From Geoalkalibacter sp. (GTDB lineage Bacteria; Desulfobacterota; Desulfuromonadia; Desulfuromonadales; Geoalkalibacteraceae), in assembly GCF_030605225.1 (NCBI RefSeq), contig NZ_JAUWAV010000028.1, positions 1 to 54,908 on the forward strand: a stretch of 54,908 nt of DNA, read 5' to 3'. Of this stretch, positions 1-54,908 are shown piece after piece (position 1 is the first letter of the stretch; each line of letters begins with the position of its first letter). The notes beneath the pieces are model-generated. The model was not told the origin of the DNA. It ran no database searches and worked only from the letters and a program-made list of their open reading frames with translations. Made by a program: the position numbers and the translations under genes.

Positions 1-424
1 CGTAGGCGGCGGTCGGGTTCTTGAGCACCTCGATGCGCTCGATCATCTCCACGGGGATGCGGTCGAGGGCGATTTCGCGCTTTTCACCGCCGCCGGGCGG
101 ACGATTGCCGTTGATCAGCACGTTCTGGAATTCCTTGTCCAAACCCGCCTGACGCACATCCTTGTTGGTGCCGGGTGGGCCGGAAAAATACAGGCGCGGC
201 AAGCGCCGCAGCACGTCGGCGGCGGTCTGTCCGCCCAGTTCCTCCATTTCCTTCGTGGTGATCACGGTTTTGGACACGGCGCTCTCGCGCCGTTCCTGCA
301 GCGCCCGGATCTCCTCGCTTTCCTCGACGACGATTTCCCCGACCCGGTTGACCTCCGCAGCGAGCAGGGGCGCCGGGATCAGGGATGCCAAAAGCGCCAT
401 GAGCAACAACTTTCTGGACTGCAT
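1..424 (-). CDS. TonB-dependent outer-membrane receptor, N-terminal part (cut by window edge)
   Basis: The visible 141 residues begin with a signal peptide (MQSRKLLLMALLASLIPAPLLAA). A plug domain follows, with the usual features VITTKEMEELGGQTAADVLRRLP, then NVLINGNRPPGG, then IPVEMIERIEVLKNPTAAY. The plug closes the receptor barrel and touches TonB; the substrate (siderophore, cobalamin, other) cannot be told from this part. The ATG at 424 is chosen because GGAGGT lies about 7 bases before it and the signal peptide starts there. It follows exbB-exbD-tonB on the same strand after 92 bp, so it is probably the client receptor of that energy module. The barrel lies beyond base 1. Confidence 0.85.
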   Translation of the reverse strand, partial: MQSRKLLLMALLASLIPAPLLAAEVNRVGEIVVEESEEIRALQERRESAVSKTVITTKEMEELGGQTAADVLRRLPRLYFSGPPGTNKDVRQAGLDKEFQNVLINGNRPPGGGEKREIALDRIPVEMIERIEVLKNPTAAY

Positions 425-516
425 ATACGACCTCCAAAAGAATATGACTTTCAAATTCCCACAATGGACGCACGTATCCCTTGCAGGGAAACAAATCCGC
501 AAACCACCAGGGCGAA

Positions 517-1242
517 TCAGGTCAGACGAAAGGTGATGGGGATCTCCAGCACCAGATCCTGCAGGCCGAAACCGCTCGGCGCCTTGAGGGGCGCGGCGTT
601 GCGCACCGCGGCCAGGGCCGCGCGGTCGAGGTGGCGATGGCCGGAGGAGGTGACGACCTCGACTTCCGCCAGCGAGCCATCGGACATAATCCGCGCCCGC
701 ACCAGGACGCTGCCTTGCTGGCCGAGCTGGCGCGCGGCGGAGGGATATTGCTTATGGGCCTCCACCGCCAGACGCACGGTTTCGAGATACTCGCCCAGGC
801 GGCTCGCCGCGACCGGCGGCGCCGCAGGTGCCGGAGGTGCCGCAACGGGCGCGGGCGGCGCCGCGATCGGTTCTTCCACGGCGGGTGCCGGCGCAATCGG
901 CGACGCGCTGGTCAGCGACGGCTCCGGAGCCGGCTCCGGAGCCGTCAGGGGCCGCGACGCCTGCACGGGCGGTTCGCGGGGCGGCGGAGGCGGCTTTTTT
1001 TCCGGCTTGGGCGACGGCAGCGGCCGCGCCCTGTCCACCGGCGGCGGGGGCGGGCGGACCGGATCGGGCAGTGGCGCCGGGGCGGGGACGGGGGTGGGGG
1101 CCGGCAGTTCCATGAGGCGCACGTTGATGCGCGCGGGCGCCTCCAGCCCCGGCAGCTCCGACGAGACCTGGACGGCCAGGATCAGGCCGTGCAGGGCTAG
1201 GGCCGCGAGGAAGGCCAGCTGATTGATGCCGAGGCGTCTCAT
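517..1242 (-). CDS. tonB: Energy transducer TonB
   Basis: 241 residues. One N-terminal membrane anchor (about residues 8-26) is followed by a very long proline-rich periplasmic linker (about 50-145, with PPPPP runs and APAP/APPAP repeats). The C-terminal TonB domain (about 150-241) contains the YPSAARQLGQQGSVLVRARI segment and ends in LVLEIPITFRLT. TonB spans the periplasm and passes proton-motive force from ExbBD to outer-membrane receptors. The start overlaps the exbD stop by four bases (ATGA), indicating translational coupling. The proline content also creates long spurious reading frames on the other strand. Confidence 0.9.
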   Translation of the reverse strand: MRRLGINQLAFLAALALHGLILAVQVSSELPGLEAPARINVRLMELPAPTPVPAPAPLPDPVRPPPPPVDRARPLPSPKPEKKPPPPPREPPVQASRPLTAPEPAPEPSLTSASPIAPAPAVEEPIAAPPAPVAAPPAPAAPPVAASRLGEYLETVRLAVEAHKQYPSAARQLGQQGSVLVRARIMSDGSLAEVEVVTSSGHRHLDRAALAAVRNAAPLKAPSGFGLQDLVLEIPITFRLT

Positions 1243-1640
1243 GGCTTTTTTTCCGTGACCACCGCGATGTTGACGGCACCGGCCTGCTTGGCCAGATCCA
1301 TGATTTCCACCACCCGGCCGAAGGGCACGCCCTGATCGGCGCGCAGGCTGATGTCGCGCGCCATTTTTCCCGCCAGCATCTCGCCGAGGCGCGGCCCGAG
1401 CAGATCCAGGCCAATCTCGGTTTCGTTGAGATGCAGGCGGCCGTCGCGGCTGATGCTCAAGCGGATCTCGGGCTCGCCGGCCACCTGGCCGCTGGCCGCT
1501 TCGGGCAGGTCGAGGGGCAGCAGCGGCTTGGCGAAAATCGAGGTGAGCATGAAGAAAATCAGCAGCAGGAAAACTACGTCGAGCATGGGAGTGAGATCGA
1601 GCCCCTTGCGCTTGCGCACGTGCGCGCCGAAATCGATCAT
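1239..1640 (-). CDS. exbD: Biopolymer transport protein ExbD/TolR
   Basis: 133 residues. The short cytoplasmic start MIDFGAHVRKRKGLDLTPMLDVVFLLLIFFML has the family Asp in the single membrane helix (LTPMLDVVFLLLIFF). A periplasmic domain follows. With ExbB it forms the proton channel that energises TonB. The frame is open upstream of the chosen ATG, but the start at 1640 overlaps the exbB stop (ATGA) and matches family length. It lies between exbB and tonB, so ExbD is more likely than TolR; no pal, tolA or tolB is present. Confidence 0.9.
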   Translation of the reverse strand: MIDFGAHVRKRKGLDLTPMLDVVFLLLIFFMLTSIFAKPLLPLDLPEAASGQVAGEPEIRLSISRDGRLHLNETEIGLDLLGPRLGEMLAGKMARDISLRADQGVPFGRVVEIMDLAKQAGAVNIAVVTEKKP

Positions 1641-2242
1641 CCCTTGACTCCCAGATGCTTGGCGGCCTCGGCGCCGTAATGCTTCATGAAGTAGGCGAAG
1701 GAATCGACCTTGTCCTCGAAAAAATGGTGCAGGATCAGGGCGGGAATGGCCACGCACAGGCCGGCCACCGTGGTGATCAGCGCCTCCCAGATGCCGCCGG
1801 CGAGCAGGGAGGGATCGACGGCGCCGCGCGCTCCGGCCACCTGGCGAAAGGCCATCACCATGCCGAGCACCGTGCCGAGCAGTCCCATGAGCGGCGCGAT
1901 GCGGCCGACCAGTTCGAGAATGTGCAGATTCTGGTTGAGGCGCTTGAGCTCACTGGCGCCACGCAGGGAAATCACCTCTTCGAGCAGCTCGCGTTCCACG
2001 CCGCGATGGCGCAGCCCTTCGGCAAGCACCGCCGTGATCGGCCCCGGCGCCGCCTCGGCCAGGGACAGGGCCTGGTCGAAGCGCCCCTTTTCGATCAGCG
2101 CATGAACCTGCTCGGGCGCCTGCGCGGCACGCCCCGCCCGCAAATAATGCCAGCAGCGCTCGATACCGAAGGCCACCGTGAGAATCGAACAAAGCAGCAG
2201 GGGGTACATAAGAGGCCCTCCCTTGAGAAAAAATTCCAGCAT
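1637..2242 (-). CDS. exbB: MotA/TolQ/ExbB proton channel family protein
   Basis: 201 residues with three hydrophobic segments: near the N-terminus (about 10-28), and at about 110-130 and 150-172. The conserved block RIAPLMGLLGTVLGMVMAF precedes the GGIWEALITTVAGLCVAIPALILHHFF helix. ExbB pentamers enclose ExbD and conduct protons. It is first in the exbB-exbD-tonB-receptor operon; its start has AAGG about 8 bases before it. ExbB is preferred over TolQ because of the tonB and receptor context. Confidence 0.9.
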   Translation of the reverse strand: MLEFFLKGGPLMYPLLLCSILTVAFGIERCWHYLRAGRAAQAPEQVHALIEKGRFDQALSLAEAAPGPITAVLAEGLRHRGVERELLEEVISLRGASELKRLNQNLHILELVGRIAPLMGLLGTVLGMVMAFRQVAGARGAVDPSLLAGGIWEALITTVAGLCVAIPALILHHFFEDKVDSFAYFMKHYGAEAAKHLGVKG

Positions 2243-2289
2243 GGCTCAACCTTCCCTTCCCGCAGACGCGCGCCCAAGGCCCTTGTTGG

Positions 2290-2337
2290 TTTTGAAAATC
2301 GATGTCAAAAACTATTCGGCCGACGCCTATTTGTCAA
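2290..2337 (-). promoter_or_regulatory. Candidate exbB operon promoter with overlapping inverted repeat
   Basis: On the minus strand TTGACA (2337-2332) is followed after 17 bases by TAGTTT (2314-2309), a fair sigma70-type pair about 70 bases before exbB. An inverted repeat, TTTTGA (2290-2295) and TCAAAA (2305-2310), overlaps the -10/start region and could be an operator. A GATAATGA string (2365-2358) just upstream resembles half a Fur box, but the second half is missing. Confidence 0.4.
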
Positions 2338-2364
2338 GAAAAAATTGAAAGGCAAATTCATTAT

Positions 2365-2430
2365 CGGCAGGTGCGGGAGGAGCCGCAAGGGATGGACGCA
2401 GTGTCCATTGGGTCCTGCATCCACCTGCCG
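2365..2430. repeat. Structured intergenic element with three nested stems
   Basis: Perfect 9-bp arms CGGCAGGTG (2365-2373) and CACCTGCCG (2422-2430) enclose two smaller hairpins: GCGG/CCGC (2373-2376 with 2383-2386) and ATGGAC/GTCCAT (2392-2397 with 2403-2408, loop GCAGT). The fold is possible on either strand. No T-run follows, so it is not an intrinsic terminator. It could be a dispersed palindromic repeat or a leader RNA. It does not match a riboswitch class I can name. Confidence 0.45.
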
Positions 2431-2621
2431 CCCCCCCTGAGAGCGGCGCCCGCTTCCCCTGGTGTCCCGTGTGGTTAGTCATGTCAAAGAATTCTGAGAT
2501 ATTTTGGGTGCTGCCAAGGCGTCGCCAACGCAGGCCTAGCCGTGCGCTAAGTCAAGTTGGCGCAACGCGGGCAGCGCCGAAAATAGCCGGAATTAGAAGA
2601 CAGGACTAGCCGCACGGGGCC
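2431..2621. other. Intergenic stretch, nothing recognised
   Basis: Together with the preceding elements this is the roughly 380-bp gap between exbB and uppP. A second TTGACA-like string occurs on the minus strand near 2484-2489 without a clear -10. No reading frame with a credible start, no terminator with a T-run and no RNA gene is seen. Confidence 0.4.
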
Positions 2622-3632
2622 CTAGAGCACCCACAGCACCACCAACGCGAGGCCCATGCGGTACCAGGCAAAGACGGCCAGGCCGTGGCGGCTTAAATAG
2701 CCGACCATCCACTTGACGGCGACGGCCGCCGAGAGAGCGGCCACCAGCCCGCCGACCAGCAGGGGACCCAGGCCGAAGGCGGCGACCATGGGGGCGCCGC
2801 CCTTGAGTCCCTTGTACACCGCCGCCGCGCTCAGGGTGATGAGACCGAGCAGAAAGCTCAGCTCCGCCGCGCGGCGCGGCGACAGCCCGATGACATAGCC
2901 GCCGACGATGGTCATCATCGAACGGCTGGTGCCGGGCCACATGGCCACGCACTGCAGAAGCCCCACCAGCAGGCTCTGACGCAGGCTGATCTCGTGCAGA
3001 TCCGGTCCTTCGTCGAGCACCGCGCCGCGCCGACGCCGCCAGGCCTCCACCGCAAGCATCAGCAACCCGCCGGCGAACAGGGCGACCACCACCGCCAGCG
3101 AGTCAAATAGATGGCGGTCGATCCAGTCTTCCAGCAACAGTCCGATGACCACCGCGGGCAGAAAAGCCGCCAGCAGGTTGCGCGCCAGCAGCAGGCCCGC
3201 GCGATCCTTCCCCAGCACCCCGAGCATCATGGAGCGCACCCGCGCCCAGTAGATGATCAGCACCGCCGCGATCGCACCGATCTGGATGACGATGGCATAG
3301 GCGTCGGCAAGAGCCTTGACGCTCAGGGGCGGTCCCGCGTCCGGTGCCGGGAGTGGATTGCCCTGCCGGTCGTGGGCGGGTGCCTGGGAATTCAGGCCGA
3401 GCAGATGATTGACCAGCACCAGATGGCCCGTCGAGGACACCGGCAGAAATTCCGTCACTCCCTCCACCAGGCCGAGAATGACGGCATCGCCGTAGCCCAG
3501 GCCGCGCGGCACGCCGGCATCAGGCGGCGGCGTCGCCGCCGCGAGCTGACAGAACCAGAGAAAAACCAGCAGCATCAGCCCCTGACGAAGCGCCCTCCGC
3601 ACCCTTGCCCACCTTGAACGCTCAGGAGCCAT
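2622..3632 (-). CDS. uppP: Undecaprenyl-diphosphatase UppP/BacA, N-terminally extended
   Basis: Integral membrane enzyme that dephosphorylates undecaprenyl pyrophosphate to recycle the lipid carrier for peptidoglycan. Both family motifs are present: EGVTEFLPVSSTGHLVL (near residue 57) and PGTSRSMM (near residue 235), with about eight membrane segments. At 336 residues it is longer than the usual 265-280. It begins with an extra signal-like hydrophobic segment (about 15-33) and has a hydrophilic insert after the first motif (HDRQGNPLPAPDAGPP). The start overlaps the mgtE stop by 11 bases, so the two genes are probably cotranslated. An internal start would remove the first motif, so the long form is kept. 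Confidence 0.9.
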   Translation of the reverse strand: MAPERSRWARVRRALRQGLMLLVFLWFCQLAAATPPPDAGVPRGLGYGDAVILGLVEGVTEFLPVSSTGHLVLVNHLLGLNSQAPAHDRQGNPLPAPDAGPPLSVKALADAYAIVIQIGAIAAVLIIYWARVRSMMLGVLGKDRAGLLLARNLLAAFLPAVVIGLLLEDWIDRHLFDSLAVVVALFAGGLLMLAVEAWRRRRGAVLDEGPDLHEISLRQSLLVGLLQCVAMWPGTSRSMMTIVGGYVIGLSPRRAAELSFLLGLITLSAAAVYKGLKGGAPMVAAFGLGPLLVGGLVAALSAAVAVKWMVGYLSRHGLAVFAWYRMGLALVVLWVL

Positions 3633-4983
3633 GCGGCAGCCCCAGATACCAGGTGGCGATGCTGAAATAGATGAGCACTCCCGAGATATCCGCCAGCGAG
3701 GTCACCAGCGGCGCGCTGGAGGTTGCAGGGTCCAGGCGCAGACGGGTCATCAGAAACGGCAGGGACATGCCGATCAAACTGCCGACCAGCACCACGACCA
3801 CCATGGTCAGGGCGACCACCACGGCGATATCCGGCCCGCCGCGAAACAGCCCGATGCAGGACACCGCCAGACCCATGCACAGGCCGATGACCAGGGCCAC
3901 GAACACTTCCCGACCGAGCAGCTGCAGCCAGTCGCGAAGCCGCACGTCGCCCACCGCCAGGGCGCGCACCATGAGCGTGGCGGACTGGGAACCCGCGTTG
4001 CCGCCGCTGTCGATGAGCAAGGGGAGAAAAAAGACCAACGCGACCGCTGCTGCGATGGTGTCCTCGAAATAGGCGATGCCCGCCCCGGAGAAAACGTTCA
4101 TCACCACCAGCACCAGCAGCCAGGGCAGGCGCTTGCGCACCAGCAGCCCGATGCTCGCGTCGCGCAGGCTGGTGGGCTCCAGGGACACCGAGCCCCCCAT
4201 GCGATGAAAATCGGTGGTGGCTTCGGCCTCGGTCACATCCTGGGCGTCATCGAAGGTGACGATGCCCACCAGGGCCTCGTTGCCGTTGGTCACCGGCAGG
4301 GCGATCAGGTCGTATTTGGCCAGCTTGCGGGCGACCTCCTCCTGCGGGTCGTCGACCCGGGCGGTGATCAGCTCGCGATGCATGAACTCCGCGACGCGGC
4401 TTTCGGGACGCGCCAGGATCAGATCCTTGAGGGATACCAGGCCCAGCAGGCGGCGCTGCCCGTCGATGACATAGGCGTAGTAGATGGTCTCCTTGTCGGG
4501 CGCCTCCAGACGCAGCTTTTCCAGGGCTTCGCGCGCCGTCAGGGAGGGGCTCAGGGTGGCATACTCCGAGGTCATGAGGGCGCCGGCGGTGCCTTCGCCA
4601 TAGGAGCCCAGCTTGCGGATGTCCTCGCGCTCGGCCTGGGCCAGCAGGTGCAGCACCCGATCGCTGCGCTCGGCGGGCAGATGCCGCACCAGATCGACGC
4701 GATCATCGGCATCCATGTGCGAGATCATGCGCGCCAGCTGTTCGTCGGCGAGCAGGGGAGCGATGTCGGCCTGATCGTCGGGACCCAGGTGGGAGAGCAC
4801 CCAGGCGCCCTGGTCGGAATCCAGGGCGGTGAGGACCCACGCCGCGTCGGCCGGTTCAAACTCGGCCAGCGCCGCGGCCAGATCGGCCTCGTGCAGGGGT
4901 GCGCAAAAGGCGCGTAGGGCCTGGGCGTCCCGGCGCAGGAGCAGCGCGCGGATCTCTTCGTGAAGTGGTGACGTGAAAAGCAT
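3622..4983 (-). CDS. mgtE: Magnesium transporter MgtE
   Basis: 453 residues in the MgtE order: N-terminal helical domain with repeated DPxD/LLxxE-like helices (about 20-125), two CBS domains (about 135-255), a connecting helix, then five membrane segments (about 285-450). The SGGNAGSQSATLMVRAL segment near residue 330 is the family signature of the pore region. MgtE is a homodimeric Mg2+ channel whose cytosolic domains sense Mg2+. It heads a two-gene operon with uppP and is preceded by a long leader with a hairpin at the ribosome binding site. Confidence 0.95.
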   Translation of the reverse strand: MLFTSPLHEEIRALLLRRDAQALRAFCAPLHEADLAAALAEFEPADAAWVLTALDSDQGAWVLSHLGPDDQADIAPLLADEQLARMISHMDADDRVDLVRHLPAERSDRVLHLLAQAEREDIRKLGSYGEGTAGALMTSEYATLSPSLTAREALEKLRLEAPDKETIYYAYVIDGQRRLLGLVSLKDLILARPESRVAEFMHRELITARVDDPQEEVARKLAKYDLIALPVTNGNEALVGIVTFDDAQDVTEAEATTDFHRMGGSVSLEPTSLRDASIGLLVRKRLPWLLVLVVMNVFSGAGIAYFEDTIAAAVALVFFLPLLIDSGGNAGSQSATLMVRALAVGDVRLRDWLQLLGREVFVALVIGLCMGLAVSCIGLFRGGPDIAVVVALTMVVVVLVGSLIGMSLPFLMTRLRLDPATSSAPLVTSLADISGVLIYFSIATWYLGLPHGS

Positions 4984-4987
4984 GGTT

Positions 4988-5040
4988 GACCTCCTGGTTC
5001 TTGCGTCCGCCGGACAGGCGAACGCCGGAGGTGAACCAGG
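4988..5040 (-). promoter_or_regulatory. Candidate mgtE leader hairpin masking the ribosome binding site
   Basis: On the minus strand the RNA just before the mgtE ATG can form an outer stem CCTGGTTC (5040-5033) with GAACCAGG (5000-4993). It encloses an inner 9-bp stem GCGTTCGCC (5025-5017) with GGCGGACGC (5011-5003), one G-U pair. The Shine-Dalgarno GGAGGT (4994-4989) abuts and partly overlaps the outer stem. A perfect complement, ACCTCC (5032-5027), lies inside the same element, so two mutually exclusive folds could expose or mask the site. It does not resemble the M-box consensus as I know it. Magnesium as the signal is inference from the downstream gene. Confidence 0.5.
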
Positions 5041-5215
5041 CCGAGGTCAGGCGGGCGGGTTCAACGCGGGCATCAATCCCTGGCGAGCGAACGCGGATGG
5101 GGAAAACGGACAAGACTGCGACCGACTGTCGTAACTGCCACTTTCGTCCATGAACGACTCCTGCAAGGGTTGAAAGATATGATCGGCCCCGGCGGACCGA
5201 TCGCCATCGACCTGA

Positions 5216-5245
5216 AAATTACGCCCCCGATGATTCCACTGTCAA
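5216..5245 (-). promoter_or_regulatory. Candidate mgtE promoter
   Basis: On the minus strand TTGACA (5245-5240) is followed after 18 bases by TAATTT (5221-5216). Transcription from here would give a 5' leader of more than 200 bases before mgtE, long enough for a regulatory RNA. Confidence 0.45.
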
Positions 5246-5278
5246 CCGATTTCGGCCAAATCGCGCGCGGCCTGCGGG

Positions 5279-5306
5279 TTGACAATCGGAGCCGGCCTGT
5301 TAGTCA
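5279..5306 (+). promoter_or_regulatory. Weak candidate promoter for the V-ATPase operon
   Basis: TTGACA (5279-5284) is followed after 16 bases by TAGTCA (5301-5306), about 60 bases before the first V-ATPase gene. The -35 is perfect, the -10 poor. Nothing else is seen between here and the GTG start at 5369. Confidence 0.3.
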
Positions 5307-5368
5307 GTAACCATGCATCCCTTGCCGTTCCGGAATGAGGCTTTGCACCGGCCTCCAGGGAGTTCCTT

Positions 5369-6763
5369 GTGATCCAAAGCCTGCTTCGCTACTCAAAAGT
5401 GCTTGAAATTGTCGGGGATATCCTGCGCGTGCGGGTGGTCGGCGCCGATGGAGCGGCGGGCGGACCGGCGCGCTTCGGCGATCTGGCCCTGGTGGAAAAC
5501 ATCGATGGGCGCCAGTCCCTGGCCCAGGTGATCGGTTTGGACCGCGACACGGTCACCCTGCAGGTCTTTGCCGGCACCAAGGGTCTGTCCACCCGCTGCG
5601 CGGTGCGTTTTCTCGGCCACCCCATGCAGGCGACCTATTCGGATAACATCCTCGGGCGGATTTTCAACGGTATCGGCCTGCCCCTGGACGGCGGCCCGGA
5701 TCTGTCCGCCGACGCCAAGGTCGAGATCGGCGGTCCGCCGGTCAACCCCATGCGCCGCCTCCTCGCCTCGCGCCTGATCCGCACCGATGTGCCCATGATC
5801 GATGTGTTCAACACCCTCGTCGAAAGCCAGAAAATCCCCATCTTTTCCGTGGCCGGCGAACCCTACAACAGTTTTCTGGCGCGCATCGGCATTCAGGCCG
5901 ATGCCGACGTGGTGATCTTTGGCGGCATGGGGCTGATTTTTGACGATTTTCATCTGTTTCGCAGCGCCTTCGAGGATGCCGGGGTGTTCGGCCGCACGGT
6001 GATGTTCGTCAATCAGGCCTCCGATCCGGTGGTCGAGCGCCTGCTGGTGCCCGACATGGCCCTGGCGGTGGCCGAGCGCTTCGCGGTGGAGGAATCCAAG
6101 CGGGTGCTGGTGCTGCTCACCGACATGACCGCCTTTGCCGACGCCATGAAGGAGATCGGCGTCGCCATGGATCAGGTGCCTTCCAATCGCGGCTACATGG
6201 GCGATCTGTATTCGCAACTGGCGCGGCGCTACGAAAAGGCCTGCGATTTTCGCGGCGGCGGATCGGTGACCATTCTATCGGTGACCACCATGCCGGGCGA
6301 CGACGTCACCCATCCGGTGCCCGACAACACGGGCTACATCACCGAAGGCCAGTTCTACCTGCACGAGGGGATGCTCGATCCCTTCGGCTCCTTGTCGCGC
6401 CTCAAGCAGCATGTCATCGGCAAGGCCACCCGCGAGGATCATGCGCAGATCATGAACACCCTGATCCGCTTTTACGCCGATGCGCGCGACGCCCGCCAGA
6501 AGCAGGCCATGGCCTTTGAGCTCTCGGCCTTCGACGAGCGCCTGCTGGTCTTCGGCGAACTGTTTCGCAAGCGCTTCATGCGCCTGGATGTGTCCATGCC
6601 GCTGGAGGAGGCGCTGGACCTGGGCTGGCGCACCCTGGCCGAATGTTTCGAGCCCGAGGAGCTGCTCATGAAGCAATCCCTGGTGGACAAGTACTATCCC
6701 CGCGAGGTGCGCGAGCAGCACCGCGGGCAAAATCCGGACAAATCGGGTACCGAGGGTCTCTGA
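5369..6763 (+). CDS. atpB: V-type ATP synthase subunit B
   Basis: 464 residues, regulatory (non-catalytic) nucleotide-site subunit of the V1 headpiece. It has the beta-barrel start (residues 1-75), the [21 protein letters not shown] region, and at the P-loop position [14 protein letters not shown] instead of GxxxxGKT, which is how B differs from A. The C-terminal helical part contains [23 protein letters not shown]. The start is GTG with a purine-rich CAGGGAG upstream. Its TGA overlaps the next ATG by one base. Symbols follow V-type usage (atpB = V-type B), not F-type. Confidence 0.95.
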
Positions 6764-7374
6764 TGGCCAAGATGTCCCTGAGCAAATCCGCGCTGCTCCA
6801 GGAAACGCGACAGTTGCAGAGCTTTCGCCGCTTTTTGCCGTCGCTGGATCTCAAGCGCCGCCAACTCATCGCCGAGCGCGCCAAGGCCCGCAAGGAGCTG
6901 GACGACGCCCTGGAGACGCAGGAGGAACTGCGCCGCTTCATCGCCCGCGAGCTGCCCATGCTGGCCAATCACGACGTGGAACTGCCGGAGATGCTGCGCC
7001 TCGAGGGGGTGGTGCTGGGCGAGGAGAACCTGCTCGGCACCCTGCTGCCCGTGCTGGAGAAGGTGCGGATCGCGCGCCGCCCCTACTCCCTATTGGCGCG
7101 CCCCCACTGGGTGGACCCGCTCATGGACAAATTGGCGGAGATGATCGAACTCGAGGTCGCCCGGCGCGTTCGCGAAATTCGTCTGGAGCGGCTGGACGCG
7201 GCGGTGCGCAAAATCACCCAGCGCGTGAATCTGTTCGACAAGGTTCTCATCCCCCGCAGCGAGGAGAGGATTCGCAAAATTCGCCTTCATCTGGCCGATG
7301 TGGAGCGCGCGGCGGTGGTGCGCGCCAAGATCTCCAAGTCGCGCCGGATCGCCCACGCGGAGACGAGCGCATGA
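6763..7374 (+). CDS. atpD: V-type ATP synthase subunit D
   Basis: 203 residues, central-stalk shaft of the V-type rotor. It is almost wholly helical with long coiled-coil ends (SKSALLQETRQLQSFRRFLPSLDLKRRQLIAERAKARKELDDAL; C-terminal EERIRKIRLHLADVERAAVVRAKISKSR). The KRRQLIAE segment is typical of subunit D. The ATG at 6763 overlaps the subunit B stop by one base; the frame is open further upstream only because it runs inside atpB. The stop overlaps the next start by four bases. Confidence 0.9.
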   Translation: MAKMSLSKSALLQETRQLQSFRRFLPSLDLKRRQLIAERAKARKELDDALETQEELRRFIARELPMLANHDVELPEMLRLEGVVLGEENLLGTLLPVLEKVRIARRPYSLLARPHWVDPLMDKLAEMIELEVARRVREIRLERLDAAVRKITQRVNLFDKVLIPRSEERIRKIRLHLADVERAAVVRAKISKSRRIAHAETSA

Positions 7375-9176
7375 GCATCGTCGCCCTGGAAAAAGTCACC
7401 CTGTGCGGGCCGCGCGCGGACAAGCCCGCGATCCTGGCCGCCCTGCAGGACTTGGGGCTGGTGCATCTGGTGTCCCTGCGGCCCGCCGCGCTGCGCGGCG
7501 AGGAACCCTCGGAGCGTCCCGAGGACGCCTATCGCGCCCTGCGCTGGCTGCTGGACAATCCGCAGCGGCGTCTGCAGGTCAGCGACGATCAGGAGTTCGA
7601 TTTCGACGCGGTGGTTCAGGCCGTCACGCACAACCGGCAAGCCCTCATCGAGACGCGCAACCGCCTGGAGCAGCTCCAGGCCCAACACCGGCTGCTCGAA
7701 CCCTGGGGGCGCTTCGATCCGCCCGCGGCGCACCAGTTGGGCGGCCTGCGTTTCTGGTATTACATCCTGCCCCTGAGCCAGTTCGAAGAGCTGGACAAGG
7801 AGGGCCTGACCTGGGCGGTGGTCAAGCGCGATCCACGGCAGGTGTTCCTGATCCTGATCGCCGAGCGCGAGCCGCCCCGCGGCCGCATGCCGGCGCGGCC
7901 GGTACCCATCGGCCATCTGTCCCTGGACCGGCTCGAGCATCTGATGGAGCGCGCCCGGCACCGCATCGAGGAACTGGAATTCGAGCGTCTCTCCCAGACC
8001 CGCTGGATCAGCCTGCTCAGCCGCGATCTGGCGCGTGCCGAGGACCGCGCCGCCCTGCATCACGCCGGGGCCGTCACCCGCGACGAACCCGGCCTGTTCG
8101 TGCTGCACGGCTGGCTGGCGCAAAAAGACCGCGCACGGGTGGAGGAATTCGCCGTGCAAGAGCGCATCGCCGCCTTCTTCGAGCCGCCCGCCCCCGACGA
8201 CCGCCCGCCGACGCTGCTCTCCAATCCGCCCCAGCTCGCCGCCGGAGAAGATCTGGCCGGATTTTTTCAAACGCCCGGCTACGCCGAATGGGATCCCTCG
8301 CGGGTCTTGTTTTTCTCCTTCGCCGCCTTTTTCGCCATGATCATCGCCGACGCCGGTTACGCGCTGCTGTTGTCCCTGGGCCTGCTGGCGTTCTGGAAGC
8401 GCCTCGGGCGCAAGCCCACCACCCGCAGGCTGCGCGGCCTGGCGTGCGCCATGCTCGGCGCGGCGGTGAGCTACGGCGTGCTGGTGGGCAGCTATTTCGG
8501 CGTCTCGCCGCCGCCGGGGAGCCTTGCGGCAACCCTGAAGATTCTGGATCTCAACGACTTCGACACCATGCTGCGCCTGTCGGTGTTCATCGGCACGGCC
8601 CATCTGCTGCTGGCCAACGCCCTTCGCGCCCGGCGCTATTGGCCGGCCAACACCGCCAGGACGTCCCTGGGCTGGAACGGAGTACTCATCGCCGGCTACA
8701 CCGCCTGGCTGGCGGCCACGGGCGTTGTTCCCGAAACGCTGCTGGTCGGCTGCTGGATCCTGGGCATCGCCTCGGTTCTGGCCATTTTCATCTGGGCCTC
8801 GGAGCGCGAAATCGCATCGGTCAAGGATGCCTTTCTGCGGTTGTTCGACGGGCTCGGCGCGCTGACCCGTCTGACCAAGGCCTTCGGCGACGTGCTCAGC
8901 TACATGCGCCTGTTCGCCCTGGGCTTGGCCAGCGCCTCACTGGCCCTGACCTTCAATCAGATTTCCGCGGATGTCGCCGCCGCCCTGCCCGGGCTGGGGA
9001 TGTTTCTCGCGGTTCTCATCCTGCTTCTCGGCCATGTGCTCAATCTCACGCTGGCGGTGGTCTCCGGCGTGGTGCACGGCCTGCGCCTGAATTTCATCGA
9101 GTTCTACACCTGGGGACTCTCCGACGAGGGCTACCCGTTTCGCCCGTTTCGCAAAAAGGAGATCCATTATGAATGA
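7371..9176 (+). CDS. atpI: V-type ATP synthase subunit I (membrane stator subunit)
   Basis: 601 residues. The N-terminal half (1-300) is a soluble stalk with paired helices (THNRQALIETRNRLEQLQAQHRLLEP; ERARHRIEELEFERLSQ). The C-terminal half (about 310-590) has about seven membrane segments, including SYMRLFALGLASASLALTFNQIS near residue 505, where the family carries the essential Arg of the ion half-channel. The end is GLRLNFIEFYTWGLSDEGYPFRPF, typical of the family. It couples ion flow to rotation with the K ring. It overlaps subunits D (ATGA) and K (8 bases). Confidence 0.9.
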   Translation: MSIVALEKVTLCGPRADKPAILAALQDLGLVHLVSLRPAALRGEEPSERPEDAYRALRWLLDNPQRRLQVSDDQEFDFDAVVQAVTHNRQALIETRNRLEQLQAQHRLLEPWGRFDPPAAHQLGGLRFWYYILPLSQFEELDKEGLTWAVVKRDPRQVFLILIAEREPPRGRMPARPVPIGHLSLDRLEHLMERARHRIEELEFERLSQTRWISLLSRDLARAEDRAALHHAGAVTRDEPGLFVLHGWLAQKDRARVEEFAVQERIAAFFEPPAPDDRPPTLLSNPPQLAAGEDLAGFFQTPGYAEWDPSRVLFFSFAAFFAMIIADAGYALLLSLGLLAFWKRLGRKPTTRRLRGLACAMLGAAVSYGVLVGSYFGVSPPPGSLAATLKILDLNDFDTMLRLSVFIGTAHLLLANALRARRYWPANTARTSLGWNGVLIAGYTAWLAATGVVPETLLVGCWILGIASVLAIFIWASEREIASVKDAFLRLFDGLGALTRLTKAFGDVLSYMRLFALGLASASLALTFNQISADVAAALPGLGMFLAVLILLLGHVLNLTLAVVSGVVHGLRLNFIEFYTWGLSDEGYPFRPFRKKEIHYE

Positions 9177-9615
9177 GTTCGTCATCGCCCTGGGCTGGCT
9201 CGGCCTCTACGCGCCCATGGCCCTGGGCGCGGTGGGCAGCATCATCGGCTGTGCCCTGGCCGGGCAGGCCGCCATCGGCGCCATGCTGGAAACCGAATCC
9301 GGCCACGGCAAGTATCTGGGCGTCTCGGCCATGCCTTCCTCGCAGCTGATTTACGGCATCGTGGTGATGTTCACCCTCAACCGCGAGATCACCGAAACGA
9401 CGGCCCCGGGGGTGTTCGGCATCGGTCTGCTGGCCGGTCTTGCGCTGCTCAGCAGCGCCGTCTACCAGGGCAAGACCTGCGCCTCGGCCATCAACGCCTC
9501 CAAGGCCAAGCCCGAGATTTTCGGTCTGTCCCTGGCCCCGTCGGCCATCGTGGAGGGCTTTGCGGTGTTCGCCTTCATTTTTGCCCTGGTGATCAGCGCC
9601 GGCATCCCCGGCTGA
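9169..9615 (+). CDS. atpK: V-type ATP synthase subunit K (proteolipid rotor ring)
   Basis: 148 residues with four membrane helices in two hairpins, the V-type proteolipid layout. Only the second hairpin has the ion-binding carboxylate (Glu129 in SAIVEGFAVFAF). Ser58-Gln59 (MPSSQLIYG) and Gln100 (VYQGK) fall where the Enterococcus hirae Na+-binding ring has Thr64-Gln65 and Gln110, with Glu129 matching Glu139. This suggests Na+ rather than H+ as coupling ion; that is inference from residue placement by eye. A strong AAGGAG precedes the ATG. Confidence 0.9.
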   Translation: MNEFVIALGWLGLYAPMALGAVGSIIGCALAGQAAIGAMLETESGHGKYLGVSAMPSSQLIYGIVVMFTLNREITETTAPGVFGIGLLAGLALLSSAVYQGKTCASAINASKAKPEIFGLSLAPSAIVEGFAVFAFIFALVISAGIPG

Positions 9616-9629
9616 CAAGGGAGAGCCTG

Positions 9630-10322
9630 ATGAACGACAAGCGCAACGCCCTGCCCCTGAGCAACGGCGTCGAGACCTTGATCGAGCGCCTGCGCGAGGA
9701 CGGAGTGGCCAAGGGCCGCCAGGAGGCCGAGCTGATCGTGCGCGACGCCGAGCATCGCGCCCAATGGCTGGTGTCCCAGGCGCAGGAGGAGGCCGAGCGG
9801 CTGCTCGCCGACGCCCGCGAGAAGAGTGAGCGCCTCAGGCGCTCCACCGAGGAGGCCTTGCAGGTGGCGGCGCGCGATGCGGTGCTCGATCTCAAATCCC
9901 ATCTCTCGGCCCAGTTCGCCGCCCAGGTGCGACGGCTGGTCAGCACGCGCATGTCCAACGAGGCGCTGCTGGAGAAGCTGATTCTGGAGTTGGCCGCGCG
10001 CGTGCGCGAGGATCTGCGCCTCGATGGGGCCGAGCGCCTGGAGGTGGTGCTGCCGCGCGACGTGATCGGCCTGGAGGAGCTGCGCCGTCGTCCCGAGCAG
10101 TTGAAAGAGGGCACGCTGAGTCATTTCGTGCTGGCGTTGGCCGAGGAGATGCTGCGCGCGGGCGTCGTCTTCACGGCCGCCGACGACGACAGGGGCGGCC
10201 TGCGGCTGCGCCTGAACGAGGGGGAGCTGGAAATCGACCTGAGCGACCAGGCGGTGGCCGCCCTGCTCATGGCCCATCTGCAACCGCGCTTTCGCGCCTT
10301 GTTGGAAGGAATCGTGCGATGA
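9630..10322 (+). CDS. atpE: V-type ATP synthase subunit E (peripheral stalk)
   Basis: 230 residues. A long charged helix rich in Glu/Arg/Ala (about 10-95, GRQEAELIVRDAEHRAQWLV onwards) is followed by a globular C-terminal domain that docks on the A/B head. This matches the E subunit of the peripheral stalk. No separate subunit G/H partner is seen in the operon. GGGAG lies 8 bases before the ATG. The stop overlaps the next gene (ATGA). Confidence 0.85.
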   Translation: MNDKRNALPLSNGVETLIERLREDGVAKGRQEAELIVRDAEHRAQWLVSQAQEEAERLLADAREKSERLRRSTEEALQVAARDAVLDLKSHLSAQFAAQVRRLVSTRMSNEALLEKLILELAARVREDLRLDGAERLEVVLPRDVIGLEELRRRPEQLKEGTLSHFVLALAEEMLRAGVVFTAADDDRGGLRLRLNEGELEIDLSDQAVAALLMAHLQPRFRALLEGIVR

Positions 10323-11011
10323 GCCTCATGGATGAGCCCTACACCATGCTCCTGGCGAGTCTGCCGCATCTGCCCGCGCCGGGCGCCGCCAAGGATCTGC
10401 CCATCACCCGCCTGCAACTGAGCAGCCGCCTCAAATGGCTGACCCCCGAGGACCAGCAGCGGCTGCAGCGGGTGGAGCAGGCCCTGCATTGGTCGCACCT
10501 GCCCATCGAGCTCAGCGACGAACAGGTCATCGCACGCGCGCAGGCGGCGCTGGAGGCGGTCGCTTGCGACTTTTTGCGCCCCATTCTTCTCGAACGGCTG
10601 GAGATGCGCACCCTCATCGCCGCCCTGCGGCGACGCGCCCGGGGCGAGACCCTGCCGCGCGAGCGCCCCTGGGGGCAGGGACGCTTCCTGCGGCGGATCG
10701 AAACCCATTACGCCGAACCGGATTTCGGCCTGGGGCATCTCTACCCCTGGCTCGCCCAGGCCCAGAAACACTTGCAGGCCGAGGAACCCCTGGAACTGGA
10801 GAATCTGTTGCTGACGCAATACTGGAAACAACTGGCTCGTGTCGATGATCCCCACGCCTTTGATTTTTCCGCCGTGACCCTTTATGTCCTGCGCTGGGAA
10901 ATTCTGCACCGCTCCCTCCGCCGGCAGCCCGAGGCCGCCGCGACGCGCTTCGACGCGCTGGTCGCGCAGGCCCTGGAGTCCTCGCCCGTTTCCCTGGAGG
11001 CCCTGGCATGA
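10319..11011 (+). CDS. DUF2764-like protein of the V-ATPase operon
   Basis: 230 residues, soluble, mostly helical. It has the start PYTMLLASLPHLPA, a central block LEMRTLIAALRRRARGE and a C-terminal TLYVLRWEILHRSLRR. Proteins of this type sit between subunits E and A in V-ATPase operons of Chlamydiae, spirochaetes and Bacteroidetes and are usually named DUF2764. It may take the place of subunit C, which links the rotor to the membrane ring; that role is inference. It overlaps its neighbours on both sides by ATGA, so it is translated with the complex. The assignment rests on context and general look. Confidence 0.7.
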   Translation: MSLMDEPYTMLLASLPHLPAPGAAKDLPITRLQLSSRLKWLTPEDQQRLQRVEQALHWSHLPIELSDEQVIARAQAALEAVACDFLRPILLERLEMRTLIAALRRRARGETLPRERPWGQGRFLRRIETHYAEPDFGLGHLYPWLAQAQKHLQAEEPLELENLLLTQYWKQLARVDDPHAFDFSAVTLYVLRWEILHRSLRRQPEAAATRFDALVAQALESSPVSLEALA

Positions 11012-12867
11012 AAAGCCCGACCCTGTCGACGGAGACGAACGTCCGGGTGCGGGCGGTGTCCGGGGACATCGTGACCATCGAGGTCGATCCGGCCGACGAA
11101 GGCGCCGCCCTGATGAAGAACGAGGTGGCGTACCTGATTGCCGGCAGCGGCGAGAAACTGCAAGCCGAAGTGCTCAAGGTGCACGGTCGGCTGGCCGTGG
11201 TGCAGGTGTTCGAGGACACACGCGGCCTGGCGGTGGGCGACAAGGTTCTGCTGACCGGCGAAATGCTCTCCGTGGAGTTGGGGCCGGGCCTGCTCTCGCA
11301 GGTGTTCGACGGCCTGCAGAACCCGCTGGAGAAAATCGCCGAGAGCCATGGCGTGTTCCTGCCGCGCGGCGCCGAAGTGGATCGTCTCGACCGCCGCCAG
11401 AAATGGTCGTTTGTCACCAGCGTGAAAACCGGAGACCACCTGTGGGCGGGCGACACCCTGGGCACCGTGCAGGAAGGCCGCTTTACCCATCGCATCATGG
11501 TGCCTTTCGATCAACGCGGCGCCGTTGAAGTGACCTGGATTCAGCAGGGCAACCTGACGGTGGATACGCCCATCGCCCGCATCCGACCGGTGGATGCCCC
11601 CCAGGCCGAGGAGCGCTCCCTGACCCTGATGCAGCGCTGGCCGGTGCGGCGGCCCCTGCCGGAGGATCTGCTGCGCTCCCGCAGGTGCCGGCGCGAATAC
11701 CCGAGCCGGCCCCTGGTCACCACCCTGCGGCTGATCGACACATTTTTTCCCATCGCCCTGGGCGGCACCGCCTGTATTCCCGGGCCCTTCGGCGCGGGCA
11801 AGACGGTCCTGCAAAACCTCATCAGCCGCTACTCGGCGGTGGATATCGTCATCGTCGTCGCCTGCGGCGAGCGCGCCGGGGAGGTGGTGGAGACCATCCA
11901 GGAGTTCCCCAAGCTCAGCGATCCCTTGACCGGCGGTTCACTCATGGATCGCACCATCATCCTGTGCAACACCTCCTCCATGCCCGTCGCGGCGCGCGAG
12001 GCCTCGATCTACACCGGCATCACCCTGGGCGAGTATTATCGGCAGATGGGTTTCGCCGTGCTGCTCATCGCCGACTCCACCTCGCGCTGGGCGCAGGCCA
12101 TGCGCGAAACCTCCGGGCGCATGGAGGAGATTCCCGGCGACGAGGCGTTTCCCGCCTATCTCGATTCGGCCATCCGCGGCGTCTATGAGCGCGCCGGCAT
12201 CATCCGTACCGCCGACGGCCGCGAAGGCAGTCTGACTCTCATCGGCACCGTTTCGCCGGCGGGCGGCAATTTCGAGGAGCCGGTCACCCAGTCGACCCTG
12301 GCCACGGTGAAAACCTTTCTCGGTCTCTCGGCCGATCGCGCCTACAAACGCTTCTATCCCTCGGTGGATCCGCTGTTGTCCTGGTCGCGCTATCTGCGGC
12401 AGCTCGCCCCCTGGTTCAACCGCGAAGTCGCGCCGGACTGGACCGAGCGCGTCGAACGCATGCTCGCGCTGCTCAAGGCGGGCGACGCCGTGCAGCAGAT
12501 GATGCAGGTGACCGGCGAGGAAGGCGTCACCCTGGCAGACTTCATCACCTACCAGCAGGCCATCTTTCTCGATCGGGTCTATCTGCAGCAGGATGCCTTT
12601 GACCCGGTGGATGTCTCGGTGCCCCTGGAGCGCCAGAAGGACGACTTTCTCCGCGTGATGCGCGCCGTCGAACAGGCGCCCCATCTGCCCGACAAGGAGG
12701 CCTTGCGCCGATACTACACGCGCCTGACCGGTTTGTTCAAAAACCTCAACTACACGCGCACGGACTCGCCGGACCACCAGCGCTACCTCAAGGAGATCGA
12801 GGCGGCGCTCAAGGGCGGCAAGACGTCGCCGCCCATGGCGGAACCAACGGCGCAGGCGGCGGATTAG
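11008..12867 (+). CDS. atpA: V-type ATP synthase subunit A (catalytic)
   Basis: 619 residues. It has a Walker A motif GPFGAGKT near residue 259, the non-homologous insert typical of V-type A subunits (about 115-200, WSFVTSVKTGDHLWAGDTLG), and the catalytic-site segments ACGERAGEVVET, LIADSTSRWAQAMRE and SLTLIGTVSPAGGNFEEPVTQ. It hydrolyses or makes ATP in the V1 head with subunit B. It is the last gene of the operon, whereas A usually precedes B. No clear terminator is seen after the TAG. Confidence 0.95.
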   Translation: MKSPTLSTETNVRVRAVSGDIVTIEVDPADEGAALMKNEVAYLIAGSGEKLQAEVLKVHGRLAVVQVFEDTRGLAVGDKVLLTGEMLSVELGPGLLSQVFDGLQNPLEKIAESHGVFLPRGAEVDRLDRRQKWSFVTSVKTGDHLWAGDTLGTVQEGRFTHRIMVPFDQRGAVEVTWIQQGNLTVDTPIARIRPVDAPQAEERSLTLMQRWPVRRPLPEDLLRSRRCRREYPSRPLVTTLRLIDTFFPIALGGTACIPGPFGAGKTVLQNLISRYSAVDIVIVVACGERAGEVVETIQEFPKLSDPLTGGSLMDRTIILCNTSSMPVAAREASIYTGITLGEYYRQMGFAVLLIADSTSRWAQAMRETSGRMEEIPGDEAFPAYLDSAIRGVYERAGIIRTADGREGSLTLIGTVSPAGGNFEEPVTQSTLATVKTFLGLSADRAYKRFYPSVDPLLSWSRYLRQLAPWFNREVAPDWTERVERMLALLKAGDAVQQMMQVTGEEGVTLADFITYQQAIFLDRVYLQQDAFDPVDVSVPLERQKDDFLRVMRAVEQAPHLPDKEALRRYYTRLTGLFKNLNYTRTDSPDHQRYLKEIEAALKGGKTSPPMAEPTAQAAD

Positions 12868-13031
12868 CGCGCCGCCACTGCCGGAAGCAGGATGAGCGCC
12901 GCTGGGAAATCGCGCCTTGAACTCAGAACCCCACCGGTATAGGCTGGCACGGACCATGCGCCACATGTTTCAATGCATTCAGGCAATCACCGGCCGCTAA
13001 AGGCCGCGGGCAATTTCAAGGGAAGAAAACC

Positions 13032-13364
13032 ATGCCGACCTATTACGACCCCGAGGACCTGAACCTTTTCACCAGCATCGGCAAGGACGCACCCGAACTC
13101 GCGCGCAAGTTCTTCGATTACTACGGCGCGGTATTTGCCGAAGGGGCGCTGAGCGCGCGGGAAAAAGCGCTCATCGCCCTCGCCGTCGCCCACACCGTGC
13201 AGTGCCCTTATTGCATCGACGCCTACACCCGCGCCTGCCTGGAACAGGGATCGGATCTCGAGGAAATGACCGAGGCCCTGCACGTGGCGGGCGCCATCCG
13301 CGGCGGAGCCACGTTGGTCCATGGCGTGCAGATGCGCAAGATCGCCGAGAAACTCAGCCTGTAG
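13032..13364 (+). CDS. Arsenosugar-associated AhpD/carboxymuconolactone-decarboxylase-like protein
   Basis: 110 residues, one AhpD-like domain. A redox CxxC (TVQCPYCIDAYTRACL, residues about 57-60) and downstream helix EALHVAGAIRGGATLVHG are visible. Small proteins of this kind are regularly encoded beside ArsS radical SAM enzymes and are called arsenosugar biosynthesis-associated peroxidase-like proteins. A thiol or peroxide role is likely but not shown. It is 12 bp before arsS and likely cotranscribed. The 164-bp gap upstream holds TTGAAC (12917) and TATAGG (12938) with a short 15-base spacer, a weak promoter candidate. Confidence 0.8.
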   Translation: MPTYYDPEDLNLFTSIGKDAPELARKFFDYYGAVFAEGALSAREKALIALAVAHTVQCPYCIDAYTRACLEQGSDLEEMTEALHVAGAIRGGATLVHGVQMRKIAEKLSL

Positions 13365-13376
13365 AGGAATCACATC

Positions 13377-14354
13377 ATGGGCGATCCGCAACCGACGGAC
13401 CTCGAACATTTCGCCTGCGCCCTGCGGCGCCGGGGCCTGAGCCTCAACCGCGGTCCGTGCCGCGCCCTGCAGATCAACGTCGGCCTGCTCTGCGATCTGG
13501 CCTGCCGCCACTGCCATCTGGAAGCCGGTCCAGGGCGCACGGAGGTGATGAGCGCCGCGACCATGGCCGAGGTGGTCGCCTTTGCCCGGCGCGGGTGCTT
13601 TGAACTGGTGGACATTACCGGCGGCGCACCGGAACTGGTGCCCGGCATCGCAAACTTCCTCGCGCAACTGTCCGAGGTCGCGCCCAAACTCATGCTGCGC
13701 TCCAACCTGACCGCCCTCGGCGGCCCCCAGGCTGAGCCCCTGCTGCAAACCTGCGTCAGCCGTCGCGTCGCCCTGGTGGTGTCGTTTCCCGCCCTGCGCG
13801 AAGCGCAGGTCCAGAGCCAGCGCGGCGCGGGCGTCTGGGAGAAAAGCCTGGCCATGCTGCGCCGCCTCAATGCCCTGGGCTATGGCCGCGAGGGTTCGGA
13901 TCTCGAACTCCATCTGGCGGTCAACCCCGGCGGCGCCTTTCTCCCCGCGGATCAGACGGCCACGGAGAAGCGCTACCGGCGCGAACTGCTCGCCCGTTGG
14001 GGCATTGTCTTCACCCGGCTCTTCACCCTGACCAACATGCCCCTTGGACGTTTCCGCCGCTGGCTGGAGCAGTCGGGCAATGACGCGGCCTACCTGCGCG
14101 CACTGGCGCAGGCCTTCAATGCGGCGACCCTCCCCGGCCTCATGTGCCGCGAGCAGCTCAGCGTCTCCTGGGACGGCCATGTTTTCGACTGCGATTTTCA
14201 TTTGGCCGCCGGCATCAGCCTGGGCGAAACCCGCACCCATGTGCGCGATCTGCCGGAGCCGCCCGCGCCGGGCACGCCCATCGCCGCCGCCGATCACTGC
14301 TATGCCTGCACCGCCGGCGCGGGCTTTACCTGAGGGGGCGAAATCGCGACCTAG
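13377..14354 (+). CDS. arsS: Arsenosugar biosynthesis radical SAM selenoprotein ArsS, TGA read as selenocysteine
   Basis: Radical SAM motif CxxxCxxC is visible as CDLACRHC (C39, C43, C46), with GGAPEL and the C-terminal Cys-rich region (LMCREQLSV, FDCDFHLAAGISLGE, HCYACTAGAG). ArsS acts after arsenite methylation in arsenosugar synthesis. The frame meets TGA at 14331 directly after TAGAGFT. Reading it as Sec gives FT-U-GGEIAT and then TAG at 14352-14354, 325 residues in all. Family members end in a similar Gly-Cys/Sec-Gly-Gly tail, and the family is known to include selenoproteins. A hairpin at the right distance follows the TGA. GAGG lies 8 bases before the ATG. If the TGA were a true stop, the product would be 318 residues without the last conserved residue. 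Confidence 0.82.
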
Positions 14355-14369
14355 TTGAGGTCGCCCCCC
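14334..14369 (+). promoter_or_regulatory. SECIS-like hairpin after the arsS TGA
   Basis: Twelve bases after the TGA begins the stem GCGACC (14346-14351) paired with GGTCGC (14359-14364), loop TAGTTGA (14352-14358). An outer GGGGG (14334-14338) pairs with CCCCC (14365-14369). Spacing of the apical hairpin and G-U in the loop fit bacterial SECIS elements bound by SelB. There is no T-run after it, so it is not an intrinsic terminator. The alternative stop TAG lies in the loop. Confidence 0.65.
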
Positions 14370-14388
14370 TATCCCCGGAGAACGTCCC

Positions 14389-16530
14389 TTGTTCGGCAAC
14401 GGCAAAAAACTCTGGATCGTCCTGGCCCTGGCGCTTGTGGTCGTGCTGTTTTTCAGCCTCGGCCTGCATCACTACCTCACCCTGGCCGAACTCAAGAGCC
14501 GCCAGGCGGCCTTTCAGCAGTACTACGCCGCCCATCGCGCCCTGTCCCTGGGGCTGTATTTCGCCCTCTACGTGCTGGTCACCGCCCTGTCCCTGCCCGG
14601 CGCGGCGGTCATGACCCTGGCCGGCGCCGCCCTGTTCGGCTTTTGGCCGGCCTTGCTCCTGGTCTCCTTCGCAAGCAGCATCGGCGCGACCCTGGCGTTT
14701 CTTATCAGCCGCTTTCTGCTGCGCGACTGGGTGCAGAGTCGCTTTGGCGAGCGGCTCCAGGCCCTCAACGCGGGCATCCGCACCGAGGGCGGTTTCTATC
14801 TGTTCACCCTGCGCCTGGTGCCGATTTTTCCCTTTTTCGTCATCAATCTGCTCATGGGCCTCACCCCCATGCGCACCCGCACCTATTACTGGGTCAGCCA
14901 GATCGGCATGCTGCCGGGCACGGCGGTCTACGTCAACGCCGGCACCCAGCTCGGGCAGATCGAACGCCTCGGCGGCATTCTCTCGCCCGGCCTGCTGCTG
15001 TCCTTCGCCCTGCTCGGCACTTTTCCCCTGCTCGCCCGCAAGGCCGTGGAGGTCGTGCGTCAGCGGCGCGCCCTCAAGGATTTTCCCCGGCCGAAGAGGT
15101 TTGATTACAACCTGGTGGTGCTCGGAGCCGGCGCGGCCGGACTGGTGAGCGCCTACATCGCGACGGCGGTCAAGGCCAGGGTGGCCCTCATCGAAAAGGA
15201 CCAGATGGGCGGCGACTGCCTCCATACGGGCTGCGTGCCGAGCAAGGCCCTGATCCGCTCGGCCAGGATGCTGGCCTACAGCCGCCGCGCCGAGGAGTTC
15301 GGCCTGCGCGGCGGCGCGGCCGCCGTGGATTTCGCCCGGGTGATGGAACGGGTGCGCGAGGTGGTGAAAAAGGTCGAACCGCACGATTCGGTGGAGCGCT
15401 ACACGGCGCTTGGCGTGGACTGCATTAAGGGCGCGGCGCGCATCAGCTCGCCCTACGCCGTCGAGGTGGCGGGACGCACCCTGACCACGCGCAGCATCAT
15501 CGTCGCCACGGGCGCCGAACCGATCGTGCCGTCCATCCCGGGCCTCGATCAGGTGGACTATCTGACCTCCACCAGCCTCTGGCAATTGCGCGACTTGCCG
15601 CAGCGCTTGCTGGTGCTCGGCGGCGGCCCCATCGGCTGCGAGCTGACCCAGGCTTTTGCGCGCTTCGGGTCTGAGGTGACGCAGGTGGACATGGCGCCAC
15701 GGCTTCTCATGCGCGAGGATCCGGAGGTCGCCGCGTTTCTGCGCACGCGTTTCGAATCCGAAGGCGTGCGCGTGCTCACCAACCACGCCGCCAAGGAAGT
15801 GAGAGTCGAGGAGGGGGAGAACATCCTGATGTGCGAGCATCAGGGACAAACAGTCGCGGTACCTTTCGACGCCATCCTGGTTGCCGTGGGTCGACGCGCC
15901 CGCACCACGGGATTCGGTCTGGAGGAGCTCGGCGTGCGCCTGAGCGAGGGCGGCACCCTCGATGCCGATCCCTTTCTGCGCACCAATTTTCCCAACATCT
16001 TCTGCGCGGGCGATGTGGCCGGTTCCTACCAGTTCACCCACATCGCCGCCCATCAGGCCTGGTACGCGGCAATCAACGCCCTGTTCGGCGACTTCAGGAA
16101 ATTCCGTGCCGATGATCGCCTCATTCCCTGGTGCACCTTCACCGACCCGGAAGTAGCCCGCGTCGGTCTCAGCGAAAGCGAGGCGCGGCAGCGCAACATC
16201 CCTCACGAAGTGACGCGCTTCGCTCTGGCGGAGCTTGATCGCGCCATCGCCGAGGGCGAGGAGCACGGCTGGGTGAAAATCCTCACGCCGCCCGGCAAGG
16301 ACCAAATCCTCGGCGTCACCATCGTCGGTCACCATGCCGGCGACCTGCTCGCCGAATACATCCTGGCCATGAAACACGGCCTGGGCCTCAACAAAATTTT
16401 CGCCACCATCCACCCCTACCCGACCCTCGCCGAAGCCAACAAGCTGGCCGCCGGAGAATGGAAAAAGGCCCATGCGCCGAAGAAACTGCTCAAATGGGTG
16501 GAGAAGTACCACGCCTGGCGGCGCGGATGA
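14389..16530 (+). CDS. TVP38/TMEM64 membrane domain fused to a mercuric-reductase-like flavin disulfide oxidoreductase
   Basis: 713 residues. Residues 1-225 form a VTT/TVP38-type membrane domain (AVMTLAGAALFGFWPALLLVSFASSIGATLAFLISRF; LRLVPIFPFFVINLLMGLTPM). Residues about 240-710 are a pyridine-nucleotide disulfide oxidoreductase: FAD site VVLGAGAAGLVSA, redox-active GGDCLHTGCVPSKAL, NAD(P) site VLGGGPIGCE, and a dimerisation domain ending HPYPTLAEANKLAAG. The C-terminal Cys pair of true mercuric reductase is absent, so Hg2+ reduction is not supported. The start is TTG with CCGGAG 8 bases before it, 34 bp after the Sec-extended arsS stop. The substrate is unknown; an arsenic-linked role is inference. 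Confidence 0.85.
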   Translation: MFGNGKKLWIVLALALVVVLFFSLGLHHYLTLAELKSRQAAFQQYYAAHRALSLGLYFALYVLVTALSLPGAAVMTLAGAALFGFWPALLLVSFASSIGATLAFLISRFLLRDWVQSRFGERLQALNAGIRTEGGFYLFTLRLVPIFPFFVINLLMGLTPMRTRTYYWVSQIGMLPGTAVYVNAGTQLGQIERLGGILSPGLLLSFALLGTFPLLARKAVEVVRQRRALKDFPRPKRFDYNLVVLGAGAAGLVSAYIATAVKARVALIEKDQMGGDCLHTGCVPSKALIRSARMLAYSRRAEEFGLRGGAAAVDFARVMERVREVVKKVEPHDSVERYTALGVDCIKGAARISSPYAVEVAGRTLTTRSIIVATGAEPIVPSIPGLDQVDYLTSTSLWQLRDLPQRLLVLGGGPIGCELTQAFARFGSEVTQVDMAPRLLMREDPEVAAFLRTRFESEGVRVLTNHAAKEVRVEEGENILMCEHQGQTVAVPFDAILVAVGRRARTTGFGLEELGVRLSEGGTLDADPFLRTNFPNIFCAGDVAGSYQFTHIAAHQAWYAAINALFGDFRKFRADDRLIPWCTFTDPEVARVGLSESEARQRNIPHEVTRFALAELDRAIAEGEEHGWVKILTPPGKDQILGVTIVGHHAGDLLAEYILAMKHGLGLNKIFATIHPYPTLAEANKLAAGEWKKAHAPKKLLKWVEKYHAWRRG

Positions 16531-16591
16531 GGCCGAGAATGAACTTGAAGTCAGCGCCGGGGGATGGGCAACTCGGGACGTTCGTCTGTTT

Positions 16592-17641
16592 TCATCGCAA
16601 CGCGCCCGTCGCCTGCACGCCGTAGCCGGGAAGCTCCGCCAGCAGCTTGCGGTAGGAGGGAGAACGAACCACCTCGATGAGCGCCCGCAGCCGGGGGTCC
16701 TCGGCCAGATGCGCGGGCAGGCAGAGATCGTAGGCCGTTTCGCGAATACCGAGGAAATCGACGGCCTCCTCCTCGCACACCAGCCGCACCGAGATGCCGG
16801 CCTGGGCGAAGCCGCTGCCGATGGCCTGGACGACGCCGCGATGGTCGCGAGCGAGGTAGGCGGGCTTGAGGCGTCCCTCGGTGAGCTCGTCGAACATCTG
16901 CCGGGCGCCGGAGCCCGGCTCCCGGCCGATCCAGCGCAAATCGGCGCGCAATGCGTGATCGACCCCGGCGGCGGCGAGACCGGGGGCGAGCGCCAGCCCC
17001 TCCTGCCAATCGGCCACGCGCAGCAGCCGAAAGGGCTCGCCGACCACCTCTCTCGCGGCCTTGAGATTGCCCTCGGGATGAGCCTCGCCCGCCAGGTGCA
17101 GACCGGCGGCGTGGACCAGGCCGGCGGCGAGCAGTTCCAGCCCGGCGCGACTGGAACGGGACAAGGCGAGCATGCGAAAGGGCGTCTGCCGGGCGTATTC
17201 GGCGGCCAGCAGGCCGACGGCGGGATCGCAGCAGGCCAGCACCAGCGTGCGCACGGGATCGGCGAAGGGGTGATCCGCGCAGCGGCCGTCGCGGAAGATG
17301 CCGTCGTGGGGAACGGTGCCGAGCGGGGTGGGCTCCACCGGATAGAGTAGGGAGCTCCCGCCGATCAGCGCCCGCCAGTACCGGCAGGGCTGCTTGGGCG
17401 GCGGCCAGGCCCACTGGCCCTGACTGGAATCGCCGAGGGCGAAGATGTCCTCCACGCGGCAGCCGAAGGCGGCGGCCAGGGCCAGGGCGGCGGCGGTGGA
17501 GGGAATCAGGCGTCCCGCCTCGATGGCGCTCACGCCGGTGCGCGACAGCCCGGCCCGCTCGGCGAGTTCCTGCTGCGACCAGCCGCGCTCCTCGCGCAGG
17601 CGCCGCACGGAATTGGTTATGATGAAATTTTCTTTTGACAT
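16592..17641 (-). CDS. XRE-type regulator with periplasmic-binding-like domain, probable molybdate regulator
   Basis: 349 residues. The N-terminal HTH_XRE (about 8-65: LREERGWSQQELAERAGLSRTGVSAIEAGR) is joined to a cytoplasmic PBP-like domain (about 120-340). The latter has LVLACCDPAVGLLAAE, REPGSGARQMFDEL and an end like ModA/TupA-type binding proteins. Such one-component regulators bind an oxyanion directly and take the place of ModE. It is divergent from modABC with 104 bp between starts, so it likely controls that operon and itself. I found no clear palindrome in the gap. Molybdate versus tungstate cannot be decided from sequence. Confidence 0.8.
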   Translation of the reverse strand: MSKENFIITNSVRRLREERGWSQQELAERAGLSRTGVSAIEAGRLIPSTAAALALAAAFGCRVEDIFALGDSSQGQWAWPPPKQPCRYWRALIGGSSLLYPVEPTPLGTVPHDGIFRDGRCADHPFADPVRTLVLACCDPAVGLLAAEYARQTPFRMLALSRSSRAGLELLAAGLVHAAGLHLAGEAHPEGNLKAAREVVGEPFRLLRVADWQEGLALAPGLAAAGVDHALRADLRWIGREPGSGARQMFDELTEGRLKPAYLARDHRGVVQAIGSGFAQAGISVRLVCEEEAVDFLGIRETAYDLCLPAHLAEDPRLRALIEVVRSPSYRKLLAELPGYGVQATGALR

Positions 17642-17745
17642 GATCCTGGAGGCTATGACACTATTCTGCCTGCGTCAAGGGCTATTTCCGCCAGCGTCGC
17701 CGGATCAGCTCCTCCCGTCCCCATCCACGCTGAAAGGAAACCGCC

Positions 17746-18522
17746 ATGAAAAAATCCATCCTGCTTTTCTGCCTTCTCTCCCTCTTTTCCTCTCCCGCCT
17801 GGGCCGCTGGCGACATTCTGATCGCCGCCGCCGCCGATCTGCAATTCGCCATGGACGATGTCGCGAAAGCCTTCCGCGAGGAACATCCGCGGATCGGGGT
17901 CAAGGTCAGCTACGGCTCCTCCGGCAATTTTTTCACTCAGATCCGCCAAGGCGCTCCCTTTGATCTGTATTTCTCCGCTGATCTGAAATACACCGAAATG
18001 CTTGAAGCGGAGGGATTCGCGGCGACCCCACCGAAACTCTACGCCGTGGGGCGCATCGTGCTGTGGACGCGCAAGGATTCGGGGCTCGATCCGACGCGCG
18101 GCCTGGAACTGGTGAACGACCCGGCCGTGCGCCGCTTCGCCATCGCCAATCCCGCCCACGCCCCCTACGGGGTGCGCGCCAGGGAAGCGTTGATGCACTA
18201 CGGGCATTGGGATCAGGTGCAGCCCAAGCTCGTCTTTGGCGAAAACATCTCCCAGACCGCCCAGTTCGTCCAGACCGGCAACGCCCAGGCGGGGATTCTG
18301 GCCCTGTCCCTGGCCATGGCGCCCGCCCTCAAGGACGGTCATTACTACCTGATTCCCGAGGAGGCGCACCTGCCGCTGGAGCAGGCCTTCATCGTCACCC
18401 GCCGGGCGCGGGATAATCCGGCGGCCAAGCTTTTCGCGGAATTCGTCGCCGGCGAACAGGCGCGCGCGATCCTCGCCGAATACGGCTTCGTGCTGCCGAC
18501 GCAACCCGTCCAAGGGCAATAA
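17746..18522 (+). CDS. modA: Molybdate ABC transporter substrate-binding protein ModA
   Basis: 258 residues with a signal peptide (MKKSILLFCLLSLFSSPAWA). The ModA fold follows: ILIAAAADLQFAMDDVAKAFRE, SYGSSGNFFTQIRQGAPFDLYFSAD, and HAPYGVRAREAL. It binds molybdate (or tungstate) in the periplasm and hands it to ModBC. AAAGGA precedes the ATG. It is first in the operon and only 2 bp from the next gene. Confidence 0.9.
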   Translation: MKKSILLFCLLSLFSSPAWAAGDILIAAAADLQFAMDDVAKAFREEHPRIGVKVSYGSSGNFFTQIRQGAPFDLYFSADLKYTEMLEAEGFAATPPKLYAVGRIVLWTRKDSGLDPTRGLELVNDPAVRRFAIANPAHAPYGVRAREALMHYGHWDQVQPKLVFGENISQTAQFVQTGNAQAGILALSLAMAPALKDGHYYLIPEEAHLPLEQAFIVTRRARDNPAAKLFAEFVAGEQARAILAEYGFVLPTQPVQGQ

Positions 18523-18524
18523 CC

Positions 18525-18932
18525 ATGAACCGGCTTCGCGGAATCGTCCGTGAGATCGACAGCCACGGCAGCATGTCGTTGGTGGAGATCGCCGTCCAGG
18601 GCGATCTCTTTTCCGCCTATGTGCTTGAAACGCCCCGCACCTGCGCCTACTTGCGCGAGGGGGCGCCCATCGATCTGCTGGTGAAGGAAACCGAGATCTC
18701 CCTTGCTCGCGCGCCGCTCGGCGCCATCAGCATGGGTAACTGTTTTTCGGCCCGGGTGCGCGCCGTCGAGGAAGGAAAGCTGCTGACGCAGGTCGTTCTC
18801 GACTACAAGGGGCTGCGCGTGACGGCGGTCCTCGGGGCAAGAGCCGTGCGCAGAATGCAGCTGGTTGCCGACGAAGAGGTGCTCTGGCTGTTCAAAAGCA
18901 CGGAGCTCACCCTGGCGGAGGCCCTGGCATGA
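18525..18932 (+). CDS. Mop/TOBE-domain molybdopterin/molybdate-binding protein
   Basis: 135 residues, apparently two TOBE/Mop-like beta domains. The first (about 1-62) runs LRGIVREIDSHGSMSLVEIAVQG to LLVKETEISLA. The second (about 68-132) runs ISMGNCFSARVRAVEEGKLLTQVVLDYKG to EEVLWLFKSTELTLAEA. Both end in the KxTEI/L-like strand typical of Mop. It may store molybdate or buffer it in the cytosol. It is encoded between modA and modB and overlaps modB by ATGA. Confidence 0.8.
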   Translation: MNRLRGIVREIDSHGSMSLVEIAVQGDLFSAYVLETPRTCAYLREGAPIDLLVKETEISLARAPLGAISMGNCFSARVRAVEEGKLLTQVVLDYKGLRVTAVLGARAVRRMQLVADEEVLWLFKSTELTLAEALA

Positions 18933-19597
18933 GCTACGATCCCACGCCGCTGCTGCTCAGTTTCGAGCTTGCCCTGATCAGTACCGCCATCCTGCTGGTC
19001 ATCGGCGTGCCCCTGGCCTGGTGGCTCGCCTTTTCCCGCAGCCGCGTCCAGCCCATCGCCGAAGCGCTCATTTCCATGCCCCTGGTCCTGCCGCCGACGG
19101 TTCTCGGCTTCTATCTGCTGCTGCTCTTCGGCAGGGGGAGCTGGTTGTGGGAACTGCTCGATCCCTGGGGGATTCATCTGGTCTTCACCTTCGAAGGGCT
19201 GGTGGTGGCCTCGGTCATCGCCAGCGTCCCCTTCATGGTGCATCCGCTGCAGTCGGGATTTCGCGCCGTGCCGGCCTCCCTGGTCGAGGCCTCCTACACC
19301 CTGGGCAAATCGCGCCTGACCACCCTGCTGCGCGTCCTGCTTCCCAACATGAAACCCGCCCTGCTGGCCGGCGTCATCCTCACCTTCGCCCACGTGGTGG
19401 GGGAATTCGGCGTGGTGCTGATGATCGGCGGCAGCATTCCGGGGGTGACCAAGGTGGCCTCCATCGCCATCTATGACGAGGTGCAGGCGCTCAATTTCGG
19501 CGCCGCCAACATGCACGCACTGATCCTCTTCGCCGTGACCTTCGCCGTGCTGCTCGTCATCTACGGCGTCAACCGCCGCTACTTCCGCCCCCTGTGA
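18929..19597 (+). CDS. modB: Molybdate ABC transporter permease ModB
   Basis: 222 residues with five to six membrane helices. The permease EAA-type loop is visible as ASLVEASYTLGKSRLTTLLRVLLPNMKPALLAG (about 110-145). SMPLVLPPTVLGFYLLLLFG and FAHVVGEFGVVLMIGGSIPG are strongly typical of ModB/CysW-type molybdate permeases. It forms the membrane channel with ModC. Confidence 0.93.
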   Translation: MSYDPTPLLLSFELALISTAILLVIGVPLAWWLAFSRSRVQPIAEALISMPLVLPPTVLGFYLLLLFGRGSWLWELLDPWGIHLVFTFEGLVVASVIASVPFMVHPLQSGFRAVPASLVEASYTLGKSRLTTLLRVLLPNMKPALLAGVILTFAHVVGEFGVVLMIGGSIPGVTKVASIAIYDEVQALNFGAANMHALILFAVTFAVLLVIYGVNRRYFRPL

Positions 19598-19604
19598 GGA
19601 CGTC

Positions 19605-20483
19605 ATGATCCGCATGCAGATCCGCAAGCGCCTGCACATGGCGACCGGCGACACCGATCTCGACCTCGATATCGGCATCGGCTCCGGAGAACTGGTGACC
19701 TTTTTCGGCCCTTCCGGCGCGGGTAAGACCACGGCCCTGAGGATTCTGGCCGGGCTCACCGAGGCCGACGCGGGAGTGATCAAGGTCGACGGCCGGATCT
19801 GGTTCGACAGCGCGCGCCGCTTCTCCCTTGCGCCCCAGCAGCGCGGGGTCGGGTTCGTCTTCCAGGACTACGCCCTGTTCCCCAACATGACGGTGCGCGA
19901 GAATCTGCGCTATGCCCTGTCCGACCGCGGCGAGCTCCGACTGATCGACGAACTTATGGAGATCATGGAGTTGGGCAGTCTCGCCGAGCGCCGCCCGCGG
20001 CAGCTCTCCGGCGGGCAGCAGCAGCGCGTGGCGCTGGCGCGCGCCCTGGCGCGCCGCCCCAAGCTCCTGCTTCTGGACGAGCCCCTGTCGGCCCTCGACC
20101 TCGCCCTGCGGCTGAAACTTCAGGACGATCTGCTCGAGGTCCACCGCCGCTTCGGCATCACGACGATCCTGGTCAGCCATGACCTCTCCGAGGTGTTTCG
20201 CCTCTCGCACCGCGTCTTCGTCATGGAGCATGGGCAACTCAAGCGCAGCGGCGCCCCCATCGATGTCTTCAGCGACCGGCGGTTGAGCGGAAAGTTCAAG
20301 CTGCTGGGGGAAATCGTCGCCATGGCGCGCGAGGATCTGGTCCAGGTCATCACGCTGCTGGTGGGAAACAGCATCGTCAAGGTGGTCGCCACCGAGGAGG
20401 AGGCCAAGACCCTCAACCTCGGCGACAAAGTGCTGATCGCCTCCAAGGCCTTCAACCCGCTGCTCGTCAAGGTCAATGCCTGA
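19605..20483 (+). CDS. modC: Molybdate ABC transporter ATP-binding protein ModC
   Basis: 292 residues. It carries Walker A GPSGAGKT (near residue 36), the signature LSGGQQQRVALARAL, Walker B LLLLDEPLSALD and the switch His in LVSHDLSEV. A C-terminal TOBE-like part (about 230-292) is probably involved in molybdate feedback. GAGG lies before the ATG. It ends 15 bp from the convergent glmS stop; no T-rich terminator is seen there. Confidence 0.92.
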   Translation: MIRMQIRKRLHMATGDTDLDLDIGIGSGELVTFFGPSGAGKTTALRILAGLTEADAGVIKVDGRIWFDSARRFSLAPQQRGVGFVFQDYALFPNMTVRENLRYALSDRGELRLIDELMEIMELGSLAERRPRQLSGGQQQRVALARALARRPKLLLLDEPLSALDLALRLKLQDDLLEVHRRFGITTILVSHDLSEVFRLSHRVFVMEHGQLKRSGAPIDVFSDRRLSGKFKLLGEIVAMAREDLVQVITLLVGNSIVKVVATEEEAKTLNLGDKVLIASKAFNPLLVKVNA

Positions 20484-20498
20484 TGGCGAAACGCTCCC

Positions 20499-22328
<1,830 letters not shown>

Positions 22329-22350
22329 GTGAGTTGATCCTTAAAAGTCA

Positions 22351-22417
22351 GGGCGCACGTCGGTGCGCCCCTACGATGTCGATTCGGGTCGCCGTGGGGG
22401 CGCAGCGATGTGCGCCC
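22351..22417. repeat. REP-like tandem palindromes between glmU and glmS
   Basis: Two similar hairpins share GGGCGCA/TGCGCCC arms. The first spans 22351-22370; the second spans 22398-22417 with loop GCGATG. On the minus strand the first reads as a GTAGGGGCGCAC...GTGCGCCC unit, a form that recurs as dispersed repeats in many genomes. The hairpins would lie in the glmU-glmS transcript between the two genes. Confidence 0.6.
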
Positions 22418-22434
22418 GAACGATTCGTGTTTCT

Positions 22435-23826
22435 TTACTTCTTTTCTCTCTTCGCCCGCTTGCGATCCGCCCAGCCCTCGATGGTCTTCTGTTCGGCGCG
22501 CGACAGGGCCAGGGCGCCGGGCGGCACGTCCTTGGTGATGGTGGAGCCGGCGCCGATGAGGCTGCCGCGGCCGATGCGCACCGGGGCGACGAACTGGGTG
22601 TCGGAGCCGACGAAGACGTCGTCCTCGATGATCGTCTGATACTTGTTGACGCCGTCGTAGTTGCAGGTGATGGTGCCGCAGCCGATGTTGACGTTCTTGC
22701 CCACCTCGGCATCACCGATGTAGGTGAGATGACTGGCCTGGGCTTTCTCGTCGAGCACCGCCTTCTTGGTTTCGACGAAGTTGCCCAGCTTGTTGCGTCC
22801 CTTGAGCACCGTGCCGGGACGCAGATGCGCCATGGGCCCCAGGGCGCAGGCATCGCCGATGCGCGCCTCGCTCATCACCGTGCCGGCCCTGACGTGCACG
22901 CCCGCGCCCAGCACGCAATCGGTGATGAGGGCGCCCGGCTCGATCTCGCAGCCGGGTCCGATGCGCGTGGCGCCGCGCAGATGCACGTTGGGGTGGATGA
23001 GGCTGTCGGCGCCGATCTCCACTTCGGCATCAATATAGGTGTGTCGCGGATCGATCAGGCTCACCCCGGCGAGCATGTGCGCCAAATTGATGCGCTCGCG
23101 CAGGATGCGCCCCGCCTCGGCCAGTTGCGCGCGATCGTTGATACCCATGGCCTCGGCCGGATCGGCGACGCTCAGGGCGCGCACTTTCTTGCCGGCGGCG
23201 CGCGCGGCGGCCACCACGTCGGTGAGGTAGTATTCGTTCTGCGCGTTGTCGCGGCCCACGCCCCGCAGAGCCTCGAAGACAAAGGGCGCGGCGAACACGT
23301 AGAGGCCGGTGTTGATCTCGCGGATGAGTTTTTCCTTCTGCGAGGCGTCCTTTTCCTCGACGATGCGCAGCACCTCGGCGCCGTCGCGCACGATGCGCCC
23401 GTAACCGCGCGGATCGGCGAGCTCGGCGGTAAGCACCGTGACCGCCGCCTGCTCGGCGGCGTGATAGGCGAGCAGCCGCTCCAGGGTTTCCCGGCGAATC
23501 AGCGGCACATCGCCACAGAGCAGCAGCAGATCGCCGCTGAAGTCTTGCAGAGCAGGCTGCGCGCAGAGCAGGGCGTGACCGGTGCCGAGCTGCTCCTCCT
23601 GCAAGGCAAAGCTCAAGCCCTCGCCGGAAAGGGCTCGCTCCACCGCCTCGGCCTGATGACCGACCACCAGCACCCTCGGATCACAACCCAGATCCCGGGC
23701 GATGCGCGCCGGATAGGCGGCCAGAGGCAGCCCGGCCAGGGGATGGAGCACCTTGGCCTGTTCGGATTTCATGCGGGTGCCCTTGCCCGCCGCGAGGATC
23801 ACCGCCGCCCGTTTCACTGCGCTCAT
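22435..23826 (-). CDS. glmU: Bifunctional UDP-GlcNAc pyrophosphorylase / glucosamine-1-phosphate N-acetyltransferase GlmU
   Basis: 463 residues. The N-terminal nucleotidyltransferase (1-230) has AAVILAAGKGTRMKS, QLGTGHALL and GDVPLI. The C-terminal left-handed beta-helix (about 250-455) has hexapeptide repeats and the acetyltransferase segments HLRPGTVL, NFVETKKAVLDEKAQASHLTYIGDAEVG and NIGCGTITCNYDG. It makes UDP-GlcNAc. It is upstream of glmS on the same strand. The 293-bp region upstream (23827-24119) contains no gene I can support. Confidence 0.97.
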   Translation of the reverse strand: MSAVKRAAVILAAGKGTRMKSEQAKVLHPLAGLPLAAYPARIARDLGCDPRVLVVGHQAEAVERALSGEGLSFALQEEQLGTGHALLCAQPALQDFSGDLLLLCGDVPLIRRETLERLLAYHAAEQAAVTVLTAELADPRGYGRIVRDGAEVLRIVEEKDASQKEKLIREINTGLYVFAAPFVFEALRGVGRDNAQNEYYLTDVVAAARAAGKKVRALSVADPAEAMGINDRAQLAEAGRILRERINLAHMLAGVSLIDPRHTYIDAEVEIGADSLIHPNVHLRGATRIGPGCEIEPGALITDCVLGAGVHVRAGTVMSEARIGDACALGPMAHLRPGTVLKGRNKLGNFVETKKAVLDEKAQASHLTYIGDAEVGKNVNIGCGTITCNYDGVNKYQTIIEDDVFVGSDTQFVAPVRIGRGSLIGAGSTITKDVPPGALALSRAEQKTIEGWADRKRAKREKK

Positions 23827-24119
23827 AAGCCCTCCGCACCCCGAGAGTTAAAAAGACCCTCATTATCCTGCAAAGGACGGCGGCCGTCAAGAACCGGCCA
23901 AATCGTTCAGCCGGCTGCGGCCCGCCTCTCCTGGCTTCACCCCGACACCGCCCAAAACCTCTGCAAACCTTGAATTTTCTGCACCATAGCGACAGGGAAT
24001 GGCCAACGCCACCATCAGGGGTCGGCGCTTTCGCCGAGACCCGCTGAGGTCGGCGCCGGACCCGGCATAGAGGCGGTTGCCGAGCCGGCCGAGCAGCATC
24101 TCCAGCCTGGCTCAAACCT

Positions 24120-24983
24120 TCACAGGGGCACGCGCGCCTCGCAGGGGATTTTCACCTGACACAGGCCGCAGGGCGTGGCGCCGGTGCCGAAGGTGGCCGT
24201 GGTGTAGGGGGTGGTGACTTCGCGGATATAGGCGTGGCACCTTGGCTTATCGTGACCCTGGGCGGTGGTGATGGCATCCGCCGGGCAGCGCCGCGCGCAG
24301 GCGCCGCAGGTACCGCGCGCATACCAGAGGCACCAGGCCTGATGATCGTCGCCGTAGGGGCGCGGGCTGGCCGGCAGCGCCATTTTCGTCACCACCGAGC
24401 CGAAGCGCACCGCCTTGCCCCAGGGGGTGATGAGGCCGTCGGACAGGCCGAAGGTGCCCAGCCCGGCGACAAAGGCCGTATGGCGCTCCGACCAGTTGGA
24501 GGCCAGGCCGAAGCGCTCGGACTGGCGGTAATCAAAGCCCGGCAGACGCTCCGGGGCGACGGCGGGATGGCCTTCGGCCGTCAGGGTCTCCGCCAGGTGC
24601 AGGCGCAGGGCGCAGTTGAACTGCTCGCCGAAGAAGCGCGAGCGCGCCCAGCGCTCGGCGGGCAGATCCTGTTCCCGGGCCTGGTCGCGGCGCGTGGCGG
24701 CGGTCTGCGGCAGCACGTAGCTGATGACGCTGAGTTCCGCTGGAGCGGCCGGCGCCTCGGGAAAGGCCAGGGCGAAGGCTTCCTCGGGCGTCCAGTAAAA
24801 GGGCCCGATCATCGCCTTGAGGCGCGCGAACCAGGGGTCGTTCCCCGCCGCCACGGCCAGTCGCGGCCAGTCCCAGGCCTTTTCCTCTTGCGGCAGATGC
24901 AGGCTGTTGGCGGGGGAATCTTGCCAGAACTCGCGCAGGATGCCTTGCACCCAGGCAAGCTTTTGCTCGGGGGGAGGAGTCAT
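24120..24983 (-). CDS. Iron-sulfur protein related to epoxyqueuosine reductase
   Basis: 287 residues, soluble. The central region LASNWSERHTAFVAGLGTFGLSDGLITPWGKAVRFGSVVT resembles the QueG-type cofactor-binding core. It is followed by a 4Fe-4S motif CGACARRCPADAI and a second Cys group CGLCQVKIPCEARVPL at the C-terminus. It is likely a corrinoid- or flavin-dependent reductase-like protein. It is shorter than true QueG and lacks its C-terminal HEAT-like part, so epoxyqueuosine itself is probably not the substrate. Single-gene unit; GGAG lies about 8 bases before the ATG. Confidence 0.7.
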   Translation of the reverse strand: MTPPPEQKLAWVQGILREFWQDSPANSLHLPQEEKAWDWPRLAVAAGNDPWFARLKAMIGPFYWTPEEAFALAFPEAPAAPAELSVISYVLPQTAATRRDQAREQDLPAERWARSRFFGEQFNCALRLHLAETLTAEGHPAVAPERLPGFDYRQSERFGLASNWSERHTAFVAGLGTFGLSDGLITPWGKAVRFGSVVTKMALPASPRPYGDDHQAWCLWYARGTCGACARRCPADAITTAQGHDKPRCHAYIREVTTPYTTATFGTGATPCGLCQVKIPCEARVPL

Positions 24984-25062
24984 GAGGATTCTCCATGAAG
25001 AAGCAGCCGATAAGCTCTCACTCTAACCGATTGCCGGAGAAAACCCAAGAGGGGCGCTGGCC

Positions 25063-25860
25063 TCATCCCTGGGAAAAGCCGCGCGGCACGGCGCGGCTCA
25101 GCAGGAAGAGCACTGTCGCCGCGACGACGATGGACGGCCCCGCCGGGGTGTCCCAACGCAGGGAAGCGAGCAGTCCGCCGCCCACCGCGAGGCAGCCGAC
25201 GAGACTCGCGAGCGCCGCCATGGCTTCGGGCGAGCGCGCCAGGCGACGCGCGGCGGCGGCGGGTATGATGAGCAGGGCGGTGACCAGGACGACGCCGACG
25301 ATCTTCATCATCACCGCCACCACCAGCGCCAGCAGCGCCGTGTAGAGCCACTGCACCAGGCCCACGGACACGCCGTCGACGCGCGCCAGATCCTCATGCA
25401 CGCTCAGCGCCAGCAGCGGGCGCCAGATGAGGGCCAGCGCCGTCAGGGCGAGCAGGCCGCCGCCGAAAATCCAGGCCAGATCCGTGCGATTGACGGCGAG
25501 GATGTCGCCGAACAGGTAGGCCATGAGGTCGATGCGCACGTCCTGCAAAAAGGCCAGGGTCACCAGGCCCAGGGCCAGGGAGCCGTGGGCGAGAATGCCG
25601 AGCAGGGTGTCGCCGGCCAGTTCGCGCCGGCGTTGCAGCACGATCAGCAGCAGAACAAGCAGTTGCCCCACGGCGATCACCGCCAGGGTCAGATCGAGAT
25701 GCAGCAGAAAGCCCAGGGCGATGCCGAGCAGGGCGCTGTGCGCCAGGGTGTCGCCGAAATAGGCCAGGCGCCGCCACACCACGAACACGCCGAAGGGCCC
25801 CGCCACCGCCGCCACGCCGAGGCCGCCGCACAGGGCGCGCAGGAGAAAATCTTCGAGCAT
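25063..25860 (-). CDS. znuB: Zinc ABC transporter permease ZnuB
   Basis: 265 residues with about eight membrane helices, ABC-3 family. It starts MLEDFLLRALCGGLGVAAVAGPFGVFVVWRRLAYFGDTLAHSALLGIALG, the usual ZnuB/MntB N-terminus. VGLVQWLYTALLALVVAVMMKIVGVVLVTALLIIPAAAARRLAR is also typical. It carries Zn2+ inward with ZnuA and ZnuC. It is 2 bp after znuC and last of zur-znuC-znuB. Confidence 0.92.
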   Translation of the reverse strand: MLEDFLLRALCGGLGVAAVAGPFGVFVVWRRLAYFGDTLAHSALLGIALGFLLHLDLTLAVIAVGQLLVLLLIVLQRRRELAGDTLLGILAHGSLALGLVTLAFLQDVRIDLMAYLFGDILAVNRTDLAWIFGGGLLALTALALIWRPLLALSVHEDLARVDGVSVGLVQWLYTALLALVVAVMMKIVGVVLVTALLIIPAAAARRLARSPEAMAALASLVGCLAVGGGLLASLRWDTPAGPSIVVAATVLFLLSRAVPRGFSQG

Positions 25861-25862
25861 GA

Positions 25863-26597
25863 TCAGTTTCCTTCCGGGCGATGGCGGTGTTGGCGATTGT
25901 GGCTGTAGACGGCGAGGTTGTCGGCGCGCGTGCCGAAAAGTTCGATGAAGACCTCGTTGCGCGCGATGGCCTCGGGCGTGCCGGTGCAGCAGATATGACG
26001 GTTGAGGCAGACCACGCGATCGGTGGCCGCCATGACCAGGTGCAGGTCGTGGGAGACGAGCAGGATGGCGCAGCCGTGACGGCGGCGCAGGGCGCCGAGA
26101 TACTGGTAGAAATCCTGCTGGCCGTGCACGTCGATGCCCTGGGTGGGCTCATCGAGAACCAGCAGCCGCGGGCGGTTGAGCTGGGCGCGCACCAGCAGCA
26201 CGCGTTGCAGCTCACCGCCGGAGAGCTTCTGCAGGGGGCGCTCGGCGAGATGGCCGATGCCGGCGGCCTCAAGTTCGCTCAGGGGATCGAGACCGTCGCG
26301 CGGCGCCAGGTGGAGAAAGCGGCGCACCCTGAGGGGCAGGGTATCGTCGAGATGCAGGCGCTGGGGCACATAGCCCAGGCGCAAGCCGGGCGCGCGCCAC
26401 ACCTGGCCGCGATCGGCAGGCAGCAGGCCCAGGGCGATGCGCAGCAGGGTGGTTTTGCCCGCACCGTTGGGACCGACGATGGTGAGAATTTCTTCGGCCC
26501 CGATCTCCAGATCGATGTCGCGCAGCACCTCGCGCTCGCCCAGGCGCACGCCGACGCCGGCGAGGCGCAGCAGGGTCGATGGATTCTCGACGGCCAT
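25863..26597 (-). CDS. znuC: Zinc ABC transporter ATP-binding protein ZnuC
   Basis: 244 residues from the ATG at 26597. It has Walker A GPNGAGKTTLL, signature LSGGELQRVLLVRA, Walker B LLVLDEPTQGIDV and LVSHDLHLV. The C-terminal part contains a CLNRHICCTGTPEAI segment common in ZnuC. The frame is open for 67 more codons upstream, but these overlap zur in another frame and are not family-like. The chosen start leaves a 4-bp gap to the zur stop. Confidence 0.92.
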   Translation of the reverse strand: MAVENPSTLLRLAGVGVRLGEREVLRDIDLEIGAEEILTIVGPNGAGKTTLLRIALGLLPADRGQVWRAPGLRLGYVPQRLHLDDTLPLRVRRFLHLAPRDGLDPLSELEAAGIGHLAERPLQKLSGGELQRVLLVRAQLNRPRLLVLDEPTQGIDVHGQQDFYQYLGALRRRHGCAILLVSHDLHLVMAATDRVVCLNRHICCTGTPEAIARNEVFIELFGTRADNLAVYSHNRQHRHRPEGN

Positions 26598-26601
26598 GGC
26601 C

Positions 26602-27084
26602 CTAGTCCCGACACTGGGGGCAGAGACCGAGGATCTCCACCGTTTGGCGGCGCGGGGCGAAACCCGAGGCCTGGCTGCTGTGGGCGATGGCGGCGGCGAT
26701 GCCGGCATCGTCGAGTTCGACCAGATCCTGGCATTGTTCGCAGATGAGAAACTGGCCGCAGTGCTCCTGTCCGGGACGCGCGCAGCCGACAAAGGCATTG
26801 AGGCTCGACACCCGATGGATCAGGCCCTGCTCGAGAAGAAAATCCAGGGCGCGGTAAACCGTGGGCGGCGCCGCCGGCCCCTGTTCCTGGAGACGCGCCA
26901 GCAGGGCGTAGGCGCCCACCGGCTTATGGCTGGTCCACACCAGTTCCAGCACCCTGCGACGCAGTTCGGTGAGACGCGCCCCGCGGCTGCGGCACAGCGC
27001 CTCGGCCGTGGCGAGAGCGGCGCGGATACAGCCCTGGTGATCGTGGTCCTGGTGGGGAAACGTCGAATCGGCGACAAAGCTCAA
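26602..27084 (-). CDS. zur: Fur-family zinc uptake regulator Zur
   Basis: About 160 residues from a TTG at 27084, which has AGGAG 6 bases before it. An upstream TTG at 27111 would add nine residues but lies in the operator. HQDHDHQGCIRAALATAEALC at the start is typical of Zur. A winged helix (LTELRRRVLELVW; PPTVYRALDFLLEQGLIHRV) and two CxxC pairs (CEQCQD, CPQCRD) for structural Zn2+ follow. It represses zinc uptake when Zn2+ is sufficient. Location ahead of znuCB and a Zur-like box upstream identify it as Zur rather than Fur. Confidence 0.88.
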   Translation of the reverse strand: MSFVADSTFPHQDHDHQGCIRAALATAEALCRSRGARLTELRRRVLELVWTSHKPVGAYALLARLQEQGPAAPPTVYRALDFLLEQGLIHRVSSLNAFVGCARPGQEHCGQFLICEQCQDLVELDDAGIAAAIAHSSQASGFAPRRQTVEILGLCPQCRD

Positions 27085-27110
27085 GGACGGACTCCTGTTT
27101 CGGCTTGACA

Positions 27111-27127
27111 ATGTTATAACCTAACAT
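27111..27127. promoter_or_regulatory. Zur box between zur-znuCB and znuA
   Basis: ATGTTATAACCTAACAT is an inverted repeat (ATGTTA and TAACAT arms) close to the proteobacterial Zur consensus TGTTATAACATAACA. It lies 27 bases before the zur start and 49 bases before znuA, so one site can control both directions. Confidence 0.7.
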
Positions 27128-27149
27128 ATGCTGGGGGCAAATGCGAGTG

Positions 27150-27170
27150 GTCGGTTGTCGGTTGTCGGAG
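27150..27170 (+). repeat. Three 7-bp repeats in the znuA leader
   Basis: GTCGGTT, GTCGGTT and GTCGGAG stand in tandem. The last unit contributes GGAG to the znuA ribosome binding site. Slippage would change leader length but not the spacing to the start. Confidence 0.5.
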
Positions 27171-27175
27171 GTTGC

Positions 27176-28102
27176 ATGCACAAAAAACTGCTCATGGTTC
27201 TTTTGCCCCTGCTGCTCGCCCCCTGCGCCTGGGCGCAGCCCAAGGTGGTGGTGAGCATCAAGCCGGTGCACGCCCTGGTGGCCGGGGTCATGGAAGGGGT
27301 CGGCACACCCGAACTATTGCTCGCCGGAGGGGAATCACCGCACAGCTATGCCCTGCGCCCCTCCCAGGCGCGGGCGCTGGCGGCGGCGCAGCTGGTCTTC
27401 TGGGTCGGCCCCGAACTCGAAACCTTTCTCGAACGACCGCTGCGCTCCCTGAGCGGCACGGCGCGCCTGGTGACGCTCAGCCAGGCGCAGGGCCTTACGC
27501 TGCTGCCAGTGCGCGGCGGCGGCGCCTGGGCGGCGGATCATTCTCATGGCCATGGCCATGCCCATGCGCCGACGGGCGGCATCGATGGCCATCTGTGGCT
27601 TGATCCGGGCAATGCCCGGGCCATCGTCACCCTCGCCCAGAGCGAACTTGAGCGTCTTTTCCCCGAGGAGCGCGAGCGCCTGGCGGCGAACGCCGCGCGG
27701 CTGCTCGGGCGTCTGGAGGCGCTGGAGGCGGAGCTGGCGCAGACCCTGGACGCGGTGCGCGAGGTGCCCTATCTGGTGTTTCACGACGCCTATCAGTACC
27801 TGGAGCAGCGCTATGGGCTCAACGCCGTGGGGGCCATCAGCCTCAACCCCGAGCGCAGCCCCGGCGCGCAGCGGGTGCGCGAGGTGCAGCGCCTGATCCG
27901 CGAGCGCGGCGCGCGCTGCGTGTTCGCCGAGCCCCAGTTCACGCCGCGCCTGGTGGCGACGGTGGTGGAGGGCAGCGGCGCGCGCCAGGGGGTGCTCGAT
28001 CCCCTGGGCGCCGAGTTGCCCGCCGGGCCCGAGGCCTATTTCCGTCTCATGCGCGCCCTGGCCGAGAATCTGCGCACCTGTCTGGAGCCGGACCTGCCGT
28101 GA
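27176..28102 (+). CDS. znuA: Zinc ABC transporter substrate-binding protein ZnuA
   Basis: 308 residues from the ATG with GGAGG just before it. The signal peptide is MHKKLLMVLLPLLLAPCAWA. The cluster A-1 fold has the metal ligands His in SIKPVHALV and GESPHSYALRPSQ, plus HLWLDP and the long helix region. A His-rich loop HSHGHGHAHAP (about residues 121-132) is typical of zinc-specific ZnuA. It binds Zn2+ in the periplasm and is divergent from zur-znuCB. Its stop overlaps the next GTG start. Confidence 0.92.
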   Translation: MHKKLLMVLLPLLLAPCAWAQPKVVVSIKPVHALVAGVMEGVGTPELLLAGGESPHSYALRPSQARALAAAQLVFWVGPELETFLERPLRSLSGTARLVTLSQAQGLTLLPVRGGGAWAADHSHGHGHAHAPTGGIDGHLWLDPGNARAIVTLAQSELERLFPEERERLAANAARLLGRLEALEAELAQTLDAVREVPYLVFHDAYQYLEQRYGLNAVGAISLNPERSPGAQRVREVQRLIRERGARCVFAEPQFTPRLVATVVEGSGARQGVLDPLGAELPAGPEAYFRLMRALAENLRTCLEPDLP

Positions 28103-28767
28103 GCGGCATCAACGCGCTGCTTGCCGAATACGCCGCGCATCTGCGGGAGTACGATGCCTGGTTTGCACGCTGCATGGAGCAGCATGGCGACCGCATCGCC
28201 TGCGCGGCGGGCTGCGCGGCCTGCTGCCGGGCGCTCTTCGACATCAGTCTGCTCGACGCCGCCCTGCTGCACGAGGGGCTGCGCCGCCTGCCGCCGTCGC
28301 TGCAAGACGAGGTGCGCGGGCGCGCCGCGCCGATTCTGGCGCGCCTGCAAGAGCGCTGGCCGGATTTTGCCCATCCCTACACCCTCAATCATCTTGCCGA
28401 GGAGCACTGGGAGGTGCCAGAGGAGGACGACACGCCCTGCCCCTTTCTCGGCGCAGACCAGCGTTGCTTGGTCTATGCCTTTCGCCCCGCCACCTGTCGC
28501 CTGCACGGTTTGCCCAACGTTGATCATTGCGGCGAGATCTTTCAGCGCGACTCGTGCAGCCGCAATTTCCTCGAAAGGGACGCCGCCGCCGAGCCCGGGC
28601 TGCGCTGGCACTTCCGCGAGGCTTTTCAGGCCGAGGCGCGTCTCTACCGGCGTTTTGCCGCCCAGCTCCTCGGCTCGCCCGAAGTCCAGGGCGACACCTT
28701 CATCGCGGCGGTGCCCTTTATCGACTTCGCCGCCCTTGGCGCCCCACGCGGCTGTGGTAACTTATAG
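28099..28767 (+). CDS. YkgJ-family cysteine cluster protein
   Basis: 222 residues, soluble. The Cys cluster consists of CAAGCAACC (near residue 34), CPFLGADQRCLVYAFRPATCRLHG (near 115-140), and HCGEIF plus DSCSRNF further on. This is the YkgJ/CxxCxxCC layout, thought to bind a metal or Fe-S cluster; function is unknown. The start is GTG overlapping the znuA stop by four bases, so it is probably expressed with znuA under zinc control and could be a zinc-related metalloprotein. Confidence 0.75.
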   Translation: MSGINALLAEYAAHLREYDAWFARCMEQHGDRIACAAGCAACCRALFDISLLDAALLHEGLRRLPPSLQDEVRGRAAPILARLQERWPDFAHPYTLNHLAEEHWEVPEEDDTPCPFLGADQRCLVYAFRPATCRLHGLPNVDHCGEIFQRDSCSRNFLERDAAAEPGLRWHFREAFQAEARLYRRFAAQLLGSPEVQGDTFIAAVPFIDFAALGAPRGCGNL

Positions 28768-28796
28768 GAAAATCCGGCCTGTGTGGAGGCTTTCCG

Positions 28797-29891
28797 ATGC
28801 CGCTGCGGCTGCCCGTCTATCATCCCCCCGATTTCACCCGTCCCGACCTTGCGACCGCGCCCCTCGCCGTCTTCGAGGCGGTGGCGCAGGACGGGGTGGC
28901 GCCCGAGAGCTATCACGCCACCTCGATTTTCCCCGAATATCTGCATGTCGCGCCCGGTAAATGGCAGTTGCTGGAGGAATCGCGCATGGACTGCGTGGTG
29001 CGGCGCGGCGCCGATGAGCGCCTGGAGGTGGTGGAGTTTCGCCGTCTGCGGCGCGGCGATCAGGTCGCGCTGGGCCGCCACGAGGACGGCCGCGACGGCA
29101 TCTATGTGCACGACGACGGTTTTCGCCTGGCCGCCCAGCCCCAGGAAAAATTCGCCTTTCGCACCCTGACCACCCGCGAGTCGTCCTTTTCCTTTGACTA
29201 CGACGAACTCTACGCCCTGCTCGCCCATGAACGACAGGCGGGTTTCGTGCTTTGGGTGCTGGGGCCGGCCCTGGCCTTCGACCGCGATGCGCGCCAAGCC
29301 TTCGCGCGCCTGGTGCGCGCGGGCTACGTGCACGGTCTGCTGGCGGGCAACGCCCTGCCCACCCACGATCTGGAAGCCGCTCTCCACGGCACCGCCCTGG
29401 GGCAGGAAATCTATCGCAAGCAACCGGTGGCGCAGGGCCACTACAAGCACCTCGATACGCTCAATCAGCTGCGCGCCCTGGGTTCCATCGAGCGTGCGGT
29501 GGCGCGGGGTCTGGTGCGCGAGGGCATCGTTCATGCCTTGGTGGAGAAGCACATCCCCTATGTGTTCGCCGGCTCGATTCGCGACGACGGGCCGCTGCCC
29601 GAAGTCATCGCCGATGTCTACGCCGCCCAGGATGCCATGCGCGCCTTGGCGCGGCGCGCCACCACCGTCGTCTGCCTGGCCACCCAGCTGCATACCATCG
29701 CCACGGGCAACATGACGCCCAGCTACCGCGTGCTCCCCGACGGCAGCCTGCGCCCGGTGTATTTCTACAGCGTGGACATGTCCGAATTTGCCGCGCAGAA
29801 GCTCATCAATCGCGGCTCCCTGAGCACGCGGGCGATTTTGACCAATGTGCAGGATTTCGTGGTGACGCTGGAGCGCGGGCTGCGGGGGTAG
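28797..29891 (+). CDS. TIGR00300/LOR-SDH domain protein, ornithine cyclodeaminase-like (archaeal type)
   Basis: 364 residues. The N-terminal part (1-115) has the family start ending in SYHATSIFPEYLHV. The C-terminal NAD-binding part has LLAGNALPTHDLEAALHGTALG, GHYKHLDTLNQLRALGSIERAV, VFAGSIRDDGPLPEVIADVYAAQDAMR and CLATQLHTIATGNMTPSY. These match proteins named LOR/SDH bifunctional conserved domain, including archaeal ornithine cyclodeaminase and the C-terminal half of cyanobacterial ArgZ/AgrE. It lacks the ArgZ guanidine-modifying domain. The reaction ornithine to proline plus NH3 is likely but not proven. GGAGG lies 8 bases before the ATG. Confidence 0.75.
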   Translation: MPLRLPVYHPPDFTRPDLATAPLAVFEAVAQDGVAPESYHATSIFPEYLHVAPGKWQLLEESRMDCVVRRGADERLEVVEFRRLRRGDQVALGRHEDGRDGIYVHDDGFRLAAQPQEKFAFRTLTTRESSFSFDYDELYALLAHERQAGFVLWVLGPALAFDRDARQAFARLVRAGYVHGLLAGNALPTHDLEAALHGTALGQEIYRKQPVAQGHYKHLDTLNQLRALGSIERAVARGLVREGIVHALVEKHIPYVFAGSIRDDGPLPEVIADVYAAQDAMRALARRATTVVCLATQLHTIATGNMTPSYRVLPDGSLRPVYFYSVDMSEFAAQKLINRGSLSTRAILTNVQDFVVTLERGLRG

Positions 29892-29902
29892 CGTATGGGG
29901 GC

Positions 29903-29938
29903 AAGGACCTAAGGGACTTCAAGGACCGCAGGGACGAG
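29903..29938. repeat. Four 9-bp repeats between convergent genes
   Basis: AAGGACCTA, AGGGACTTC, AAGGACCGC and AGGGACGAG follow in register, consensus RAGGAC/GGAC plus three variable bases. They fill almost the whole gap between the ornithine cyclodeaminase-like gene and the arcC stop. Confidence 0.55.
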
Positions 29939-30874
29939 CTAGGTGCGGGTGATTTCCGTGCCGGCGGTTCCGGCGAGGGCCGCTTCGATGTCGGCGGTGG
30001 CGCAGATCAGGGCGCGTCGGCCGCCGCCGTCGAGAAAGCGCAGGCAGGCCTCGATTTTCGGCGCCATGGAGCCGGGCGCGAACTGCCCGGAGGCGAGGTG
30101 CGCGCGCGCCTCGGCGCTGCTCAGGCGGCGCAGGAAGCGCTGCCGCGGCGTGCCGTAATCCAGGGCCGCGCCGGGCACGTCCGTGGCGATGAGAAACAGT
30201 TCCACCCCAACCTCGGCGGCGAGCCGCGCGCTGGCCAGATCCTTGTCGATGACCGCATCCACCCCCTGAAAGCCACGCCCCTCGCGCACCACCGGGATGC
30301 CCCCGCCGCCACAGCAGATGACCACGAACCCTTGAGCGACGAGCAGGCGGATTTCGCGTTTTTCGACCACGGTCAGCGGTTCGGGCGAGGCCACCACGCG
30401 CCGCCAGCCGCGCGGCGTTCGCACCAGGGGGAAGGGGGCGTCGGGGCGCTCGGGGTAGAAGGGCCCGATGGGTTTGCTGGGGTGGGCAAAGGCCGGGTCG
30501 GCGGCGTCCACCACCACATAGCTGATCAGGCTGACCAGGGGCGGAGGATCGCTGAGGCCCTCGGCCATGAAAGCGGCGTCGAGGGAGGATTCGATCATAT
30601 AGCCGATCTGGCCCTGGGTCTGGGCGACGAGAATCTCCAGGGGCAGACGCGGCACCTCGCGGCAGCTTTCCTGCTGCAACAGCAGGTTGCCGACCTGCGG
30701 GCCGTTGCCGTGGGTGATGATCAGCCGATGGCGGCGCGCCAGGCGCGCCAGTTGACCGACCGGCGTGGCGAGATTGCTCAGCTGCTGGGCGATGCTGCCC
30801 TCCTCGCCGGGGCGCAAGAGGGCGTTGCCACCCAGGGCGACGAGCAGCAGCGGCAGGGCGGCGCGCTCATTCAT
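29939..30874 (-). CDS. arcC: Carbamate kinase
   Basis: 311 residues from the ATG at 30874, which has GGGAGG before it and overlaps the upstream stop by ATGA; an in-frame start at 30901 would add nine residues. The amino-acid kinase fold shows VALGGNALLRPGE, ITHGNGPQVGNLL, QTQGQIGYMI, VVICCGGGGIPVV, VDAVIDKDLASARLA and GSMAPKIEACLRFL. It makes ATP from carbamoyl phosphate and ADP. No arcA or arcB lies in the window; the partner upstream is the cDPG-synthetase-like gene. Confidence 0.92.
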   Translation of the reverse strand: MNERAALPLLLVALGGNALLRPGEEGSIAQQLSNLATPVGQLARLARRHRLIITHGNGPQVGNLLLQQESCREVPRLPLEILVAQTQGQIGYMIESSLDAAFMAEGLSDPPPLVSLISYVVVDAADPAFAHPSKPIGPFYPERPDAPFPLVRTPRGWRRVVASPEPLTVVEKREIRLLVAQGFVVICCGGGGIPVVREGRGFQGVDAVIDKDLASARLAAEVGVELFLIATDVPGAALDYGTPRQRFLRRLSSAEARAHLASGQFAPGSMAPKIEACLRFLDGGGRRALICATADIEAALAGTAGTEITRT

Positions 30875-32214
30875 GGCGCCCTCCCGGCGGCGCTCGCCCA
30901 TTGGCGCAGGCGCGGCGCCAGCACCTCGTCCAGGGTGGGGTGCCCGGCATCGGCGTAGCCGTAGCGCACGCGCAAGCAGGGGTGACGGATGGCGAGCAGG
31001 CGTGACAGGTCGCTGGGCGTGGCGAAAAGCACCAGATCGCAGGGCACGGCATTGATGCTCGCTTCAAGATCGCGCATCTGCTCCTCCCCGTAGCCCAGGG
31101 CGGGCAGCACCCGCTCAAGGTGGGGATGGTCGGCATAGGCCTGGCGCAGGGTGCCCTGGGCGTAGGGGCGCGGATCGACGAGTTGCGCGGCACCGGCGCG
31201 GCGCGCGGCGAGGGTCGCGGCACCAAAGCTCATGCCGCCGTGGGTGAGGCTCGGGCCGTCTTCCACCACCAGCACACGCTTGCCGCAAACGGCCTCGGGC
31301 CGCTCCACCTCGATGGCCGAGGCGGCGAGAATTACCTCGGCTTCGGGGCGCAGTCGCGCCAGGCTCTCGCGCACGGCGGCAATCTGGGCGGGCGTCGCCG
31401 AATCGGTTTTGGCGATGATGGCGACATCGGCGCACAGCAGGTTGCTCTCGCCGGGATAGTAGCGCCGCTCATGACCGGCGCGGTGCGGGTCGAGCAGCAC
31501 CAGATGCACATCGGGGCGAAAAAAGGGCAGATCATTGTTGCCGCCGTCCCACACCAGCAGATCGGCCTCGGCCTGGGCCCGGCGCAAGATCGCCTGGTAA
31601 TCGACGCCCGCGTAGACCACCAGCCCTTCATCGAGCAGCGGTTCATACTCCTCGCGCTCCTCGATGGTGCATTCCATGGCCTCCATATCGGCATAAGCGG
31701 CGAAGCGCTGCACCGCCTGACGCGCCAGATCGCCGTAGGGCATGGGATGGCGCACCACCACCGGACGCAGGCCCCGAGCGCGGGCCAGGGCGCAGACCTT
31801 GCGCGTCACGGCGGATTTGCCGCAGCCCGTGCGCACCGCGCCCACCGACACCACCGGGCGCTCCGCAGCGAGCTGGGTGCGGCGCGCGCCGAGCAGCAGA
31901 AAGTCGGCGCCCCGCGCCAGGGCCAGGGACGCGCGGTGCATGACCTCTTGGTGCGATACGTCGCTGTAGGCGAACACCACCAAATCCACAGCCTGGTTGC
32001 GCAGCAGGGCGTCGAGCTCGCTCTCCTCCATGATGGGAATACCCTCGGGATAGAGCGGCCCCGCCAGCCGCGGCGGATAACGGCGCCCGGCGATGGCGGG
32101 GATCTGCGTGGCGGTGAAGGCCAGCACCCGGTGGCTCGGATCCTCGCGGAACACCAGGTTGAAGTTGTGGAAATCGCGGCCCGCGGCACCCAGGATGATG
32201 ACAGATCGGCCCAT
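30871..32214 (-). CDS. Cyclic 2,3-diphosphoglycerate synthetase-like P-loop protein
   Basis: 447 residues. An N-terminal Rossmann-like part (VIILGAAGRDFHNFNLVFRED) is followed by a P-loop GAVRTGCGKSAVTRKV (near residue 125). LLVWDGGNNDLPFFRPDVHLVLLDPHRAGHE and VVEDGPSLTHGGMSFGA further on are typical of the cDPGS-like family. In methanogens the enzyme makes cyclic 2,3-DPG. Bacterial members often sit beside amino-acid or carbamoyl-phosphate genes and their reaction is unknown. AGGAG precedes the ATG; the stop overlaps arcC. Confidence 0.75.
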   Translation of the reverse strand: MGRSVIILGAAGRDFHNFNLVFREDPSHRVLAFTATQIPAIAGRRYPPRLAGPLYPEGIPIMEESELDALLRNQAVDLVVFAYSDVSHQEVMHRASLALARGADFLLLGARRTQLAAERPVVSVGAVRTGCGKSAVTRKVCALARARGLRPVVVRHPMPYGDLARQAVQRFAAYADMEAMECTIEEREEYEPLLDEGLVVYAGVDYQAILRRAQAEADLLVWDGGNNDLPFFRPDVHLVLLDPHRAGHERRYYPGESNLLCADVAIIAKTDSATPAQIAAVRESLARLRPEAEVILAASAIEVERPEAVCGKRVLVVEDGPSLTHGGMSFGAATLAARRAGAAQLVDPRPYAQGTLRQAYADHPHLERVLPALGYGEEQMRDLEASINAVPCDLVLFATPSDLSRLLAIRHPCLRVRYGYADAGHPTLDEVLAPRLRQWASAAGRAP

Positions 32215-32334
32215 GCGGCACTCCTTGTTCGGTTCTTTCTTTCCATTTTAGCGGCAAAATCCTGTCCCGAGGGGGAACAAAACTGCTACAATGCAACTCT
32301 TTCCACAAGTTCGTCCGCAGTCGAAGGAGCGGTC

Positions 32335-32832
32335 ATGGCACGCAAAAAAGGCGAAGATGGCGGAATTATCAAGGGAATTTTTGCCGGCTATTTGATTCTG
32401 GTTCTCCACGCCCTGCTCATGCTGGTGGTGGCGTTGCTGGTGGTGTTTCTGCGCGGCGTGGTGGAATACATGCTGTGGATTTTTCTCGGCGGGGTGGCGT
32501 TGATCGGTCTGTCGGGCTACTACTTTTATCGGCGCATGAAGAAGGGCACGGGCAATCTCGGGGCGGTTCTCAATGATCCGGCCTGGCGCGACCGACCCGT
32601 GGAAATCAGTTTTCTCGGCGGCCTGGCCTCGGTGCGCCTTGGGCAGCCTGGTCAGCGCGCCGACGGCGAGGCGCCGCGCGCCCTGGAGGGCCGCCTGGTC
32701 GAGGAGCCGCCGCGCATCGAGGATCCCGAGGCGATGAGACGCCGGGAACTGGCGCGCCTGGTGCTCATGCTGGAGAGAAATCTGATCACCCAGGACGAAT
32801 ACGACCGGCTCAAGCAGGATCTGCTGCGCTAG
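32335..32832 (+). CDS. Hypothetical membrane protein with C-terminal SHOCT-like helix
   Basis: 165 residues from the ATG at 32335 with AAGGAG upstream. The frame is open far upstream because it runs opposite the previous gene. It has two adjoining membrane helices (about 12-42 and 45-62), a basic turn YFYRRMKKG, and a charged cytosolic tail ending ELARLVLMLERNLITQDEYDRLKQDLL, which resembles short SHOCT-type C-terminal helices. I do not recognise a family. It is convergent with the K+ channel gene 9 bp away. Confidence 0.65.
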   Translation: MARKKGEDGGIIKGIFAGYLILVLHALLMLVVALLVVFLRGVVEYMLWIFLGGVALIGLSGYYFYRRMKKGTGNLGAVLNDPAWRDRPVEISFLGGLASVRLGQPGQRADGEAPRALEGRLVEEPPRIEDPEAMRRRELARLVLMLERNLITQDEYDRLKQDLLR

Positions 32833-32841
32833 CTCCCCGTC

Positions 32842-34530
32842 TCAGCCGCGAAAGTTGCGGCAGAAATTCTCTTCCTGCTCGGGGCTGCCGATGAGGATCA
32901 GCCCCATTCCCTTTTCCAGAATGGTTTCCGGCGGCGGCACCACCAGCGGCTCCTCGACATTCTCGCGCTCCAAGGCGACGATGGAGCAGCCGGTGAGGGG
33001 GCGAATGCGCGACTCGGCGATGCTCTGCCCGATCAGGTTCGGGGGCAGGGGGCGGCGAAACACGTTGATGCCCTCGGTGAGGAAAATCGATTCCTTGCCC
33101 TCCAGCACGTTGTTGAGGATGCTCGCGCCCACCGAGGCGTTGGAAATGACGAAATCGGCGCCCGCCGCGTAGAGCTGGTCGACGTTTTCCTCGCGGTTGG
33201 CACGCGCCACGATGCGGATGGCGGGATTGAGGTGGCGGCTGGCGAGGGTGAGAAAGATGTTGATGCTGTCGTCGTTGGTGGTGACGATCAGGCCCTTGGC
33301 CTGATCGATGCCCGATTCGCGCAGCACGTGGGGGCTGGTTGCGTCGCCGATGACCGCGACGTGATCCAGGCAGTCGCTGCTGGACTGCTTGTCGATGAGG
33401 ATGAAGGGCACCGGGCGGCGATCGAGAAAACTGGCCGCCGCGCAGCCGATGCGGCCGTGGCCGAGAATCAGAATCAGGTCCTCGGCCTCTTCCTCGCCGG
33501 TGACCTGTTCCAGGGCTTCGAGCTGCTCGCGGGTGCCGGCGAGCACCATGAGCGCTTTTTCCGACAGGCGCGTCGCGGCATCCGGGGTGGTGAAACGGCC
33601 GCGCTCCCACAGGCCGATCACCGCCAGGCCGGTGCGCTGACGAATCCGCGCCTCGGCGAGGGTCTGGCCGGCGAAGGGCGTGGCCTGCACGGGAATCTCG
33701 GCGATCTGCAAGTGGCCGAAGGAATCGAGCACATGCGCCAGGGCGCCGCGGGTGGTGGCGCGGGTGGCCAGGTAGCGGCCGAGCAGGCGCTTGAGGGCGA
33801 TGGCATGGTTGGCGCCGGCCAGGCGCAGCAGCTCGCCGTGTTCGAGCTGGCCGACCAGGGTGGCGATGGGCGTTTCGCACAAAGAGCGCACCGTCAGGCA
33901 CAGGTTGGTGTTTTCCGGGTCGCTCAGATTGGCGATGACGTAGCGCGCCGCCGCCACGCGCAGGTTTCTGAGAAACTGGGCGTCGGTGGGGTTGCCCAGG
34001 GCCACGCGGATGCCCTCTTCCTCCAGGCGCAGGCTTTGCTCGTGGTCGCCGGTCACCACGACGAAGGGAATCCGGCGGTTTTGCAGCTTGCGCGCAAGAG
34101 CGCGGGTGACGGCGTCGAAGCCGAAGATGAGGATATGCCCCTGCGTGTCTTCGGGCAGCGCCACGGTGGGGCGATAGCGCAGACGCTGCTCGATCCAGGG
34201 CGCGAGAAACAGACTGATCATGCCGAAGGGCAGCAGGATCAGCATGAACACCACGCCGGAGAGGGTGACGATGGTGGAGAACAGGTAACCGATTTCGCTG
34301 GTGAAGGTGATGTCGCCGTAACCCAGGGTGGTCATGGCGACCACCGTCCAGTACAGGCCGGTGAGAAACGAATATTCGCGCCCCTCCAACTGCCACATGA
34401 GGAAACGGAACAGACCGCTGTAGGTGAGCACCAGGATGAGCAGGAAGGTGCAGTAGAGAATCAGCAGCTTGAGGTTTTGACGCGCCTGGCCGCGCAGGAA
34501 GAAGGCCAGTTCGGCGGCCAGGGTTTTCAC
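32842..34530 (-). CDS. GsuK-like potassium channel with two RCK domains
   Basis: 562 residues. Two membrane helices (about 20-42 and 80-108) flank the pore loop with selectivity filter TTLGYGD (67-73). Two RCK/TrkA-N domains follow (GHILIFGFDAVTRAL near 130; LILILGHGRIGCAAASFL near 350), each with TrkA-C-like ends. This layout, with two RCKs on one subunit, matches GsuK of Geobacter sulfurreducens, whose gating responds to ADP/NAD+ and Ca2+ by published work. The start is GTG, overlapping the NlpC/P60 stop by four bases. Confidence 0.88.
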   Translation of the reverse strand: MKTLAAELAFFLRGQARQNLKLLILYCTFLLILVLTYSGLFRFLMWQLEGREYSFLTGLYWTVVAMTTLGYGDITFTSEIGYLFSTIVTLSGVVFMLILLPFGMISLFLAPWIEQRLRYRPTVALPEDTQGHILIFGFDAVTRALARKLQNRRIPFVVVTGDHEQSLRLEEEGIRVALGNPTDAQFLRNLRVAAARYVIANLSDPENTNLCLTVRSLCETPIATLVGQLEHGELLRLAGANHAIALKRLLGRYLATRATTRGALAHVLDSFGHLQIAEIPVQATPFAGQTLAEARIRQRTGLAVIGLWERGRFTTPDAATRLSEKALMVLAGTREQLEALEQVTGEEEAEDLILILGHGRIGCAAASFLDRRPVPFILIDKQSSSDCLDHVAVIGDATSPHVLRESGIDQAKGLIVTTNDDSINIFLTLASRHLNPAIRIVARANREENVDQLYAAGADFVISNASVGASILNNVLEGKESIFLTEGINVFRRPLPPNLIGQSIAESRIRPLTGCSIVALERENVEEPLVVPPPETILEKGMGLILIGSPEQEENFCRNFRG

Positions 34531-35198
34531 AGGTTCTCGTTGATGCGACCGGCGCCGACCAAGCGCTTCTTCCAGTAGGCGTCGTTGAGATTGGCGATGG
34601 AGACCCGCTTGCCGGGAGAGGGGGAGTGAACGAATTCGCGGCCCTCAAGATAGATGCCGACATGGTCGATGCGCTGGCCGCGGGTGCGGAAGAACAGCAG
34701 GTCGCCGGGCTGAAGTTCCTTGAGATCGACGGGGTCGACCACCTTCATCTGGCTGGCGGCGCCATGGGGCAGTTCCACCCCGACCTGGGCAAAAGCGAAA
34801 CGTACCAGACCGCTGCAATCGAAACCGCCGGGGCCGGTGCCGCCACGCCGATAGGGCACGCCGATCTGCTCCAGGGCCGCTTCCAGGGCGGCGGCGCTGA
34901 GCAGTTGGAAACGCGGCGGCTCGGGTTCGGCCTCCTTGAGCGGGTGAACCTCGCACAGGGCCGGGGGGGCGGGCAGATCGGTGAAGCGCGGGCGGCTCTT
35001 GATGTTGGGCGCGGCGGGGGACGCCGCAGCCGGCGGCGCGGGAAGTTCCGGGCCGCTGAGCACCAGGGCCGCCGGCTGGGAAACGGAATCGGCGGAAAAA
35101 TCCACTTGCGGCGGCCGCGCGCAACCCAGCACCGCCAGCAGGGCGGCGGCGCCTGCGAGAGTCAGCAAGGGAAAGATACGCGATGAATTCAGGAGCAT
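34527..35198 (-). CDS. NlpC/P60 family lipoprotein
   Basis: About 223 residues from the ATG at 35198; a GTG two codons earlier is possible. The lipobox AVLGC follows the hydrophobic start (near residue 26). A Pro/Ala-rich linker leads to the NlpC/P60 domain (about 100-220) with Cys in GGFDCSGLVRFAF and His in DHVGIYLEGREFVHSPSPGK. This is a probable D,L-endopeptidase cutting peptidoglycan stems at the outer-membrane face. It lies directly upstream of the K+ channel gene and is coupled to it by overlap. Confidence 0.85.
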   Translation of the reverse strand: MLLNSSRIFPLLTLAGAAALLAVLGCARPPQVDFSADSVSQPAALVLSGPELPAPPAAASPAAPNIKSRPRFTDLPAPPALCEVHPLKEAEPEPPRFQLLSAAALEAALEQIGVPYRRGGTGPGGFDCSGLVRFAFAQVGVELPHGAASQMKVVDPVDLKELQPGDLLFFRTRGQRIDHVGIYLEGREFVHSPSPGKRVSIANLNDAYWKKRLVGAGRINENL

Positions 35199-35274
35199 GG
35201 ACACAATCCGTTCCGGGAAAATGACAGATTCGAGGAACAGGTCTTTTTATCCCAATCGCGCCGCCGAGGCAAGA

Positions 35275-35329
35275 GGGAATTCGAATTCCCCCCTTTCTTG
35301 ATGCGCCGGGCGTCCCGAGAGGGTATAAT
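35275..35329 (+). promoter_or_regulatory. 16-bp palindrome and TATAAT box upstream of the small membrane gene
   Basis: GGGAATTCGAATTCCC (35275-35290) is a perfect palindrome. A perfect TATAAT (35324-35329) follows. A TTGATG (35298-35303) is 20 bases from it, longer than usual. The palindrome may be an operator. Confidence 0.35.
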
Positions 35330-35384
35330 CGACCAGTACGGTCTTCAATTATCCCGAGGCATGCCCGCGGAAAGGATTCAAGCC

Positions 35385-35576
35385 ATGCAAAAACTGCTTC
35401 TCGGTCTTCTCGGCGTTGTTTTTCTGGTGGTTGTCGCACCGACCCTGATGTTCGCCATGCTGGCCCCGACCGCCATGGGAACCATTCTTGTCTCCTGGAG
35501 CGTGGTGGTGGCGGTGGTGGCGGTCATCGGCTCGGGCATCTGGTTGATCACGGGACGTGCGACCCGCGTGCTCTGA
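35385..35576 (+). CDS. Small membrane protein
   Basis: 63 residues from the ATG at 35385 with AAAGGA upstream; the frame is open for 29 more codons that have no such support. It is made almost wholly of two hydrophobic helices (LLLGLLGVVFLVVVAPTLMFAML and ILVSWSVVVAVVAVIGSGIWLI), with short basic ends. I recognise no family. It stands 42 bp before the L,D-transpeptidase gene in the same direction and may be cotranscribed. Confidence 0.55.
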   Translation: MQKLLLGLLGVVFLVVVAPTLMFAMLAPTAMGTILVSWSVVVAVVAVIGSGIWLITGRATRVL

Positions 35577-35617
35577 GGGGCGGCGCGGGTTCCGGTCGAA
35601 GAATTGATGGCGAAGCG

Positions 35618-37303
35618 ATGCGATTGAGATTTCTCTTGGTGTTGTTTGTTTGGGCCGGCTTGGCGGGTGTGGCCGCGGCTTCCCCCGGGGATGAGGCGCA
35701 GGTGCGCGAAGTCCTGCGGCTGCGTCTGGAAAGCGCGGGTCTTCCCGCGCAGTTGAGCGCCGCCGGGGAGGCCATTCTTGCAACGAGCGCGCTCCCCGAG
35801 TTTTATGTGCGGCGGATCTATCAGCCGGCCTGGAGCCGTCAGGGACAACCCTCGGTCGCGGCCGAGGCGATGCTCGCGGCGATCGAAGACAGCCGCCTGC
35901 AGGGTCTTGAGCCCGAGCACTATCACCGCACCGCCATTCATTCGACACGCGCCGCCCTTCGGGATGAAACCCTCGACGCGGAGCGGCGCCTGCTGCTGCT
36001 GGCCGATTTCGACCTGCTGCTCACCGACGCCTTCCTGATGCTCGCCTCTCACTACCAGCAGGGCCGGATCAATCCCGAAACCATCGATCCGGAATGGCGC
36101 GCCCGTCGTGGAGGCGCCGATCCCCTGCCGGTGCTGGAAGCCGCGTTGCTCTCCGGGCAGATCGGCGCCACCCTGGAAGGATTGCTGCCCCAGGCCCCCG
36201 AATATGCCGGTTTGCGCGCCGCCCTGCTCGAATACCGCGCCCGCGCCGCGCGGGGCGAGTGGCCGCAGGTGCCGGCCGGGCCGACCCTGCGGCCCGGGCA
36301 GAGCCAGGAGCGGGTGCCCCTTCTGCGCGCGCGCCTGCTCGCCGGCGGCGATCTGGCCGAGGTTCTTGCCGAGGAGGCGAACAGCGAGGTTTTCGATGCC
36401 GATCTGGTGGCGGCGGTGCGCGCCTTTCAGTCGCGCCACGGGCTCAATCCCGACGGCGTCGTCGGCCCGGCGACCCTGGCGGCGCTCAACGTGCCTCTCG
36501 CCGAACGGGTCCGGCAGATCGAGATCAACCTGGAGCGCTGGCGCTGGCTGCCGCGCGATCTGGGGGATCGCTACATCCTGGTCAACATCGCCGCATTTCA
36601 GGTCGAGTTGGTGGAGCAGGGCCGCTCGGTCCTCGACATGCGCGCCGTGGTCGGCAGGCTCTACCGGCGCACCCCGGTGTTCAGCGGCTCCATGACCTAT
36701 CTGGTGCTCAATCCCAACTGGCAGGTGCCGCACAAGCTGGCGGTGGAGGATATTCTTCCTCAGGTGCAAAAAGACCCCGGCTATCTGTCGCGCCAGGGCT
36801 TTCGGGTGTTTCGCGGCTGGGGCAGCGAGGCGATCGAGATCAACCCCGCCGAGGTCGACTGGAAGCGCCTGACCAAGCGCAGCTTTCCCTACAATCTGCG
36901 CCAGGAACCGGGGCCGGCCAACGCCTTGGGGCGCATCAAATTCATGTTTCCCAATCCCCATGACGTCTATCTGCACGACACGCCGGCGCGCGAGTTGTTC
37001 CGCAAGGAATCCCGCGCCTTCAGCTCGGGCTGCATCCGCATCGAAAAGCCCATGGAACTGGCCTTGCGGCTGCTTGCCGGAACGCCTCTCGGCGAACCCG
37101 AGGCGCTGGCGGCGGCCCTTGAGCGACCCGGACCGCGCACCGTGCGCCTGCCTCAGGCGGTGCCGGTGCACCTGCTCTACTGGACGGCCTGGGTCGATGG
37201 TGAAGGGCAGCTGCAACTACGACCCGACGTTTATGAACGCGATGAGTTGCTCGGCCAGGCTCTGCAGGAGGCGCCGCCTCAGCCGACCCGCACCACCTCG
37301 TAG
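35618..37303 (+). CDS. L,D-transpeptidase of the YcbB type
   Basis: 561 residues with a signal peptide (MRLRFLLVLFVWAGLAGVAAA). An N-terminal scaffold domain and a peptidoglycan-binding repeat (VRAFQSRHGLNPDGVVGPATLAALN, about 265-290) precede the YkuD catalytic domain. The latter has His453 in HDTPARELF and Cys472 in RAFSSGCIRI. It makes 3-3 cross-links in peptidoglycan and may be beta-lactam tolerant, as is known for YcbB. Its end overlaps the convergent THUMP gene by 25 bases. The start has only a weak ribosome binding site. Confidence 0.9.
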   Translation: MRLRFLLVLFVWAGLAGVAAASPGDEAQVREVLRLRLESAGLPAQLSAAGEAILATSALPEFYVRRIYQPAWSRQGQPSVAAEAMLAAIEDSRLQGLEPEHYHRTAIHSTRAALRDETLDAERRLLLLADFDLLLTDAFLMLASHYQQGRINPETIDPEWRARRGGADPLPVLEAALLSGQIGATLEGLLPQAPEYAGLRAALLEYRARAARGEWPQVPAGPTLRPGQSQERVPLLRARLLAGGDLAEVLAEEANSEVFDADLVAAVRAFQSRHGLNPDGVVGPATLAALNVPLAERVRQIEINLERWRWLPRDLGDRYILVNIAAFQVELVEQGRSVLDMRAVVGRLYRRTPVFSGSMTYLVLNPNWQVPHKLAVEDILPQVQKDPGYLSRQGFRVFRGWGSEAIEINPAEVDWKRLTKRSFPYNLRQEPGPANALGRIKFMFPNPHDVYLHDTPARELFRKESRAFSSGCIRIEKPMELALRLLAGTPLGEPEALAAALERPGPRTVRLPQAVPVHLLYWTAWVDGEGQLQLRPDVYERDELLGQALQEAPPQPTRTTS

Positions 37304-37818
37304 CGCTCGCGCAGTTCGCGGCCGAGCAGCCCGAAGCCGCAGCGGTCGCCCACCGTTTCCACCGCCAGGATCAGGTCGGGATTGTCGAAGTCGATACGGC
37401 CCGGCGTGCCGTTGGCCTTGAGTTGCGCCAGCAGAAAAGCGTCGATGTCACGTTCGATGTCTGGGGAAATGATTTCGCCCTTGTGGCCGCGCCGCTCCAG
37501 CCGCGCATGGAAACTGAGCCCGGCGAAACGCTCGACGAAGGGACCGATATTCTCGCGCAGCTGAATGAAAAATTCCTCCACCTCGAAGCTGAACACCCGC
37601 TCCAGGGGAATGATGCGCCCGAGATCCTGAAAGGCATAGAATTTTTTTTCCCGCTCGCGGCGGATGGTTTCCAGCATCGCCCGGGGATCCTTCACCTGGC
37701 CCAGGGCGACGCCGAGAAACTCGGTGCGGCGGAATTCACCGAAGGGCGCGAGATCTTCAAGCATGTGACGGTAGCGGCCGGCATGGGCCATGGTGGCGAC
37801 GACGTTGAAGGTCCACAT
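37279..37818 (-). CDS. THUMP-domain protein
   Basis: 179 residues from the ATG at 37818 with AGGAGG 9 bases before it; a further ten codons upstream lack a site. The sequence FVERFAGLSFHARLERRGHKGEIISPDIERDIDAFLLAQLKANG with GRIDFDNPDLILAVETVGDRCGFGLL resembles a THUMP RNA-binding domain, as in archaeal/eukaryotic Tan1. No methyltransferase or deaminase domain is joined to it. A tRNA-modification partner role is inference. Confidence 0.65.
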   Translation of the reverse strand: MWTFNVVATMAHAGRYRHMLEDLAPFGEFRRTEFLGVALGQVKDPRAMLETIRREREKKFYAFQDLGRIIPLERVFSFEVEEFFIQLRENIGPFVERFAGLSFHARLERRGHKGEIISPDIERDIDAFLLAQLKANGTPGRIDFDNPDLILAVETVGDRCGFGLLGRELRERYEVVRVG

Positions 37819-37935
37819 CGCGGTCTGCCTCCTCGCGGAACGGTTCACTGCACTGGGCCTTCAGCAATCCTTGTTTCATTATAAACCCGATTCGCGCCTT
37901 TGATAACCGCTTCGCCCTTCTCTTCCCGTCTCCCC

Positions 37936-37973
37936 AAAAAAAAGCAGGCGACCCGTCGGGCGCCCGCTTTTTT
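37936..37973. terminator. Bidirectional intrinsic terminator
   Basis: Arms GCAGGCG (37944-37950) and CGCCCGC (37961-37967) form a stem. It is flanked by an A-run on one side and a T-run on the other, so it works on both strands. It lies 27 bp after the ferritin-like gene stop on the minus strand. Confidence 0.8.
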
Positions 37974-37999
37974 GCTGTGATCGTCAATGCACGGTTCGC

Positions 38000-38461
38000 T
38001 CAGGCGGAACGCCGGTAAACCTCCTGGTGGTAATCGCGCAGCGTGGCGATGTGCTTTTCGTCCTCGCGCGCGAGCAGTTGCAGACGCTCCCTGAGCTTGG
38101 GGTCGGTGAATTCGAGGGCCGCGCTCACATGCACCTGCATGAAGTCCTCCTCCATGGCGATGGCTTGCAGCAACACGTCTTCCTCGCCGAGGCACGCGGT
38201 TTCAATGTTGCGCAGCAGGCTCTGCGCCTTGAGCAGCAACAGATCGAGGCGGATCTTGGACGGCTTGATCGCGGCGACGCCGCCTTGCGCAAGCAGCAAT
38301 CGGGCAAAGCGGATCTGGGTGACGTGATCGGCTTCGTCCTTGGCCATCTGCAGCATCAGGCCGCGCAACCGGTCGTTGCCTTTTACGGTATCGGCCATGC
38401 GTCGATAGATCAGACTCATGGTGCTTTCAATCTCGACGCAGGTGTCAAAAAACTCATCCAT
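38000..38461 (-). CDS. Ferritin-like/rubrerythrin-related protein
   Basis: 153 residues from the ATG at 38461, with AGGAG before it. Four-helix layout with metal-type residues: Glu in VEIESTM, KDEADHVTQI, IAMEEDFMQVHV and REDEKHIATL. This is the pattern of the rubrerythrin-like diiron group. No rubredoxin Cys motif is present. An iron or peroxide role is likely but unproven. The gene is monocistronic and followed by a terminator. Confidence 0.65.
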   Translation of the reverse strand: MDEFFDTCVEIESTMSLIYRRMADTVKGNDRLRGLMLQMAKDEADHVTQIRFARLLLAQGGVAAIKPSKIRLDLLLLKAQSLLRNIETACLGEEDVLLQAIAMEEDFMQVHVSAALEFTDPKLRERLQLLAREDEKHIATLRDYHQEVYRRSA

Positions 38462-38547
38462 GGGACACTCCTGGCGGCAGGGTAAAATTAGAGGCATTTT
38501 ATCCCCCTTCCTTCGCCAGGGCAAGAAGATTCGCCGCGGCGGACCAT

Positions 38548-38892
38548 TTAGCGCGCGGCGACCAGCGCGGCGCCCAGATAGGCGCGGGCTTTCTCGCCCA
38601 GCTGCGCGGCCGGCACCTCCATTTCGAGAGCCGGCTGGTCTTCTTCGCCGTCGACATAACCAAAGAGGCTGATGCAGCGCCAGTCGCGGCCGTCAAGCTC
38701 ATGGGCCGGCATCTCATGCCACTCCTCGGGCATCCGCCCGGCCAGGGCCGCGGCGACGTCCGTGGCGAAGTCCCGACCGGGACGGGTTCCGACGTCCCTG
38801 AACACATGGTTGCCGGGCAGCCTGACAGCCAACTCGTCGAATTGGTCGGCATAGAGCTCGGCGTTGACGTTGAAGCTGATGCGGTCTTTCAT
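38548..38892 (-). CDS. Hypothetical protein, no family recognised
   Basis: 114 residues from the ATG at 38892 with AAAGGAG upstream. Acidic and soluble: MKDRISFNVNAELYADQFDELAVRLPG at the start and VDGEEDQPALEMEVPAAQLGEKARAYLG near the end. No signal peptide or membrane segment. It lies between the pilin cluster and the ferritin-like gene, same strand. Codon use looks like its neighbours. Confidence 0.6.
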   Translation of the reverse strand: MKDRISFNVNAELYADQFDELAVRLPGNHVFRDVGTRPGRDFATDVAAALAGRMPEEWHEMPAHELDGRDWRCISLFGYVDGEEDQPALEMEVPAAQLGEKARAYLGAALVAAR

Positions 38893-38959
38893 GGAGCGCT
38901 CTCCTTTCTTGACTCTCTCCTCATTATAGCCCGGAGAGGTCCGCGTGCGGGAGGTCGGC

Positions 38960-39601
38960 TCAGGGGACGGGGCGTAGTTGCACGCGGGTGGAGAACTGGC
39001 GGCGCGGTCGACCGTCGGCGGGCGGAGTGAAGGAGGCGCCCGAGGGCAAGCGAAAGCTGCGGCGGGCCGCCGCCGCGCTTTCCATCGGAGCATCGAAGGG
39101 GGCGATGAGGGTCAGCTCGATGCCCTGGATACGACTCAGTTCGCTTGCCTCAGGGCGGCCGAGGCGGCGACCGTCGTCCAGGAGGTAGGAAAATTCCAGC
39201 AGATCGAGGCCGCCGCACAGCACCCGGGCGAAACCGCCGTCGTTGCGCACCAGGTTGCCCGCGGAAAAGACATAGGTGACGGCGGGCACCAGAGCCTGGT
39301 CGCTCTCCTCGGCCGCAGGAGGAAGCTGAAAGCGCAGGTAGGCGGGACCGGCACCGAGCAGGGCCGCAGCGGGTGCCTTGGTGGTCGCGGACTGGTTCAG
39401 GGCGCGCAATTCGCCGGCCAAAAGCTCCAGGGCGTGGCGTACCTCGGGGCGGGTCTCCCCGGCAAGGGGCGCCGAGGGGCGCGGGTGCTCGGGACGCGCC
39501 GTGAAATACAGCGCCACGCCCAACAGCACGCCCATCAGGGAGAGTCCGCGCAGCAGGTTGCGCACCGTGACACCGGCCTGATTGTTCAGATAGGAGGTCA
39601 T
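38960..39601 (-). CDS. PilW-like pilin-related protein with a degenerate prepilin motif
   Basis: 213 residues. The start NNQAGVTVRNLLRGLSLMGVLLGVALYF has the shape of a prepilin N-terminus, but the peptidase site reads G-VTVRN instead of G-FTLxE. Glu5, needed for pilin methylation and assembly, is Asn. The C-terminal domain (AYLRFQLPP, VLCGGLDLLEFSYLLDDG, IQGIELTLIAPF) resembles the PilW head. It is the last gene of the minor-pilin/PilY1 cluster, 72 bp after pilY1. It could be an anchored pilus-associated subunit that is not cleaved. Confidence 0.6.
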   Translation of the reverse strand: MTSYLNNQAGVTVRNLLRGLSLMGVLLGVALYFTARPEHPRPSAPLAGETRPEVRHALELLAGELRALNQSATTKAPAAALLGAGPAYLRFQLPPAAEESDQALVPAVTYVFSAGNLVRNDGGFARVLCGGLDLLEFSYLLDDGRRLGRPEASELSRIQGIELTLIAPFDAPMESAAAARRSFRLPSGASFTPPADGRPRRQFSTRVQLRPVP

Positions 39602-39673
39602 GCAAGGCTCCGCGAGCGGTTTTCGCGAAACTTCGCAGCAAGTTCCGCGCCAATCGAGGGAGGTCTTCGCGGA

Positions 39674-42055
39674 TCAATCCACTTCGCGCCAGGCGCGCAG
39701 GCTCAGGGCCGGAGCGGCCAGTTCCGGCTGGACGAAATGCAGGGGGGCGGTGCTGGTCGAAGCGAAGAGTCCGGCCGGACGTCCCCGCCGGGCAAAGATC
39801 CAGCGCAGGCCCGCGGGCGCGCCGTCCGGGAGCCTGACGGCGCCTGGCCCGCAAGAGAGCTCGTCGCCGCCGGAGTCGCGCAGAACCTTTCGGGATCCCT
39901 GCCGGGCCGGAACGCCCAGATCGTGGCGCAGGGCATGAAGCCGCGCCTCGGCGCCCAGGGAGCAGGGCGCGGCACTGGGCATGAGGGTCGGAAAAAACAG
40001 AGTGCCGGCGACCACCAGCGGCACTCCGGCAAGACGCTCGGCGGGCCTGCTGCCGTCGCTTTGCAGGCGGATGTACCAGCCGTTTTTTTCGAGCAGCGCG
40101 CGCCGCGCCGATTCCAGGGACCGGTCAATGGCCGCCTCGTCGGCAAAATCCGTCACCTCGACCAGATCCTCGGCGCTTCGGGTTCGCTCCTCGGGCGCGG
40201 CGAAGGGGTGAGCGCCGCCGCCCCGACGCGGTTCGATGAGGCCGTATACGGCGTTGCCCCGGCCATCGGCATGATCGGCCTCCTTGAGATAGCGGCCCGT
40301 GCCGAAATAGATGCGCAAATCACCGCGCCCATCGAAGGCGAGGGTCGGCCGGTGGACGATGGGCGGCCCGCCGGTGTGGAAACGCGGGCGGCTGCGCCAG
40401 TGACCCGCGTCGGCATCGTAGAAGAACTTCCACAGAGTGCCCTCGCTGTCGCCGGCGTAGAGCAGATCCAGGGCGCCGTCGCCATCCGTGTCCAGGGCCA
40501 CCGGCTCGGAGAGGGCATAGGTGGTGCCCGCGCCCGGGCGGGAGGCGGTTTCCAGCAGGGTTTCGCCGGCCGCGCCCAGGGGCAGGGAGCTGCCGTCGCT
40601 CAGGGCCAGGGCGCGCAGGCCGCCGGGGTGATCATCGTCGCGCAACCCGCTGGTGACCAGGGCCGCCCAGCGCTTGAGCGGCGGCAAGGGACCGAGGATC
40701 GGCCGCGTGCCGGTGCGCGCGCCGGCGAAAGGTTCAACTTCCCAGAGCGGCGCGGGCGCCGCGGGGTCGGTGACATCAAGGGCGAAATAGCCCGGGCCGC
40801 CCAGCCCGGCGCCGCCGACCAGCACCGTGCGCCAGCCCTCGACGCCCCTGCCCCAGGCAGGATCCTCGGCATCGGCGGCAACGGGCGCAAGATCCAGCAG
40901 GTACGGATGGGCGGCATTTGGCGCTTGCGCCAGGGTCCTCGGCAAGGCGGCGGGTACAAAGGCCCAGGCTTCGCTGCCGGCCGGGGCATCGCCTTCCCCG
41001 GCGGCGCGCAGGGCATGCAGCAGGCCGTCGTTGGCGGCGACATAGATCCGGGTCGGCCGCTTCTGCCAGCGGCGGCGAAAGCTCTGATAGGCGGCGTCGA
41101 GGTGACCGGCCCGCGGGGCACCGATGACCAGGGGCGCGGCATGGATGATGGCGCCCAGGGGCCGCTTACGCAATGCGTCGAGACCCGCCGCCTCGGGCGC
41201 GGTGGTGATTAGGCGACGCTGCTCGGGGGCGGCGGCCTCCAGGAGTCGAGCCGCCGACCAGAGGGCGGGAATGGGCCCTTCCCCCTCATCGGACAGGGGC
41301 AGGACATAGGCTGCGAGATCGCCCCGACCACTCAAGGGGGCGAAGCCGGTCTGCAAGAGCACCTCGGACTGGTCGTCCCGGGTGAGGATGGTCGGGATCG
41401 TGCCGGAGACCCAGGGGTGCAAAAAATCCGCAAGGATCGCGTCGAACCTGAAAAACAGCTCCAGCGGATCCTCGCCGGGCGCTTGCGGCTCCGCTGGATC
41501 ATCCCCGACGGAAAGAAGGTGCAGTCGCGGCGCGCCGGGTTCGCCGTTTTGTCCCGCCAGCCGCTGGCGCAACCAGTCGCGAAGCTGTGCGGGAAGATGC
41601 TCGGCGGGCCCGGAGAAGATCAGGTGGAGGTCGGCGCAACCGTTGATGTCCAGGCGTTGCCCGTGGGTCGAGGGGGGCGGGTTCAGCGGGTGGGTCCAGG
41701 AACTCAGCGCGCGGCGCAGCTCCGCGAGGGATCCGTCAAGCGGCGCGAGGATCAGGTCGGGCGGCGGCCAGGAGGCTTCCTCGGCGGCGCTGCGCATGAG
41801 ACCAAAGCGCACCCCGAGGGGCGCGTAGCGATCCACCAGGGCGAGCAGGGACCGGCGCGCGAGATCCCAGGGGCTGTGTTCGGCCGCGGCTGGGATGTCC
41901 GCCATGGCGGCCCGGTCGTCGAGAATCAGCAAAACCTGGGGCGCGGGCCGGATCTTCGCCCAGGGCGGCAGTTCCGGGTGCCAGGTTTCGCCGCCGGCGC
42001 GCGCGGCCGGCCCCAGGCAGAGCAGCAAGGTCAGCCGCAGGATCAGAGCGCTCAT
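39674..42055 (-). CDS. pilY1: PilY1-type pilus tip/adhesin protein
   Basis: 793 residues from the ATG at 42055; the frame is open upstream but that part overlaps pilX. It has a signal peptide (MSALILRLTLLLCLGPAARA), then a VWA-like segment (about 40-250). In the latter the metal site DxSxS reads DDRAA (46-50), so it is probably not functional. The C-terminal beta-propeller has the PilY1 Ca2+ loop DTDGDGALDLLYAGDSEGTLWKF near residue 519. PilY1 helps pilus extension and surface contact. It is shorter than the usual 1000-1200 residues. It is 1 bp from pilX. Confidence 0.85.
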   Translation of the reverse strand: MSALILRLTLLLCLGPAARAGGETWHPELPPWAKIRPAPQVLLILDDRAAMADIPAAAEHSPWDLARRSLLALVDRYAPLGVRFGLMRSAAEEASWPPPDLILAPLDGSLAELRRALSSWTHPLNPPPSTHGQRLDINGCADLHLIFSGPAEHLPAQLRDWLRQRLAGQNGEPGAPRLHLLSVGDDPAEPQAPGEDPLELFFRFDAILADFLHPWVSGTIPTILTRDDQSEVLLQTGFAPLSGRGDLAAYVLPLSDEGEGPIPALWSAARLLEAAAPEQRRLITTAPEAAGLDALRKRPLGAIIHAAPLVIGAPRAGHLDAAYQSFRRRWQKRPTRIYVAANDGLLHALRAAGEGDAPAGSEAWAFVPAALPRTLAQAPNAAHPYLLDLAPVAADAEDPAWGRGVEGWRTVLVGGAGLGGPGYFALDVTDPAAPAPLWEVEPFAGARTGTRPILGPLPPLKRWAALVTSGLRDDDHPGGLRALALSDGSSLPLGAAGETLLETASRPGAGTTYALSEPVALDTDGDGALDLLYAGDSEGTLWKFFYDADAGHWRSRPRFHTGGPPIVHRPTLAFDGRGDLRIYFGTGRYLKEADHADGRGNAVYGLIEPRRGGGAHPFAAPEERTRSAEDLVEVTDFADEAAIDRSLESARRALLEKNGWYIRLQSDGSRPAERLAGVPLVVAGTLFFPTLMPSAAPCSLGAEARLHALRHDLGVPARQGSRKVLRDSGGDELSCGPGAVRLPDGAPAGLRWIFARRGRPAGLFASTSTAPLHFVQPELAAPALSLRAWREVD

Positions 42056-42056
42056 C

Positions 42057-42554
42057 TCAGTAGCCCTCGCGCGGCAAGATGCGCCCGGCTTCGGCTTCGA
42101 TGCGCGCCTGGGTGTTGCGCGCCGCGAAGCCGGTGGCGGCCAGGCGGTAGTCGAAGCGCTGAAAGTCCGTGCTGTAGAGGGCCGGGTGCGCGGTGCCGCG
42201 AAACGCGATGGCCACCGCGAACAGTGCTTCATCCGCCTCATCCCGCAGGGGTTGGGGCGCCGCCGCCAGGGCGGGGATCAAAGCGTTGCGCCAGCTGTCC
42301 GGAGCCCTCTGGCTGCCCTGGTCATCGAGAATGGGACGGGGCGTCTGTTCGAGCCAGGCCAGGCCATAGCGCCAGCCGCTTTCGGCGCGATAGAAGGCCA
42401 GATCGCGCAGCTGCTCGTTGCGGGTGATGGCGATTTCCACCAGCGCGGCGCCGCTTGCCGCCATGCCCAGCAGGGTCAGCAGGGCCAGCACCATCAGGGT
42501 GCTGAGCAGCGCTGCACCCTGCTCCCGACCCAACCCAAGGGATGATTGGTTCAT
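42057..42554 (-). CDS. pilX: Minor pilin PilX-like
   Basis: 165 residues from the ATG at 42554 with GGAGG before it. The start REQGAALLSTLMVLALLTLLGMAASGAALVEIAITRN is the PilX_N pattern (small residues, GAALL) followed by AFYRAESGWRYGLAWLE. PilX primes pilus assembly with PilV, PilW and PilY1. The stop is directly next to pilY1. Confidence 0.82.
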   Translation of the reverse strand: MNQSSLGLGREQGAALLSTLMVLALLTLLGMAASGAALVEIAITRNEQLRDLAFYRAESGWRYGLAWLEQTPRPILDDQGSQRAPDSWRNALIPALAAAPQPLRDEADEALFAVAIAFRGTAHPALYSTDFQRFDYRLAATGFAARNTQARIEAEAGRILPREGY

Positions 42555-42568
42555 CCTCGCCTCCTCCA

Positions 42569-43006
42569 TCAATCTCCGAAAGTTCGCAGCAGATCCAAGA
42601 TCAGCCGCTTCTCGCCGGTCGCTCCCCAGCGGGCGCTGATGCGCAGGCTGATCAGGCCGGGCGCGGGATCGTTCTCGGCAATGTTCCAGCACACCTGCAG
42701 GGCTTGGGGACCCTCGGGCGGCAAACAATGATCGGCGCCGTCCGGATCCGCGGCCCCATCGTCCAGGCCGGCGCGGCCGTTGCCGTTGCGGTCGCGCAAT
42801 TGCCGATGGTCGCCGGGCAGCGCCAGCAGATGCTCGGCGAGGCTTTTGGCCGCGGCCCGTGCGCGGCCGCTCTGCTCGGCGTCGGCCGCGGCACGCAGGG
42901 CCGAGCCCTGCAGGGCGGCGACGGCGAGAATGCCGACGGCAAAGATACCGAGGGCGATCAGCACCTCGATGAGAGTGAAGCCCTTGGCGTCAAACTCGCC
43001 GTTCAT
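42569..43006 (-). CDS. pilV: Minor pilin PilV-like
   Basis: 145 residues. A complete prepilin motif KGFTLIEVLIALGIFAVGILAVAALQ near residues 8-33 has Glu5. The PilV features SLAEHLLALPGD and the C-terminal CWNIAEND region follow. It overlaps the pilW stop by ATGA, indicating coupled translation. Confidence 0.88.
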   Translation of the reverse strand: MNGEFDAKGFTLIEVLIALGIFAVGILAVAALQGSALRAAADAEQSGRARAAAKSLAEHLLALPGDHRQLRDRNGNGRAGLDDGAADPDGADHCLPPEGPQALQVCWNIAENDPAPGLISLRISARWGATGEKRLILDLLRTFGD

Positions 43007-43704
43007 GGTGACAGATTGCGCAGCAGGATGGTTTCGCGCAGTTCGCGCCGCCGCGTTTGCCCCTTGTAGCTCCAGGCGGTCGTCAGGCGCACCTCGATCT
43101 GGCGGATGTCCTGGGGATTGGCCACTTCGCCGCCGAGGGGATCGGGGAACAACTCCACGGGCTCGCCCGCCTCATCGAGGGTGAAATAGCGAAAGGCGAG
43201 ACTTTCCACCTGATCGGCGAGCGGCTGATGGAAGCCGCCCCCCGGGTGGCCCGCCGCCCCCGCGCCGCTGCCCGAGCAGCTGCCGCCGTCCTGGCGGCCG
43301 CTGTGCATGCCCAGGGTGCCGGCGCCGTAACGGCAGAAGGCGATGTGTTCGCCCGGCGCGCTCAACCGACCGTCGGGCGCGCTGTTGCCCGCGCCCTCGC
43401 CGCCGAGGTCGCGGGTCAGATACAGATAGGCGCCGCGCGCGCTGCGAATCCCGGCGCCGGCCCGGCCGGTGGGGTCGTGTCCGGCGCTGCGCAGATGGCT
43501 GCCGATCAGGCTCAGGGCCGCGCGCAGGCGGCTCTGGTCTTCCATGAGGCGGCGGTTGATTTCATAGGCGTCGAGGTGAGCGCGGTAGAGGCCGAAGATG
43601 AGCGTGCTCGCCAGGCCCGTCAGGGCGAGGGCGAGCAGTACCTCCACCAGGGTGAAGCCGGCGCGGCGCGAAAACGCGCGCCAGCAAGCGCGGGGCTGCG
43701 TCAT
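43003..43704 (-). CDS. pilW: Minor pilin PilW-like
   Basis: 233 residues. The prepilin motif RAGFTLVEVLLALALTGLASTLIFGLY follows a 14-residue basic leader. SLIGSHLRSAGHDPTGRAG and the C-terminal VANPQDIRQIEVRLTTAW are typical of PilW. A Gly/Ser-rich loop (SGSGAGAAGHPGGG) lies in the middle. It is second in the cluster after fimT. Confidence 0.87.
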   Translation of the reverse strand: MTQPRACWRAFSRRAGFTLVEVLLALALTGLASTLIFGLYRAHLDAYEINRRLMEDQSRLRAALSLIGSHLRSAGHDPTGRAGAGIRSARGAYLYLTRDLGGEGAGNSAPDGRLSAPGEHIAFCRYGAGTLGMHSGRQDGGSCSGSGAGAAGHPGGGFHQPLADQVESLAFRYFTLDEAGEPVELFPDPLGGEVANPQDIRQIEVRLTTAWSYKGQTRRRELRETILLRNLSP

Positions 43705-43720
43705 GGGCTTGTTCCCCGGC

Positions 43721-44200
43721 TCAGGTTTGCAGACGCAGGCCGCCGTAGAGGCTCAGGGTCAGCCGATAGGTGGCCGCCCCGCGCCGACTGCGCAACTCCA
43801 CCGCGCCGCTGCCGTTGCTCGGCAGGCCCCGCTGGTTGAAGCCGGCGCGGTTGCCGGTGCCGAAACGGGCGCGATCCAGACTCAGCGCGGCAAAGGGGAT
43901 GAAGGCCCGCACCTCGCGCAGGTCGCCGCCGGGCTCCTGGGCGAGGATGCGATAGCCGCCGCCCTGGCGCGCATCCGCCTCGCGAAACTCCAGCAAAACG
44001 ATGCAGTTGCGCCGCGCCGCCTCGGCGCGGGCCTGCTGGAAGGCGCCGAGCAGGGCACGCGCTTCGGCTTTTTCCTCAAGGCGAACCTGCCACTGGCGCA
44101 GGCTGGGATAGGCGGCGGCAAGGGTCAGGGAAAGAATCAACAGGACAAACAGTGATTCCCCCAGGGTAAAGCCGCGGGGGCGTCCACGAAGGACAGGCAT
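43721..44200 (-). CDS. fimT: FimT/GspH-type minor pseudopilin
   Basis: 159 residues from the ATG at 44200. The prepilin site PRGFTLGESLFVLLILSLTLAAAYP has Gly at +4 in place of the usual Ile/Val, with Glu5 kept. The GspH domain shows ALLGAFQQARAEAARRNCIVLLEF. It is first in the minor-pilin cluster. GGGAGG lies upstream of the start. Confidence 0.85.
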   Translation of the reverse strand: MPVLRGRPRGFTLGESLFVLLILSLTLAAAYPSLRQWQVRLEEKAEARALLGAFQQARAEAARRNCIVLLEFREADARQGGGYRILAQEPGGDLREVRAFIPFAALSLDRARFGTGNRAGFNQRGLPSNGSGAVELRSRRGAATYRLTLSLYGGLRLQT

Positions 44201-44550
44201 GGCGGGATCCCTCCCATGAAGCGGATAACAAGCGCGGCAAGGCCGCAATCACAGACAGCAAGTCCGGGCACTATGCCGCAAAGGCGGGAGCGGAGCAAGA
44301 AAAAACGAACAATGTGCAATGAAACCGGCAGGCTGACAGGTTTTAATCTTTTCAGTTCCGGGCGTTTGACGGCGCCCTGTTCCGCGTTGTGAACCCAGGG
44401 CGGTTTTCGGTTATGCTGTAGCGGCGCGAAACCTGGTTCGCCTTGATGTTTTTAACAAAAATCCCATACTCATAAAATGCTAACATTGCGGCGGTAGGTT
44501 TCGCATGCTTCCGGTGGTCCGGCTCAAGGCGCAACAAACGAGGATGGCGC
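44201..44550. other. Intergenic region between fimT and phoB, possible Pho half-box
   Basis: No gene is seen. CTAACAT (44480-44486) is the same word found before pstS; 11 bases upstream CTCATAA (44469-44475) is a weak match, so one imperfect Pho box may stand about 65 bases before phoB. A TTGATG (44441) with TACTCA (44465) is a poor promoter candidate. GAGG precedes the phoB ATG. No clear promoter for fimT is seen. Confidence 0.4.
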
Positions 44551-45249
44551 ATGTCCAACGAAAATGTTCTGGTCATCGAGGATGAGGAAGACATTCTGGC
44601 GCTGGTGCACTACAACCTGGCGCGCGAAGGCTACACGGTGACGCCGGTCACCACCGGCGAGGAAGGCCTCAAGGCGGCGGCGCGGCAACGCCCCGACCTG
44701 ATTCTTCTCGATCTGATGCTGCCCGGCATGGACGGCCTGGAGATCTGCCGGCGCCTCAAGAAAAACCCCGAAACGGCTTCGGTCCCCATCATCATGGTCT
44801 CGGCGCGCGGCGAAGAGGCCGACGTGGTGGCGGGCCTCGAATTGGGCGCCGAGGATTACGTGACCAAGCCCTTTTCCAACAAGGTGCTGCTGGCACGCAT
44901 CAAGACCGTGCTGCGCCGCCGCGAGCGAGAGGCGCAGCCGCCCGAGGACGGCGAGGCGCTGACCATCGGCGGCATCAGCATCCACCCCGGACGCAACGAA
45001 GTTCTGGTGGACGGCGAACCGGTGGATCTCACCTACACCGAATTTCGCGTGCTGCATTTTCTCGCCGGGCGGCCCGGCTGGGTGTTCACCCGCTACCAGA
45101 TCGTCAACGCCGTGCGCGGCGACGACTACGCCGTCACCGACCGCGCCGTCGACGTGCAGATCGTCGGCCTGCGCAAGAAGCTCGGTCGCGCCGGCCAGTG
45201 CATCGAAACGGTGCGCGGCGTGGGCTACCGTTTCAAGGACCAGGGTTAA
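44551..45249 (+). CDS. phoB: Phosphate response regulator PhoB
   Basis: 232 residues. Receiver domain (5-120) with phospho-acceptor Asp in LILLDLMLPGMDGLEI, Ser/Thr in IIMVSARGEEAD and Lys in YVTKPFS. An OmpR-type winged helix (135-230) follows, with LTYTEFRVLHFLAGRPGWVFTR and VDVQIVGLRKKLG. It activates phosphate genes after phosphorylation by PhoR. Followed 8 bp later by phoR and then the pst operon. Confidence 0.93.
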   Translation: MSNENVLVIEDEEDILALVHYNLAREGYTVTPVTTGEEGLKAAARQRPDLILLDLMLPGMDGLEICRRLKKNPETASVPIIMVSARGEEADVVAGLELGAEDYVTKPFSNKVLLARIKTVLRRREREAQPPEDGEALTIGGISIHPGRNEVLVDGEPVDLTYTEFRVLHFLAGRPGWVFTRYQIVNAVRGDDYAVTDRAVDVQIVGLRKKLGRAGQCIETVRGVGYRFKDQG

Positions 45250-45257
45250 CGCGGGCC

Positions 45258-47078
45258 ATGGCCGCTTTGTCCCGGCGCCGGCGCAAACGGCTGGTCTGGC
45301 AGCTTTTCCCCGCCTTCGCCCTGGTGATTCTCATCGCCCTCGGGGCGGCCGGCCTACATGTCTCCCATGCCCTCAAGGCCTTTTATCTGCGTCAGACCAT
45401 CGACCATTTGCAGGGACTCGGACGCCTCGTCGAGCAGAGTGTCGCCGCCGAGCCCCTGGTCATGTCCGCCGAGTTACAGGCGCTGGCGCAGCGTCTCGGG
45501 CGCGGAGCCGGGGTGCGGGTGACGCTCATCGCCCCGGACGGACAGGTACTCGCCGATTCGGACGAACTGCCCACGCAGATGGACAATCACGCCAATCGTC
45601 CCGAGGTGCGTCAGGCGCTGCTCGGCGCCGTCGGCAGCGAACTGCGCTACAGCCATACCCTGCTGCGGAACCTGATCTACGTGGCGGTGCCGGTGGAACG
45701 CGACGGACGCATCGTCGGCTGCGTGCGTACCGCGCTTGCGGCCACGGACATCGAGGAGAATCTGCGCACCATCCACCAGCGGATGCTGGCCGGCGGCCTG
45801 GGGGCGGCGCTGCTCGCGGCGCTCATCAGCCTCGGCCTGGCGCGGCGCATCAGTCGCCCCCTGGAGGAGATCCGGCGCGGCGCGGAGCGCTTTGCCCAGG
45901 GCGATCTCGGGCGGCGTCTGCCGGTGGAGGGCTCGGCGGAGATCGCCAGCCTCGCCGAAGCCTTGAACCTGATGGCGGCGCAGCTCGATGAGCGCCTGCA
46001 GACCATGCTCAGCCAGCGCAACGAGCAGGAGGCGGTGCTGGGCAGCATGGTCGAGGGGGTGCTGGCGGTGGATACGGACGAGCGCCTGATCCGCATCAAC
46101 TCCGCCGCCGCCTCCTTGCTCGGCGTCGATGGGACGGCGGCCCAGGGGCGGGTGATCCACGAAGTGGTGCGCAAGGCCGATCTGCAGCGGTTTGTGGCGC
46201 GCGCCCTGAACAGCTCGCGCCCGGTGGAGGGCGACATGGTGCTGCACGGCGCGCGCGGCGAACTCTTCTTGCAGGCCCACGGTTCGCCCTTGCGCGACAG
46301 CCACGGGCGCAACATCGGCGCCCTGGTGGTGCTCAACGACGTGACGCGCCTGCGCCGCCTGGAGCGCATCCGCAGCGATTTCGTGGCCAACGTCTCCCAC
46401 GAGCTTAAAACGCCCATCACCGCCATTCGCGGCTTTGTCGAGACCCTGCTCGACGGCGCCCTCGACAAGCCGGAGGATGCCCGGCGGTTTCTCGATATCA
46501 TCCTGCGCCAATCCGAGCGGCTGCACTCCATCATCGAGGATCTGCTCGCCCTCTCGCGCATCGAGCAGGAAAGCGAGCGCGGCGGACTGGAAGTCCAGGA
46601 AGGCCCGTTGCAGCCGGTGCTGGCCGCCGCCATCCAGGTCTGCGAACCGGCGGCGACGGCCAAGGCCCTGCGGGTGCGCCTGGTCTGCCCCGAGGGGCTG
46701 AGCGCGGCCATGAGCGCGCCCCTGCTCGAGCAGGCCCTGGTCAATCTCATCGACAATGCCGTCAAGTACAGCCCGCCGGGCAAGGACATTCTGGTGGAAG
46801 CCGGCGGCGACGACGAGGGCGTGCTGATCCGCGTGCGCGACTGGGGGGTGGGCATTTCCCGCGAGCACCTGCCGCGACTCTTCGAGCGTTTCTACCGCGT
46901 CGACAAGGCACGCAGCCGCAAACAGGGCGGCACGGGCCTGGGCCTGGCCATCGTCAAGCACATCGTGCAGGCCCACGGCGGCCAGATCAGCGTCGAAAGC
47001 ACCCCCGGCGAGGGCAGCACCTTCAGCCTGCGCCTGCCGCGGCGGCGTGCCGAGCGCCCCGGCAACTCCCGCGCCTGA
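45258..47078 (+). CDS. phoR: Phosphate sensor histidine kinase PhoR
   Basis: 606 residues from the ATG at 45258. Two membrane helices (about 12-35 and 170-195) enclose a periplasmic part. HAMP (about 195-250), PAS (about 260-365), HisKA with ANVSHELKTPITAIRGF and HATPase with LVNLIDNAVKYSP, GVGISREHLPRLFERFYR and GTGLGLAI follow. Being next to phoB and pst it is PhoR. The periplasmic domain is larger than in E. coli PhoR, as in many other bacteria. Confidence 0.92.
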   Translation: MAALSRRRRKRLVWQLFPAFALVILIALGAAGLHVSHALKAFYLRQTIDHLQGLGRLVEQSVAAEPLVMSAELQALAQRLGRGAGVRVTLIAPDGQVLADSDELPTQMDNHANRPEVRQALLGAVGSELRYSHTLLRNLIYVAVPVERDGRIVGCVRTALAATDIEENLRTIHQRMLAGGLGAALLAALISLGLARRISRPLEEIRRGAERFAQGDLGRRLPVEGSAEIASLAEALNLMAAQLDERLQTMLSQRNEQEAVLGSMVEGVLAVDTDERLIRINSAAASLLGVDGTAAQGRVIHEVVRKADLQRFVARALNSSRPVEGDMVLHGARGELFLQAHGSPLRDSHGRNIGALVVLNDVTRLRRLERIRSDFVANVSHELKTPITAIRGFVETLLDGALDKPEDARRFLDIILRQSERLHSIIEDLLALSRIEQESERGGLEVQEGPLQPVLAAAIQVCEPAATAKALRVRLVCPEGLSAAMSAPLLEQALVNLIDNAVKYSPPGKDILVEAGGDDEGVLIRVRDWGVGISREHLPRLFERFYRVDKARSRKQGGTGLGLAIVKHIVQAHGGQISVESTPGEGSTFSLRLPRRRAERPGNSRA

Positions 47079-47104
47079 TTCTTTTGCAAACTTCTCATCG
47101 ACTC

Positions 47105-47122
47105 CTAACATTTCCCTAACAT
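47105..47122 (+). promoter_or_regulatory. Candidate Pho box 1 (11-bp-spaced CTAACAT repeats)
   Basis: CTAACAT at 47105-47111 and 47116-47122, period 11, as in the E. coli Pho box (CTGTCAT repeats spaced by 11). It lies 105-122 bases before pstS. Confidence 0.5.
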
Positions 47123-47187
47123 CCATGTTGATAATTCGTTAGCGACAGAGGAGGCGAGGCACCGCGCCGCGGCTTGCCGCACCCTGC

Positions 47188-47205
47188 CTAACGTCCGGCT
47201 AACAA
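47188..47205 (+). promoter_or_regulatory. Candidate Pho box 2 (11-bp-spaced CTAAC repeats)
   Basis: CTAACGT (47188-47194) and CTAACAA (47199-47205), period 11, are close to the pstS start. This second site may belong to the same regulator. Confidence 0.45.
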
Positions 47206-47226
47206 ATCACAAGGAGACAAATTTTC

Positions 47227-48216
47227 ATGCGCAACAAAATGAAGGCTTTCACCAAACGCTCGCTGCTCGGCCTGACGGCCCTCATCGCCCTGGGCGGCGT
47301 CGCGCAGGGCGCGACCCTCGCGGTCGATCCCAATCTGCCCGTCTATCAGCGCGTCCAGGGCGTGTCGGGCAACCTCAACAGCATCGGCTCCGATACCCTG
47401 AACAATCTGCTGACCTTCTGGGCCGAGGGCTTTCGCCGCTCCTATCCCAACGTCAACATCCAGATCGAGGGCAAGGGTTCGAGTACCGCGCCGCCCGCGC
47501 TCATCGAAGGCACCGCCCAGATCGGCCCCATGTCGCGGGCGATGAAGAAAGAGGAAATCGAGAAATTCGAGGAGCGGCACGGCTATCGTCCCACGGAAAT
47601 CGCCGTGGCCCTGGATTCCCTGGCGGTGTACGTGAACAAGGACAACCCCATCGAGAGCCTGTCCCTGCCGCAGGTCGACGCCATCTTCTCCAAGACCCGC
47701 CTGGGCGGGCTGGCCGAAGACATCCAGACCTGGGGCCAGGTCGGCCTTACCGGCGATCTGGCGAGCCGTCCCATCAGCATCTACGGGCGCAACAGCGCCT
47801 CGGGCACCTACGGCTTCTTCAAGGAAGTGGCCCTGTTCAAGGGGGACTTCAAGCCCATCGTCAAGGAGCAGCCCGGATCGGCCTCGGTGGTGCTCTCGGT
47901 GACCGAGGACAAGGCAGGCATCGGCTACTCGGGCATCGGCTACCGCACCTCGGGCGTCAAGCCCATCGCCCTGGCCAAGAAAGACGGCGAGACCGCCTAT
48001 GAGCCGAGCTACGAAAACGTGCTGAGCGGCAAGTATCCCCTGGGTCGCGCCCTCTATCTGTACATCGCGAAAAAACCCGGCGAACCCCTCTCGCCCCTGG
48101 TGAAGGAATTCATCAAGTTCATCCTCTCCAAGGAAGGTCAGGAAATCGTGGTCAAGGACGGCTACCTGCCCCTGCCCCTGGAGGTGGTGAACAAGCAGCT
48201 CGCCCTGCTCGACTAA
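47227..48216 (+). CDS. pstS: Phosphate ABC transporter substrate-binding protein PstS
   Basis: 329 residues with a signal peptide (about 1-29). The phosphate-binding segments are visible: GSDTLNNLLTFWAEGF, EGKGSSTAPPALIEGTAQIGPMSR, YGRNSASGTYGFFKEV and YLYIAKKPGEPLSPLVKEFIKFILSKEGQEIV. It delivers phosphate to PstCA. AAGGAG stands before the ATG. A strong hairpin follows the stop, before pstC. Confidence 0.93.
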   Translation: MRNKMKAFTKRSLLGLTALIALGGVAQGATLAVDPNLPVYQRVQGVSGNLNSIGSDTLNNLLTFWAEGFRRSYPNVNIQIEGKGSSTAPPALIEGTAQIGPMSRAMKKEEIEKFEERHGYRPTEIAVALDSLAVYVNKDNPIESLSLPQVDAIFSKTRLGGLAEDIQTWGQVGLTGDLASRPISIYGRNSASGTYGFFKEVALFKGDFKPIVKEQPGSASVVLSVTEDKAGIGYSGIGYRTSGVKPIALAKKDGETAYEPSYENVLSGKYPLGRALYLYIAKKPGEPLSPLVKEFIKFILSKEGQEIVVKDGYLPLPLEVVNKQLALLD

Positions 48217-48267
48217 ACGCAGGGGCGGGCGGCGCGGCAAGCGCCCCTGGCCTTTCGCGAGAAAAAA

Positions 48268-48302
48268 GTCCCGGCACCGCACATGGCTTGCGGTGCCGGG
48301 AC
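48268..48302 (+). promoter_or_regulatory. Strong stem-loop between pstS and pstC
   Basis: 14-bp perfect arms (48268-48281 and 48289-48302), loop CATGGCT. No T-run follows on the plus strand, so it is not a typical terminator for pstS. It could stabilise the pstS transcript or lower read-through. On the minus strand the same stem is followed by six T, the form of an intrinsic terminator that would stop antisense transcripts. Confidence 0.6.
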
Positions 48303-48342
48303 TTGCGGCGTTTATCTCCCCTCCACCGAAGAAAGCACCTGC

Positions 48343-50577
48343 ATGGATCAAACTCTGCTCAAGCGCATCAAACGCCGGGACCGGGTGGCGCGCTGGGTCA
48401 TCACCGCCGGCGGTTTTTCCGTTATTTTCAGTGTCGCCCTGATTCTGCTGCTGATCGTGCGGGTGACCCTGCCCCTGTTTGAGAAACCCCGCGTCGAAGT
48501 GTTCGCCAAGCTGCCCGCCGCCGTGCTGACGCCGGCGGGCGAGCCCATCCTGGCCGCGGGCGTCGATGAATACCTGGAAAATTCCTACGTGATCGACGCC
48601 GGAGGCACCCTGAGTTTTTTCAACACCCTGACGGGCGAGGTGCTGGCGCGCGACGCCCTGGTTCCGCCCGGCGCCGCGGAGGCCCGGCCCATCGCCCTGG
48701 AGCGCGGCGGCGCGCCGCTCTACACCCTGCTGTGGAGCGATGGGGCGGTGTCCCTCGACGCCTTGCGCTTCGTGCCGCGCTTCGACGCGCAGGGCCGACG
48801 CAGCATCGAGCCGCGCCTGGAGCGCCTGGCGGAGTTTGCCGCGACGGGTGAGGATCTGCCCCGGCGGGTGCTGGCGCGGCCCCTCAAGGAGGGCGGCGCG
48901 ATGCTGGTGCGCCAACTCGACGAAGAGCGCATCGAAGTGCTTCAGGAGGTGGTCGGCGGCGGGCTGTTCGGCGGCGAGACGCGCGAGACCCTGGTCGCCG
49001 TCATCGACGATCTGGCCGGCAAGCAGATCAGCGCCCTCGCCCTGGACAGCGACGGCACGGATCTCTATGCCGGCACCAGCGACGGCGAGCTGCTGCACTG
49101 GTCGCTGCGCGAGCCCGGCAGCCCGCGGCTCTCCGAGCGCGTCGCGGCCTTTGCCGATGGTCGCGCCATCACCGCCCTGGCCCTGGTGTTCGGCGATGTG
49201 TCCCTGGCGGTGGGCGATGCGCGCGGTGGCTTGAGCACCTGGTTTCCGGTGCGCGTCGCGCCCGATCGCGCCGAATTCGAGCTGCGCCGGATCCACACCC
49301 TGAAGAGCCATCCCGCCGCGGTGACGGCCATCGTCGCCTCCCAGCGCGACAAATCGCTGGCCAGCCTCAACAGCGCCGGCGGGGTGCATTACGATCACAT
49401 GACCAGCGGCCGCCACCTGCTCGCCCTGGAAGGGCTCAACCCCCTGACCCAGGTGTCCCTCAACGGGCGCAACAGCGGCTTGATCGCCCTGGACAGCCGC
49501 GGCGAGGCGCTCATCTGGACCTTGGACGTGCCCCATGGCGAGGTGAGCTTGCGCACCCTGTTCGGCAAGGTCTGGTACGAAGGCTATCCGGAGCCGGCCT
49601 ACGTCTGGCAGTCCACCTCGGGCACCGACGACTTCGAGCCCAAGATGAGCCTGACGCCGCTGATCTTCGGCACCATCAAGGGCACCGCCTACGCCATGCT
49701 CTTCGCCGTGCCCCTGGCGCTGCTCGGCGCCATCTACACCAGCAGTTTCGCGCGGCCGCGGTTTCGCGAGATGGTCAAGCCGACGGTGGAGGTCATGGCC
49801 GCCATTCCCTCGGTGGTCATCGGCTTTCTCGCCGCCCTGTGGCTGGCGCCGCTGCTCGAGCGCAACATCGCGAGTTTTTTCCTGAGCGCGGCCTTCATCC
49901 CGACGTTTCTGCTGATGGGGGTGCTGCTCTGGCAGGCGCTGCGCAAGATTCCCCTGTGCAAGAAGGTCGAGCGCGGCTATGAATTTCTCACCCTGGTGCC
50001 CATTCTGCTCGGCGCCGTCTGGGCCGCCTTCGCCCTGGGGCCCTGGTTCGAGCAGCTGGTGTTCGGCGGCGATTTCAAGCTCTGGCTGTTCAACGAAACC
50101 GGCGTGCGCTACGACCCGCGCAACTGCATCGTCATCGCCTTCGCCCTGGGCTTCGCGGTGATCCCCATCATCTTCACCATCGCCGAGGACAGCCTCTCCA
50201 ACGTTCCCGGCAGCCTCAAGGCCGCCTCCCTGGCCCTGGGCGCGAGCCGCTGGCAGACCGCCTGGCGCGTGGTGCTGCCCTCGGCGAGCCCGGGCATTTT
50301 CGCCGGCACCATGATCGGGCTGGGGCGCGCCATCGGCGAAACCATGATCGTGCTCATGGCGACGGGCAACACGGCGATCATGGACTGGATCATCTTCAAC
50401 GGCATGCGGCCGCTGTCGGCCAACATCGCCGTGGAGATTCCCGAGGCGCCGGTGGGCGGCACGCTGTATCGCGTGCTGTTTTTCTCGGCGGTCATCCTCT
50501 TCATGATGACCTTTGTCCTCAACACCGCGGCGGAAATCTTCCGCCAGCGGCTGCGCAAGAAATATGGGCGGTTCTGA
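48343..50577 (+). CDS. pstC: Phosphate ABC transporter permease PstC, large periplasmic-domain form
   Basis: 744 residues from the ATG at 48343. One membrane helix (about 20-45) is followed by a large periplasmic region (about 50-430) with beta-propeller-like repeats (DSDGTDLYAGTSDGELLHWSL; SLAVGDARGGLSTWFPV). The permease domain (about 455-735) carries the EAA-type loop KAASLALGASRWQTAWRVVLPSASPGIFAG. Pseudomonas-type PstC proteins have a similar insert; E. coli PstC lacks it. With PstA it forms the phosphate channel. Confidence 0.9.
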   Translation: MDQTLLKRIKRRDRVARWVITAGGFSVIFSVALILLLIVRVTLPLFEKPRVEVFAKLPAAVLTPAGEPILAAGVDEYLENSYVIDAGGTLSFFNTLTGEVLARDALVPPGAAEARPIALERGGAPLYTLLWSDGAVSLDALRFVPRFDAQGRRSIEPRLERLAEFAATGEDLPRRVLARPLKEGGAMLVRQLDEERIEVLQEVVGGGLFGGETRETLVAVIDDLAGKQISALALDSDGTDLYAGTSDGELLHWSLREPGSPRLSERVAAFADGRAITALALVFGDVSLAVGDARGGLSTWFPVRVAPDRAEFELRRIHTLKSHPAAVTAIVASQRDKSLASLNSAGGVHYDHMTSGRHLLALEGLNPLTQVSLNGRNSGLIALDSRGEALIWTLDVPHGEVSLRTLFGKVWYEGYPEPAYVWQSTSGTDDFEPKMSLTPLIFGTIKGTAYAMLFAVPLALLGAIYTSSFARPRFREMVKPTVEVMAAIPSVVIGFLAALWLAPLLERNIASFFLSAAFIPTFLLMGVLLWQALRKIPLCKKVERGYEFLTLVPILLGAVWAAFALGPWFEQLVFGGDFKLWLFNETGVRYDPRNCIVIAFALGFAVIPIIFTIAEDSLSNVPGSLKAASLALGASRWQTAWRVVLPSASPGIFAGTMIGLGRAIGETMIVLMATGNTAIMDWIIFNGMRPLSANIAVEIPEAPVGGTLYRVLFFSAVILFMMTFVLNTAAEIFRQRLRKKYGRF

Positions 50578-50590
50578 GGAGGCCCCGACG

Positions 50591-52213
50591 TTGAGCAATC
50601 TGCACGGAAAATCCATGAAAAAGTTTTGGCGCACCGGCGAGCCCTGCGTGTGGTTCACCGGCGCGGCCCTGTCCCTGACCCTGCTCATCGCCGCGACCCT
50701 GGTGGCGGTCGTGCTGGTCAACGGCCTCGGCGTGTTCTGGCCCTCGCGCGTGGCGCTGCTGGAGCTCACCGACGGCGGCCGGCTGCTCGGCGAGGTGATG
50801 CGCTACGAAGAGCGTCCCGGCGGCGCCGGTGAGCGCCTGCAGCTCAAGATCGGCAACCGCGACCTCTACGGTCTGGACTTTCGCTGGGTCAACGCCGACG
50901 AGGTGGCGCGCAAGACCTATCCCGAGGATGTGGTGGTGCTGGAGCGCACCGAGCACGGCAATTTCCACGGCTTCCTGCGCGCGGTGCGGGCGCCGGGACT
51001 CGATGCGGCGCCGGGTGAGCCGCCCTTGGAGGCGTTTCGCCGGGCCCACGCGCTGGTGGCCGAGCGCCGGCAGGACATCGCCGCGCTGGGCGCGCGCCTC
51101 TCGGGCCTCAATTCCCAGCTGGAGCGGCTGCGCCTGCGCCTGCTCAAGCTTGAATATCGCGGCGCGGGACCCGAGGATCCGGCGATTCTCGACATCAAGC
51201 GGCAGCGCACCATCCTCAAGGACGATTTCGAGCAGCTGGTGGTGCGCCAGAGCCAGATGATCGCCGCGCTGCGCGAGATCCGCGCCGAGTTCGAGGACGC
51301 CGGCGGGCGCGCCAAGGAGATCGCCCTCGCCGAGGTGGTGCGCCTCTACCAGCCGAACGCCATGGGTGTTGCGGCCAAGGCCTGGTTTTATCTGGGCAAG
51401 CTCAAGGAACTGCTGCTCGCCGAGCCGCGCGAGGCCAACACCGAGGGCGGGCTGTTTCCGGCCATCTTCGGCACGGTGATGCTGGTGTTTCTCATGACCC
51501 TGGTGACCTTTCCCATGGGCGTGATCGCCGCCGTCTATCTGCGCGAATACGCCAAGGAAGGCCTGCTGGTGCGCATCGTGCGCATCGCCGTGAACAATCT
51601 GGCGGGCATTCCCTCCATCGTCTACGGCATCTTCGGCCTGGGCTTCTTCGTCTACGGGGTGGGCGGCGCCATCGACCAGCTGTTTTTCCCCGAGCGCCTG
51701 CCCACGCCGACCTTCGGCACCGGCGGCATCCTCTGGGCGAGCCTGACCCTGGCCCTGCTCACCGTGCCGGTGGTGATCGTCGCCACCGACGAGGCCCTGG
51801 GCGCAATTCCCGGCGGGGTGCGCGAAGGCTCTCTGGCGCTGGGCTCGACCAAATTCCAGACCCTCATGCGCATTTTGCTGCCCATGGCCTCGCCGGGCAT
51901 CATGACCGGGCTGATCCTGGCCATGGCGCGCGCCGCCGGCGAGGTGGCGCCGCTGATGATCACCGGGGTGGTGAAACTCGCGCCCGCCCTGCCCCTCGAC
52001 GGCACCTTTCCCTACTTTCATCTGGACCGCAAATTCATGCACCTGGGCTTTCACATCTACGACATCGGCTTTCAGTCGCCCAACGTCGAAGCCGCCAAGC
52101 CCATGGTGTTCGTCACCACCCTGCTGCTGGTGCTGATCGTGCTCGCCATGAGCAGCGTCGCCATCCGTTTGCGCAACAAGATGAAAAAACGCTACACTTA
52201 CAGCACTTTCTAG
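50591..52213 (+). CDS. pstA: Phosphate ABC transporter permease PstA, large periplasmic-domain form
   Basis: 540 residues from a TTG at 50591 with GGAGG 8 bases before it; an ATG eight codons later has no such site. The first helix (about 22-45) is followed by a periplasmic part with a coiled-coil stretch (AERRQDIAALGARLSGLNSQLERLRLRLLKL), then the permease domain (about 310-535) with REGSLALGSTKFQTLMRILLPMASPGIMTG. The extra domain pairs with that in PstC. Confidence 0.88.
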   Translation: MSNLHGKSMKKFWRTGEPCVWFTGAALSLTLLIAATLVAVVLVNGLGVFWPSRVALLELTDGGRLLGEVMRYEERPGGAGERLQLKIGNRDLYGLDFRWVNADEVARKTYPEDVVVLERTEHGNFHGFLRAVRAPGLDAAPGEPPLEAFRRAHALVAERRQDIAALGARLSGLNSQLERLRLRLLKLEYRGAGPEDPAILDIKRQRTILKDDFEQLVVRQSQMIAALREIRAEFEDAGGRAKEIALAEVVRLYQPNAMGVAAKAWFYLGKLKELLLAEPREANTEGGLFPAIFGTVMLVFLMTLVTFPMGVIAAVYLREYAKEGLLVRIVRIAVNNLAGIPSIVYGIFGLGFFVYGVGGAIDQLFFPERLPTPTFGTGGILWASLTLALLTVPVVIVATDEALGAIPGGVREGSLALGSTKFQTLMRILLPMASPGIMTGLILAMARAAGEVAPLMITGVVKLAPALPLDGTFPYFHLDRKFMHLGFHIYDIGFQSPNVEAAKPMVFVTTLLLVLIVLAMSSVAIRLRNKMKKRYTYSTF

Positions 52214-52222
52214 GACAAAGGC

Positions 52223-53008
52223 ATGACACCCAAGACCAGCGACATTCAGATTTCCGACCCCGTCATCGAAGCCGACAAGCTGCATTTCTATTACGGCGCC
52301 AGCGAGGCGCTGCACGACATCAACCTGCGCTTTCCGCGCAAGCAGGTCACCGCCCTCATCGGCCCCTCGGGATGCGGCAAGTCGACCTTCCTGCGCTGTC
52401 TCAACCGCATGAACGACCTCATCGACATTGCCCAGGTGGTGGGGAACATCCGCCTCAACGGCGCCGAGATCTACGCGCCGAGCGTCGATGTCATCGAGTT
52501 GCGCCGGCGGGTGGGCATGGTCTTTCAGAAATCCAATCCCTTTCCCAAGTCGATCTTTGAAAACGTGGTCTACGGCCTGCGCATCGCCGGCATCCGAAAC
52601 AAGGCGGTGCTCGAGGAGACTTGCGAGAAGGCCCTGCGCGGCTCGGCCCTGTGGGACGAGGTCAAGGATCGCCTGCACCAGTCGGCCCTGGGGCTCTCGG
52701 GCGGGCAGATGCAGCGTCTGTGCATCGCGCGCGCCATCGCCGTCAATCCCGAGGTGATCCTCATGGACGAGCCATGCAGCGCCCTGGACCCCAAATCCAC
52801 GGCGCGCGTCGAGGAGCTGATCAGCGAGCTGCGCGAGAACTACACCATCATCATCGTCACCCACAACATGCAGCAGGCCGCGCGGGTCTCGGACTACACG
52901 GCGTTTTTCTTCGAGGGGCTGCTGGTCGAGTTCGGCCTGACCAAGCAGATGTTCCTCAAACCCAGGAACAAGCAGACGGAAGACTACATCACCGGACGAT
53001 TCGGCTAA
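52223..53008 (+). CDS. pstB: Phosphate ABC transporter ATP-binding protein PstB
   Basis: 261 residues. Walker [10 protein letters not shown], then [12 protein letters not shown], the signature [16 protein letters not shown], Walker [14 protein letters not shown] and [20 protein letters not shown], all typical of PstB. It powers phosphate import. 9 bp follow pstA, and 9 bp precede phoU. Confidence 0.95.
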
Positions 53009-53017
53009 GGGGCGATC

Positions 53018-53680
53018 ATGACACTGCATATGCAACGCGAAATGGAAAAGCTCAAGAAAAGCATCCTCGGCCTCGGCGCCATCGTCGAGGAAACCGTGCA
53101 GAAGGCGGTGCTCGCCGTGGAAAACCGCGACATCGGGCTGGCCCAGGCGGTGATCAGCGGCGATGACCAGATCGATGATCTGGAGGTCGATTTCGAGGAG
53201 GACTGCCTCAAGGTGCTGGCCCTGCACCAGCCGGTGGCCAACGACCTGCGCTTCATCATCTCGGCGCTCAAGATCAACAACGACCTGGAGCGCATCGGCG
53301 ATCTGGCCACCAACGTCGCCGAGCGCGCCCTGGCGCTCACCGAGTTCGAGGCGATTCCCGCGCCCTTCGAGTTCTCGGCCATGGCGGACAAGGTCGAGGA
53401 AATGCTCAAGAAAAGCCTCGATGCCCTGGTCAACAACGATTTGCGCCTGGCCGCCCAGGTGTGCCGCATGGACGATGAAGTCGACGGCCACCACAAAAAC
53501 ACCTACAGCCTGGTCAAGGAAGAGATCCGCAAGCACCCCGAGCGGCTCGACTGCCTGATGCACTATCTCTCCATTTCGCGGCATCTGGAGCGTATTGCCG
53601 ATCTCGCCACCAATCTGGCCGAGGACGTGATCTACATGATCGAGGGCGACATCGTGCGGCATACCTCGCTGACGCGCTGA
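53018..53680 (+). CDS. phoU: Phosphate signalling protein PhoU
   Basis: 220 residues, two three-helix PhoU repeats. Metal-type motifs are visible: ISGDDQIDDLEVDFEEDCLKVLALHQPVANDLRFIISALKINNDLERIGDLATNVAER and MHYLSISRHLERIADLATNLAEDVIYMIEGD. It links Pst transport state to PhoR and keeps the regulon off when phosphate is plentiful. It is last in the operon, followed by a terminator. Confidence 0.95.
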   Translation: MTLHMQREMEKLKKSILGLGAIVEETVQKAVLAVENRDIGLAQAVISGDDQIDDLEVDFEEDCLKVLALHQPVANDLRFIISALKINNDLERIGDLATNVAERALALTEFEAIPAPFEFSAMADKVEEMLKKSLDALVNNDLRLAAQVCRMDDEVDGHHKNTYSLVKEEIRKHPERLDCLMHYLSISRHLERIADLATNLAEDVIYMIEGDIVRHTSLTR

Positions 53681-53715
53681 CCGCGGCGGGGTTTTTTCGT
53701 TTTGTTGGAAAAAAA

Positions 53716-53746
53716 GTCGTTTCCCTGGGGGAACGGCTTTTTTTTT
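53716..53746 (+). terminator. Intrinsic terminator after phoU
   Basis: The stem GTCGTTTCC with GGGAACGGC (G-U pairs included) and a short loop is followed by nine T. It ends the pst-phoU operon 36 bp after the stop. Confidence 0.75.
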
Positions 53747-53798
53747 GCAAAAGCTCTGCGCTATACTGCGAAAATTGTCAGGCGCGGAGGTGTGACCA

Positions 53799-54227
53799 GT
53801 GCACGACAAGCTGATGCGGGGCCTGCTGGTCGCGGCCCTGGTGTTTTTCACCGGAACGACGGCTCAGGCTTTTTGTTTCGAGGAGGCGGGGGCCGAATAC
53901 GACGTGCCGCCCGGCCTGCTCTGGGCCATCGCCAAGGTCGAGTCGGGTTTCGATCCCCTGGCGCTGCAAAAAAACGCCAACGGCAGCACCGATTTCGGGG
54001 TGATGCAGATCAATTCGAGTTGGATCGGCCGCTGGCCCGACGTCAACCTGGAAACCCTGCGCGATCCCTGCGGCAACGTGCGCATCGGCGCCCGGGTTCT
54101 GGCCGACTGCCTGCAGCGGCACGGTTATACCTGGGAGGGCATCGGCTGCTACAACGCGCTGAGCACCGACAAGCGCGCCGCCTATGCCCGGCGGGTGATC
54201 GCCGTCATCGAGCGCATGTCGCCTTGA
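53799..54227 (+). CDS. Small lytic transglycosylase (SLT/VirB1-like)
   Basis: 142 residues from a GTG with GGAGG 8 bases before it. Signal peptide about 1-24. The SLT domain has catalytic Glu in LLWAIAKVESGFDPLAL, then NANGSTDFGVMQINSSWI and GCYNALSTDKRAAYARRV. Four Cys residues can pair as in IpgF-like enzymes. It cuts peptidoglycan glycan strands, often to let appendages pass. A terminator follows, so it is a single-gene unit. Confidence 0.88.
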   Translation: MHDKLMRGLLVAALVFFTGTTAQAFCFEEAGAEYDVPPGLLWAIAKVESGFDPLALQKNANGSTDFGVMQINSSWIGRWPDVNLETLRDPCGNVRIGARVLADCLQRHGYTWEGIGCYNALSTDKRAAYARRVIAVIERMSP

Positions 54228-54246
54228 GAACCCTCCGCCTGTCGAT

Positions 54247-54276
54247 CTGCCGTCCGCCCGGCGGCAGGTTTTTTTT
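54247..54276 (+). terminator. Intrinsic terminator after the transglycosylase gene
   Basis: CTGCCG pairs with CGGCAG around a GC-rich loop, followed by eight T. Confidence 0.8.
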
Positions 54277-54351
54277 GCGATGCAGTGCATGCCTGCGTTT
54301 TGCACGAAAGGCGCGCCTTTCGGTAAAACCCTCCCTAGGGGACGAGCACGG

Positions 54352-54908
54352 ATGATTCGCCAATGCAAACTGCTGTTGCTGGTGTCGGCGCTGGCGCTGC
54401 TGACCGGCCTGGTCTCACCGGTTCAGGCCCGCCTGACCCTCGGGGTGGTAGAGGAGGCCAATCTGCTCGCGCCGCGCGAGGCGCAGCTGCGCCTGCTGGC
54501 GGACTATCTCGCCGCGCAGCTGGGACAGGAGGTGCGCATCCGCCTGTTCCGCGAACCGGCCAATCTCATCCAGTGGATGACGCGCCATCGCGAAATCGAT
54601 CTGGCGGTGCTTCATCATGAGCAGGTGCGGCGCCTTCCGGCGGGCGAAGTGCTGCCGGTGGCCGATTTCCAGCGGCGCGGCCAGGCCGGCCTGGCCATGG
54701 ACCAGCTGGTGGCGGGCCAGTCCCTGAGCGCCGCGCAACGCACCCGCCTGCAACAGATCCTGACGGACATGGAGCGCACCCCGGCCGGGCGCCGCACCCT
54801 TGAGCAACTGGGGGTCGAGCGCTTTGTGGCGCCGGGCAGCGGCCAGGCGCGTCTCGCCGAGGTCCGGCCGCCCGCGCCCGCCCCGGCCCCACCCGCGCCG
54901 CGGGTTGC
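54352..54908 (+). CDS. PhnD-like periplasmic binding protein, 3' end outside window
   Basis: 185 visible residues, open to the window edge. Signal peptide MIRQCKLLLLVSALALLTGLVSPVQA. Then LTLGVVEEANLLAPREAQLRLLADYLAAQLGQEVRIRLF, and a binding-protein segment IDLAVLHHEQVRRLPAGEVLPVADF. This is the PhnD/phosphate-phosphonate-binding-like start, but the ligand cannot be told. The end visible is Pro/Ala-rich (PPAPAPAPPAP), suggesting a linker to a further domain. Confidence 0.6.
   Translation, partial: MIRQCKLLLLVSALALLTGLVSPVQARLTLGVVEEANLLAPREAQLRLLADYLAAQLGQEVRIRLFREPANLIQWMTRHREIDLAVLHHEQVRRLPAGEVLPVADFQRRGQAGLAMDQLVAGQSLSAAQRTRLQQILTDMERTPAGRRTLEQLGVERFVAPGSGQARLAEVRPPAPAPAPPAPRV

Follow-up and report, generated by a model that had tools for sequence, protein, structure and literature searches.

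The arsS gene of Geoalkalibacter sp. almost certainly encodes a selenoprotein, in which the in-frame TGA at 14331-14333 would be read as selenocysteine 319 (Sec319), judging from the sequence of the gene and of its relatives. All coordinates refer to the window, the whole 54,908-nucleotide stretch that was analyzed (NCBI RefSeq assembly GCF_030605225.1, contig NZ_JAUWAV010000028.1, positions 1 to 54,908 of the forward strand). The capacity of the ArsS family for Sec is already known, and the arsS gene described here adds a member: in the tables of two reviews, the entry "Radical SAM domain protein, TIGR04167" stands among the predicted selenoproteins, exemplified by AAR34688.1 (PMC9312934, PMC13188914), and one of them gives the family motif as GxxU, citing Zhang and Gladyshev 2005 (PMC13188914). 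These tables and the NCBIfam title of the family bear out the preliminary description, which had called the family known for Cys or Sec near the C terminus. Among the titles listed by a literature search on ArsS and selenoproteins, none seemed to be devoted to the ArsS enzyme, and TIGR04167 was named in the two reviews. Because the family already stands in catalogs as a (seleno)protein, the discovery is a modest one. The correct arsS gene model would be 325 aa with Sec319, and a truncated annotation deletes a residue kept as Cys or Sec in 92/92 loci sampled.

The arsS reading frame and its homologs

13377-14354, + strand: arsS with TGA readthrough, 325 aa, TAG stop at 14352-14354 (TIGR04167, 358.7 bits; DUF3641, 162.8 bits)
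13491-13514, + strand: radical SAM CxxxCxxC motif (C39, C43, C46), with all three Cys kept in 91/91 other aligned loci
14145-14192, + strand: C257-x9-G-x4-C272, with C257 and C272 kept in 91/91 other loci
14298-14309, + strand: C308-x2-C311, with both Cys kept in 91/91 other loci
14331-14333, + strand: putative Sec codon TGA (Sec319); GFTU fits the family motif GxxU (from the frame and the homolog column)

The arsS frame opens at ATG 13377, reaches the TGA after ...HCYACTAGAGFT, continues as GGEIAT, and ends at TAG 14352-14354, as the preliminary description had reported and as is seen in the letters. A standard gene caller had been expected to drop seven residues from the product; indeed, the mechanical open reading frame listing gives arsS 318 aa, compared to 325 aa with TGA readthrough, so that seven residues are lost. 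The shorter product is compatible with the TGA being an ordinary stop, in which case ArsS would end at residue 318 and the hairpin that follows would be a terminator or a chance fold. We consider this very improbable, because the protein letters past the TGA are conserved and the same column holds Cys in homologs.

The readthrough product matched TIGR04167, "arsenosugar biosynthesis radical SAM (seleno)protein ArsS," at 358.7 bits (cutoff of 300), over residues 24 to 323 and profile positions 3 to 303 of 303, and thus across residue 319. Among Pfam families, DUF3641 was found in the same product at 162.8 bits, and the radical SAM domain fell just below its cutoff (27.1 versus 29.5 bits). No second ArsS was found in the genome, where the next-best matches to the protein scored at most 30 bits. 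The product shares with the TIGR04167 ArsS family (AAR34688.1 being the example in the two reviews) the radical SAM and DUF3641 regions, a C-terminal CxxCTAGxGxx[C/U], and the GxxU motif. No essential difference was seen: FT replaces SS before the Cys/Sec position, as it does in 45/45 Sec loci.

TIGR04167 was found above its cutoff in 159 of 293 related genomes. From the matches listed we took all 43 with one TGA, together with the 30 best-scoring and 17 lower-scoring matches without TGA (90 in all); six named loci were added, five duplicates were dropped, and the window was included, which gave 92 distinct loci. Among these listed matches, the column of residue 319 is TGA in 45 distinct loci (window included) and TGC or TGT in 47. 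A homolog column holding neither Cys nor Sec would have spoken against the selenoprotein reading; what we found instead was Cys in 47 loci and TGA in 45. Gly stands at position +2 after this residue in 45/45 Sec and 47/47 Cys loci.

Seven Cys (C39, C43, C46, C257, C272, C308, and C311) are invariant in 91/91 other loci; residue 319 was entered as Cys in this alignment, and its own support is the codon count. We take the SPASM/Twitch auxiliary cluster motif to be Cx9-15Gx4C followed by further Cys. The stretch C257-x9-G-x4-C272 resembles the start of such a motif, with the later Cys spaced differently and the structure model unreliable there. In an AlphaFold2 model built from seven alignment rows, mean pLDDT was 72.7 and values were below 50 at residues 39 to 53 and 310 to 322; therefore, the predicted structure cannot place Sec319. 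No relative with a solved structure was found by sequence at an E value of 1e-5. The product would be an ArsS-type radical SAM enzyme. An auxiliary iron-sulfur cluster could be bound by its C257, C272, C308, and C311, and Sec319 might be one more soft ligand or the selenol to which a trivalent arsenic substrate binds. Of these roles the likeliest, we infer, is that of a soft ligand beside the four invariant Cys.

The selenoprotein reading also depends on a genome that can make and insert Sec. The genome (3.71 Mb, 89 contigs, 99.96% complete) carries a tRNA-Sec whose anticodon is UCA (75.6 bits; cutoff of 47) and selA, selB, and selD (603.8, 388.4, and 361.5 bits, respectively, each above its cutoff), the three genes being adjacent on one contig. 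All parts of the machinery whose absence would have counted against Sec are therefore present above their cutoffs. selD carries an in-frame TGA of its own (GUAAK), and the gene for formate dehydrogenase-N alpha, just downstream, has another (U189; TIGR01553, 1,324.9 bits; cutoff of 814.2). Readthrough of the arsS TGA as some other amino acid, for example by suppression and without selenium, would be compatible with the open frame taken by itself. However, Cys occupies the column in 47/47 Cys-type loci, the genome has Sec machinery, and the hairpin fits the SECIS model given in PMC13188914; we consider such readthrough even less probable than an ordinary stop. A second match to the tRNA-Sec model lay barely above the cutoff (genome G000, contig C4, 80728-80812; 48.9 versus 47 bits) and could be a different tRNA whose variable arm is long.

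The predicted SECIS hairpin and the TAG stop

14346-14364, + strand: predicted bacterial SECIS hairpin, 7-bp stem, loop AGUUG at 14353-14357, TGA-loop spacing of 19 nt (from the fold, register counts, and covariation)
14352-14354, + strand: predicted true stop TAG, whose T is the final base of the 5' stem arm and whose AG forms loop bases 1 and 2 (from the frame, the fold, and locus counts)

Insertion of Sec by SelB and a SECIS element is an established mechanism. At UGA 14331, SelB with Sec-tRNA(Sec) would be held by the hairpin 12 nt downstream; Sec319 would be inserted, six more codons would be translated, and translation would stop at the UAG within the hairpin. The arms of the hairpin lie at 14346-14352 and 14358-14364, and its first base is 12 nt past the TGA. 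The preliminary description had placed a 6-bp stem with a 7-base loop 12 bases past the TGA: the position was right, and the dimensions are instead 7 bp and 5 nt, a top U-A pair having been omitted. A 45-nt stretch starting at the TGA folds at -21.9 kcal/mol (z of -3.49; 0/200 shuffles equal), and the signal is diluted over an 81-nt stretch (z of -1.07; 25/200 shuffles fold equally well). An outer stem that had also been proposed does fold in the window genome (14333-14338 with 14365-14370) and is absent from relatives, as judged by eye on the alignment; it is therefore treated as incidental. An Rfam scan of the window gave no family above its cutoff, and ARAGORN found no tRNA there.

The constraints listed for bacterial SECIS elements are a loop of 3 to 9 nt, an upper stem of 4 to 16 bp, G in loop position 1 or 2, a spacing of 16 to 37 nt, and a fold energy of -7.5 kcal/mol or below (PMC13188914). 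The window hairpin falls within all of them, with a loop of 5 nt, a stem of 7 bp, G second in the loop and followed by U, a spacing of 19 nt, and -21.9 kcal/mol per 45 nt. It differs from the model as given there in that it includes the gene's own TAG stop.

A SECIS hairpin sets the Sec loci apart from the Cys loci, and it does so with compensatory changes. In the exact register, meaning that of the window hairpin with a loop of 4 or 5 nt, 33/45 Sec loci (window included) pair at 7/7 positions and 10/45 at 6/7; the two others, L065 and L074, each with a one-base indel, reach at least 6/7 only with a one-base shift, which brings the count to 45/45. In contrast, 0/47 Cys loci pair at 7 and 3/47, by chance, at 6 positions in the exact register (6/47 at 6 if a shift is allowed), and the 10 Cys loci within the Sec clade pair at 3 to 5 of 7, with none above 5. 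Over the inner 22-nt span, the mean fold z was -3.48 for Sec loci compared to +0.09 for Cys loci (mononucleotide shuffles). A loose hairpin picker accepted 44/45 Sec loci and 12/47 Cys loci, including Cys loci L023 and L032 at a spacing of 18; its one Sec miss, L089, does have the hairpin, and a longer one elsewhere was preferred.

The test for compensatory changes covered 43/45 Sec loci, with L065 and L074 excluded because of their one-base indel. A pooled RNAalifold run on the 45 Sec tails predicted no consensus pairs because 4-nt and 5-nt loops were mixed ungapped, and the loci were therefore split by loop length. Loci whose loop has 4 nt (n = 24) had 98.8% of their stem cells paired and 17 double-change cells (shuffled mean of 4.0); those whose loop has 5 nt (n = 19) had 94.0% paired and 27 double-change cells (shuffled mean of 7.8). 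None of 500 shuffles matched either set in paired cells, double-change cells, or covariation score, although kinship among the loci means that these shuffle tests overstate significance. Slid registers paired at only 22 to 53%. Pairs changed on both sides numbered three in the 4-nt set, which is no excess (262/500 shuffles reach it), compared to 6/500 shuffles for the 5-nt set, and further pair types were moderately unusual (28/500 and 40/500 shuffles for the 4-nt and 5-nt sets, respectively).

These data bear on whether the fold could be a terminator behind an ordinary stop. The hairpin and the GC-rich outer stem are stable and sited at the end of the gene, as a terminator would be. However, no T run follows the hairpin on its 3' side, and the hairpin covaries at a fixed distance from the TGA in the 45 TGA loci and not in the Cys loci.

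By the predicted fold, one triplet, TAG, would serve two jobs, as the termination codon and as part of the SECIS. Among loci with a Sec/Cys-to-stop distance of 21 nt, TAG is the stop in 35/36 Sec loci and in 7/32 Cys loci (Fisher P = 2.8e-11, a value that is too small given the relatedness of the loci). The near fixation of TAG in Sec loci would be explained by its AG opening the loop where the SECIS model wants G, and no new mechanism is needed. A stop codon within the ArsS SECIS is not mentioned in the passages of PMC13188914, PMC9312934, and PMC12159101 that were consulted.

Phylogeny, the AhpD-like partner, and the arsenosugar pathway

13032-13364, + strand: AhpD-like partner of arsS (CPYC), TIGR04169 arsenosugar biosynthesis-associated peroxidase-like protein (190.5 bits; cutoff of 120)

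A tree built by a quick method without the C-terminal motif, and carrying a long-branch warning, grouped all 45 Sec rows and 10 of the Cys rows in a single clade (SH-aLRT of 100; stem of 0.67 changes per column); the remaining Cys rows, 36 plus the long row L029 (37 Cys loci), fell outside it. Three changes between Sec and Cys, in either direction, are needed on this tree, and the starred branches force at least two. Because this clade holds both Sec and Cys copies, it offers a natural test of the benefit of selenium in a radical SAM arsenic enzyme.

The AhpD-like gene adjoining arsS is the sole TIGR04169 match above the cutoff in the genome. Lying directly 5' of arsS and scoring above the curated cutoff, it agrees with the family perox_w_seleSAM, with no difference seen. 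Such a gene is upstream in 41/44 other Sec loci compared to 9/47 Cys loci (a few of which have short flanks), and eight of these nine are in the Sec clade. The CPYC motif is without Sec in the window and in those Sec-type loci that have the partner.

A passage of PMC12159101 citing Cheng et al. 2021 describes the adenosylation of arsenic, as part of oxo-arsenosugar biosynthesis, as the work of a radical SAM enzyme. The ArsS characterized there has the family name in common with the window protein, and it is from that name and from this passage that arsenosugar synthesis by ArsS is taken. It differs in that the window genome is without arsM above the cutoff, leaving substrate supply unproven: the best match to the arsenite methyltransferase ArsM model NF008823 scored 53.4 bits (cutoff of 263), although this model passes in just 8/293 relatives, so that another type of methyltransferase could be missed. 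An arsenosugar role is therefore doubtful in this genome.

We also tallied ArsM-like matches by hand, with the Cys genomes being those of loci L022 to L051, G107 belonging to both sets, and frames of about 1,000 aa excluded. The idea that genomes with Sec-type ArsS are special in missing ArsM was dropped: matches of at least 140 bits occurred in 11/44 Sec and 10/30 Cys genomes, and at 150 bits the counts were 11/44 and 8/30, respectively. Such matches are uncommon whichever kind of ArsS is present, and they do not separate the Sec from the Cys type. ArsM-like matches in frames of 241 to 331 aa with one in-frame TGA were seen in G084, G107, G121, G282, G210, G149, G012, G195, G188, and G020; these are possibly Sec-type arsenite methyltransferases. 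In locus L132, a frame at 2041-5091 encodes 1,016 aa, apparently with a radical SAM domain N-terminal to an ArsM-like methyltransferase domain, and ArsM-matching frames of about 1,000 aa recur in many relatives.

Taken with its AhpD-like partner, the Sec clade might have left the arsenosugar pathway to act on another arsenical or a soft electrophile, in which case ArsS would be a misleading name. This alternative concerns function and can coexist with the selenoprotein explanation. The separation of the clade from the other 37 Cys loci, the uneven distribution of the AhpD-like gene, and the lack of arsM above the cutoff in the window's own genome are consistent with it. However, ArsM-like matches of at least 140 bits are about equally rare in both sets of genomes, the seven Cys positions and residue 319 are common to both groups, the window protein scores above the TIGR04167 equivalog cutoff, and the tree is a quick one with a long-branch warning. 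We therefore regard a changed function as possible but doubtful. Less likely still is a joint reading, in which UAG would be fixed since its A and G are loop bases read by SelB, placing Sec insertion and the stop six codons on under mutual constraint, and in which the selenol of the AhpD-tied Sec clade would be an arsenic(III) ligand acting on a substrate other than a dimethylarsenic compound.

Other genes at the locus

14389-16530, + strand: VTT membrane domain fused to a pyridine nucleotide-disulfide oxidoreductase, 713 aa (from Pfam; homologs lie 3' of arsS)

In the five nearest relatives, a homolog of the VTT-oxidoreductase fusion lies within 100 bases past the Sec codon (G001, G003, G005, and G037) or at 664 bases (G002). 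The oxidoreductase part of the fusion resembles mercuric reductase and lipoamide dehydrogenase. On the 5' side, 164 bases separate the AhpD-like gene from the end of a V-type ATPase cluster at 5369-12867, whose subunits A and E are assigned by family match and the rest from the letters and the gene order. At loci L128 and L129, from two same-genus genomes, the upstream position is occupied by a gene related to peroxidases and one for a TetR-like regulator, not by a V-type ATPase. Farther downstream, at 16592-20483, a helix-turn-helix regulator with a PBP-like domain on the minus strand adjoins a solute-binding protein, with a permease and an ATPase recognized from the letters only; this locus may serve molybdate or tungstate uptake.
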